From the IMG/VR virus record IMGVR_UViG_3300008113_000097, positions 1 through 44,163 of that record: DNA of 44,163 bases. One strand, 5' to 3'. This DNA comes from a virus. Positions 1 to 44,163 of the stretch are shown one piece after another (the stretch's first letter is position 1; each line of letters opens with the position of its first letter). Made by a program: the position numbers and the translations under genes. The notes under the pieces are model-generated. The model was not told where the DNA came from. It searched no databases and worked only from the letters and a program-made list of their open reading frames with translations.

Positions 1-25
1 ACAGTGAGTACATTGGCGGACTAAG

Positions 26-574
26 ATGCGTTTTTTAAAAACATTAACACTTAATCGTAGAGCAATTTATGATGACAGAGTAGCTGTTAGAACAGACAGC
101 TCTGTTATAATGAATACTACTAATAATCTACTAGTACCAAAAGGTGCTACTGCTGATCAACCAGCAAGTCCAGTTGACGGCATGATTAGGTACAATACAG
201 ATTTAAACACTCCACACGGAGAGTTTGAGTTCCGTCAAGGCGGTGCATGGCGTCGAGTAAGGTTTCAAGAACCAAATGGCATAGTTGTACAAAAATTAGG
301 ACCAGGCGATGATAGCACTACTGTGTTTGGCCCGCTAACACCAGATCCTTTTACATATACTCAGCAAGCTGGTGTAACCTGGGATGCTGCACAAATAGCT
401 AAAAATTTAATTGTAATAGTTGAAAACGTATTTCAAATCCCTGGTGCAGGCGAAAACTTTACAGTGATACAACAACCAACCGGTCCCCTTGGTGCAAACG
501 AAACATATTTACAATTTGCAACTGCTGTACCTACAACAAAATATATCTACATCTTCCATAAATTTGATCAGTAA
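26..574 (+). CDS. Small virion/tail-fibre-associated protein
   Basis: This 182-aa protein has no enzyme motif. Residues ~35-78 carry the motif seen at the ends of several fibre proteins here: VPKGATADQPASPVDG followed by an IRYNTD stretch and an FRQGGAW stretch. The pattern is P-x-G-T/A-x-x-x-R/Q-P-x-x-P-x-x-G-x-I-R-Y/F-N-T, then an aromatic 'G-x-x-W'. In phage fibres this is typically a short beta unit at the shaft or tip. The C-terminal ~90 residues look like a compact beta domain and have no signal peptide or membrane segment. The start is ATG at 26 with GGCGGA a few bases upstream; the frame is closed by TGA at 5-7, so the gene is complete. It is followed after 31 bp by the first large fibre gene. 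A structural role is inferred from context and the shared motif. Confidence 0.6.
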   Translation: MRFLKTLTLNRRAIYDDRVAVRTDSSVIMNTTNNLLVPKGATADQPASPVDGMIRYNTDLNTPHGEFEFRQGGAWRRVRFQEPNGIVVQKLGPGDDSTTVFGPLTPDPFTYTQQAGVTWDAAQIAKNLIVIVENVFQIPGAGENFTVIQQPTGPLGANETYLQFATAVPTTKYIYIFHKFDQ

Positions 575-577
575 TAG

Positions 578-598
578 TCCGATAAATATTTGATCGGA
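578..598 (+). promoter_or_regulatory. Late-promoter-like GATAAATA inside a small hairpin
   Basis: GATAAATA at 581-588 resembles the T4-type late promoter (TATAAATA) and lies 17 bp before the ATG at 606. It is flanked by a perfect 6-bp inverted repeat (TCCGAT 578-583, ATCGGA 593-598) with a 9-nt loop, just after the stop of the preceding gene. The 3' arm also contributes GGAG (596-599), the ribosome binding site of the next gene. Promoter activity is inferred from the motif only. Confidence 0.5.
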
Positions 599-605
599 GC
601 TTACT

Positions 606-3600
606 ATGTCACAATTAGGTCGCATCAGCGGTCAACTTCTTAAAGACAATCTTACACGTCAAGGCACAGATCTTGCCTTTGATACAGACTTATTATATCT
701 AAATGTTAATTCAAGATACATTAGCATTAATACTGATATAACTAGTAAACCGTTATTTGTTAACGGTGAAATGTATAGTACAAATTTTAATACCACTAGT
801 ATAGATGGCATTACCAGTTTTAATTTAGATTTTGTTGCTAATAGTATTATTAGTCAAAATAATTTAAACTTAGTTGCTTCAACTTATGTTTTTGCAGATA
901 ATATTAGAACTGATAACATTAGTATTGACAACAACAGTATTGTTACTTTACAAAGTAACTCAAATTTAGAACTTAGGCCTAACGGTGTTGGCACTGTTGA
1001 GATTCAAAGTAATACAAACATTACTGGAAATTTAACTGCTACAGGCAGTATTACCTTAGACGGTAATATTATATTTGGTGACTCAGACACCGATAATGTA
1101 ACTTTTTTAGCAGACATTAATACCGATATTATTCCTGATCAAAATGAATTTTATAATTTAGGTACTAACTTAAAGCGTTGGAACACAGTATACCCTGAAC
1201 TTGTAAACGGCGAAGAAATAACATCTTTAGAAATGTTGTCAGGCGGTGTTAACCTAGCACTACGTCAAGGTAACATATGGTATGTTGCCGCTAATGGCAG
1301 CAACAGCAACGTTGGCGACCATCAAAGCGGTCCATTTGCTACCATTGCCAAAGCACTTAGTGAAGCCACCGCCGGTGATACAGTTTTTATCTATCCAGGT
1401 ACATACACTGAAATTACACCTTTGACTGTGCCAGCAGGAGTTAGTGTTCGAGGATTTGACCTACGCTCAGTTAATATTATACCAGACTCAACAACTACTA
1501 GCGAAAATATATTTTTGCTTAACGGCGAAACTACAGTCAGTGATTTAACTATTAAGAATTTTTATTACGACAGTGTTAACGACACAGGTTATGCATTTAG
1601 TTTTGCTCCTGGTATGACTGTAACAAGTCGTAGTCCTTACGTTCAAAATATCACAGTATTAACACAAGGCACAACAATTACAGTAGATGATCCAAGAGGA
1701 TTCGCTAGCGGAGATGCAGGCCGAGGTGCCAAAGTTGACGGAAGTTTAGCCACTGCTGTTAGCAAAGAAGCATCAATGTTGTTCCACAGTGTAACATTTA
1801 TTACTCCGGGCGTTGATGCACTAGTAATGACCAACGGTGTGCGTGTTGAATGGTTAAACTCTTTTAGCTACTTTGCCAACAGAGGCTTGTATGCTACGCA
1901 AGGCACACTTGGACTAGCTAGCCTGGGCATTAGATTTGGTGCTGAATTAAGATCAATCGGTTCAGCTAGCGTTTACGGTAACTACGGTGCCGAAGCTAGC
2001 GGTGCAAGTACATTGATGTATTTGATACAGCACAACTTTGCCTACATTGGTGCAGGCAAAGATGTTACCAACGATCCCAGTCTTAATATATCGGCCAACG
2101 AGACTATTGAACTAGGTGGCGGAAAAATATATTATCAAAGTTTAGATAACAAGGGCAATTTCAAAGTAGGTGATGCGTTTGGAGTTAGTTTCGAAACCGG
2201 TCGTGTAACTATTAGCGGTATAGGAGTTGGTGCAGGAGGTGTTACTAGCATTACTCTTGCCAACGGAACAGACGAAACTGTTATCGATGCTACTGAAGTT
2301 TTAGTAAACAACATTAGATTTAGTGGTAATACTTTATCCAGTATATACGGTGATGTTAATTTAGATTCGGCAACTAATGAACTAAACACTACTAATAATG
2401 TTACAGCAATTAATGATATAGATATTACTGGAGATTTTACAGTTGACGGTATGCTTACAATTGGTAATGCATTTATCGATGTTGTAGAATTTGTTGCACC
2501 TGTTGATTACGGGCTACGTGCAATTATTGATAATACTCACAGTTTAGGAAACAGTACTAAGCGTTGGGATGATGTAATTGTTTTTGATTCATATATCGGT
2601 AACTTAAAAGTTTCTGATAATGTAATCACAACACTAGATTCAAATGCTGATTTAGAATTAAGAGCCGACGGCACTGGTAGAATTTATGTACCAGTTGATA
2701 ATGTTGAGTTTGATCAAAACTTAACTGTTAACGGAACTAGCTACACAAAAAATATTTCTCTAATTGGTTCTCTACTTCAAGCTGGAAATATACAAAGAAC
2801 TGGGGACACAACAACTGGTAATTATACTCAAATAGGTAATCAAACTGTTAATGGTAACGGATTGTATGATGATGTTTTAGTTACTGGAAATAGTATAACA
2901 AGTTCATCAAGCAATGCTAATTTAGTACTAGATGCAGCAGGTACCGGTCGAATCTACATTCCATTTTCAGATGTACAGGTTATTAATGATTTTGTTGTAG
3001 AAGGATTATTAGATGGATCTATTGCTTCAGTAACAACATCAACAACTGCTCAAACATATTCAAATAATAATATTTCTATCGGCACAAATATTATTCAAAC
3101 TACTGTAAGTAATAGTGATCTAGAATTAAGAGCAGCAGGCACTGGTAGAATTTATGTACCAGTTGATAATGTTGAGTTTGATCAAAACTTAACGGTTAAT
3201 GACACTGCAAATTTAGATAATACAAATATTACAGGATTACTAGATTATACAGGAAATATTACAAGAACAGGCACAACTACACAAATTGGTAATCAAATTA
3301 TTACTGGAGATTTAACAGTATCAAGTAATGTAGATTTTGGCGACATTGAATTCATCAACAATAGGTTAGTAACTACTAGATCAAATAGCGATTTAGAATT
3401 TAAGACAGCAGGGTCAGGCGTAGTTAAATTTATTAGTCCTACAAGATTTGAACAAGCAGCTACTTTTAATAACGTCTTTACTAATAACATTACAAATTCT
3501 AATACTGTTACTTCAAATATATTCTACAACGGTAACATTGAATTTTATGATAACAATTTAAGAACAACAAATTCAAACAGTGATCTAGTACTGCTGGCTA

Positions 3601-4847
3601 ATAATACCGGTACGATTAGCATGCCATTAGATCCATTAGTGTTAGGTCAGGATTTTACAGTAACATTATCTAGCACATTAAAAAATACAACAATAAATGG
3701 ATTATTACAGCATGTTGGTGCAACAGTACAAACAGGTAATAATACTCAAACTGGAAATTTTGTACTTACTGGAGACTTAACAGTAGGTAACGACGCATAT
3801 TTTGAAAATGTTAACTTCATTAATAATCAAATAACAACTGTAAATTCTAATAGTAATTTAGAATTACGTGCCGCAGGATCTGGAGCAGTTATTATCAATG
3901 ATAATTTAATTCTGGGGCAAGGATTAACAGTTACAGGATTAGCAAGCACAGTTACTATTAGTAATAGTGCGTTAATAACTTCAGAAAAATTTGTTAATAA
4001 CGATATACTAATTCAAGACAACTATATTACTACAACTCAAAGTAATAGTAATTTAGTTTTATCTGGAGAATTAACAGGCGGTCCTAGACTAGAACGCATT
4101 AAATTTGACAATAATACAATAAGCACTACTACAGGAAATGAAAATGTTGTCATACAAGGTACAACAAACAACATAATTTTTAATACTATAAGTGCAGTAA
4201 AAATACCAACTGGTACTAATGCCCAACGTCCTACACTAGCGCAAGCAGATTTAAGATTTAATACTACCGAAACACTATTCAACGGTTATAGTGGAGCAAA
4301 AGTTACTTTTGGCGGAGTATACAGTGCAGATCAAAGAACAAATTTAACAGCTCATCCTACAAATAACACACTTAACTTTGTAGCTAATTTAATTCCGTCA
4401 GCAACAATTTCTAGCACAGGCATTAATTTAAACGGGTTATCTACTGATAATAATTTACTGTTTAACGGAAATACAATTAGCTCACAGTCTTTAAATTCTG
4501 ATATTTTCTTTACTACTAATGGAACAGGTCAGGTTAAAATTGACGACTTAGGTGTTCGAAATAATCAGTTTAATAATTTAAACACTACACAACCTTTAAT
4601 ACTACAAAATACCGGATTTGGTTACATACAGTTCGCTGGCACAGGTGGACTAGTTATTCCTGCAGGTGATATTAGCCAACGTCCATTAAATCCTGAAACT
4701 GGAGATATTCGTTGGAACAATGAAGACGAACAGGCAGAAGTTTTCAATGGTACTCAATATCAGTCATTCCAGGGAGATTCTGGTACAACGCTTACAGGTG
4801 AAGAAGTTGAAGATGTAACTAATCTTTGGGCTCTTATACTAGGCTAA
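606..4847 (+). CDS. Large beta-helical fibre/virion protein (paralogue 1)
   Basis: This 1413-aa protein begins MSQLGRISGQLLK, a start shared with the next large gene and probably a docking segment. Residues ~222-345 look like a DUF1565/pectate-lyase-type right-handed beta-helix (WYVAANGS, then GPFATIAKAL, then AGDTVFIYPGTY). Residues ~328-433 form a second conserved block. Residues ~503-536 carry the YYQSLDNKGNFKVGD motif that recurs in three other proteins here. The rest is a long shaft of repeats built on S-N-S-N-L-E-L-R-A-A-G-T-G-R-I-Y-V-P and 'LGTNLKRWNTV'-type motifs. A QRPLNPETGDIRWNN unit lies near residue 1350. GGAG at 596-599 supports the ATG. No catalytic residues are evident. It is most likely a tail fibre or baseplate-attached appendage; the exact virion location is unknown. 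Confidence 0.75.
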   Translation: MSQLGRISGQLLKDNLTRQGTDLAFDTDLLYLNVNSRYISINTDITSKPLFVNGEMYSTNFNTTSIDGITSFNLDFVANSIISQNNLNLVASTYVFADNIRTDNISIDNNSIVTLQSNSNLELRPNGVGTVEIQSNTNITGNLTATGSITLDGNIIFGDSDTDNVTFLADINTDIIPDQNEFYNLGTNLKRWNTVYPELVNGEEITSLEMLSGGVNLALRQGNIWYVAANGSNSNVGDHQSGPFATIAKALSEATAGDTVFIYPGTYTEITPLTVPAGVSVRGFDLRSVNIIPDSTTTSENIFLLNGETTVSDLTIKNFYYDSVNDTGYAFSFAPGMTVTSRSPYVQNITVLTQGTTITVDDPRGFASGDAGRGAKVDGSLATAVSKEASMLFHSVTFITPGVDALVMTNGVRVEWLNSFSYFANRGLYATQGTLGLASLGIRFGAELRSIGSASVYGNYGAEASGASTLMYLIQHNFAYIGAGKDVTNDPSLNISANETIELGGGKIYYQSLDNKGNFKVGDAFGVSFETGRVTISGIGVGAGGVTSITLANGTDETVIDATEVLVNNIRFSGNTLSSIYGDVNLDSATNELNTTNNVTAINDIDITGDFTVDGMLTIGNAFIDVVEFVAPVDYGLRAIIDNTHSLGNSTKRWDDVIVFDSYIGNLKVSDNVITTLDSNADLELRADGTGRIYVPVDNVEFDQNLTVNGTSYTKNISLIGSLLQAGNIQRTGDTTTGNYTQIGNQTVNGNGLYDDVLVTGNSITSSSSNANLVLDAAGTGRIYIPFSDVQVINDFVVEGLLDGSIASVTTSTTAQTYSNNNISIGTNIIQTTVSNSDLELRAAGTGRIYVPVDNVEFDQNLTVNDTANLDNTNITGLLDYTGNITRTGTTTQIGNQIITGDLTVSSNVDFGDIEFINNRLVTTRSNSDLEFKTAGSGVVKFISPTRFEQAATFNNVFTNNITNSNTVTSNIFYNGNIEFYDNNLRTTNSNSDLVLLANNTGTISMPLDPLVLGQDFTVTLSSTLKNTTINGLLQHVGATVQTGNNTQTGNFVLTGDLTVGNDAYFENVNFINNQITTVNSNSNLELRAAGSGAVIINDNLILGQGLTVTGLASTVTISNSALITSEKFVNNDILIQDNYITTTQSNSNLVLSGELTGGPRLERIKFDNNTISTTTGNENVVIQGTTNNIIFNTISAVKIPTGTNAQRPTLAQADLRFNTTETLFNGYSGAKVTFGGVYSADQRTNLTAHPTNNTLNFVANLIPSATISSTGINLNGLSTDNNLLFNGNTISSQSLNSDIFFTTNGTGQVKIDDLGVRNNQFNNLNTTQPLILQNTGFGYIQFAGTGGLVIPAGDISQRPLNPETGDIRWNNEDEQAEVFNGTQYQSFQGDSGTTLTGEEVEDVTNLWALILG
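2670..3193 (+). repeat. 56-bp perfect direct repeat within the fibre shaft
   Basis: The 56 bases at 2670-2725 recur identically at 3138-3193, starting GGCACTGGTAGAATTTATG. They encode the G-T-G-R-I-Y-V-P-V-D-N-V-E-F-D-Q-N-L-T shaft unit. The flanks are diverged, with synonymous and non-synonymous changes. Related, non-identical copies occur in the next gene, for example near 7919. Identity at the nucleotide level suggests a recent internal duplication or gene conversion. Confidence 0.85.
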
Positions 4848-4990
4848 AAACCAAAACGGCTAAATACTTGTGATTACGAAAATGACCGATTTTCGTATGG
4901 TTAAACTGTGGTAAACCAGCAAAGAGCCTTCGGGATGCGGACTTGATCCAAACTAGGTTAACCGTGTAACACGGGGTCTAAGGAGAGCGC
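4848..4990 (+). other. 143-nt structured intergenic leader between fibre paralogues
   Basis: This is the longest gap between the co-directional virion genes and it contains no ORF. It holds GCTAAATA (4859-4866, late-promoter-like) and a perfect 9-bp hairpin (TACGAAAAT 4875-4883, loop GACCG, ATTTTCGTA 4889-4897). Further candidate stems are TGGTT 4898-4902/AACCA 4914-4918, a CC-TTCG-GG tetraloop hairpin at about 4927-4934, the GGTTAACC palindrome near 4956, and CCGTG-TAA-CACGG near 4962-4974. AAGGAG at 4980-4985 is a strong ribosome binding site for the ATG at 4991, and CCTT in the tetraloop stem could pair with it. The first hairpin has no U-tract, so it is not a classical terminator. A structured RNA leader is inferred; no known family is assigned. 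Confidence 0.5.
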
Positions 4991-7900
4991 ATGAGTCAGC
5001 TTGGTCGTATTTCTGGTCAACTTCTAAAAGAAAATCTAACTCGCAACGGCCACGATTTAACATTTGACAATGACCTGCTACACTTAGACGTAACAAATCG
5101 CAGAGTAGGTATAAAGAAAACAAATCCTGCCTACGAGCTAGACGTAAACGGAACTACCCAAACAACAGATCTACGTGTTAGCGGTACAGCTAATATTGGA
5201 GATTTAACTATCACTGGTGAAACAATCACCAGCAATACTGGTACACTAAATCTTACAAACGGTACTGGTGATCTAATAACATATCAAAATAAACTACGTG
5301 TTGATAGTATTGATATTGAAAATAACGTAATCAGCACAAACTCTAGCAATACAAATTTAATAATTAATCCAGCTGGTACTGGATCTTTAGAAATTTTTGC
5401 TAACACTAATGTTTATGGTGATATCTATGCTACGGGAAATATTCGTGCAGACGGAAACATCACAATTGGTGATGCAAATACGGATAACATTACAATAAAT
5501 GCCGATATTGCTAGTAACATTATACCTAACATTAATAATACTTACACGTTAGGAAATTCTAGTTTTAGATGGAAAGACTTGTGGGTTAATAACATCTACG
5601 CTGATGCTATCGACACAGGCTCTGCTATTATTGACGGTGTTACACTAAACTTAGTTCAAGGCAATATATATTATGTTGCGTCGAACGGTAGCGACACAAA
5701 TTTAGGTGAACATCAAAACGACCCAGTAGCTACAATCAAACATGCGTTAACATTAGCTAGTGCAGGTGATACTGTTTATATCTATCCAGGCACTTATACT
5801 GAATTATTTCCATTAACTGTTCCAGCAGGAGTAACTGTTAAAGGTTCTGGTATTCGAGCTGTTAAAATTATTCCAGACTCAACAACTACAGGTGCAGATG
5901 CTTTCTTACTAAACGGTGAAACTACTGTTGAAGATTTAACCATAGCAGATTTTTATAGTCCTGGTTATGCGTTTAAATTTGCTACAGGTATGACTGTAAC
6001 AAGTCGTAGCCCATATGTTCGTAACATAACAGTTCTTACTAAAGGTACTACACTGACACTAAGCGACCCTAGAGGTTTTGCTAGTGGTGATGCTGGTAAA
6101 GGTGCTTACATTGATGGTAGTGTAGTTAATGCAGCTAGTAAAGAAGCTAGTATGCTGTTCCATAGCGTAACGTTCTTATGTCCAGGCGTTGACACTATTG
6201 TAGCTACGAACGGTGTACGAATTGAATGGCTAAACTCGTTTACATATTTCTCAAATAGGAGTATGTATCTAACTAGCGGATCAACAGGCTTTGCTGGATC
6301 TGGCTTAACTAGATTAAAATTACCAGTTGCTACTAGAACAGGAACATGGGCAGTAGGTAATACAGTTAGTTACTACGACACAGACGGAACTACTGTGTTA
6401 GCTTCTGGAACTATCGATAGTATTGATAGCGACTGGATCAATCTAACAGGAAAAGTGGTAGGATTTCAAATTCCCGAAGATCGTGCTCCTAAGACAGTAA
6501 CAGTAGCAGGCAATGCAAAGTTAAGTACAGCGCAGAAAAAATTTGGTACAGCTAGTTTAGCATTAGATGGTACTGGAGATTATGTTTCCCTAGCAAGTCA
6601 AGCAGATTTTGCATTTGGTACTGGAGATTTTTGTTTAGAGACCTGGGTATATCCAACTACTACAGGAACATACAGGACACTATTTGATCTAAGATCTAGC
6701 AGTGGAGACGTCAATGGCATTATCATCGGCTTAAGTGACATTGACGCTCTGTATTTTTATTACAACGGCAATTATAGAATAGGCCCTGTAGGCAGTGTTC
6801 CTATCAATACTTGGTCTCATATTGTTCTTGCTAAATCTTCAGGATCTACTAAGGCATTTATTAACGGTGTTCAAGTAGGGTCAACTTATACAGATGCTAA
6901 TAATTACCCACAGCGTGGAGTTCGAGTTGGCGCTGACCCTAACGGTAATTTTGCATTTACCGGATACATTGACGATCTAAGAATTACTAAAAATATTCCT
7001 CGATATACTAGCAATTTTACAGTACCATCAACTGCATTTTTAGGTGATACTTCTGCTGTTCTATTATTACATTTTAACGGCTTAAACAATAGCACAAATA
7101 TTGTTGACGATGGTGTGACTTTTGTAGATATCCGCAGTTCAGCTGGAGGCACCACAACCGACTTAGCCGTTGCTGATTACTCAGACTTTGGTGCAGAAGT
7201 TCGATCAATTGGCTCAGCAGCTGTCTATGGCAACTATGGTATCTATGGCGATGGCGATGGCGTTATTGCCTACCTAATTGGACAAAACTTAGCCTACATT
7301 GGTAATGGCAAAGAAACTACAAACGATCCTAACACAGTTATACAAGCTAACGAAGTTGTAGAATTAAATCGTGCAAAAATTTATTACAACAGCGTAGATC
7401 ACAAAGGTGATTTTAGAGTTGGTGATTTATTCTATGTTAATCAAGCAACTGGTGAAGTTAGCTTTACAAACTCAGATGTTACTATTGGAACAAGTTTAAC
7501 TTTTGATGATGGCGGCGGAAATATCACTTACATTGACGCTACTAAAATTGAAACTGGCGACTTTAGAATCAGTGATAATACTATTGAAACTTTATCGTTA
7601 GATTTTAACATTGACGCTGCTAGTAACTTAATTAATTTAAACAGTAACGTAAATATTACAGGAAATTTAGATGTTGCAGGTGATGTAACAGTTGGCGGCA
7701 ATGTTGTAATTGGTAATCAAAATACCGATACTGTTAAATTTATAGCAGGTGTTAATAGTGATATTTTACCTAAACTCGATGCTACTTATGATTTAGGTAC
7801 AAATTTACTAAGATGGAAAACTCTGTTTACTACACAATTAGACAGCGGTGACATTAGAATTAGCACAAACACAATTACAACATTTGCTAGTAACTCAGAT

Positions 7901-10123
7901 CTAATATTACAATCAAGTGGCACTGGAAAAATTTATGTTCCAGGAAATAATGTTGAGTTTGATCAAAATTTAACAGTTGACGGTACTACCTACTTAAAGA
8001 ATACAGAAATTGTTGGAAACATTACGCAAACGGGCAATGTAACACAAACCGGTAATGTAACACAAACCGGTAACATTAACTTAACTGGTAATTTATCAAT
8101 AACTGGTTGGACACAGTTTCCTGATATTAGAATTAGTGGCAATACTATTGAAACTACACAAAGCAATAGTGATTTAACTCTTGATGCTGCTGGCACTGGA
8201 AAAATTTATGTTCCATTTAGTGACGTACAGTTTGATCAAGATTTAACAGTTTTAGGTAATTTAGATGTCGGTAGTTTAACAGTCGACACTAGCATTACAT
8301 CGTCTACAGCAACAATAGGCGATATTAAGATTGAAACAAATTACATTACTACACTAACTGGCAATGCGGATCTTGAATTACGTGCAGCAGGTACTGGTAG
8401 AATTTATGTACCTCAAGATAATGTTGAGATTGATAATAACTTAACCGTTAATGGTACAACTAATCTATTAGATACAAACATTAATGGAACAGTAGTACAT
8501 GTTGGTAATGTAACACAAACTGGCGATCTAAATCAAACCGGCAATACTAGTATTACTGGTAGTTTGACAGTTAGCGATGTTGTACAATTTACTGATATTA
8601 AAATTAGTGGCAATACAGTTGAGACTACAATTGGCAATAATGACCTTAGACTGGAAGCAGCAGGTACTGGTAGAATTTATGTTCCATTAGACAATGTTCA
8701 AATGGACCAAACATTAACTGTAACTGGATTAACAACAACTAGTAATGTTACCAACAGCGGAACAATTACATCATCTGTGTTTACTACAGGTGACATTAGA
8801 ATTAATACAAATGTTATTACTACAACAATAACAAACAGTAATTTGGTTATTGAAGCAGCCGGTACAGGTATTATCAGTATGCCTAACAACGATGTTGTGT
8901 TAGGCAAGACTATCAATGTAACAGGTCTAAGTACACTAGCAGCTACTAACATTACCGGAACATTGACACATGTTGGCAATACTACTAGAACGGGAAATGT
9001 AAATCAAACCGGTAATTATAACTTAACTGGCAATTTGACTGTAACTAATGATGTACAGTTAGAAGACATTAGAATTGCTGAGAATGAAATTAAAACTACT
9101 ATAGGTAATAACAATCTTGTACTTAGCGCAGCAGGAACCGGATCGGTAACAGTACCAACTAATAATGTTCAACTTAATCAAAACTTATCTGTTACTGGAA
9201 CAACTACGTCAACTAATATTGTTAACAGCGGACAAATAACATCCGGTTCTTATAGTACCGGTGATATTTTAATCAGCGGAAATACAATTAGAACAACGCA
9301 ATCTAACAGCAATTTACAATTATTGGCCGCAGGTACAGGTTATATTCAGTTAGAACAGTTTGATGTACAAGAAAATGTAATTAGAATTAACACAGGATCT
9401 GATTTAGTAATACAGCCAAACGGCACAGGTATTGTTAATATTGATTCTACACAAAGTTTAAAAATACCAGTAGGTGCTACAGGGGATAGACCTTTAACAC
9501 CAGCTGCTGGTATGGTTAGATTTAACAATCAGCTAAATCGATACGAAGGTTATAACGGTACAAATTGGATTAGAATTGACGGTGTTGAAGACGCAGATGG
9601 TAACACTTATGTTACAGCAGAGTTAACACCCGGTGCTAACGATAATACATTTAGATTTGTAGTTAATGGTGTTCAAGTAGCAGATTTAAATAGTTCTAGA
9701 TTTAACGTAACAGCAGTTGATGTTGATAGCATTAATATTGATAATAATGTAATTTCAACAACACCGACAAACACTGATTTAATTGTAAGCCCTAACGGTT
9801 CTGGTGCTTTACGTATAGGTAATTTTAGTTTTAGATCAAACCTGATTACAAATACAGTAAATAATAGCATTACCTTGTTTAATCAAACAGGCAGCGGTTA
9901 TGTAAAGATTAATAGCACTGGAGGCTTTGTAATTCCGGTGGGTACTACAGAACAGCGTCCTGCACTATTTGATGTTGGTATGATGCGCTTCAATTCTACA
10001 GATCAACGTGTAGAAATTTGGGATGGAGCATTATGGGTAGGCGCTGGACAAGGAGCCGGCGGTGGTGTATCTGCTGCTGAAGCACAAGATATTGGTATTG
10101 TTAGTGCAATTATATTTGGATAA
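4991..10123 (+). CDS. Large beta-helical fibre/virion protein with LamG-like domain (paralogue 2)
   Basis: This 1710-aa protein is a tandem paralogue of the preceding one. It has the same start (MSQLGRISGQLLK), a beta-helix block at residues ~224-425 (YYVASNGSDTN, then DPVATIKHAL, then GDTVYIYPGTY), the YYNSVDHKGDFRVGD motif near 794, and a long shaft of S-N-S-D-L-x-L-x-A-A-G-T-G-K-I-Y-V-P repeats. Two 'P-x-G-T-x-x-R-P' units lie near residues 1490 and 1645. Unlike its paralogue it carries ~300 extra residues (about 433-731). Residues ~515-697 of these look like a laminin-G/concanavalin-A-like lectin domain (FGTASLALDGTGDYV, then FCLETWVYPT, then TWSHIVLAK and GYIDDLRIT). Such domains usually bind carbohydrate. 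AAGGAG at 4980-4985 sets the start. A receptor-binding or appendage role is likely but inferred. Confidence 0.75.
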   Translation: MSQLGRISGQLLKENLTRNGHDLTFDNDLLHLDVTNRRVGIKKTNPAYELDVNGTTQTTDLRVSGTANIGDLTITGETITSNTGTLNLTNGTGDLITYQNKLRVDSIDIENNVISTNSSNTNLIINPAGTGSLEIFANTNVYGDIYATGNIRADGNITIGDANTDNITINADIASNIIPNINNTYTLGNSSFRWKDLWVNNIYADAIDTGSAIIDGVTLNLVQGNIYYVASNGSDTNLGEHQNDPVATIKHALTLASAGDTVYIYPGTYTELFPLTVPAGVTVKGSGIRAVKIIPDSTTTGADAFLLNGETTVEDLTIADFYSPGYAFKFATGMTVTSRSPYVRNITVLTKGTTLTLSDPRGFASGDAGKGAYIDGSVVNAASKEASMLFHSVTFLCPGVDTIVATNGVRIEWLNSFTYFSNRSMYLTSGSTGFAGSGLTRLKLPVATRTGTWAVGNTVSYYDTDGTTVLASGTIDSIDSDWINLTGKVVGFQIPEDRAPKTVTVAGNAKLSTAQKKFGTASLALDGTGDYVSLASQADFAFGTGDFCLETWVYPTTTGTYRTLFDLRSSSGDVNGIIIGLSDIDALYFYYNGNYRIGPVGSVPINTWSHIVLAKSSGSTKAFINGVQVGSTYTDANNYPQRGVRVGADPNGNFAFTGYIDDLRITKNIPRYTSNFTVPSTAFLGDTSAVLLLHFNGLNNSTNIVDDGVTFVDIRSSAGGTTTDLAVADYSDFGAEVRSIGSAAVYGNYGIYGDGDGVIAYLIGQNLAYIGNGKETTNDPNTVIQANEVVELNRAKIYYNSVDHKGDFRVGDLFYVNQATGEVSFTNSDVTIGTSLTFDDGGGNITYIDATKIETGDFRISDNTIETLSLDFNIDAASNLINLNSNVNITGNLDVAGDVTVGGNVVIGNQNTDTVKFIAGVNSDILPKLDATYDLGTNLLRWKTLFTTQLDSGDIRISTNTITTFASNSDLILQSSGTGKIYVPGNNVEFDQNLTVDGTTYLKNTEIVGNITQTGNVTQTGNVTQTGNINLTGNLSITGWTQFPDIRISGNTIETTQSNSDLTLDAAGTGKIYVPFSDVQFDQDLTVLGNLDVGSLTVDTSITSSTATIGDIKIETNYITTLTGNADLELRAAGTGRIYVPQDNVEIDNNLTVNGTTNLLDTNINGTVVHVGNVTQTGDLNQTGNTSITGSLTVSDVVQFTDIKISGNTVETTIGNNDLRLEAAGTGRIYVPLDNVQMDQTLTVTGLTTTSNVTNSGTITSSVFTTGDIRINTNVITTTITNSNLVIEAAGTGIISMPNNDVVLGKTINVTGLSTLAATNITGTLTHVGNTTRTGNVNQTGNYNLTGNLTVTNDVQLEDIRIAENEIKTTIGNNNLVLSAAGTGSVTVPTNNVQLNQNLSVTGTTTSTNIVNSGQITSGSYSTGDILISGNTIRTTQSNSNLQLLAAGTGYIQLEQFDVQENVIRINTGSDLVIQPNGTGIVNIDSTQSLKIPVGATGDRPLTPAAGMVRFNNQLNRYEGYNGTNWIRIDGVEDADGNTYVTAELTPGANDNTFRFVVNGVQVADLNSSRFNVTAVDVDSINIDNNVISTTPTNTDLIVSPNGSGALRIGNFSFRSNLITNTVNNSITLFNQTGSGYVKINSTGGFVIPVGTTEQRPALFDVGMMRFNSTDQRVEIWDGALWVGAGQGAGGGVSAAEAQDIGIVSAIIFG
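6290..7185 (+). other. LamG-like domain insertion in fibre paralogue 2
   Basis: Comparing the two tandem paralogues, both read through a conserved 'NSF-T/S-Y-F-x-N-R' segment and then 'FGAE-x-RSIGSA-x-VYGNYG'. In paralogue 1 these are ~25 residues apart. Here ~300 residues intervene, containing a LamG/ConA-like fold signature and a short N-terminal beta unit. The boundaries are approximate, read by eye from the protein alignment. Confidence 0.7.
8024..8077 (+). repeat. Three tandem 18-bp coding repeats
   Basis: Three consecutive 18-nt units of the type ACACAAACCGGTAATGTA encode repeated N-V-T-Q-T-G hexapeptides in the fibre shaft. Single copies of the same hexapeptide recur elsewhere in this protein. 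The unit is in frame, so slippage would change shaft length without a frameshift. Confidence 0.85.
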
Positions 10124-10129
10124 AACAAA

Positions 10130-10459
10130 ATGGCATCATTTTTTAGAAATAAAGTTATTAATGAATTAGGTACTACACAAGTTACTGCTTTACAAACAGC
10201 AGCAAATAATCGCATGACTCTAATTGGTATGAGTTTTGCAAACTTAACTGGTAGTATTGTCTTACTCGATGTTATTGTACAAGATGACAGCTCTACGCAA
10301 GGTTTTTATTGTCATCAAATGATGGTGCCTGCCAACAGTAGTTTGAGATTGATTAACGGGGGAGAAAAATTAATTTTAGCTGAAAATAATGCACTACTTA
10401 TACAAGCTAATATTTCTAACTCGTTAGATGTTATTATCAGTTATGTTGAATTAATTTAA
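10130..10459 (+). CDS. Small beta-sandwich virion protein
   Basis: This 109-aa protein has no recognised catalytic motif. It alternates hydrophobic strands with a PANSSLRLINGGEKLIL segment and ends in an ISYVELI strand. The pattern suggests a single small beta-sandwich, of the kind that decorates or caps tail appendages. A second protein of similar size and strand pattern (29485-29808) lies at the other end of the giant fibre genes, so the pair may be distant relatives. The start ATG lies 6 bp after the previous stop and has only a weak ribosome binding site (GGA at 10119-10121), suggesting translational coupling. Function is inferred from context. Confidence 0.55.
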   Translation: MASFFRNKVINELGTTQVTALQTAANNRMTLIGMSFANLTGSIVLLDVIVQDDSSTQGFYCHQMMVPANSSLRLINGGEKLILAENNALLIQANISNSLDVIISYVELI

Positions 10460-10470
10460 GGAATAAGATT

Positions 10471-10842
10471 ATGTATTATGTAGGTATTGATGCTAGTATG
10501 GGGAATTTGTTAGGAGAAGGTAATCCTAGATATTTCTATGCACTAAGAAGAGACGAAGAAGGCACATTATATTTTGCTAAAATAGATCAGCTTACTGATA
10601 CGGGTTTAGTTACAGTAAACAATTCTGGTTTAACTGAAAATGATTACCCTGACTTTGAATACGGAGTTGATTTTTTTGATGGTCGTTTAGAAGAAGACCA
10701 TTCTAGACCGTATACAAACTTACAATGGGATCAATATCGTTGGGATAACAAACTAGCATTTTATTATATCAATACAAACGGTGAATTAATTGTGAGAATT
10801 AATCAAAACTATGTTTACGATCCTTTACAGATCGTTAGCTAA
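10471..10842 (+). CDS. Hypothetical small protein in fibre operon
   Basis: This 123-aa acidic, Tyr- and Asp-rich protein (MYYVGIDASMGNLLGEGNP, then YFYALRRDEEGTLYF, ending YVYDPLQIVS) belongs to no family I recognise. It has no signal peptide, membrane helix or metal-binding motif. AAGGA at 10458-10462 overlaps the preceding stop and fits the ATG at 10471. It sits between a small beta protein and a giant fibre gene with 11- and 15-bp gaps, so it is co-transcribed with virion genes. A minor structural or fibre-assembly role is plausible but unproven. Confidence 0.6.
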   Translation: MYYVGIDASMGNLLGEGNPRYFYALRRDEEGTLYFAKIDQLTDTGLVTVNNSGLTENDYPDFEYGVDFFDGRLEEDHSRPYTNLQWDQYRWDNKLAFYYINTNGELIVRINQNYVYDPLQIVS

Positions 10843-10857
10843 TAAGGAAAGTTACAA

Positions 10858-13800
10858 ATGGCTCAAGAATTTAAAATTGGTAGACTACGTTACACCTGGA
10901 GGGGAATATGGGCTACTGCAACTTTTTACAACAGAGACGCTGTAGCAGCGTTCGATGGTAAAACATATGTTTGTATAGTACCACATACTTCAAGTAACTT
11001 TTACGACGACTACTTTAATATCGAACCTAGCGGAGAAGTAAAACCTTACTGGACACTGATGCTTGACGGTCAAAGTTGGGTTGGCGAGTGGACTCCAACA
11101 ACAGCATACACAATATCAAATATTGTTTTGTATTCAGGAACTGTATACAAATGTATTACTAATCATACTAGTACTACTACATTTGATCCTACTAAGTGGC
11201 AAGTGTATGTAGCCGTTGATAGTAGCTGGGTAAATGTCTATACACCATCAACATTTTATTATAAAGGGGACGTTGCAAAATTTGGCGGCATTGTATATAA
11301 ATGTAATGTAGATCATTTAGCTAACCCTGCCTATTTTCCTGACTACACTAAATGGGATGTTCAATATGAAGGTATAGAATTTAAAGGTGAATGGAATCTT
11401 AATAGTATCCAGTACAAACAAAACGATATTGTAAAGTACGGCTCAAGTCTTTGGATCTGTCAATTTAATCACACTTCAAGTTCTGGATTTGACGGGACTA
11501 TTGATACCGACGACTCAACTAAAGCATGGTTGTTATGGATACCTGGTGCGGAATATGAGAATACATGGAATTCAGCAATTACATATCAACTCGGCGACAT
11601 TGTTATGTATGGCGGTTATAGTTATATAAATCGTATTGTTAATAATACAAATTTAATTCCACCAGATGCAGCAGACGATTCTACTCCAGCATGGGAATTA
11701 TTAACTATAGGATATAGATTTTTAGACGGTTGGCAAAATTCTACAACTTACTACATTGGCAGTGTTGTTAGACACGGCGGTTCTTTATATCAAGCTGTTC
11801 AAGATAATATTAATGAAAGTCCTACTGACAATTCAGTAACAACTACTTATACCGCTACCGGTAGCTCAGGCAGGACACTCAAAGTTGCCTCAACAACCAA
11901 CCTTGTTCCTGGTATGTTTATTTCTGGTTTAGGGTTTAGTAAAGGGCAATATATTGACAGTATTGTTGATAATACTACCCTTAAAATTAGTCAAGCACCG
12001 TATTCAACAATAACAAACGGAGCAACACTTACTTTTAGTGGTGTAGATACTGCTAACTGGGAATTAATTACTCAAGGTATTCGTTGGCGCAATCGCTGGG
12101 CGAACGGTCAACCTTATCTAGTAGGCGACATTGTTGTTTATATTAATAAAACTTATAGATGCATTAAAAATCATACAAGCATTCTTATTAACAGACCAGA
12201 TCAAGATACAAATAACGTTAACTGGGTAATATTTTTAAATCATGATAGAAATAACGTTCTTAATGATTTAGGAGATATTATTGTCAACAGTCAAGGAAAT
12301 AACATTGCCTTGCCGATAGGATCCGAAGGATACTTATTAAAATCAATTTACGGTGTTCCTACATGGTCAAATTTCTTACAAACACCTAAAGTGTACTATG
12401 TAACGCCCGACGGAACAGATAGTGCAGATAGTGGAACCACATGGGATAATCCGTGGCGCAGTATTAGGTATGCATGTGACAGTATAAGTGCAGGCCTAAG
12501 TAATCCAAATGCAAAAGTTTTACTTCTTAATAATAGAAACTTTATTGAAGAAGAAGCATGGCAATGGCAAGTCTATCAAATTGCTAATAGTATTTCACCG
12601 TTCAATGTTTCAGGGCTATCTCTCGATGAAGAAAAAACTAGACGTGACACAAAATATTGTGTTGATGCAGTAATATATGATTTAGCTCGAGGCGGTAATA
12701 GTCAAACTATTGCGTTTACATTAGCGTTTTTTGATAAAGTTGCAAGATACAAATATGCAACTACTGAAGTAGCACAACAAATTAATTACTATATTGCAAC
12801 TATAAACAGAATTTTTACATTAATTAATATTATTGCTTCGGGTAATTCTGTGAGTCCGTTATACCAAACTTTAAATGGTATTTCTTCTCCTATTGTACAA
12901 CAATCTGGCCCTAGTTTAACAGCACAATCTTTAACTGACATCGATTCTTTTAAAACTATTGTTACTACTGCTCTAGGATCAGGAGATTCTACAGAGATAC
13001 CGCTAGAAAATTCTGGACTAACTGCAACTATTCAAGTAAAGACCGGTACTTATAGAGAAGAATTACCTATTGTAGTTCCTGCAAACACTGCCTTAAATGG
13101 AGACGAATTACGTGGAGTTGTAGTTTATCCTAAAGTTATTATCAATTCTTTAGTAACAAGATCTTTTGCAGGAACAAATAAATTTAGAGTTGGCAGTACA
13201 GCTGGAATGACCGCAGGAACACCAGTTCAGTTTGATTCGATTTATTCAGTCAACGGTGTGAATAGTGTATTCGGGGGCGTAACTAGAGGAACAACGTATT
13301 ATGTTCTTGGAAGTTCAATTACAGATACTGAATTTTCTGTAAGTACAACAGCAAACGGATTACCTGTGCCCCTTAGTAACTTCACCAGTCAAATGTATGT
13401 CTATGGTGGTGATGCACTTAAAGATATGTTTAGATGCCAAAACGGTACTGGTATAAGAAACATGACTCTGTCTGGCCTACTAGGATGCCTTACAGATGAA
13501 AACCTTTATCTAACTCGAAGACCAACTGGCGGCTTTTATGTTGGATTAGATATCGGAGCAAATCAAGATGATACTAGTGCCTGGATCTATAGAAAAAGCC
13601 CGTATATTCAAAACGTATCAACCTTTGGCCGCGGAGCAACTGGATTAAAAATTGACGGCTCGTATCATAATGGCGGTAATAAGTCTATTGTTTGTAACGA
13701 CTTTACACAAATTATTTCAGACGGAATCGGTATATGGTGTACAGGAACTGATGCATTATGTGAAGCAGTTTCTGTTTTCTCATACTATGCTTATGCAGGA

Positions 13801-16800
13801 TATTTTGCAGAGTCTGGTGGCAGAATTCGTGCTACTAATGGTAATAGCTCATACGGAACATTCGGTGTAGTTGCTGAAGGATTTGATACTAGTGAAGTTC
13901 CTATTTCTGGACAGGTAAACAATCAATATTTTGAAGCTCAAGCTACCCCGTTTAGTTCTCTAGGCGCTGAAGCAGAGATTTTAAAAATTCAATACAATCA
14001 TGCCGGTCAAAACTATTTTAACGAAGTAACTAATTTAATTCGTTACAGCAATAGTTTTACTACTACTGGAGGAGGTAACGGCTGGAGTACAGATGGTAAT
14101 TTAACATTAGTGCAATCAATTACTTCCCCTATGGGAACAACCGACGGATGGTTAGCAGAAGGAACTAGTGCTGTTGGAGCAACTGGATCAGTTTCAACAT
14201 CAACCGCAATCACCCCGTCGGGAGCAAGTTATACAGCTCTGTCTGGTATAAACATAACTGGATCAGGTACTAGTGCTACGTTTAATGTTATAGTATCTAG
14301 TACAACCTATCTTGTAACAATTAATGCCGGCGGTTCTGGATACGTTGTTAGTAACCAGATAAGAATATTAGGCACACAATTAGGCGGAACTAGTCCTGCT
14401 AACGATTTAGTTATTACAGTTACTGGTTTGTCCGGTACTACAATTACGTCAATATCGTCAACTGGTACAGTTCAAAGCGGTGCTACTCAACCGTATTATT
14501 TTAGTATTTTTATTAAAAAGGGAACTTCTCCAACGTTTGATGTTCAGTTAGAATATAGTGGAACTCAAACAACCGGAAGCACTATAAGTTATAATTTTGA
14601 TTTAAACACTATAACTCCAGGATCTATCTCTGCAGGGCTTGTTCCGATTACTTTTAATGCTACCCCAGTGTCAAATAGTAATGGGTGGATCAGATTGTCT
14701 TTTGTAAGTTATGATAGTATTGCTTTAAACAACACACTTACTGTAAGATTATATCCTAAAGGACTAAGTTCAATTACAGGTTACAGTTTTATGTTCGGCG
14801 CTCAACTCGAACTAGGAAATACCTTAGGGTTTTATTTAAGCACAACCGGACACAGATATACAGCAAATGCAAACTTTGTTGTTAAAGGTCCTGGATCAAA
14901 TCTTAGTTTAGTTGCAAATGAAACTAGAAGCTCTGCTGTTTATAAGACTCGTGTTTTAGAAGTCGATGGTATAACCGGAGGAACAAATTATCTTTTTGTA
15001 GCTAATAACGCTCAATCAGGTAGTGCTAGTACTCTTACTATTGCAGCATCTGATACAACAGGGGAAAAGCCCTATTTAGGCATGCGTTTATTTGTCAATA
15101 ACGGTTTAGGTGCAGGACAGTATGGAACTATTAGCTTTTATGATCCTTTAATAAAAGAAGCAACGGTACTAAAAGAATCTTTTAGTCAGCTTGAAGTTAC
15201 AACAACTGATGCAGCTACTGATAAGTTTAGTCTATCATTATCTACCGATCCTTATACTTTGTACATAGATCAACCAGTTCAGTTTGTTCCTACACATTAT
15301 GAAATCGATATTGATCGTATTTCGCAAGACGATATTAATGTACTTAATACTATAGGCGGAACACAAAATAGAATGGTAGTTACTTCTACAGCTAAACTTA
15401 TATTAGGAATGCCTGTTAATTTTAGCGGAACTACATATGGCGGTGTTACTGATAGTTTTACATATTACATTATTAATATTATTGATGAATTTAATATACA
15501 AGTCTCTACTACGTTAGGGGGCTCTGTAGTATTTCTCAATAATGCATCAGGAGACATGCAGTTAAACTTTCCAGCGTATACTAGCTATCTAAGCGGTAGC
15601 ACTACAAATATGGAAATTAACTTGCCTATATTTTTTACTGGCAATGTGCTAAGTGATGTTGTGGCTGGCCAAACATATTACATTAACGATATTTTTGGAG
15701 CAAATTTATTTACAATTTCGCAATCTTTAGTAACTATAGCTGCAACAGCCACAGCAGTTAACACTAATTTAATAACTGTTGATAATACTAGTAATTTAGT
15801 AAGTTTAAATCCTATTAAATTTACAGATGTTATAGGGGGATTAACTAACGGAGTAAAATATTATATTAAGAATATTCCTAGCCCTAGTACAATTTCTCTT
15901 ACAGATACAATCATTTCAACTACAGCAACAGCAAGTGTTGAGTCTAGTGATTTAATTACAGTAACAAGTACAACTGGATTTCAAATAGGTAATCCTGTAG
16001 TATTTACTGGTCCAACATTTGGCGGTCTAGTTAATGATCAAACTTATTACATTCATTATGTTAATGACGGAACTACTTTCTCTATAAGCAATACGTCTAC
16101 GTTATTAACCGTAAACGTAACTGCAACATCTGATACTAACAATGCAATTACTTGCGGTTCAACAACTAATTTAACTCCTTTAAATCCGATTGTGTTTAGA
16201 GGAACTACTATTGGACCTTTAGTAGATGGAGTGACTTTTTACGTTAACAGAATTTTATCTCCTACAGAATTTACTATATCAGGATTAGTTACTTCTGTAA
16301 TAGCAACAGAAACAGCACCATTATCTAACTTAATACATGTTTCTTCTACTGCTGGATTTCAAGCAAACAATCCGATCATATTTGGAGGAGATACGTTTGG
16401 AGGAATTGTATCGGGACAAATATACTATATTTCTGCTGTTAACTCAGCTATAGATTTTACAATTAGTACCACTCCCGGCGGATCAGCAGTTACATTAACA
16501 GCAGGAACAGGAACTCTAGTAGCAAGAACTGGCACTACTGTTACAATGACAACCGCTAGCGGGACAATGACTGGTTACAGTCGATTTACTAATATTCCTG
16601 TAAGTTTAACTAGTGGTGTAGGAGAAGTAATTGTTAGAGCAGCAGGAGCAGACGTTGCTTTAACTGCTGCAACAGGAGCAATGACTGGTACAACAACCTC
16701 AAGCAAAGAAGTATTAGAAGCTGATGCAGGTCCTAACATGACTGGCACATTTACAGTACCATTAATAGGAGGCATAAGTCAAGGAACTACTTATTATGTT

Positions 16801-19002
16801 AGAACTATAGATACTACTAGTGTTCCGGCTACATTTACAGTTGCTGCAACATCTGGCGGAGTAACTGATGTGCAGATCACTAACGGAACAGGATCAATGC
16901 AAGTTGGTGAGGTAGGGTGGGATCATATTAATGCAGGCACTACGTTAGCTATTACGTTTGATTCAACATCTAGTTACACTATTGAACCTAGAGTATACTA
17001 TGAAAAACCAGATTTTTCTGTTACAAGTTCTTCAGTATACACTCAACTAGATCCAGCTGCTACATATCAAGACATTGCATTTGGTAAAGGAAATTTTGCA
17101 GCACTACCAGCAGCTGGTACTACATTGGCTGTATCTAATACAGGACTTAACTGGACAACAACTGAATTGCCGTTACCCCCGGGCGGAACAGCAACCTGGT
17201 CTGGAATAGCATACGGAAACAATTACTGGGTAATTATGGCAAGCGGAAACTCTGGCGGAGCTGGTTCTAGAGTATTGTATTCAAATAGCAATTTAGCTAC
17301 ATGGAAATCAAGTGATTTACCAGCTAATGCAGCATGGACTTACTTAACGTATGGAAACGGATATTTTGTAGCAATTACTAATAATTCTGCTACAGTGGCA
17401 TATTCATCAACTAACGGATCCTCGTGGTTAGCAGGTTCAGGTTTATCATCTCAATCGTGGAGAGGGGTAGTATACGGCAAAGATAAATTTATTGCTGTAG
17501 CTACTGGTTCAGCTACCGGAGCTAGAAGTTCTGACGGCGCAACTTGGACATCAATAACTCTTCCTCGTTCAGACACTTGGTCTGCAATTGCTTTTGGTAA
17601 TGGTAGATTTGTTGCTATAAGTTCATCCTTAAGTAAAGCCATTTATAGTTTTGATGGCATAACATGGTCTACTGGATTGTATAATATTCAAGGAGCATTT
17701 TTAACTTACGGTAACGGGTTATTTGTAGCCACTGATCCTACAACATCAATAGTATATTATAGTGAAGATGGTTTATCATGGACTAGATCTGTTGCAGTAT
17801 TAGGCTGTGGTGTAGGAGCATACGGCATTACTGGCAGTACTGGAAGAATTATCACAGTAAACGGCTTGTCAGATTCTAAAGCTATTTCTGGAGGAGCAAG
17901 AGCTAAAGCACGCCCAGTAGTTGCTAACGGAAAAATTATTGAAATTAATGAATGGGAACCAGGAGGCAATTATGTACTTGCCCCAGACGTGTTTATAGCA
18001 GATAGTAATGCAACAGTAAAAGCTAGTGTAGATCCTTTACGTAATTCTGGTTCTTTAGCAGACCCAACTTTTGTAAACAGGGGATCGGGATACAATACGT
18101 TAACTACAACAATTGACATATATGGAGATGGATACGCAGACGATTTCCAAACTGGTATTAGTTTAATTTTTAATAATTTAACTAGACTACCTAGTCCAGG
18201 TGATAATTTGTCTATAGGTACTGATACAACCATTTATAAAGTTACTAATGCAATTGCACTAGATGGTACAGCACCTCCTACAGTTCTAGCACAAATTGAT
18301 ATAAGTCCCGAAATGACTGTAGGAAAAAGTCCTGCTCACGGAACTGTTGTGTCAATTCGTACAAAATACAGTCAAGCAAGACTTACTAATCACGACTTTT
18401 TGAATATAGGATACGGTAATTTTGAAGAATCTAACTACCCGGGAGTTCCAGTAGAAACGTTACTAAGTCCTCAAAATGAAACTGTGGAAAGTAACTATGG
18501 TAGAGTGTTTTATAGTTCAACTGATCAAGACGGTAACTTTAGAGTTGGCGAACTTTTTGCTGTAGAACAAGCAACAGGTATTGTTACTCTAAGTGCTAGC
18601 CAGTTTGGACTAGAAGGTTTAAATGAACTTAGTATCGGTGGTGTTAGTATCGGTGGATCTAGTGTTATTATTACACAATTCAGTACAGATGAAACATTTA
18701 CAGCTAACAGTAATACTATTATTCCTACACAAAGGGCTATTAAATCGTATCTATCTGCTAGATTAACACAGGGCGGATCGAATACATTTACTGGCGAATT
18801 AACTGCTGGTACAGTCAAGGTTGGTGGTCCAGACAGAATTCAAAGTACTGTCCCTGAAGGAGCTCCAGGATCTCGGGTTAAAATACCGGTCAAAGCAAAT
18901 ATTTCTGGAAGCGAAAACGGAATGATAGACGGCGACGGAATGGCATTGTCCTATTTCTTTAAAACACTAATTTCAGATAGAGGTGTTCCTAACGGACAAT
19001 AA
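10858..19002 (+). CDS. Giant modular fibre/adhesin (2714 aa)
   Basis: The domains run as follows. Residues 1-460 hold seven CBM5/12-like repeats (W-x(5-8)-Y-x-x-G-D-x-V-x-Y-G-G-x-x-Y-x-C-x-x-x-H-T-S). A single C-x-R-D-type helical unit lies near 594 (R-R-D-T-K-Y-C-V-D-A-V-I-Y-D). Residues ~855-1016 form a conserved beta-helix block. At ~1060-1340 there is a phage-type jelly-roll carbohydrate-binding domain (LIRYSNSF, then YYFSIFIKKG, then MFGAQLELG), split by a G-S-G-x-x-A-x-F-N-V module. Residues ~1500-2010 hold about seven 60-75-aa 'NPIxFxG...YYI' repeats, and ~2068-2311 an S-x-D-G-x-x-W propeller. The C-terminal block has YSSTDQDGNFRVGELF near 2550. AAGGAAA at 10844-10850 supports the start. 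No hydrolase catalytic set is visible. A long host-recognition fibre is the best reading. Confidence 0.78.
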   Translation: MAQEFKIGRLRYTWRGIWATATFYNRDAVAAFDGKTYVCIVPHTSSNFYDDYFNIEPSGEVKPYWTLMLDGQSWVGEWTPTTAYTISNIVLYSGTVYKCITNHTSTTTFDPTKWQVYVAVDSSWVNVYTPSTFYYKGDVAKFGGIVYKCNVDHLANPAYFPDYTKWDVQYEGIEFKGEWNLNSIQYKQNDIVKYGSSLWICQFNHTSSSGFDGTIDTDDSTKAWLLWIPGAEYENTWNSAITYQLGDIVMYGGYSYINRIVNNTNLIPPDAADDSTPAWELLTIGYRFLDGWQNSTTYYIGSVVRHGGSLYQAVQDNINESPTDNSVTTTYTATGSSGRTLKVASTTNLVPGMFISGLGFSKGQYIDSIVDNTTLKISQAPYSTITNGATLTFSGVDTANWELITQGIRWRNRWANGQPYLVGDIVVYINKTYRCIKNHTSILINRPDQDTNNVNWVIFLNHDRNNVLNDLGDIIVNSQGNNIALPIGSEGYLLKSIYGVPTWSNFLQTPKVYYVTPDGTDSADSGTTWDNPWRSIRYACDSISAGLSNPNAKVLLLNNRNFIEEEAWQWQVYQIANSISPFNVSGLSLDEEKTRRDTKYCVDAVIYDLARGGNSQTIAFTLAFFDKVARYKYATTEVAQQINYYIATINRIFTLINIIASGNSVSPLYQTLNGISSPIVQQSGPSLTAQSLTDIDSFKTIVTTALGSGDSTEIPLENSGLTATIQVKTGTYREELPIVVPANTALNGDELRGVVVYPKVIINSLVTRSFAGTNKFRVGSTAGMTAGTPVQFDSIYSVNGVNSVFGGVTRGTTYYVLGSSITDTEFSVSTTANGLPVPLSNFTSQMYVYGGDALKDMFRCQNGTGIRNMTLSGLLGCLTDENLYLTRRPTGGFYVGLDIGANQDDTSAWIYRKSPYIQNVSTFGRGATGLKIDGSYHNGGNKSIVCNDFTQIISDGIGIWCTGTDALCEAVSVFSYYAYAGYFAESGGRIRATNGNSSYGTFGVVAEGFDTSEVPISGQVNNQYFEAQATPFSSLGAEAEILKIQYNHAGQNYFNEVTNLIRYSNSFTTTGGGNGWSTDGNLTLVQSITSPMGTTDGWLAEGTSAVGATGSVSTSTAITPSGASYTALSGINITGSGTSATFNVIVSSTTYLVTINAGGSGYVVSNQIRILGTQLGGTSPANDLVITVTGLSGTTITSISSTGTVQSGATQPYYFSIFIKKGTSPTFDVQLEYSGTQTTGSTISYNFDLNTITPGSISAGLVPITFNATPVSNSNGWIRLSFVSYDSIALNNTLTVRLYPKGLSSITGYSFMFGAQLELGNTLGFYLSTTGHRYTANANFVVKGPGSNLSLVANETRSSAVYKTRVLEVDGITGGTNYLFVANNAQSGSASTLTIAASDTTGEKPYLGMRLFVNNGLGAGQYGTISFYDPLIKEATVLKESFSQLEVTTTDAATDKFSLSLSTDPYTLYIDQPVQFVPTHYEIDIDRISQDDINVLNTIGGTQNRMVVTSTAKLILGMPVNFSGTTYGGVTDSFTYYIINIIDEFNIQVSTTLGGSVVFLNNASGDMQLNFPAYTSYLSGSTTNMEINLPIFFTGNVLSDVVAGQTYYINDIFGANLFTISQSLVTIAATATAVNTNLITVDNTSNLVSLNPIKFTDVIGGLTNGVKYYIKNIPSPSTISLTDTIISTTATASVESSDLITVTSTTGFQIGNPVVFTGPTFGGLVNDQTYYIHYVNDGTTFSISNTSTLLTVNVTATSDTNNAITCGSTTNLTPLNPIVFRGTTIGPLVDGVTFYVNRILSPTEFTISGLVTSVIATETAPLSNLIHVSSTAGFQANNPIIFGGDTFGGIVSGQIYYISAVNSAIDFTISTTPGGSAVTLTAGTGTLVARTGTTVTMTTASGTMTGYSRFTNIPVSLTSGVGEVIVRAAGADVALTAATGAMTGTTTSSKEVLEADAGPNMTGTFTVPLIGGISQGTTYYVRTIDTTSVPATFTVAATSGGVTDVQITNGTGSMQVGEVGWDHINAGTTLAITFDSTSSYTIEPRVYYEKPDFSVTSSSVYTQLDPAATYQDIAFGKGNFAALPAAGTTLAVSNTGLNWTTTELPLPPGGTATWSGIAYGNNYWVIMASGNSGGAGSRVLYSNSNLATWKSSDLPANAAWTYLTYGNGYFVAITNNSATVAYSSTNGSSWLAGSGLSSQSWRGVVYGKDKFIAVATGSATGARSSDGATWTSITLPRSDTWSAIAFGNGRFVAISSSLSKAIYSFDGITWSTGLYNIQGAFLTYGNGLFVATDPTTSIVYYSEDGLSWTRSVAVLGCGVGAYGITGSTGRIITVNGLSDSKAISGGARAKARPVVANGKIIEINEWEPGGNYVLAPDVFIADSNATVKASVDPLRNSGSLADPTFVNRGSGYNTLTTTIDIYGDGYADDFQTGISLIFNNLTRLPSPGDNLSIGTDTTIYKVTNAIALDGTAPPTVLAQIDISPEMTVGKSPAHGTVVSIRTKYSQARLTNHDFLNIGYGNFEESNYPGVPVETLLSPQNETVESNYGRVFYSSTDQDGNFRVGELFAVEQATGIVTLSASQFGLEGLNELSIGGVSIGGSSVIITQFSTDETFTANSNTIIPTQRAIKSYLSARLTQGGSNTFTGELTAGTVKVGGPDRIQSTVPEGAPGSRVKIPVKANISGSENGMIDGDGMALSYFFKTLISDRGVPNGQ
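10894..12237 (+). repeat. Seven CBM5/12-like repeats (first giant fibre)
   Basis: Seven copies of a ~55-65-aa unit follow the pattern G-x-W-x(4)-x-Y-x-x-G-D-x-V-x-Y-G-G-x-x-Y-x-C-x-x-x-H-T-S-x-x-x-F-D-x-x-x-W. This matches chitin/cellulose-binding module families 5/12, where the aromatics stack on sugars. Copies 6 and 7 are separated by an inserted ~70-aa unit (TATGSSGRTLKVASTTNLVP and onward). Confidence 0.75.
15370..16900 (+). repeat. Array of 'NPIxFxG...YYI' beta repeats
   Basis: About seven consecutive 60-75-aa units run L-I-x-V-x-S-T-x-G-F-x-x-x-N-P-I-x-F-x-G-x-x-F-G-G-x-V-x-G-x-x-Y-Y-I-x-x-V-x-x-x-x-x-F-T-I-S. The last unit is incomplete and runs into 'GWDHINAG', which is also found in the next giant protein (GWDHVIPG). 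Five scattered copies occur in the next giant gene (near 20800, 24180, 24960, 26270 and 28290). Confidence 0.75.
17058..17800 (+). repeat. S-x-D-G-x-x-W beta-propeller-like repeats
   Basis: About six ~42-aa units of the type 'W-x-x-I-A-Y/F-G-N-G-x-F-V-A-I-x-x-x-x-x-x-x-Y-S-x-D-G-x-x-W'. This is a BNR/sialidase- or kelch-like blade pattern, usually giving a six- or seven-bladed propeller. No sialidase Arg triad can be assigned by eye. Confidence 0.65.
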
Positions 19003-19009
19003 CTATTCA

Positions 19010-19017
19010 GATAAATA
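19010..19017 (+). promoter_or_regulatory. Late-promoter-like GATAAATA upstream of 3476-aa fibre gene
   Basis: GATAAATA sits in the 37-bp gap between the two giant genes, 22 bp before the ATG at 19040. AAAGGA (19025-19030) is the ribosome binding site. The match to the T4-like late motif and its intergenic position support a promoter; it has not been tested. Confidence 0.5.
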
Positions 19018-19039
19018 TAAAATCAAAGGATGAAAGCAA

Positions 19040-22000
19040 ATGGCTGAGTTTAAATTAGGTAGAATTAGATTTGTATGGCGTGGCCAGTGGACAACAGGTA
19101 CACAGTATCTTGTTGATGACGTCATTAGCAACGGTGGTAAAAGTTATATTTGTGTGATTAATCACACTGCTGCTGTCAGTTTTGATACAGACTTAGATGC
19201 CATACCTACAAAATGGAATATTGTTGCCGATGGTACACAATGGTTAGGAGATTGGACTCCTAGTACATATTATAATCCAGGTGCTGTAGTCAAGTATGGT
19301 GCTCTAATATACATTTGTAACTCAGGACACACTTCAGCCACATATGCTCCTCCCGCATACTTAGGTTTAGAAAACGATTTATCTAAATGGGATTTATTTG
19401 CAGAAGCATTTAATTGGGTTGGACCATGGACTACAAACACTCGATATAAGATTAATGACTTTGTTGTCTATGGCGGAACTACTTATATTTGTAAGTTAGG
19501 TCACGTAAGTGCAGCTACATCAAGTTTAGGTTTAGAAGTAGATAATCTAAAATGGGATCCTTTTAACAACGGGTTAACTTATTTAGGCGACTGGAGCGGA
19601 AGCACTGTTCGATATAAGAGAAATGATCTAGTCAAGTACGGTGCAAATTTATGGATATGTACAGTATATCACTCAAGTTCAGCTACATTTGATGAATCTA
19701 AATGGGAAGTGTTTGTTGAAGGCTTTGAATTTGAAAACTCATGGAATAGTGCCACAGTCTATCAACCTGGTGATGTTGTAACATACGGTGGCTATTCGTA
19801 TATTTCTAAAACAAATCATACTAACAAACAGCCAACTGCAAATCCTACAGACTGGGCTGTATTTGTTACTGGATTTAATTTTAGAGGAGAATATGATCCC
19901 TTATTAAATTACAGAGTTGGAGACGTTGTTCGTAACGGAAGTTATACTTATGTTGCGTTATTAGACAGTTTAGGTACTGTAGTTACTAATCAAACATACT
20001 GGGGCTTATTAAATCACGGATTTAGATGGACTAATGTACCTGTAACTTACAACGAAGTATCAACAATAACTGTTACTGGGTTAGGCTCAGGTGCAAAATT
20101 TAATATTGTAAGATCAGCAACAGTTTATGCAGTTACATTAGCTACTGGATTTGAAGGTGCTAATTATGCAGCAGGGGATCGATTAAAAATATTAGGAAGT
20201 AGTTTAGGAGGTATTACACCAGCTAACGACTTGACAATTAATGTCAGTACAGTTTCAACAGGTGCTATTGCAACATTTACATTTAGCGGTGGATCTGTAA
20301 CATGGAGCATTAATACTGATTATGTTTTAGGTGATGTTGTAACTTACGGCGGTAACAGTTATGTTTGTATACTAGCACACACTGCTTCAGGTGGTAATAA
20401 ACCTGACGCAGATTTAACCGGTACATACTGGAATTTGTTAACAGCAGGTTCAGAAGTTAATATTTTAACTACTACTGGCGACCTAGTATACATGGGTGCA
20501 AACGGTCCAACAAGATTACCAGTAGGTATCAATGGTCAAGTTTTACGTAGCGACAACGGGTTACCTATCTGGGCCAACTATGGGTTGATTAATAACCTAG
20601 TATATGTAGGTCCTTTAGGAAACGATTTACCATACCCATTAGCAGGTGCTACTATTGATCAGCCATGGAAGACTCTTCGATATGCATGTAAACAAGTTGA
20701 AGAAGGTTATCTAACACCAAACGCTAAACAAGTTATTGCTATGAACAAACAGTTCATAATGAAAGAAGTTAGCGCATGGGTAGATTACACATATACGTTA
20801 ACTATAACATCTTCTGATCAAACTACTGACAGATTTACAACTGCAAGTACTGAAAATCTAATAGCTAATATGCCAATTGTATTTTCTGGTACAGTGTTTG
20901 GTGGCATTACTTCTGGCACAGTTTACTACGTAAAAACTATTATTAGTACAACTGAATTTACTATCAGTAACATTTCAGGTGGAACATTGCGTCAAATTGA
21001 CACTGCTAGCGGAACTATGACGTTAAAGCTATCTTACGATGCTACTAAATGTGAAAGAGATGTCGGCATGATTGTTGAAGCAATCAAGCACGATATTTCA
21101 AGAGGTGGCACAATGAAGACTACCTATGCTGCTAAAACGTACTTTACCGAAGAAGGTAATGCTTATATTACAAATAACTTTGGCGCACAAACTACGCAAA
21201 CTATTGCAGCTTACAATTTTATGGCAGAGCTTCTAGAAGATGTAATCAATAATGTTGCATCAAGCAGTTACCAAGTTATTAATGGTAGCACATCTGGTGT
21301 TGTACAACAAATTGATTCTACACTAACATCAGAATTAGGAACAGCTCAGAAAGCTAAAGATCTTATTCAGATCATAACTACAGCATTAACATTAGGCTCA
21401 TCTACAGCTATTCCTTTACAAATTTTACCAGCAACTACAATTAGTGTTAAGACTGGTACATTTAATGAAATACTTCCTATTGTAATACCTGAGTATACTG
21501 CTGTTGTTGGCGACGAGCTTAGAAGTACTATTATTCAACCAGCAAGAGGTATAGATATACTTGTAAATGATAAATCTAAAACTACTAGTGCGTTGAACAG
21601 AATTAATAGCTTAGTTCCTGATTTAATTCAAAATAATGCAATAACTCCTACGTCAGGTAACACTGAACAAAGAAAATACCTTGGCGGATATATAGGCGGA
21701 AACACTGCGGTTGTTGCAACTAAAACAGATATCATTAAAGACATAACACTAAACGGATTAGGCAGTGTACCAGCTATTTCTTTAACTGATCCAACTGGAT
21801 ACAGTAGCGGTTTCTTAAATGGCCGTAGACTATTAGTTAGTAACAAAACTTTTATTGTTAGAGAAATTTCAGAATGGATTTTAGCACAAATTGCTGGAAA
21901 CGTTGCTCCATTTGTTGGTGCTACATTTGCTGGTTCAACTCGCACAGATTTTGAAGTAGTTGTAGGATATGTAATTGATGCTCTACGCTACGATTTAACT

Positions 22001-25000
22001 TATGGCGGCAATTTAGAAACTATTGTTGCTGCAAGATCTTTCCGATCATTAGGCACCTGGGCAGGACAAATTAACGAAGATAGAACAGCCGCAGCATATA
22101 CAAGATTATTTGATATTGTCGATAACATTATGCAAGGCGATAACAGTGGTTGGGCAAAAACTCCAGGTAACGTTTTAGTTCAAGACGATTCACTACCACA
22201 CGGTTCAGCTGAAGCAGCTGATTTTGCTCAAGATAGATTAGCTGAAATCCTTGATGTTATTGATACAGAAATTTTACCTGATGTGATTGAACCTAATACA
22301 GCATGGGTATCAACAAGTCTAATTGATGCAAAAAATGCTATTAGTAAATTAAAAGCTGGTATTCAACAAGGTGCTATCAATTTTGTTAATAGTGAATATC
22401 CTTCGCTAGTGTATGATCAAATTCTGTGTGCTCGTGATGTCGGCTATATGGTAGACGCAGTAGCATACGACATCATGTTCCAGTCAAACTTTAGAAGTAT
22501 TACCGCTGGAAGACAGTATAGAAGAGGCATTACCTCAACTCTGGTAGTTATTAACGGTCAGCTAACCGAAACAGCAGCAGTTATTGATTATGTCAAATCT
22601 GCTATTGTTAGTATTATGCAACCAAAAGTTGGGTCAGTTGGCAGTACGACCGCCGTAGATCGTGTTGAAGAAGCATGTAATGTTATCTATGATTTAGTTA
22701 ATAGTGGTAACGGCACTCAACCTACAGTAAACTTGCCAATACCAACCGGCGGAACAAATAACGCATTTACAGCAGGTTTCCTAAATGCTAGAAATCAAAT
22801 TCGTCAAAACTTAACATTTATTCAAGACGAAGTTGCAGCATTTTTAAATGTAAATTATAATGCTGTATGGCTAGCGTTAGGCGCAACAGGCCAAGCAGGA
22901 TGCCGTAGAGATACACAATTTATTATTGACGGTGTTGTTTATGATTTAACTTATGGCGGTAATACTCAAAGTTTAATTGTTGGTAGTGCTTACTACAGCA
23001 ACTTTGTTTCAACAATTGAGCCAACAGAAATTCCTGCTACAGTTGCTGCCTATACTAGAATTAAAACTATTGTAGGACAAATTGCACAAGCACAATCTGT
23101 AACACCTAGTGCTGGTAATACAACACCTCAAATAACTAGCGGTACTGCTGGTACTGCTGGAGGAGCAACATTTGCACAAGATCGTGTTCAAGATGTTATC
23201 GATTGGATCAGTAACGAAACTGCTAATGCAACTATTACTCCAGATATTTCTTGGGCAAGTTCTAGTTTACAATTAGCATTTACTACACTTCAAGCTAAGA
23301 GAGCAGAAATTGCACAAGATGTTGTATGGTGGGTTTATAAATTCCATCAAGATTTAAACTTCAATGAAGATATTTGCCGCAGAGATAGCTTATTATTAGT
23401 TGATGCAATTAGCTATGACGTTGTATTTGGTAGCAACTTTGCATCAATTACAGCAGGTAAAGCTTATAACAGAGCAACTCCTAGCGCACTAAAAGTTAAG
23501 ACAGATCAATTACGTGCAGAGTTAGGAGCAATTAATTTCTTAAAATATAAAGCTAAAATGCTTGCAGGTGTTGGCGGAGCAGCTAGAGTAGATTCTTTAG
23601 TTAGTGATATCACTGGATATATTAACGGTGGTTCTGTGCCTAGAACACAATTTGTAAATCCTACAACAATATCTAGTGCATATGCAGCCGCAGCAGTTTT
23701 AGTACAAGATAATAAAGATTTTATCAAAGCAGAAATTGCAGCTTGGATACAAGCTCAAATTACCGCTAATGCTACAAACTTTGTAGGGTTAGAATTTAAC
23801 GTAGAAAAATGTCAACGCGATGTAGACTATATTTTAGATGCACTACGTTACGATTTAATATATGGGTATGGTATATCTTCAACTAGTAACACTGCGGTTC
23901 AAGTAGCAGGATTAGCCTACTACAGCGGAGCAGTCTTGCAAATTGATGCTAATGACAAAGCTGCAACTATTGATACTTACAACAGATTGAAAGCTGTAGT
24001 TCAAACAGTAGCTCAAGACAATACAGTAACTCCTAGTGCAGGTAATACTGTTTCGCAAGTACGTGCAGTTACTAATCAAGCTGTAGGTTCTGCTGCTACA
24101 GCTACTAGTTTAGGTACTCTTGTTGATTTTATTACAAATATTATTGATAATGGTCCAACAACTGGTGTACCTCGTGTAACAATTACTACAATTGCTGGCG
24201 GAACAACACTTACTACTGGTACAAATCACGGACTTAAAATCGGAGATCAAATAACTCCTCAGGTTACAGCAAACGGATTAAACATCGATCAAATATATTA
24301 TGTAGAGTCTATTCCGTTACCAACCACACTTACATTATCTTTAACATATGGCGGAGCTGCTATAACAGCATTTACTAACGGTACTGGGTTATCTATCCTA
24401 GCAGCAACTGTAACAAATCCTTTAATCACATGGGTTGATTCATCGTTAACAACTATTAACAGTTCTATATCTTTAAACAGAAGCAGTGTTATTAGCGATA
24501 TAACTTCTTATATTAGTCAAAACTTTCCGACTTTAAATTATAGTGTTACAACTTGTGAACGCGATTTAGGTTACATTATACAAGCAGTAACATTTGATAT
24601 GATGTTCTCAAGTACTTATAGAACAATTACTGCGGCAAGAAGTTATTATAGAGCAGCAGCATCATTAGTGTTAGGAGAACAAAAATCTGCTACAATTGCT
24701 GCATTTAGATATCTTAAGACAAAACTTTTAAGTTATGCTACAATAGGTACAACAGCTCATAAGAGAATTAAATGGTTAATGGATATTATTGTTAACATTT
24801 TATCTAACGGTATCGGAAGTACTTCAGAAGTATTTGGTACTATGACTTATGAAAACGATGTAGGAATTTTTAACACAGCTGAAATTTTAAAAATAAACAA
24901 AGAATTTTTAGCAGCAGAGTCAACTGCCTGGATTACTCAGAATTACGGGGGAACTGTTACAACTACAACAGCATCAACTGGCAGATTTACAACCAGTGCT

Positions 25001-28000
25001 GCTCATAATTTTGTTGTGGGCGATCCGGTAGAATTTAGTGGAACACCAATTACTGGTAGTAACGTATCAGTTGGTATAACGTATTATATTATAGCTGTCC
25101 CAACTCCGACTACATTCACGCTATCTTCAACTCCTGGCGGTACTTTATTACCAGTTGCCGATGGATCTGGATCAATGACTGTTCGATATAGCTTTGATAT
25201 TGATTTGTGCAAACGTGATATGAGAGAATATATAGAAGCTATGGTATATGATCTAGCTTACACTGGTAATTATAGATCTTTACGTGCAGCCGAACTATAC
25301 TTAAATGCAATAAACGGATCTCAGCTTTCAAATATGTTCTACGTGAGCAATGCTACAGGTTTACGTAATTGTACAGTTAACGGTCTAAACGGTACCTTAA
25401 CAGAAGAAAATGATTACGGTACAAAACGTCCAACCGCAGGTGCTTATGTTGCTCTAAATCCAGGATTTGGTCCAAATGATCAAAGCGTATGGGTTAACAC
25501 ACGTTCGCACTATTCACAAAACGTATCATTATTTGGTACAGGATGTTCTGGTGCTAAGATCGACGGTGCTATACATGCAGGCGGAAATCGTTCAATGGTT
25601 AAGAACGACTTTACAACAATTATATCAGACGGTATCGGCGTATGGTGTTCTGGAGCTAACAGCTTAACAGAACTTGTTTCGGTATTCGCATATTACTCAT
25701 ATGCTGGGTACTTAGCAGACTTAGGCGGACGTATTCGTGCTACTAACGGTAATAGTTCATATGGAAGTTTTGGTACTATTGCTGAAGGTACAGATACATT
25801 TGAAACACCTATTCTAGCTGAACTTGACAATAAAGCATCACAGGCTACTATTACAGAAACTATTACTGATTCTCTACAACAAGTGTGGAGAGTAGAATTC
25901 CAAAACGCAGGTAAAGGTTACACTAATGCAGACTTTGGTATTAGCGGCGACGGTATTAATGCCGTCGCAGTTGGTGATGAGTTTAGAGACGGAGCAGTAT
26001 TTGAAACACGAATTTATGATGCTGACAACGGTAGTGATGTAGGCGGAACAAACTATGTCAATGCTCTAAATGCTGCTCAAGGCGGAGACAGAGTAAGCAT
26101 TACTATTGCTGCTACTGATATTGCTCTAGCTACAGCATATGTAGGTATGCGTATTCAGATAACAGCAGGTACAGGTGTAGGCCAATACGGTAATGTATTA
26201 ACTTACAATAACGGTACAAAAGTTGCACAAATATTTAAAGACAGCTGGGAACCAATAACAATTACTTCAACTACTGATACTGGTGACTATGTAAACATTA
26301 GTTCTAATGCAAACTTATATGTTAACATGCCAATTTATTTTACCGGAACTGCATTCGGTGGAGTTACAGCTAATACTTTATATTATGTAAAAGCATTAAA
26401 TGGTACTACACAGTTTACTATTAGTGAAACACAAGGCGGTGCAACATTTAACGTAACAACCGGCACTGGTACAATGACATTATTGCAAGCTGGTTGGGAT
26501 CATGTAATTCCAGGTTATCCAATACAAGCAGCACTTGATTTATCAAGTTCATATGTAATTGAACCAAGAATTCATTTTACACATCCAGGTTACAATTCAG
26601 TTGCAACAACAATGAATGGTTCGTCACAAGATCATTTTAGAACTACGTTCGGTGTAGAAAGATATGTTGTAATACCAGCAGCAGCTGGCGCAACAAGGTA
26701 TTCCACAGATGGAACTACATGGAGTGTAGGTGGTACTATCAGTTTTGCTCCTTCTGAACTTGTATTTGGTGGAGGTGAAGGTGCAACAGCTACAGCTAGA
26801 ATAGGTGGACTAGGTGGTGAAGGCGCTATATTAGAAGCCATTATGGGAGAAACTAATAGCGTAGGTATGCCAGGCGCTGACCAAGTTGTGGGTGTAAGAT
26901 TTATTGACGGTGGTCGTAACTATACTACGCCTCCTACACTGGTGTTTACTCCTACACTCGGTGGTGCAGGTGCAGTTGCACTGGCTACAGTTAGAGATGG
27001 AAAAATTGACAAAGTTTATTTAGATCCTATTAATTTTGAAGGAACTGTTAACGGATCAGGCTACTTAAATCCGCCAACTGTCACTGCTGTAACAGATAGA
27101 GTAAGTAAAATTACAATTCTAACTAAAGGTAGAAAATATACTACACTTCCGGCAGTTACTATTAGCAGTCCGTTCCCTAGTGCAAGTGCATGGACTGATA
27201 GCGGAAGTGCTGTAAGTGGTACGGTGTATGCTTATCAAAATATTAGTATTTCACCATATAGAACTAATTACTATCAAGCCACAGCTAGCGGAACATTTAG
27301 TTCTACAGCCCCAACATTTACAACAGGAACTGGTTCAGGTGCTACATATGGTGTTGGATTAACTTATGTAGGTACACAAGCTACAGCTAATGCTACACTA
27401 GCTAATCAAGGTATTGACACAATTACATTAGATTATGTAGGTGCAGGGTATAGTTCAACTCCAACAATAACAATTACAGATCCAACAGCAAAATTTGTCT
27501 GTATTCAAAGCGGTGGTACTGGTACTAATTACCTACCAGCAACTTCAGTAGCAACAGCTAACTGGACAGCAGGTGGCTCGTTAGCGGCATCAACTTTTGT
27601 AGGATTAGCGCACGGAACTCCGAATGCAGGAATATATGTTGCAGTTGGCGGCACAAATGCTGCGGCTTCAAGTGGTGATGGTATTACATGGACTACTAGA
27701 ACTATTCCAACATTAGGATCCGGGACATATAGGGCAGTTGCATACGGAGCCGGTCGCTTTGTTGCAATATCTACTGCTACTGCTACTGCTACAAGTACTA
27801 ACGGTACAACATGGACAGCAGGAGGAAATCTACCAGCAGGAGTAACATGGACTAGTGTTGCATACGGTAATGGTAGATTTGTTGCTGTTGGTGCAAATAG
27901 TCGCGTTACAGCATACAGTTACGACGGCGGCATAACATGGACTAATTCTACAACAGTCGGCGCAGGAATTCCTAACAGAAACTGGGTGCGAATCAAATAC

Positions 28001-29470
28001 GGTCAAGGATTATTTGTTGCAGTAGCTGACACATCTCAATACTTTGCGACAAGTACTGATGGTGTTTTTTGGACTGAGAGAGATGCAGGTGTAAGTGCGG
28101 CCTGGAGAGATATAGTTTTAGGTAACCCTAATAGTGTACCGTTATGGCACATGGTTGCAAACGCTACATCTGGCAGATTAATTAGAACAGGTGTTAAGGC
28201 ATTAGGTCGTATGAAAGCTGCATCTGGTAGCGTAGTTGAAACTAGAATGGTTGAACCTGGTAGTGGATATCCTCAAGGGGCTGTGTCTGCTACAACAGCA
28301 AGTACAAACTTGATTACAGCTAGTATAACTACAAATCTAGTAGATTCTCAACCAATTATATTTGCAGGACTTGATTCTTACGGATTAGTAACAGAGAAAA
28401 TTTATTATGTAATAGGTTCAACTATTACAAGTACACAATTTAAAGTCAGCTTAGTTTCTGGCAGCTCAACTCCAGTGGTATTAACTACTGCTACAGGGCT
28501 AACAGGTACATATAAGGCAGGTCCAATACACACTCAGTTTGATCCAAACAGAGTTCAAAGTGCTTCGTTAAATCCTCGCACAGGTAATGGTGCTTTAGGA
28601 AATCCAAGCTTTACTAATAGAGGTACAAGCTATACAACTGCAACTGCCGATGTATCAGGAGACGGCCGAGCTGATTACTACCAGCCATTAACATTTGTTA
28701 GTGTACGAAACTTATACGAAGTACCACAGGCTGGTTCAAACGTTGTGTTTGATTCTATTCCTGGTGTTTGGTTTAAACTAGTAGCAGTAACAAACGTCTT
28801 AGGTGACCCAGGCGAGTTTACTGGTACATTCCAAATTAGTCCAGGATTAACCACATTAGAAGCACCTATTGACGGTGACGGAATGACTACTACTATTAAG
28901 TACAGTCAAGTTCGTTTAACAGGACATGACTTCTTGTATATCGGTACTGGTAATCAAGCACAAACTAACTATCCATTTGTTGATCCTACTACTGCTAGTA
29001 TTGCAGTACAAACAAAAGCTAGTGGTGGTGGACGATGCTTCTTTACAAGTACTGACCAAGACGGTAACTTTAACGTTGGCGGATTGTTCGGAGTTCAACA
29101 GTCAACAGGTACTGCTACATTGAACGCAGATGCGTTTAATCTAAGCGGTCTACAGAGTTTGCAGTTAGGACAGTTAAATATCGGTGTTGGAAGTGCAGTT
29201 ATTACGCAGTTCTCAACAGACCCGTATTTTACTGCTAATAGCGATAGTATTTTACCAACTCAACGAGCAATTAAAGCTTACATTACTGCACAGATTGGTG
29301 GCGGACAAAGCTCATTGAACGTAAATACACTTACAGCTGGTGTAGTTTATATTGCTAACGACAGTATTTCTACAACAACAGGAGCACAATTAAACATCAA
29401 ATCAAAGATGAACTTTACAGGCGGCATTGACGGAGCTCCTGTAGCTTTAGGATACTTTTTATCAAGATAA
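19040..29470 (+). CDS. Giant modular fibre/adhesin (3476 aa)
   Basis: This is the largest gene of the window and a paralogue of 10858-19002 in plan, sharing MAEFKLGRIRFVWRGQW at the start. Residues 1-470 hold seven CBM5/12-like repeats, the last preceded by a G-S-G-A-K-F-N module. Residues ~570-2080 hold eight copies of a helical repeat marked C-x-R-D-x-x-x-x-x-x-(D/E)-A-x-x-Y/F-D (Cys at ~671, 1130, 1288, 1446, 1591, 1839, 2057; copy 2 near 970 lacks C-x-R-D). A conserved beta-helix block (~2096-2255) follows. G-x-x-Y-x-x-x-P repeats (~2620-2820) interrupt an S-x-D-G-x-x-W propeller (~2535-2560 and 2830-3050). The C-terminal block has FTSTDQDGNFNVGGLF. AAAGGA at 19025-19030 supports the start. 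It is probably a long adhesive fibre; no enzyme active site is seen. Confidence 0.78.
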   Translation: MAEFKLGRIRFVWRGQWTTGTQYLVDDVISNGGKSYICVINHTAAVSFDTDLDAIPTKWNIVADGTQWLGDWTPSTYYNPGAVVKYGALIYICNSGHTSATYAPPAYLGLENDLSKWDLFAEAFNWVGPWTTNTRYKINDFVVYGGTTYICKLGHVSAATSSLGLEVDNLKWDPFNNGLTYLGDWSGSTVRYKRNDLVKYGANLWICTVYHSSSATFDESKWEVFVEGFEFENSWNSATVYQPGDVVTYGGYSYISKTNHTNKQPTANPTDWAVFVTGFNFRGEYDPLLNYRVGDVVRNGSYTYVALLDSLGTVVTNQTYWGLLNHGFRWTNVPVTYNEVSTITVTGLGSGAKFNIVRSATVYAVTLATGFEGANYAAGDRLKILGSSLGGITPANDLTINVSTVSTGAIATFTFSGGSVTWSINTDYVLGDVVTYGGNSYVCILAHTASGGNKPDADLTGTYWNLLTAGSEVNILTTTGDLVYMGANGPTRLPVGINGQVLRSDNGLPIWANYGLINNLVYVGPLGNDLPYPLAGATIDQPWKTLRYACKQVEEGYLTPNAKQVIAMNKQFIMKEVSAWVDYTYTLTITSSDQTTDRFTTASTENLIANMPIVFSGTVFGGITSGTVYYVKTIISTTEFTISNISGGTLRQIDTASGTMTLKLSYDATKCERDVGMIVEAIKHDISRGGTMKTTYAAKTYFTEEGNAYITNNFGAQTTQTIAAYNFMAELLEDVINNVASSSYQVINGSTSGVVQQIDSTLTSELGTAQKAKDLIQIITTALTLGSSTAIPLQILPATTISVKTGTFNEILPIVIPEYTAVVGDELRSTIIQPARGIDILVNDKSKTTSALNRINSLVPDLIQNNAITPTSGNTEQRKYLGGYIGGNTAVVATKTDIIKDITLNGLGSVPAISLTDPTGYSSGFLNGRRLLVSNKTFIVREISEWILAQIAGNVAPFVGATFAGSTRTDFEVVVGYVIDALRYDLTYGGNLETIVAARSFRSLGTWAGQINEDRTAAAYTRLFDIVDNIMQGDNSGWAKTPGNVLVQDDSLPHGSAEAADFAQDRLAEILDVIDTEILPDVIEPNTAWVSTSLIDAKNAISKLKAGIQQGAINFVNSEYPSLVYDQILCARDVGYMVDAVAYDIMFQSNFRSITAGRQYRRGITSTLVVINGQLTETAAVIDYVKSAIVSIMQPKVGSVGSTTAVDRVEEACNVIYDLVNSGNGTQPTVNLPIPTGGTNNAFTAGFLNARNQIRQNLTFIQDEVAAFLNVNYNAVWLALGATGQAGCRRDTQFIIDGVVYDLTYGGNTQSLIVGSAYYSNFVSTIEPTEIPATVAAYTRIKTIVGQIAQAQSVTPSAGNTTPQITSGTAGTAGGATFAQDRVQDVIDWISNETANATITPDISWASSSLQLAFTTLQAKRAEIAQDVVWWVYKFHQDLNFNEDICRRDSLLLVDAISYDVVFGSNFASITAGKAYNRATPSALKVKTDQLRAELGAINFLKYKAKMLAGVGGAARVDSLVSDITGYINGGSVPRTQFVNPTTISSAYAAAAVLVQDNKDFIKAEIAAWIQAQITANATNFVGLEFNVEKCQRDVDYILDALRYDLIYGYGISSTSNTAVQVAGLAYYSGAVLQIDANDKAATIDTYNRLKAVVQTVAQDNTVTPSAGNTVSQVRAVTNQAVGSAATATSLGTLVDFITNIIDNGPTTGVPRVTITTIAGGTTLTTGTNHGLKIGDQITPQVTANGLNIDQIYYVESIPLPTTLTLSLTYGGAAITAFTNGTGLSILAATVTNPLITWVDSSLTTINSSISLNRSSVISDITSYISQNFPTLNYSVTTCERDLGYIIQAVTFDMMFSSTYRTITAARSYYRAAASLVLGEQKSATIAAFRYLKTKLLSYATIGTTAHKRIKWLMDIIVNILSNGIGSTSEVFGTMTYENDVGIFNTAEILKINKEFLAAESTAWITQNYGGTVTTTTASTGRFTTSAAHNFVVGDPVEFSGTPITGSNVSVGITYYIIAVPTPTTFTLSSTPGGTLLPVADGSGSMTVRYSFDIDLCKRDMREYIEAMVYDLAYTGNYRSLRAAELYLNAINGSQLSNMFYVSNATGLRNCTVNGLNGTLTEENDYGTKRPTAGAYVALNPGFGPNDQSVWVNTRSHYSQNVSLFGTGCSGAKIDGAIHAGGNRSMVKNDFTTIISDGIGVWCSGANSLTELVSVFAYYSYAGYLADLGGRIRATNGNSSYGSFGTIAEGTDTFETPILAELDNKASQATITETITDSLQQVWRVEFQNAGKGYTNADFGISGDGINAVAVGDEFRDGAVFETRIYDADNGSDVGGTNYVNALNAAQGGDRVSITIAATDIALATAYVGMRIQITAGTGVGQYGNVLTYNNGTKVAQIFKDSWEPITITSTTDTGDYVNISSNANLYVNMPIYFTGTAFGGVTANTLYYVKALNGTTQFTISETQGGATFNVTTGTGTMTLLQAGWDHVIPGYPIQAALDLSSSYVIEPRIHFTHPGYNSVATTMNGSSQDHFRTTFGVERYVVIPAAAGATRYSTDGTTWSVGGTISFAPSELVFGGGEGATATARIGGLGGEGAILEAIMGETNSVGMPGADQVVGVRFIDGGRNYTTPPTLVFTPTLGGAGAVALATVRDGKIDKVYLDPINFEGTVNGSGYLNPPTVTAVTDRVSKITILTKGRKYTTLPAVTISSPFPSASAWTDSGSAVSGTVYAYQNISISPYRTNYYQATASGTFSSTAPTFTTGTGSGATYGVGLTYVGTQATANATLANQGIDTITLDYVGAGYSSTPTITITDPTAKFVCIQSGGTGTNYLPATSVATANWTAGGSLAASTFVGLAHGTPNAGIYVAVGGTNAAASSGDGITWTTRTIPTLGSGTYRAVAYGAGRFVAISTATATATSTNGTTWTAGGNLPAGVTWTSVAYGNGRFVAVGANSRVTAYSYDGGITWTNSTTVGAGIPNRNWVRIKYGQGLFVAVADTSQYFATSTDGVFWTERDAGVSAAWRDIVLGNPNSVPLWHMVANATSGRLIRTGVKALGRMKAASGSVVETRMVEPGSGYPQGAVSATTASTNLITASITTNLVDSQPIIFAGLDSYGLVTEKIYYVIGSTITSTQFKVSLVSGSSTPVVLTTATGLTGTYKAGPIHTQFDPNRVQSASLNPRTGNGALGNPSFTNRGTSYTTATADVSGDGRADYYQPLTFVSVRNLYEVPQAGSNVVFDSIPGVWFKLVAVTNVLGDPGEFTGTFQISPGLTTLEAPIDGDGMTTTIKYSQVRLTGHDFLYIGTGNQAQTNYPFVDPTTASIAVQTKASGGGRCFFTSTDQDGNFNVGGLFGVQQSTGTATLNADAFNLSGLQSLQLGQLNIGVGSAVITQFSTDPYFTANSDSILPTQRAIKAYITAQIGGGQSSLNVNTLTAGVVYIANDSISTTTGAQLNIKSKMNFTGGIDGAPVALGYFLSR
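19070..20450 (+). repeat. Seven CBM5/12-like repeats (second giant fibre)
   Basis: Seven W-x(5-8)-Y-x-x-x-D-x-V-x-Y-G-G-x-x-Y-I-C-type units mirror those of the preceding giant gene in number and order. In both proteins the boundary between units 6 and 7 carries an insertion, but the inserted modules are unrelated. Here it is the G-S-G-A-K-F-N-I-V module at about 20065-20290. Confidence 0.75.
20740..25330 (+). repeat. Eight-copy C-x-R-D helical repeat array
   Basis: Eight divergent units of ~110-240 aa span about half of a 4.6-kb stretch each marked by 'C-x-R-D-x-G-Y-x-V-D-A-x-x-Y-D-x-x-x-x-S/G-N-x-x-S/T-I'. They have a predicted helical character and are often preceded by a helix such as 'I-x-x-E-I-A-A-W'. 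Units 1 and 8 carry an inserted 'NMPIVFSG...YYV' beta module between helix and Cys motif. The preceding giant gene has only one recognisable unit, near 12640. Confidence 0.75.
27528..28190 (+). repeat. S-x-D-G-x-x-W propeller repeats (second giant fibre)
   Basis: About five blade-like units (VAYGAGRFVAI, then STNGTTW; VAYGNGRFVAVG, then YDGGITW; and others) lie here, with one further blade upstream at about 26640-26720 split off by ~270 residues of G-x-x-Y-x-x-x-P repeats. The stretch 27771-27793 also contains a CTACTG-type hexanucleotide run in frame. Confidence 0.65.
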
Positions 29471-29484
29471 TGGAGATATAAAAC

Positions 29485-29808
29485 ATGGCAACAGGAAGAC
29501 TAGGCGTTTTTGCAATACCAGCAACAACCAACACAACAGTTTATACAGTACCGACAGGCTATTATGCAGTCTGTAACGTGTCTATCACAAATAGAAATGC
29601 GTCAAGTACTATCACACTTAGACTAGCAATGGCTGCATCAGGAACACCAAATAATGAAGAGTGGATGGAATACGATACTATTATTATTCCAAACGGCGTT
29701 TTTGAGCGCACAGGTTTAGTTATGCAAGCCGGGCTAAATATTGTAGTATATTCATCCGCAGCTAATGTTGGATGTACAGTGTATGGCATCGAAACACCAA
29801 CAACATAA
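29485..29808 (+). CDS. Small beta-structured virion protein
   Basis: This 107-aa protein begins MATGRLGVFAIPATTNTTVY. It consists of alternating beta strands (VCNVSITNRNASSTITLRLA, then EWMEYDTIIIPNGVFERTGL, then GLNIVVYSS). It resembles small structural proteins that accompany fibre genes in marine T4-like phages, though the family name is not known to me. Size and strand layout resemble 10130-10459 on the other side of the two giant genes. GGAGA at 29472-29476 supports the ATG, 14 bp after the preceding stop. A cap, collar or decoration role is inferred. Confidence 0.6.
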   Translation: MATGRLGVFAIPATTNTTVYTVPTGYYAVCNVSITNRNASSTITLRLAMAASGTPNNEEWMEYDTIIIPNGVFERTGLVMQAGLNIVVYSSAANVGCTVYGIETPTT

Positions 29809-29826
29809 TTGAAGTGAGATAAAAAT

Positions 29827-31239
29827 ATGGCACGTTTTAATACAGGACCTAGGACCCTTGTAATCTCGGGAACAACGATACTAAGCTATGCGTTTACTGG
29901 GGGAATAGTTACTTTATCAGGCGCAGGGGCCTATACTGTTACTGTTGCTAGCCCTGTATCGTTTCCGGGGACTACACAGGTATTTTATAATGGATCGTCG
30001 GCAGCTATAACTTTAGCAACGCCAGTAGGACAACTTCGAGGACCAGGCTTTACTGGTGGTGCATTTCAAACAATTGAAGCTGGCGCCTCAATGACTATAG
30101 TATCAGATGGTTCAAACTATATTATTGTTAATACAGAAGGTAACATAGTTGTTGGTACAACTGCAACGTTTACTGGAACATTAACAGCCCCAACACAAAA
30201 CGGATCAACAGCCAGCAGCGGCACTTTGATCATGCGAGGTACTAGTCATGCTACAAAAGCAGCCGCTAGTATTTTAATGGATGATAATGTTACTAGTACA
30301 AGTACAACAACTGGTACCTTAGTTATAACAGGCGGTGTTGGATTAAGCGAAAACTTATATGTAGGAGGTTCTGCTGTAAGATTTACAGCTAACTCTGCAA
30401 GTACAGGCACATCAAGTGGTACACTAGTTGTTACAGGAGGAGTAGGTGTTGGAGGCAGAATTAATGCAGCTGATTTTACAGGTACAGTTGGAGCAAACTC
30501 TGCAAATACCGGAGCATTTACTACTTTAAGTGCTAATAATACAGTATCATTAACAGCTAACCAAAGTGCTACTAACACTTCAACTGGAACACTAAGAGTA
30601 ACAGGGGGTGCTAGTTGTACAGAAAATTTATGGGTAGGTGGTTATATCGATGCAGCTAGTATGCAAGATACACCAATCGGAACAGTTACTCGAAGCTCTG
30701 CTGCTTTTACAACTCTAACAGCAAATAATTCAGTAACACTTACACAAAATGCTAGTTCAAGCAATACAGCATCAGGTACACTAGTTGTCACTGGTGGTGT
30801 TGGTATTAGTGAAAACTTATTTGTAGGTGGCGCAAGTGTAAGATTTACAGGTAACACTGGTAGTTCTAACACTAGTTCTGGTACACTGGTTGTTACAGGT
30901 GGTGTTGGTATTAGTCAAAACTGTTACGTTGGTAGCTCATTAGTTGCTGGCAGTATTTCAGAAACATCTAGCGAAACATTAAAGAGAGATATAACTCCAA
31001 TTGAAAATGCTCTAGACAAAATTCTAAATTTAACAGGCGTAACTTATTTTAGAACAGCCGATGACACATTTGAAGCAGGCTTGATTGCAGAACATGTAAA
31101 TAAGATTATACCAGAATTAGTTGGTAGAGATAGTAAAGGAAATCCTCAAACAGTCTACTATACAAAAATTACTGCTTACTTAATTGAAGCAGTTAAATCA
31201 TTAAAACATGAACTTGATAGTATAAAAGGAAAGAATTAA
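29827..31239 (+). CDS. Tail fibre with C-terminal S74 chaperone/autoprotease domain
   Basis: This 470-aa protein has a ~100-residue beta N-terminus, then about five ~50-aa repeats centred on S-G-T-L-V-V-T-G-G-V-G-I-S-E-N-L-Y-V-G-G. Residues ~377-470 form a Peptidase_S74 intramolecular chaperone domain (LKRDITPIENALDKI, then GVTYF, then AGLIAEHVNKIIPELV, and a final helix TKITAYLIEAVKSLK). S74 domains trimerise beta-helical fibres and then cut themselves off. The Ser-x4-Lys dyad of the family fits S381 and K386 (S-S-E-T-L-K), so self-cleavage is expected. An AAGTGAG-like ribosome binding site precedes the ATG. S74 assignment is strong; the fibre role follows from the family. Confidence 0.85.
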   Translation: MARFNTGPRTLVISGTTILSYAFTGGIVTLSGAGAYTVTVASPVSFPGTTQVFYNGSSAAITLATPVGQLRGPGFTGGAFQTIEAGASMTIVSDGSNYIIVNTEGNIVVGTTATFTGTLTAPTQNGSTASSGTLIMRGTSHATKAAASILMDDNVTSTSTTTGTLVITGGVGLSENLYVGGSAVRFTANSASTGTSSGTLVVTGGVGVGGRINAADFTGTVGANSANTGAFTTLSANNTVSLTANQSATNTSTGTLRVTGGASCTENLWVGGYIDAASMQDTPIGTVTRSSAAFTTLTANNSVTLTQNASSSNTASGTLVVTGGVGISENLFVGGASVRFTGNTGSSNTSSGTLVVTGGVGISQNCYVGSSLVAGSISETSSETLKRDITPIENALDKILNLTGVTYFRTADDTFEAGLIAEHVNKIIPELVGRDSKGNPQTVYYTKITAYLIEAVKSLKHELDSIKGKN

Positions 31240-31241
31240 AC

Positions 31242-32237
31242 ATGGCAACATTACAAGATACAACGATTGCTAGTGCAGGTTATTTAAGATTACCTGTTGG
31301 TAATACTGGACAACGCGGCCAAAATGGTGCCGGGAGCATTAGATATAACACAGATCAAAGTGCAGCCGAAATATGGAATGGTACTGGTTGGAATAGAGTT
31401 GCAACAATTGCACCCCCGTTCCCCCCAGGACAAAGTAATTATACTAGTGGAGGAACATACACATGGACTGCACCTAGTCCGGTAACTACAGTTAACGTTC
31501 TAGCTATCGGCGGTGGTGGTGGTGGCACAGACAACTGGGCAAACCCCGGCGGCGCCGGAGCTGGAACAGGTTGGGCAAACAATATTCCAGTAACACCAGG
31601 CACTGGTTATACAGTAGTAGTTGGAGGTGGTGGCGGCAACGGTGGTAACGGCGGAACTAGTTACTTTCAATCAACAGCTACAGTATCAGGATACGGTGGC
31701 GGATCAGGGTGGTCAGGACAAACAGGCGGCCCTAGTAGTAACGGACGCGGCGGTGGCTATACAGGCGGTGGTGGTGGTGCTGGTGGTAATGCTACTGATT
31801 GGACTGGAGGTGGTGGTGCAGGCGGATATACTGGCCGAGGCGGCAACTTAAACGAATGGGCTCCAGCTGGAGGTGGCGGTGCAGGCGGATTCCATCATAG
31901 TTCACACCTCGGAACAGGCGGTGGTGGAGGTGTTGGAATTTATGGACAAGGGAATCCTGGACAAGGGTTTTATACTCCATGGAACGGACAAAATAGTCCA
32001 GGCGGCGGCGGTCTTGGCGGATCAGGTGGCCAGCTAGGCTTATGGGGACAAAACCCATGGAGTTATAGTGGCGTAGAATCTAATAACATTTACGGCGGAA
32101 CATACGGCGGCGGCGGCGGAGGTCCAGGAACAGGCTGGCCTGCATCATCAGGTAACGGTGGCTCAGGAGCAGTTAGGGTTATTTGGGGTACAACTGTAAC
32201 TAGAGCATATCCAAGTACAGGTACAGGAGATCTATAA
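31242..32237 (+). CDS. Glycine-rich adhesin-like fibre-tip protein
   Basis: Of 331 aa, residues ~17-57 contain the 'R-L-P-V-G-N-T-G-Q-R' then 'SIRYNTDQSAAEIWNGTGW' fibre unit. Residues ~68-95 are a beta strand pair (YTSGGTYTWTAPSPVTTVNV). From ~95 to 310 there are repeated polyglycine runs (GGGGGG, GGGGGNGGNGG, GGGGGAGG) separated by Trp/Tyr/Asn-rich loops. It ends in a GAVRVIWG strand. Glycine-rich sandwiches of this kind occur in phage adhesins, T-even gp38 being the classical functional analogue, where variable loops between glycine runs set receptor choice. Homology to gp38 is not claimed. The gene starts 2 bp after the preceding stop and overlaps the next start by one base (TAATG). Confidence 0.7.
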   Translation: MATLQDTTIASAGYLRLPVGNTGQRGQNGAGSIRYNTDQSAAEIWNGTGWNRVATIAPPFPPGQSNYTSGGTYTWTAPSPVTTVNVLAIGGGGGGTDNWANPGGAGAGTGWANNIPVTPGTGYTVVVGGGGGNGGNGGTSYFQSTATVSGYGGGSGWSGQTGGPSSNGRGGGYTGGGGGAGGNATDWTGGGGAGGYTGRGGNLNEWAPAGGGGAGGFHHSSHLGTGGGGGVGIYGQGNPGQGFYTPWNGQNSPGGGGLGGSGGQLGLWGQNPWSYSGVESNNIYGGTYGGGGGGPGTGWPASSGNGGSGAVRVIWGTTVTRAYPSTGTGDL

Positions 32238-32833
32238 TGGATGAAGAACTATACATTAGAATGTTAAACGGACGTCCGGTAGATCATCCTATGTTGCGAA
32301 GTAATATTGAATCTTCATTTCCAGATGTAGATTTTGATAACTTACCAGACTGGTTAGCTAGATTTGAAAGAGTTCAAAAACCTCATACAGAAGGACCTTA
32401 TGAAATTGTAAACGGCCCGGTATATGTTGTTGTTGGGGATACTGTAAAAGATCAATGGATTAAGCGTGAAATGACCGACGAAGAAAAGTTATTAAAACAA
32501 ACTAGAGCTAGAACGAATTTTCTAGCTGACGAAGGCAATGCTACTCGTCGATCAACATGGGTGTTTGATGAAATCCAATGTGCATTCATTCCTCCTATAC
32601 CACACCCAACAGACGGCAAGGGGTATCTTTGGAGTGATGCTAATCAAAACTGGATAGAGGTAATACCGCCAGAAAGACCTGAATGGATTGAAGGCACTGG
32701 AGGAATTCGACGCAAACCTCTTCCTTTAGAACCTGGACACTGGGTATGGAACGAAGAAACATCAGATTGGGTGAAAAATTCAGATTCACCTAATTCAAGT
32801 ATGCAAGAACCTCCTCCGTTCCCTCTTCCGTAA
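32237..32833 (+). CDS. Hypothetical Trp/Pro-rich protein, possible fibre assembly or tip protein
   Basis: This 198-aa acidic protein has three loosely repeated units with the pattern W-x-(F/W)-(D/N)-E-x-x-x-x-x-F/W-x-P/K (STWVFDEIQCAFIPP; GYLWSDANQNWIEVIPPE; GHWVWNEETSDWVKN), after a charged helix TDEEKLLKQTRAR. It ends in a Pro-rich tail. I do not recognise the family. Position directly after an adhesin-like gene, with a one-base stop/start overlap, is where tail-fibre assembly chaperones often lie, but the sequence alone does not establish that. CAGGAGA (32224-32230) is the ribosome binding site. The gene ends 23 bp before a strong terminator. Confidence 0.6.
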   Translation: MDEELYIRMLNGRPVDHPMLRSNIESSFPDVDFDNLPDWLARFERVQKPHTEGPYEIVNGPVYVVVGDTVKDQWIKREMTDEEKLLKQTRARTNFLADEGNATRRSTWVFDEIQCAFIPPIPHPTDGKGYLWSDANQNWIEVIPPERPEWIEGTGGIRRKPLPLEPGHWVWNEETSDWVKNSDSPNSSMQEPPPFPLP

Positions 32834-32856
32834 TCAATATTACTTAGATTTTAACT

Positions 32857-32890
32857 AACCCTTGATAACTAATATTATCAAGGGTTTTTT
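32857..32890 (+). terminator. Intrinsic terminator ending the fibre operon
   Basis: A perfect 12-bp stem (AACCCTTGATAA 32857-32868, loop CTAATA, TTATCAAGGGTT 32875-32886) is followed by an unbroken T run ending at 32890. The ATG of the next gene begins at 32891, so its only plausible ribosome binding site (AAGGG, 32880-32884) lies in the 3' arm of the terminator stem. Confidence 0.9.
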
Positions 32891-33508
32891 ATGAGTAATT
32901 ACAAAGGTATATCAAATTCAATTAGATCTAGATCTTTAATAACACAGCCTTTTTGTTACTGGACTGGTGTTTTTAATGATCGAGAATTAAGTGAGATTCA
33001 AAGAATTATGGCCAACGATTCGTTAACTGATTCAATGATATCTGGAAATGTTGGAGTTATTGATAAAGATATACGCCGATCTAAAGTTAGCTTTTGTACT
33101 TGTACTGAACAAACTCAATGGATATTTGATAGACTAAATCCTATTATTGATAATTTAAATACTAGATTTTTTAATTTTGATATTAACGGATATGATACTT
33201 TACAGTATAGCGAGTATCATGCTAGTGAAAATGGAAAATATGACTGGCACGTTGATATGTATGTGGGAGAGATGCCGCCTACTGACATAGATACAAGAAA
33301 ACTATCATTAGTTGTTTGGTTAAATGACGACTACGAAGGCGGAGATTTTGAATTAATTTGTACCTCGCTCGACAGTCCTGTTACTATACCTAAAGAAAAA
33401 GGAAAATTAATTATATTCCCTTCGTTTTTATTTCATAGAGTTACACCAGTAACACGCGGTGTTAGGAAATCTTTAGTATCTTGGATATACGGACCTAAAT
33501 TTAAGTAA
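32891..33508 (+). CDS. 2OG-Fe(II) oxygenase, prolyl-4-hydroxylase/PKHD-like
   Basis: This 205-aa protein is the length of a single double-stranded beta-helix (cupin) dioxygenase. The iron facial triad is visible: H120-x-D122 (Y-D-W-H-V-D-M-Y) and H182 (FPSFLFHRVTPV). R192 lies ten residues on, as expected for binding 2-oxoglutarate. G-G-D-F (YEGGDFEL) and GKLIIFPS are typical of the P4H/PKHD group. The reaction would be hydroxylation of an unknown peptide or small molecule using O2 and 2-oxoglutarate. It is the first gene of the enzyme island; the start abuts the U-tract of the terminator and the ribosome binding site is inside its stem. Its 3' end overlaps the convergent next gene by 8 bp. 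Confidence 0.85.
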   Translation: MSNYKGISNSIRSRSLITQPFCYWTGVFNDRELSEIQRIMANDSLTDSMISGNVGVIDKDIRRSKVSFCTCTEQTQWIFDRLNPIIDNLNTRFFNFDINGYDTLQYSEYHASENGKYDWHVDMYVGEMPPTDIDTRKLSLVVWLNDDYEGGDFELICTSLDSPVTIPKEKGKLIIFPSFLFHRVTPVTRGVRKSLVSWIYGPKFK

Positions 33509-34034
33509 CGTCCCAATTATAAAAATTAAAATTTATTACACAACGATTTTTTGCATTAGTACATGTTGTACCAGTATGCATAATGTTAGAGTCAAAAATT
33601 ACCATTCGATTAGCTACTGAATGTACTCGCTCACCGTTTTGAAATAGTGTATAACCGTCGTTAGAGTTAAGATAAAATACCGCAGTTTTTCCTTTGAAAT
33701 TTAATATATCTGTATGTAACTGGTGTTCAACAATTTTATCTGCTCTAGGTATAAGATTAGCTTTTATTTTTAATATAGCTGAAGGATTAAGTTTTATCAA
33801 GATGGGATCTAATACTTGAAAAAACTCACTGCACATTGAATAGTTCCTATAAAATGAATGTGTAAACTGATAATCGTAATAAGATGGTAAGTCACTTTTT
33901 TCAGCATTATTTAGAAGAGCATGATTTACAATATACTCATTTTGAAACCAAGGGATATGCGACCCTAACAAAACATCTTGCAACTTTTCAAAATCTGTTT
34001 TGTTTAAGAAATCATCAACAATTTTAAAATTCAT
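33501..34034 (-). CDS. 2OG-Fe(II) oxygenase (divergent)
   Basis: With the ATG at 34034 the protein is 177 aa (MNFKIVDDFLN). An upstream in-frame ATG at 34082 would add 16 hydrophobic/basic residues and overlap the divergent halogenase start, so I prefer the shorter form. The triad is H107-x-D109 (H-Q-L-H-T-D) and H153 (NIMHTG), with R164 as the likely 2-oxoglutarate-binding Arg. TLFQNGERVHSVANRMVIFD is typical of the fold. The substrate is unknown. No ribosome binding site precedes 34034, and a CATAAATA element ends 5 bp upstream, raising the possibility of a leaderless transcript. Transcribed towards 32891-33508 with an 8-bp overlap. Confidence 0.78.
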   Translation of the reverse strand: MNFKIVDDFLNKTDFEKLQDVLLGSHIPWFQNEYIVNHALLNNAEKSDLPSYYDYQFTHSFYRNYSMCSEFFQVLDPILIKLNPSAILKIKANLIPRADKIVEHQLHTDILNFKGKTAVFYLNSNDGYTLFQNGERVHSVANRMVIFDSNIMHTGTTCTNAKNRCVINFNFYNWDVT

Positions 34035-34039
34035 GAAAA

Positions 34040-34069
34040 TATTTATGATGAATTTTTTTAACGTAAATA
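34040..34069. promoter_or_regulatory. Divergent late-promoter-like pair between oxygenase and halogenase
   Basis: The 39-bp space between divergent start codons (34034 on -, 34074 on +) holds CATAAATA on the minus strand (34047-34040) and CGTAAATA on the plus strand (34062-34069). In T4 late promoters, transcription begins about 6 nt after this octamer, which would place both starts at or within one base of the start codons. The plus-strand match is imperfect and the DNA is AT-rich, so chance is possible. Confidence 0.4.
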
Positions 34070-34073
34070 AAAG

Positions 34074-35540
34074 ATGAAACATACAAACTCAATCTTAATT
34101 GTGGGCGGCGGCACAGCAGCCTTAATAGCCGGAATAATTCTTAAGAAAAAGTTAAACATTAGAGTAGACATAGTCCATTCTTCAAACATTGGTATTATTG
34201 GTGTAGGCGAAAGCAGTACAGAACACTGGAGAGAATTTTGTACTTTTGTAGGAATAAATCACGTTGAAGCATTAGTAGCTTGTAATGCCACTTACAAAAC
34301 AGGTATAACTTTTAAAGGCTGGGGCAAAAAAACATGGATACATCATGTTAATCCAGATTTTGCAAAAAAATGGGGACAATATTCTCCTATATATGCTAAA
34401 CAAATAGCAGAAGATAATTCTTATCTAGCACCTGATTTTATAAAGAATAACAAATTACCAAAACACCTTCTTAATAAACCTGAAGTATGGCCTGCTAACC
34501 AGTTTAATTTTGATACTTATAAACTAAACGAATATCTCACTTCAATAGCTAAATCATTTGGTATTAATTTCTATGACGACGAAATTAATGAAATCTTTTT
34601 AGACGATCAAGGAAACATTAAAAATTTAAAAGGTAACAAACTTACCTATGAATACGATTTTTATTTAGATTGTACAGGTTTCAAGAGATTACTAATGAAT
34701 AAACTAGGATGCGAATGGCAGAGTTTTTCAAAATATTTAAAAACTAATTCAGCAATAGTATTTCAAACTCCTGATACTGAAAATTACGAAGTAACAGTGC
34801 TTGCTCAAGCAATGGATTATGGATGGATGTTTAGAATTCCAACATACGGTCGATACGGAAACGGATATGTTTTTGATAATAATCACATAACACCAGAGCA
34901 AGCTAAACAAGAAGTTGAATCAAAATATTTTAAAGATATTGATGTGAGAAAAGTTATTACTTTTGATCCAGGTCAGGTTAAAGAGTCTTGGATCAAAAAT
35001 TGTGTAGCTGTAGGACTAAGCGGAAGTTTTATTGAGCCTTTAGAAGCAACTAGTATATCCACAACTATCCAACAAGCATTTGTACTAATGCATCACTTGC
35101 CATTTTACGATGATAAATCGATAAAGAAATATAATAGAAGTTTTACTGATATACTTGAAAACATTCGTGATTTTATTATAATACATTATCTAAACAAAAG
35201 TGAAAAAACAAACTTTTGGAAAGAGTATAATCAAATCAAACTACCAGATTCTTTACAAGAAAATTTAGATATATGGAAACATAGACTTCCTATAGCTGAA
35301 GATTTCTCACACCTATCATCATATGTATTGTTCCATGCTGATAACTTTACATTAGCTCTTAACGGTGTAGATCATTTTGATAAAGAATCAATTAGAAAAG
35401 AGTACAAGGCACAAAATCCGTATATACACGCTGAATCTGAAAAACAACTTGACTATTTAAAATATCAAGACGGCAATACTGTTTGTATTAATCATAAAGA
35501 TTTTGTATCATTAACAAGAGGGGTTTTTAATGTCAATTGA
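34074..35540 (+). CDS. Flavin-dependent halogenase (tryptophan-halogenase family) 1
   Basis: This 488-aa protein is close to the usual length of PrnA/RebH-type halogenases. A FAD-binding Rossmann motif (IVGGGTAALIAG, residues 9-20) is followed by GVGESST (43-49), the catalytic-type lysine K75 (T-Y-K-T-G-I-T-F), and the conserved E-P-L-E motif from E321 (SFIEPLEATS). Family enzymes use FADH2, O2 and halide to make HOX, relayed by the Lys to an electron-rich substrate. The family signature W-x-W-x-I-P is altered to W251-M-F-R-I-P256. A phage member, VirX1 of cyanophage Syn10, is a characterised halogenase. No ribosome binding site precedes the ATG. It overlaps the next oxygenase gene by 11 bp (operon). 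Needs a flavin reductase, none of which is seen here. Confidence 0.88.
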   Translation: MKHTNSILIVGGGTAALIAGIILKKKLNIRVDIVHSSNIGIIGVGESSTEHWREFCTFVGINHVEALVACNATYKTGITFKGWGKKTWIHHVNPDFAKKWGQYSPIYAKQIAEDNSYLAPDFIKNNKLPKHLLNKPEVWPANQFNFDTYKLNEYLTSIAKSFGINFYDDEINEIFLDDQGNIKNLKGNKLTYEYDFYLDCTGFKRLLMNKLGCEWQSFSKYLKTNSAIVFQTPDTENYEVTVLAQAMDYGWMFRIPTYGRYGNGYVFDNNHITPEQAKQEVESKYFKDIDVRKVITFDPGQVKESWIKNCVAVGLSGSFIEPLEATSISTTIQQAFVLMHHLPFYDDKSIKKYNRSFTDILENIRDFIIIHYLNKSEKTNFWKEYNQIKLPDSLQENLDIWKHRLPIAEDFSHLSSYVLFHADNFTLALNGVDHFDKESIRKEYKAQNPYIHAESEKQLDYLKYQDGNTVCINHKDFVSLTRGVFNVN

Positions 35541-36141
35541 GATGGTATTTCCTATTCCAGTAATGCTGGACAAATTCCATAGGTCTTTAACAACTGAAGA
35601 AATAGATTACGCAAGATCCGTTTCTTTAAGAAAAAATGTTTCTAATCGTAGTTCTTCTGAGACATATGTTCTTAAAAATCCTATGTTTAAAGAATTAGGT
35701 AACTGGTTAGATTCTAAAGCAAAGAAATTTTTTCATGATATCTATAGCCCATCAGGTCAAGTAGAACTATATATTACCCAATCGTGGATTAATCACAGTG
35801 GAGTTGGTGAAGAGCATCATGTACATGCACACCCAAATAGCATTGTTAGCGGAGTTTTTTATTTTGATGCAGATCCAACCGTTGATAAAATTACTTTTGT
35901 AAAAACTATTACTAAAGATATTGATATAATTCCTGTACAATATAATCCTTTTAATTCAAATACCTGGTATTATAGTGTTGATATTGGACAATTAGTATTG
36001 TTCCCATCGACCTTAAAACATACTGTTGAATCTGTTTTGCCTTCACCAAAACGTAAAACAAGAATCAGTTTGTCATTTAATACATTTATTAGAGGACATA
36101 TAAATCCAGGCATTGAGTTATCGGAGTTAATATTACCATGA
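35530..36141 (+). CDS. 2OG-Fe(II) oxygenase, 2OG-FeII_Oxy_5-like (HxHPNS type) 1
   Basis: This 203-aa protein carries the EEHHVHAHPNSIVSGVFYF block (H97, H99, H101), which is typical of the PF13759-type putative oxygenases that use a H-x-H-x-x-S motif. A distal H164 lies in FPSTLKHTVESV and R178 in TRISLSF. The family is abundant in marine phages and its substrates are unknown. The start lies inside the end of the halogenase gene (11-bp overlap) with AAGAGGGG just upstream, so translation is probably coupled. It overlaps the next oxygenase by 4 bp. A homologue of the same subfamily sits next to halogenase 2 on the other strand, so the halogenase/Oxy_5 pairing occurs twice. Confidence 0.82.
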   Translation: MSIEMVFPIPVMLDKFHRSLTTEEIDYARSVSLRKNVSNRSSSETYVLKNPMFKELGNWLDSKAKKFFHDIYSPSGQVELYITQSWINHSGVGEEHHVHAHPNSIVSGVFYFDADPTVDKITFVKTITKDIDIIPVQYNPFNSNTWYYSVDIGQLVLFPSTLKHTVESVLPSPKRKTRISLSFNTFIRGHINPGIELSELILP

Positions 36142-36695
36142 ATTACGATTTACGTAACTATTGCAAAGTATATCATAATTACTTTGATGAAGAGTTTTGT
36201 ACCAAAATACTTAATTCAATTAATACAGTTGAATGGGGTGTTCATCGATACTATACACAAACTGGAGAGTACGTAAGTACTGATACTGATTTATCAGTAT
36301 CATTTAGTGAAATACCAGAAAGTTATAATATACATAATGCAACAGGACAACTAGTAACGCATTATCAACAAGAGCTTAACTTTCCATGGTATGGTAGCTT
36401 TCATGCCACTACTACTGCTCGGTTCAACAGATACGATAAAAATACAAATATGATGCCTCACTGTGATCATATACATTCTTTATTTGACGGCGAAAGAAAA
36501 GGCATACCGATATTGTCAATTGTTGGTTCATTAAATAATGATTATACAGGCGGCGAATTCATAATGTGGAACGAAGAAAAAATAGACCTTCCAGCAGGTT
36601 CCGTAATGATCTTCCCAAGTAATTTTTTATATCCGCACGAAGTTAAACCTGTCATAACAGGAACTAGATATAGTTTTGTTCAGTGGGTTTGGTAA
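36138..36695 (+). CDS. 2OG-Fe(II) oxygenase, prolyl-4-hydroxylase-like
   Basis: This 185-aa protein has its triad at H108-x-D110 (M-P-H-C-D-H) and H167 (YPHEVKPV), with R177 for 2-oxoglutarate. GGEFIMWN, then LPAGSVMIFPS is the standard P4H core. The N-terminal half (VYHNYFDEEFCTKIL) matches the typical entry helix of small phage P4H-like proteins. It overlaps the upstream oxygenase by 4 bp (ATGA), making it the third gene of a halogenase-oxygenase-oxygenase operon. Its stop codon abuts the stop of the convergent carbamoyltransferase with no intervening base (36695/36696), and no terminator fits between them. Confidence 0.85.
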   Translation: MNYDLRNYCKVYHNYFDEEFCTKILNSINTVEWGVHRYYTQTGEYVSTDTDLSVSFSEIPESYNIHNATGQLVTHYQQELNFPWYGSFHATTTARFNRYDKNTNMMPHCDHIHSLFDGERKGIPILSIVGSLNNDYTGGEFIMWNEEKIDLPAGSVMIFPSNFLYPHEVKPVITGTRYSFVQWVW

Positions 36696-38396
36696 TTATT
36701 TAAAGTATATCAACGTTTTGATATCTGGCATATACAAATAATTAATCCCAGAATTCCTGCATGATTCAAATGCACCTTCTACTGTCTCAATAATAGGTTC
36801 ATGGCTAAGATTAAAACTAGTGTTCATTAACATAGGAATGCCAGTTTTTTTATAAAATTCTGAAATTAAATTGTAGAAAACTATATTTTGATTTTGATTT
36901 ACTGTTTGAATTCTACAAGTACCATTGACATGCACTACAGCTGGAACTTGTTCTTTAGCATTATCCTTAGCATCTAATGCAAACATCATAAATGGACTAG
37001 ACTCTAACCCATGCAGTTCGAACCATTTATTAGCTTCTTCTTCGAGTATAGAGGCAGCGAACGGTCTAAATTCTTCTCTACCCTTAACTACGTTAAGTAA
37101 TTCTTTACCATTTGTAAGTCTTGGATCACACAGTAATGATCTATTACCTAATGCTCTAGGTCCTGATTCTGCTTTACCTTGAAATAATGCAACAACACTT
37201 CCGCTCTTAATTACTTCAGCAACTGTTGCTTCATCAACATTTTTATATTCAAGTTCTCCGTCTTGAATTTTATAATTATATGTAGGCTCTGCTCCGCATA
37301 GATAGACATTTTTAAGTTTATTAGCCTCTGTACTACCGCAATTTTCATAGTAATAATATCTAGCCATACCTATACAATTTGCTTCATCACCACATGTGGG
37401 TTCTACATACATATTAATATTTGGAAGATTCTTTTTATAATAGTTGTTAGCTACAACGTTTAAAGATACACCACCTGTTAAAATTAAATTGTTTCTTCCT
37501 GATTTTTTTAAAATTTTCTCTAAAAAATTTAGACCTTGGGTTTCTAAATTCTTTTGTGTTATGTACGCTAAATTTGAAAGCTTTTCTTGATTATTCATAG
37601 CTTCTGAATACTTACCCCATGCAAAATGTCTATGATTGAAATTAGCATCAAAATAATGTGACGACATATCAAAAATACCTTGCTCATTTATAAAAGGTTT
37701 AAAATAGTCATCATCTTTACCGTAAGCAGACAATCCCAACATTTTGCCACCTTCGTCGTCGAATCCTAATGATCTACTCATTGCTTCATACTGTAATCCT
37801 ATATCATAGTCGTTTCTGATTTCAATTGTAGCATTTTTTGTTTGCCAGACTGGCCAGTTTTCTTTCGATGCTCCAAAACCGTTATCCCAAATAATTGTTG
37901 TATTATTGTCTATTTTTCTAGGAGTATAAAATCTTTTATAGATTGCTGTAAAATTATTAGGGTATTTGGCTAAAAACACTGTAGTAGTTTCGTATGCAGA
38001 ATAGCCGTTATTTAATGAATAACAAGATCCTTTTCCGTCCCATACAACAATTACAGCATCTTTCATTCCAGAATTATAAAAAGCATTGGCAGCGTGAGCA
38101 AGGTGATGATTTCTATTATTATAATGATAAGAAAATCTTCGACTAAATTTAACACCTAGTTTTCTTAGCAAGGAAATTATTGAGATATCTTCACTTTTGT
38201 ATGAATCGTAACCAGTAATTACTAGTTTGTCTATAGTTTTGTTTAATTTAACAATTTCTTTAATACAATTTAAAGGAAACCCAGAATCTCTTTTTATTCT
38301 AGAAAGACGCTCTTCTTGATTAAAATATATAATGTTATTATTTTCTAATAAGCATACAGATGATAGGTGATGCTTTTGAATACCTAAAGTAATCAT
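36696..38396 (-). CDS. O-carbamoyltransferase, NodU/CmcH/TobZ family
   Basis: This 566-aa protein is full length for the family. The N-terminal Kae1/ASKHA-like domain begins ITLGIQKHHLSSVCLLENN and carries the metal-binding H97-H98-L-A-H101-A motif, followed by VVWDGKGS. The C-terminal YrdC-like domain contains VVALFQGKAESGPRALGNRS (about 402-421), which binds carbamoyl-adenylate, and later GIPMLMNTSFN. Family members use carbamoyl phosphate and ATP to transfer a carbamoyl group to a hydroxyl of a sugar or natural product (Nod factor, tobramycin, cephalosporin). It is the last gene of a minus-strand operon and overlaps halogenase 2 by 4 bp. A hydroxylated product of a neighbouring oxygenase is an attractive but untested acceptor. 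Confidence 0.9.
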   Translation of the reverse strand: MITLGIQKHHLSSVCLLENNNIIYFNQEERLSRIKRDSGFPLNCIKEIVKLNKTIDKLVITGYDSYKSEDISIISLLRKLGVKFSRRFSYHYNNRNHHLAHAANAFYNSGMKDAVIVVWDGKGSCYSLNNGYSAYETTTVFLAKYPNNFTAIYKRFYTPRKIDNNTTIIWDNGFGASKENWPVWQTKNATIEIRNDYDIGLQYEAMSRSLGFDDEGGKMLGLSAYGKDDDYFKPFINEQGIFDMSSHYFDANFNHRHFAWGKYSEAMNNQEKLSNLAYITQKNLETQGLNFLEKILKKSGRNNLILTGGVSLNVVANNYYKKNLPNINMYVEPTCGDEANCIGMARYYYYENCGSTEANKLKNVYLCGAEPTYNYKIQDGELEYKNVDEATVAEVIKSGSVVALFQGKAESGPRALGNRSLLCDPRLTNGKELLNVVKGREEFRPFAASILEEEANKWFELHGLESSPFMMFALDAKDNAKEQVPAVVHVNGTCRIQTVNQNQNIVFYNLISEFYKKTGIPMLMNTSFNLSHEPIIETVEGAFESCRNSGINYLYMPDIKTLIYFK

Positions 38397-39865
38397 ACAG
38401 GTCCTCTTTGTAAATGTTGTAATAAATCTTTATGATATGGAGCTTCGCTATGCATATCATTTAATATCTTTTTATATAAATCAAGAGATTGAAATATATC
38501 TTCATAAAATGCTAGTTTAAATTTTTGTTTGAACATATCTAGTCCGTGAGCAACTAATAAAAAACTATATATAGGAAAATGACAGGTAGCAAACACATTT
38601 GTTACATCTAATGGTCTTAAATTAGCATACTCTATTCTATGAATAAATTCTTTTAAATGATCAGGAGTTTTATTTTTTTCTCTAAATTCACGCCAAAACA
38701 AACTATCATTTCTTTTAGTTAGATAATGGAAGTATACAAAATCAGCACACAAGTCAGTTCCTTCTGTTACCATCTTGTTGTAAGTTTTTTGCGATTCTGC
38801 ACTAGGATCAAATATTTCGTTAATATACGATTTAAAATTATTTAACTGCATCAAAGCTAACCACAATGATGTTGATTCTAAAGGTTCTAAGAAATTAGCA
38901 CTAAGACCGACTGCTAGACAATTTTTGATCCATACTTCGTCGTATCTACCCGGATCAAACGAAATAATTTTTCTAATATCAATTTCGTGACCTAAGTATT
39001 CTTCTGCTTCTTGTTTAGCTTGATCTACAGAAATATAGTCTGAGTCGAATACATATCCTGCACCTATTCTATGTTGCAACGGAATGTTCCACATCCAACC
39101 GTTTTTCATAGCAATACTAGATGTATACGGAGCAACATCGTTTTTATTTTCTAACCAAAACGGTATTGCTTTTTTTGCAGGCAAAAATTTACTATAGCTT
39201 TGCCATTTAGATTTATATAGCTTTCCTATTAGTAAACGAGAAAAACCTGTACAATCAAAAACAAAATCACAGTCAATTATTTTTTCGCTTTGTAGTTTTA
39301 AAGATTTTATAAATCCATTATGATCTAAAACAGGTTCTAAAAATATGTCATCGATAACTTGCACACCACGAGATTTTCCTATATCTTCTAAATAGTCCGC
39401 AAACTTAACTGAATCAAAATGTAGTGCATATTTTGTATTTTTTAAATCAACCTTGTTGTTACTAGATAATTTAATTTGATACATGTAGTCTTCAAAGTTT
39501 AAATTTTTATTAATTAAGAATGCTTGAAAGTAATGATTAAAATCTACATCACTAAACGTGCCTATGTTAGTTGAAGACATAGATTCTGTAAAGTCATGAA
39601 AATATTTAGAATTATCGCCATTCCAGTTTTCAAAACTTATACCGTTTTTTATCGATCCGTTGGTAACTCGTATCATATCTAAATGATCAATATCATGATC
39701 TTTTAACCATTTTACTAGATGCGGAGTAGTAGCTTCACCTACTCCGATTATACCTATTTCTTTACTCTGAATTAACGTGATAGAAGCTTGGGGTAGCAAT
39801 TTTTGCATAGATATTGCGGTAATCCAACCTGCCGTGCCACCACCTAAAATTACAAATTTTGTCAT
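38393..39865 (-). CDS. Flavin-dependent halogenase (tryptophan-halogenase family) 2
   Basis: This 490-aa protein is the most canonical of the three. It has Rossmann G8-G-G-T-A-G-W14, G-V-G-E-A-T-T (41-47), lysine K73 (S-I-K-N-G-I-S-F-E-N-W), the intact signature W257-M-W-N-I-P262, and E327 in FLEPLESTS. All elements known to be needed in PrnA/RebH are present, so activity is expected. The substrate cannot be read from sequence and may well not be free tryptophan. The ATG overlaps the upstream Oxy_5-type oxygenase by 4 bp, and its stop overlaps the carbamoyltransferase start by 4 bp. The three genes therefore form one translationally coupled unit: oxygenase, halogenase, carbamoyltransferase. 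Confidence 0.92.
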   Translation of the reverse strand: MTKFVILGGGTAGWITAISMQKLLPQASITLIQSKEIGIIGVGEATTPHLVKWLKDHDIDHLDMIRVTNGSIKNGISFENWNGDNSKYFHDFTESMSSTNIGTFSDVDFNHYFQAFLINKNLNFEDYMYQIKLSSNNKVDLKNTKYALHFDSVKFADYLEDIGKSRGVQVIDDIFLEPVLDHNGFIKSLKLQSEKIIDCDFVFDCTGFSRLLIGKLYKSKWQSYSKFLPAKKAIPFWLENKNDVAPYTSSIAMKNGWMWNIPLQHRIGAGYVFDSDYISVDQAKQEAEEYLGHEIDIRKIISFDPGRYDEVWIKNCLAVGLSANFLEPLESTSLWLALMQLNNFKSYINEIFDPSAESQKTYNKMVTEGTDLCADFVYFHYLTKRNDSLFWREFREKNKTPDHLKEFIHRIEYANLRPLDVTNVFATCHFPIYSFLLVAHGLDMFKQKFKLAFYEDIFQSLDLYKKILNDMHSEAPYHKDLLQHLQRGPV

Positions 39866-40458
39866 AGTCCGGATATTCCTGCATTAAATGCTATTGAGAT
39901 TCTGTCAGAATCTAACAAGTTAGGTTCGACATAATGATTTAAAAACGATGGAAATATTATTAAGTCTCCTGGTTTAGGTTGAATACGCCATGTGCCGGAT
40001 GTAAAATCATTCCAGTCAGTAACAATATCGGGATTAATATGATATTGAAAATTTATAGCAGGATGTAAAAATACTATGCCACCTCCAACTTGCTCATCAG
40101 ATTTAACATAATAGCTTCCTGAAAAAATAGACTTTGGATGTACATGTGGTCTATTAAAAGCAGACACTGGATTAATATTAATCCAAATATTTTCTAACGA
40201 TATTGTATTTTTTTCTGTCTTAAGTTTCCAACACTCGGCAACTTTTGTAAGATTGTGATGAATCAAATCCGCTAGTTTTCCTATTTCTGCATTCGGAATA
40301 GATAGCGAATCACTTTGCCAACCGCCTGCATTGCTTTTTAAAACACCGGTTGAGTTCTCTTTACAGTGGTAGCAATAATTTATAAGCTCATTATTGTCAA
40401 TTTCTGTAAGTGATGTAGATGCAATAAAGCTCGTAAAAACTGTTTCTATTTTAAGCAT
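39862..40458 (-). CDS. 2OG-Fe(II) oxygenase, 2OG-FeII_Oxy_5-like (HxHPKS type) 2
   Basis: This 198-aa protein has H105-x-H107 in FNRPHVHPKSIFSGSYYV, distal H175 in FPSFLNHYVEP and R186 in DRISIAFN, the same layout as 35530-36141. IQPKPGDLIIFPS precedes the distal His as in the family. It is the first gene of the minus-strand operon. The ribosome binding site upstream of the ATG is poor. A GATAAATA element on the minus strand (40488-40481) would give a leader of about 16 nt. It is divergent from halogenase 3 across a 42-bp gap. Confidence 0.82.
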   Translation of the reverse strand: MLKIETVFTSFIASTSLTEIDNNELINYCYHCKENSTGVLKSNAGGWQSDSLSIPNAEIGKLADLIHHNLTKVAECWKLKTEKNTISLENIWININPVSAFNRPHVHPKSIFSGSYYVKSDEQVGGGIVFLHPAINFQYHINPDIVTDWNDFTSGTWRIQPKPGDLIIFPSFLNHYVEPNLLDSDRISIAFNAGISGL

Positions 40459-40460
40459 TT

Positions 40461-40494
40461 CATAAATAATATTAGCACTTTATTTATCAAGGGT
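40461..40494. promoter_or_regulatory. Overlapping opposed late-promoter-like pair plus shared RBS leader
   Basis: CATAAATA (+, 40461-40468) and GATAAATA (-, 40488-40481) form a perfect 8-bp inverted repeat (40462-40469/40480-40487) with a 10-nt loop. Each promoter lies on the far side from its own gene, so predicted transcripts would start at almost the same spot and cross the opposite promoter. TTATCAAGGGT (40484-40494), which supplies the AAGGG ribosome binding site of the ATG at 40501, is identical to 32875-32885 upstream of the oxygenase at 32891. Confidence 0.5.
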
Positions 40495-40500
40495 CAATTT

Positions 40501-42093
40501 ATGCATATAACAATTTTAGGCGGTGGAACAGCAGGATGGATAGCAGCTCTTATGCTATGTAAGAATCATCCTAATCATACATTTAGTGTGGTAGCATCTA
40601 AAAGTGTAGGAATTTTAGGAGCAGGTGAAGCTGTCACTGGGGCATTGACTGCCTTGGTTTGCGGATTCTACGGAGACCTTGGAATTGATCCTTTAGATTT
40701 TTTAAGAAAAACAAAAGCTATGCCTAAGTATGCAATCTATCATAAAGGTTGGACTAACGATATTAACAAAGGATACTTAGGCCCTATTGATGGAACATTA
40801 ACAACTTGTAATATTCCCGACGATGTGTTTACATATTTGGTAGCACAAAATCATGATAAAAAACATTTAGGTGCTTTTATGGGTAATCTTGTTGAATACG
40901 ACATTTCACCTATAAGCAAAATTACGCATGAATTTGAAGAAACTAGTCATGCCTTTCACTTTGACGCAAAAGAAGCAGCTATCTATTTAGAAAATGTTAC
41001 TTTAAAGAATAGTAATTGCAAATTAATTGACAAAAAAGTTGTAGACGTAAAGTTAGACGAAAGTGGTAATATTAGCTCATTGTTATTCGAAGATCAAAGC
41101 GTACATGAAAGTGATTTCTTTATCGATGCATCTGGATTCTCAAGAATCCTAATGAACAAACTAGAAACTAAATGGGTTAGTTACAAAAAATGGTTACCAA
41201 TAAATGCAGGGTTACCGTTCTTTATTGATTATAAAGAAAATGAGGCACCAAAGCCTTATAGTGTTGCCTGGGCACAAAAAGCTGGATGGTACTGGGAAGC
41301 TAGTGTACAAACACGAAAAGGATGTGGTTATACATTCTGTGAAGATTTTATATCGTTTGACCAAGCTCACGCTGAGATAGAACAAGCATTAGGCCATAGT
41401 ATTACACCTATTAACAAATTTAGATTTGACACTGGTAGATTAGAAAATACCTGGGTAAAAAATTGTTTAGCTATAGGACTAGCTAGTTCATTTGCAGAAC
41501 CTTTAGAAGCAACTAGTATTCATAGTACTATTCAACAAATTAAACATTTTTGTTTTGAATTTTTAAGAGATAACAAAGAAGACACACTAAATCCTGCTTC
41601 TATTAACTTGTATAACAAAAGAGTTAACGGAATGTTTGATGACTATAAAGAATTTTTAGTTAGTCATTACTTAGGAGGCAGAGATGACAGTGAGTTTTGG
41701 AAGTATATTTCTGCAGGTAACACACTTACTGACTTTAATAGAAATTTACGTGAAACATGTAAATCTCGTATTCCGTCAATTTATGATTTTCCAGGATACC
41801 CAGGAGCTGCTGGGTGGACTATATGGTGCTGGATCTTAGCAGGTACCAATCAAATTACACCTGAAGTAGCAAGAAAAAATCTATCTCAACCAATGATTGA
41901 TAAGGCTATTGAAAAACTAAATCAAATGAGTGTTACAGCTCATAGAATGGAATTAACACATTATAAATTTGCTGATTATAGATCGCATGTTAATATGCCT
42001 GATTTAAAATATGTACGTTGGCGTGGAAAAGACTTCCAAGGGCTACAGCATGATTATATACAAAACACTAAAGCACATCAATTATATCAATAA
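40501..42093 (+). CDS. Flavin-dependent halogenase (tryptophan-halogenase family) 3, divergent
   Basis: This 530-aa protein has the Rossmann motif G7-G-G-T-A-G-W13, GAGEAVTG (40-47), lysine K76 (A-M-P-K-Y-A-I-Y-H-K-G-W) and E333 in FAEPLEATS. The W-x-W-x-I-P signature reads W263-Y-W-E-A-S268, so the Ile-Pro is lost. A ~40-residue longer C-terminal part (from about 430: YPGAAGWTIWCWILAG) sets it apart from the other two. Catalytic Lys and Glu are kept, so halogenation remains likely, perhaps on a different substrate, though monooxygenase-type activity cannot be excluded. AAGGG at 40489-40493 is the ribosome binding site. Its 3' end overlaps the convergent Nudix gene by 26 bp. Confidence 0.85.
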   Translation: MHITILGGGTAGWIAALMLCKNHPNHTFSVVASKSVGILGAGEAVTGALTALVCGFYGDLGIDPLDFLRKTKAMPKYAIYHKGWTNDINKGYLGPIDGTLTTCNIPDDVFTYLVAQNHDKKHLGAFMGNLVEYDISPISKITHEFEETSHAFHFDAKEAAIYLENVTLKNSNCKLIDKKVVDVKLDESGNISSLLFEDQSVHESDFFIDASGFSRILMNKLETKWVSYKKWLPINAGLPFFIDYKENEAPKPYSVAWAQKAGWYWEASVQTRKGCGYTFCEDFISFDQAHAEIEQALGHSITPINKFRFDTGRLENTWVKNCLAIGLASSFAEPLEATSIHSTIQQIKHFCFEFLRDNKEDTLNPASINLYNKRVNGMFDDYKEFLVSHYLGGRDDSEFWKYISAGNTLTDFNRNLRETCKSRIPSIYDFPGYPGAAGWTIWCWILAGTNQITPEVARKNLSQPMIDKAIEKLNQMSVTAHRMELTHYKFADYRSHVNMPDLKYVRWRGKDFQGLQHDYIQNTKAHQLYQ

Positions 42094-42511
42094 TTGTAGA
42101 AATTTTGTTTTCTAGATGACGATTTCTTAAACTTAAATCTAGGCCTTTATGTAAAGGCTTAGGTAAATGCTTTAAATCAAACCAACCCCATGCACAATGT
42201 TCAGAGCTTAGTTGCGGAATAAATTCCTCTGTTACTAAACAAAAATAAGTTTGAAATTTAAAATGTTGGTCGTTACTAACAAATTTTTCTAAAGGTATAG
42301 TTTTAGTAATTGATTGTTCGCCTATTTCTTCTTTGATTTCTCGTGACAATCCCTGCCATGCCGACTCTCCGTCTATATGAGTGCCGCCAACTAATCCCCA
42401 GTACCCTGTATGCTTACCTTCAGCTTTTTGTAATAACAAAAATCTTTTTGTAGATTTAGAACAAATTAATGCACCAGAGCATTCAACGGTTTTTATAGAG
42501 CTATTCTCCAT
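42068..42511 (-). CDS. Nudix hydrolase
   Basis: This 147-aa protein is a single Nudix fold. The Nudix box is complete at residues 43-64: G43-x5-E49-x7-R57-E58-I-K-E61-E62-I-G64. It hydrolyses X-linked nucleoside diphosphates; WGLVGG, then FQTYFCLVTEEF and HCAWGWFDLKHLP resemble MutT/dGTP-pyrophosphohydrolase-like members, but substrate cannot be assigned. Phage Nudix enzymes may cleanse nucleotide pools, decap RNA or handle NAD/ADP-ribose. AGGGGA precedes the ATG, which lies inside the 3' end of the gp15-like gene (19-bp overlap), so it is co-transcribed with tail genes. Convergent with halogenase 3 by 26 bp. Confidence 0.9.
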   Translation of the reverse strand: MENSSIKTVECSGALICSKSTKRFLLLQKAEGKHTGYWGLVGGTHIDGESAWQGLSREIKEEIGEQSITKTIPLEKFVSNDQHFKFQTYFCLVTEEFIPQLSSEHCAWGWFDLKHLPKPLHKGLDLSLRNRHLENKISTIIDIIDVL

Positions 42512-44163
42512 TGTCCCCTCTTATACTCGCCCTCAAATGATTTGCTCCATTGTACACCGTTCCATTTATACTGTGTATTTGTATAGAAATTAGTTTGGTA
42601 TACTATGTTATCAGTAACCTCGTCAGCACTAAAAATTACTACCCACTTAGTACCATCCCATTCAATAATGTCATTAGCTTCGGCTAAACCATCAGTGCCG
42701 TTAGAATTTTTCCACGCATCTGGACCGTCTTCGTTTACATTTAACTCGTACTCGATTTCATCGTCTGGATCTATCATGTTAGAAGCAACGATAATAAATT
42801 CTCTATCAGGCGGAATACCCTTAACATTAAATGTTAAAATTGAACCACTGCCATTTACTGTTAGTACAGTAATTAAACAGTCGTTTGTGATATTAACACC
42901 GCCTAAAAATCTACCTCTAACCCGCACTTTATCACCAGGGGCATATCCTGTCCCTGTGTTATTAATTACTGCACTATAAGATGCTGTAGCTAAATGTATA
43001 GTTACATCAAATGTAGCATTTTGTGCTGGCCCTGTAAAATTTTTAGAAGGTTTGTCATAATATACAGGATCAGGTTGAGGATTTGAAATTACTTCAACAC
43101 CGTTTACATATAATTTATGATCGTTGATTTTTTTAGCAAGAGTATTTGTATGTATTAGATTAGTTCTATTTGACGACGTAAATCTATCACGGATTGCTCC
43201 ACCAATACCGTCTACTAATAAGTAACGTTTTCCAGCAGCTATCGGCTGATCAGTTTTTTCTTTGTTTGGTCGTTTTGGATTAAATGTAGTAGGATCTACA
43301 ATAGCATCAAAAAAACCGTATTCGTTAATAGGTCTTACTGGACCAGGAATAGCAGTGTTAGACGGAAACGTATCTGGATCCCAGGAAGCTACTAACATTG
43401 TTAGGTCTGTAGGATGAAAACTTATAGACCCTACTACTTCTGTGTCGTTTGGCTGTCTTAAATATATTTTACTTAATCCGCTAGTTAATTTACCAGGAAA
43501 CTGCTGCACAATCATATCCCATGCTAACCAATTGTTTATTCCTATAGTAGTGTTGCGAGCTTTAATTATTGTAGTTTCAACTAGAATATCAAAATTTCCC
43601 ACGCTTACTCGTTGATCAAACATTTTGTTTATAGGATCAACTTGACCAACTGCTATGTCTGTTGCTAGTCCATCTATATAATCTAGATGTGGATCACTTT
43701 TGTTTTCAAAAATATTGTTAATAATATTAGTAATAATACCTAACTTTTTAACCTTAACTGGTGGACTAATATAGATAGGAGTTTTGAGTGTAAGCGTAGC
43801 TACATCGATTGCAGAATTTGTACCTGTCGGTACGCTTCGAGAAGTGAATGTTACATCTTGTAATTCTAGTACACTAATAGAAGTCCAGTCAATGTAATTG
43901 TCAGTGGTTTGTAGTTCAAGGCTAGGATTGAATAATACTAGTATTTGCTCTAGTATTTGTAATTTTTGCTCGGTACTAGTCGACCAAATGTCAACTTTAA
44001 GAGTAAGATCGAACGGAGTAGGCATCAATCGTTCAACAGTGTAATTAGCTCCTTCGGAGTAGACGTAATCACCAGTAGCATCATCAATATCTCTTTCTCT
44101 TATGTGCAATTTACTAACAAAACTACTGTCACTTAATCTATCTCTAGCTAGATCTAGGTCATT
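42493..44163 (-). CDS. gp15-like tail sheath stabiliser/completion protein with long C-terminal extension (5' truncated by window)
   Basis: The open frame runs off the right edge with no stop (18 codons upstream of a TTG at 44109 are open, reading NDLDLARDRLSDSSFVSK), so the start is outside. The first ~110 visible residues match the T4 gp15 core: MPTPFDLTLKVDIWSTS, then LQILEQILVLFNPSLELQ, a strand with DVTFTSRSVPTG, then TLTLKTPIYISPPVKVKK. gp15 forms the terminator ring joining the tail tube and sheath to the neck. T4 gp15 is 272 aa, while at least 557 are present here. The extra C-terminus includes a G-x-G-Y-x-x-G-D-K-V-R-V-R-G module shared with the fibre genes and ends with DIIEWDGTKW, then QYKWNGVQW and GEYKRGQW. 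The extension is unlike T4 and may be a decoration domain. Confidence 0.8.
   Translation of the reverse strand, partial: NDLDLARDRLSDSSFVSKLHIRERDIDDATGDYVYSEGANYTVERLMPTPFDLTLKVDIWSTSTEQKLQILEQILVLFNPSLELQTTDNYIDWTSISVLELQDVTFTSRSVPTGTNSAIDVATLTLKTPIYISPPVKVKKLGIITNIINNIFENKSDPHLDYIDGLATDIAVGQVDPINKMFDQRVSVGNFDILVETTIIKARNTTIGINNWLAWDMIVQQFPGKLTSGLSKIYLRQPNDTEVVGSISFHPTDLTMLVASWDPDTFPSNTAIPGPVRPINEYGFFDAIVDPTTFNPKRPNKEKTDQPIAAGKRYLLVDGIGGAIRDRFTSSNRTNLIHTNTLAKKINDHKLYVNGVEVISNPQPDPVYYDKPSKNFTGPAQNATFDVTIHLATASYSAVINNTGTGYAPGDKVRVRGRFLGGVNITNDCLITVLTVNGSGSILTFNVKGIPPDREFIIVASNMIDPDDEIEYELNVNEDGPDAWKNSNGTDGLAEANDIIEWDGTKWVVIFSADEVTDNIVYQTNFYTNTQYKWNGVQWSKSFEGEYKRGQWRIAL
42820..43030 (-). other. 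Module shared between gp15-like protein and fibre proteins
   Basis: The gp15-like extension contains A-T-F-D-V-T-I-H-x(6)-Y-S-A-V-I-N-N-T-G-T-G-Y-A-P-G-D-K-V-R-V-R-G-R-F-L-G-G, then N-D-C-L-I-T-V. The same ~70-aa unit occurs at about 14253-14460 (ATFNVIV, then VTINAGGSGY, then ILGTQLGGTSPANDL) and 20065-20290 (AKFNIVR, then ANYAAGDRLKILGSSLGG). Boundaries are approximate. Confidence 0.75.

Follow-up and report, generated by a model that had tools for sequence, protein, structure and literature searches.

Halogenases of phages have counted among auxiliary metabolic genes since 2010 at the latest, and the structure of one of them, VirX1, has been solved. To our knowledge, VirX1 is the sole characterised phage halogenase. 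It reportedly accepts small aromatic molecules in vitro, and no natural substrate of phage halogenases is stated in the literature examined. In syn9/Syn10, the island that holds VirX1 (PDB 6qgm) contains tandem halogenases and many 2OG/JmjC/DUF6445 genes directly after the fibre and Gly_rich_2 genes. A cluster in which a halogenase, carbamoyltransferases and 2OG oxygenases occur together was already described for cyanophage S-SSM6a (Iyer et al., 2021, PMC7824862); in S-SSM6a/S-SSM7 it directly follows a large structural gene and Gly_rich_2 genes, and in S-SSM7 it precedes gp13. The 'host recognition cluster' of HTVC008M and other pelagimyophages lies between the tail-fibre and neck genes, is hypervariable and was described for its glycosyltransferases, but not for halogenases (PMC7029224). 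In HTVC008M it includes Gly_rich_2 and five listed genes of the 2OG type, and a single halogenase follows shortly after the neck genes.

The window, i.e., the whole analysed stretch of 44,163 nucleotides of the IMG/VR record IMGVR_UViG_3300008113_000097, carries a related locus at 32891-42093, consisting of nine apparently intact enzyme genes: three PF04820 flavin halogenases (H1 to H3), five 2OG-Fe(II) oxygenases (O1 to O5) and one NodU/TobZ-type carbamoyltransferase. Its three halogenases, each of another clade, and its single carbamoyltransferase set it apart from the S-SSM6a/S-SSM7 cluster, which has one full halogenase, two carbamoyltransferases and additional sugar kinase/heptose and HemK-like methylase genes that are absent from the nine window genes. 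It also differs from the syn9/Syn10 island, whose genes share one strand, whose two halogenases both belong to the VirX1 clade and in which no carbamoyltransferase was seen; the window has no member of the VirX1 clade and uses both strands. Bacterial loci with several halogenases (Sphingomonas, Colwellia, Pseudidiomarina, Arsukibacterium) likewise place at least one PF04820 gene beside a large surface protein, the TonB-dependent receptor, but are chromosomal, lack fibre genes and contain separate halogenase clades. The tryptophan halogenases PrnA and RebH share the FAD motif, Lys79 and Glu346 with the window enzymes; they act on free tryptophan in antibiotic pathways.

Gene content and layout of the island

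All nine enzyme genes of the original prediction were found again at the same coordinates, and the prediction was right on phage origin, enzyme families and intact motifs. With E-values from 3.5e-5 to 1.5e-109, chance matches can be excluded. The gene overlaps named in the prediction were measured as 11 and 4 bp within 34074-36695 on the plus strand and 4 and 4 bp within 36696-40458 on the minus strand. The island is therefore composed of single genes and two short operons, one on each strand, which excludes a layout as one operon. An assembly chimera was rejected, since the island is also present on separate contigs: it occurs at about 100% identity on a 16,247-base contig of a different metagenome, its gene order is repeated on a 51.6-kb contig with identities of 39-68%, and several independent assemblies contain the locus.

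The three halogenases H1 (34074..35540, plus strand), H2 (38393..39865, minus strand) and H3 (40501..42093, plus strand) match PF04820 over the whole domain with 301, 367 and 287 bits at a cut-off of 21 bits. Lys79 and Glu346, numbered according to PrnA and taken from the PrnA alignment, are present in all three, and each of the two residues is found in 92 of the 93 rows of the alignment. The FAD motif is kept throughout, in H1 as the variant GGGTAA for GGGTAG. WxWxIP is exact in H2 alone (WMWNIP) and is replaced by WMFRIP in H1 and WYWEAS in H3; this motif varies among other phage halogenases too. H1 to H3 may be capable of FADH2- and halide-dependent halogenation. In a midpoint-rooted FastTree phylogeny without bootstrap, they belong to three separate old phage clades, H1 with P-SSM2 and S-H38 and H2 with pelagiphage HTVC008M, so that they form a kit and are not duplicates; a recent tandem duplication was rejected on the same tree.

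Among the oxygenases, O1 (32891..33508, plus strand; PF13640, 56.6 bits), O3 (35530..36141, plus strand; PF13759, 66.9 bits), O4 (36138..36695, plus strand; PF13640, 50.5 bits) and O5 (39862..40458, minus strand; PF13759, 76.8 bits) score above the Pfam cut-offs with 50-77 bits. O2 (33501..34082, minus strand) reaches 25.1 bits for PF13640, just below the cut-off of 27, and is assigned by phrog_274 (169 bits); its triad is kept in 70 of 71 relatives. O1, O2 and O4 have the triad HxD...H...R, and O3 and O5 have HxH...H...R, which is the norm for PF13759 (113 of 113 phage rows). O1 to O4 are placed in the double-stranded beta-helix fold by their profiles and O5 by its structure model (pLDDT 87), for which Foldseek matched 2OG oxygenases with E-values down to 2e-11, including 3bvc, 2rg4, the P4H of P. 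putida, the viral collagen P4H vCPH, and PHD2. The predicted fold of O5 thus resembles prolyl-4-hydroxylases. The carbamoyltransferase (36696..38396, minus strand) contains both domains of its family (PF16861, 197.2 bits; PF02543, 70.9 bits) and the HHxxHA motif, and is homologous to GdmN and TobZ.

The island is under purifying selection, with dN/dS values of 0.07-0.34. Its G + C content of 31.6% is below that of the wedge and fibre genes (34.6-38.2%); despite this lower value, the third-position G + C content is about equal (0.20-0.22), and no sign of a recent import was found. Decay of the enzymes, or their retention as structural or binding proteins without catalysis, could be imagined, as other flavoprotein folds have been reused, H3 deviates from WxWxIP and the third S-RIM44 copy carries Gln instead of Glu346. 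It is nevertheless very improbable in view of dN/dS values far under 1, of the near-invariance of Lys79 and Glu346 across 90 phage halogenases, and of 2OG triads that are invariant or nearly so in two of three families; moreover, VirX1, which comes from such an island, is said to be active.

Position beside the tail-tip genes

The island is flanked as in a T4-like host recognition locus, with fibre, S74 and glycine-rich genes on one side and the T4 gp15-type tail sheath stabiliser (T4-gp15_tss) on the other. Upstream, all on the plus strand, lie a distal tail-fibre protein with an S74 chaperone domain (29827..31239; PF13884, 44.7 bits; phrog_5668, tail fibre), a glycine-rich adhesin-like protein (31242..32237; phrog_4474, 110.8 bits; phrog_6005, virion structural protein) and a small Trp/Pro-rich protein (32237..32833) with a weak phrog_7759 match and no match in the Pfam search. 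The glycine-rich protein consists of 32% Gly and has no Lys, its N-terminal domain is common to phage structural proteins, and it is homologous to glycine-rich genes matching PF21722 (Gly_rich_2). It had no match among PDB sequences, and its structure model was poor (pLDDT 52). A terminator-like hairpin (32857..32886, plus strand; 12-bp stem, T-rich tail) at the boundary is only suggestive of a terminator between tail operon and island: it has the longest stem among 7 sites found, where 6.1 are expected by chance. Downstream, a NUDIX hydrolase (42068..42511, minus strand; PF00293, 57.6 bits) is a backbone gene outside the island, and the sheath stabiliser (42493..44163, minus strand; PF16724, 54 bits; phrog_11196) forms the far border and continues past the window end. 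VrlC and gp14 lie outside the window. The gene pair at 42068-44163 also occurs in Pseudomonas phage Paride, and the nearest relatives of the sheath gene are found in the jumbo phages PA5oct, Paride and Atu_ph07; the baseplate is nearest to that of cyanophages.

In the window and its relatives, the gene order is giant fibres, S74 fibre, glycine-rich gene(s), halogenase/2OG mosaic and NUDIX/sheath stabiliser. The corresponding order of fibres, Gly_rich_2, halogenase/2OG genes and gp13/14/15 is found in S-RIM44, syn9, P-TIM40, P-RSM6, S-WAM1, S-SSM7 and HTVC008M. The islands of cyanophages, the pelagiphage and the uncultured clade thus share one homologous site between the tail-tip and the neck/sheath-stabiliser genes, and each of five old halogenase clades has members there. 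This position, which recurs across phage lineages and appears to be unreported before, is the strongest lead to function. The original prediction had described the gene content correctly, but missed the recurrent tail-tip position, the fact that VirX1 itself is located in such an island (syn9/Syn10), and the lack of a scaffold-building enzyme among the nine genes.

A scan of relatives by their glycine-rich genes confirmed at least 16 loci, most of them through short segments, and for this reason the test for co-occurrence was based on Gly_rich_2 genes of cultured phages. Across nine cultured genomes, 10 of 14 halogenases are located at most 8 kb from Gly_rich_2, compared with 1.3 expected (rotation P <= 5e-5); for PF13759 genes it is 25 of 94 compared with 8.4 expected (P 5e-5). 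Halogenases far from the tail tip occur in S-PM2, S-B64 and P-SSM2 and as the third copy of S-RIM44.

The prediction had further named three halogenases in one phage locus as the feature most likely to be new. This found no support: at least three are present in 17 of 78 dereplicated viral halogenase loci, and the S-RIM44 genome contains three, of which two belong to the tail-tip locus. Three to six is the usual number on related IMG/VR contigs, and a 152.8-kb contig has all four of its halogenases inside 11.4 kb, adjoining adhesin genes. Such enzyme kits recur across many aquatic phages.

The site could also be a mere insertion hotspot with unrelated cargo in separate host-directed roles, such as auxiliary metabolism, antibiotic protection, 2OG/nitrogen signalling or nucleic-acid repair. 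The locus is known as hypervariable (PMC7029224), PF13759 genes are spread all over cyanophage genomes, and roles of this kind were proposed earlier: phage halogenases were suggested to protect against antibiotics (PMC2984593), and phage 2OG enzymes to repair DNA or to draw down 2OG (PMC3037559). We consider this unlikely because the cargo is narrow, with halogenases, double-stranded beta-helix oxygenases and few partners recurring together; phrog_7084 adjoins halogenases both in syn9 and in the uncultured clade. The uneven placement of the halogenases near Gly_rich_2 and the clustering on the 152.8-kb contig argue in the same direction.

Candidate substrates of the island enzymes

The island probably decorates either tail proteins of the phage itself or the surface of the host, and the earlier naming of a virion protein or surface glycan among the candidate substrates was right. 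The best explanation, put forward tentatively and at somewhat less than an even chance, is that the nine genes form a tailoring island in the host-recognition locus that serves as a modification module for receptor-binding tail proteins. The scheme that we infer for its activity, halide, timing, substrate and benefit is as follows. Late in infection, the enzymes would act on the long fibres, the S74 distal fibre and the glycine-rich tip protein encoded next door, the latter two being candidate substrates as well as island flanks. The flavin halogenases would form hypohalous acid from halide and O2 with FADH2 from a host flavin reductase, and Lys79 and Glu346 would steer it onto aromatic side chains. 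Hydroxylation of side chains would be the task of the five 2OG oxygenases, as it is for the related prolyl and ribosomal protein hydroxylases, and the carbamoyltransferase would act on hydroxyls, perhaps those made by the oxygenases. As a result, tail-tip chemistry could be changed through gene shuffling besides mutation.

In favour of this reading, besides the conserved position, the constraint on the enzymes and the restriction of the nine window genes to tailoring functions, the oxygenase companions resemble protein hydroxylases, as seen in the fold of O5 and in syn9 gp49, which adjoins VirX1 and belongs to JmjC_2, presumably a ribosomal oxygenase family. A test for Trp and Tyr enrichment as a substrate mark was negative: the Trp and Tyr contents of glycine-rich proteins in halogenase phages do not differ from those in others (P 0.48 and 0.28; 4 vs 16 proteins). 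Since there is no Trp enrichment and the S-RIM44 proteins contain 0-2 Trp each, the glycine-rich proteins at least are no obvious Trp substrate. In the literature covered, which excludes the main VirX1 paper, no proposal of tail modification was found in connection with halogenases and tail fibres or protein modification.

It is possible, but somewhat unlikely, that the island instead acts during infection by tailoring a small molecule or a glycan on the surface of the host; variants are a capsule or LPS decoration that excludes competing phages and a halogenated, carbamoylated metabolite. Such a role was suggested for the S-SSM6a cluster, which shares these enzyme families (PMC7824862), and the glycosyltransferases of the hypervariable pelagiphage locus are considered to alter the host surface (PMC7029224). 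Because of these glycosyltransferases and the heptose kinase/isomerase and sugar genes at the S-SSM7 locus, the location by itself does not discriminate between the tail and the host surface as the target. Furthermore, NodU/TobZ-type enzymes carbamoylate sugars and antibiotics, as their homologues GdmN and TobZ indicate, and VirX1 is said to take small aromatic molecules in vitro. However, the nine window genes include no sugar-nucleotide, glycosyltransferase or export gene, and the sampled unidentified genes from islands of relatives matched 2OG/DUF6445, methyltransferase, HAD and tail-assembly families. Flavin halogenases require electron-rich aromatic rings, which sugars do not offer. All nine genes encode tailoring enzymes, and no scaffold-building enzyme (NRPS, PKS, RiPP precursor or similar) is among them, so that a small-molecule pathway complete in itself is less likely; moreover, one product would not require an island to hold several halogenases from different clades.

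Implications for phage halogenases

The modification of tail proteins can be extended, more tentatively still, to many aquatic tailed phages, which might use an exchangeable island beside the receptor-binding genes to modify their own tail tips by halogenation, hydroxylation and carbamoylation. Such an island would combine oxygenases and, in some cases, a carbamoyltransferase with halogenases drawn from as many as five old phage clades. The tail-tip position across lineages, including the genome of VirX1, gives a specific and cheaply testable lead; should the tail proteins turn out unmodified, this would suggest chemistry at the host surface. With their many clades, the halogenases also offer enzymes for which large substrates may be accessible. 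If the tail reading is true, halogenated tail proteins would be a new route to host-recognition diversity, in which enzyme-made chemistry diversifies recognition besides sequence change, and this would explain what viral halogenases such as VirX1 do in nature.

Gene content and catalytic residues of the island

The prediction of nine enzyme genes at positions 32891-42093 of the window was borne out by Pfam and PHROGs, which agree on three flavin halogenases (H1-H3), five 2OG-Fe(II) oxygenases (O1-O5) and one carbamoyltransferase of the NodU/TobZ type (CT). With next to no intergenic space, the genes are arranged in the order O1 (+), O2 (-), H1-O3-O4 (+), CT-H2-O5 (-) and H3 (+). O2 is the least certain family call, as it reaches 25.1 bits with PF13640, yet 169 bits with phrog_274; its HxD...H...R motif is conserved in 70 of 71 relatives.

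The residues corresponding to Lys79 and Glu346 of PrnA are present in each of H1, H2 and H3. In an alignment of 93 rows, consisting of these three and 90 other non-identical phage proteins, each of the two residues was found in 92 rows, with one exception apiece: for Lys79, a gap in the row from a truncated contig, and for Glu346, a Gln in the third S-RIM44 copy. The usual motif of 2OG enzymes is HxD/E, instead of which O3 (35530-36141) and O5 (39862-40458) carry HxH...H...R. This motif is invariant in the PF13759 alignment A5 (113 of 113 phage rows) and, judged from the sequences, possibly forms a three-histidine iron site. For O5, a confident structure was predicted (pLDDT 87), whose best fold matches are two uncharacterised PF13759 structures, followed by the prolyl-4-hydroxylase of P. 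putida, the collagen prolyl hydroxylase of PBCV-1 and PHD2.

PHROG names like 'DNA endonuclease V', 'minor coat protein' and 'ferrochelatase' sit on 2OG-oxygenase or DUF6445 proteins (phrog_274, phrog_1644, phrog_2297, phrog_3531 and phrog_2954). They have been carried into the GenBank annotation of cyanophages, where they mask halogenase/2OG islands.

Related islands and halogenase clades

The same island was found with ~100% identity on a second contig of 16,247 bases from another metagenome. The gene order of the window is also present on a 51.6-kb contig (L032/L062) at 39-68% identity, and variants are located on two further contigs (L041 and L159). The dN/dS among relatives is 0.07-0.34, which are rough figures with saturated dS.

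Three halogenases at one phage locus had been regarded as the feature most likely to be new, which is not supported, as 17 of 78 dereplicated viral halogenase loci hold at least three. A 2OG gene lies within 5 kb in 56 of the 78 loci and at least three 2OG genes are present in 33; the loci were collected via halogenase queries, so these counts are not frequencies among all phages. In a set of 33 related IMG/VR records, the majority of those longer than 20 kb have between three and six PF04820 genes. For cultured phages, the count of halogenases is three in S-RIM44, two in syn9, and two plus a shorter match in P-TIM40. Cyanophage halogenases and carbamoyltransferases were already listed in a 2010 table (PMC3037559), and in S-SSM6a Iyer et al. 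2021 described carbamoyltransferases clustered with a halogenase and 2OG enzymes, proposing that the cluster decorates the capsule or makes a secondary metabolite (PMC7824862). The combination of enzyme families is therefore known, and the window contains a richer variant of it.

A further variant on L058 (G021, 4580-16826) combines three halogenases with two carbamoyltransferases and also has genes for a HAD phosphatase, DUF6445 and a tail-assembly chaperone. On L018, a multi-halogenase island is bordered by a phage GroEL-like chaperonin gene (3-1670, 555 aa, phrog_5725 with 477 bits), a position occupied in several relatives by unidentified genes of ~554 aa.

In a FastTree phylogeny of 209 halogenases with SH-like support only, H1, H2 and H3 were placed in three different phage clades, containing P-SSM2 and S-H38 (H1), HTVC008M (H2) and only uncultured phages (H3). 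Two more phage clades are marked by VirX1 and S-SSM7, and bacterial homologues are mostly separate from the phage clades. Recent tandem duplication was rejected for H1-H3 because of their three separate clades; they form a kit.

Position beside the tail-tip genes

In the source record, a linear virus fragment of 44 kb, the island is preceded by baseplate-wedge proteins, two giant tail-fibre proteins related to phrog_9851 (10858-19002, 2714 aa; 19040-29470, 3476 aa), a distal fibre carrying an S74 chaperone domain, and a protein rich in glycine (31242-32237). A terminator-like hairpin with a 12-bp stem separates the tail operon from the island, the number of such sites being not above chance. 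Downstream, the opposite strand encodes a NUDIX hydrolase and a sheath stabiliser of the T4 gp15 type (42068-44163). This pair is common to PA5oct-like jumbo phages and also occurs in the jumbo phage Paride, there without the island; the closest relatives of the baseplate proteins are found in cyanophages. The window may be a piece of a jumbo genome.

In gene maps of uncultured relatives, fibres, an S74 fibre and one to three glycine-rich genes are recurrently followed by a reshuffled halogenase/2OG set, and on many contigs the far end is formed by an OX61-type oxygenase pair and/or the NUDIX/sheath-stabiliser pair. On the 152.8-kb contig G026, each of the four halogenases and 12 of the 13 2OG genes recognised there lie within 7.5-26.1 kb, adjoining glycine-rich genes at 26.1-29.5 kb. 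In S-RIM44, syn9, P-TIM40, P-RSM6, S-WAM1 and S-SSM7, the island follows fibre and Gly_rich_2 (PF21722) genes, with gp13 seen at its far end in S-RIM44 and S-SSM7, whereas in HTVC008M the halogenase lies just beyond the neck genes. All five phage halogenase clades have members at the tail-tip locus.

In nine cultured genomes with both halogenase and Gly_rich_2, which are related to each other, a Gly_rich_2 gene is no more than 8 kb away from 10 of 14 halogenases, against an expectation of 1.3 (rotation P <= 5e-5). S-H38 and S-PM2, which have a halogenase and no Gly_rich_2 match, were outside this test. Distant from Gly_rich_2 are the halogenases of S-B64 and P-SSM2 and one S-RIM44 copy. For PF13759, 25 of 94 genes lie within 8 kb (expected 8.4; P 5e-5), in a set including phages without a full-length halogenase. 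At bacterial halogenase loci, a TonB-dependent receptor gene adjoins the halogenases in four of five checked (L085, L090, L101 and L128), which parallels the phage islands in placing a halogenase beside a large surface protein.

Since gp42 of syn9 is VirX1 (1271 bits across 530 residues), VirX1 itself is part of a tail-tip island. This island contains a second halogenase and about ten more genes, among them 2OG, DUF6445 and JmjC_2 members; a DUF6445 protein of syn9 weakly overlaps the 2OG profile. Furthermore, phrog_7084 adjoins halogenases in syn9 and in the uncultured clade. The JmjC_2 protein is gp49 (PF08007, L009:16543-17253), which is ribosomal-oxygenase-like. JmjC_2 is the family of ribosomal oxygenases, and the presence of such a protein in the VirX1 island hints at protein substrates.

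Candidate substrates

The unidentified genes sampled from the relatives' islands include some for DUF6445 proteins and methyltransferases, and others for a fused 2OG protein, a HAD phosphatase and a tail-assembly chaperone; no scaffold-building enzyme was found among them. The position, the protein-hydroxylase-like oxygenases and the lack of scaffold genes agree, so the best single reading is that the island would modify the neighbouring receptor-binding proteins, which are candidate substrates. The main rival is the tailoring of host surfaces or small molecules, for which speak the glycosyltransferases at the equivalent pelagiphage locus (PMC7029224) and the sugars and antibiotics used as substrates by NodU/TobZ-type carbamoyltransferases. 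As a third reading, the genes would be hotspot cargo with no common purpose.

A direct sequence test for a substrate, in which the Trp/Tyr content of Gly_rich_2 proteins was compared between phages that have halogenases and phages that lack them, gave a negative result. If tail proteins are the substrate, fibres or other residues may therefore be the targets. Modification of the tail was not found as a proposal in the openly accessible literature that was searched. The added interest of the island lies in its recurrent tail-tip position, its multi-clade kit of halogenases and the link to VirX1.
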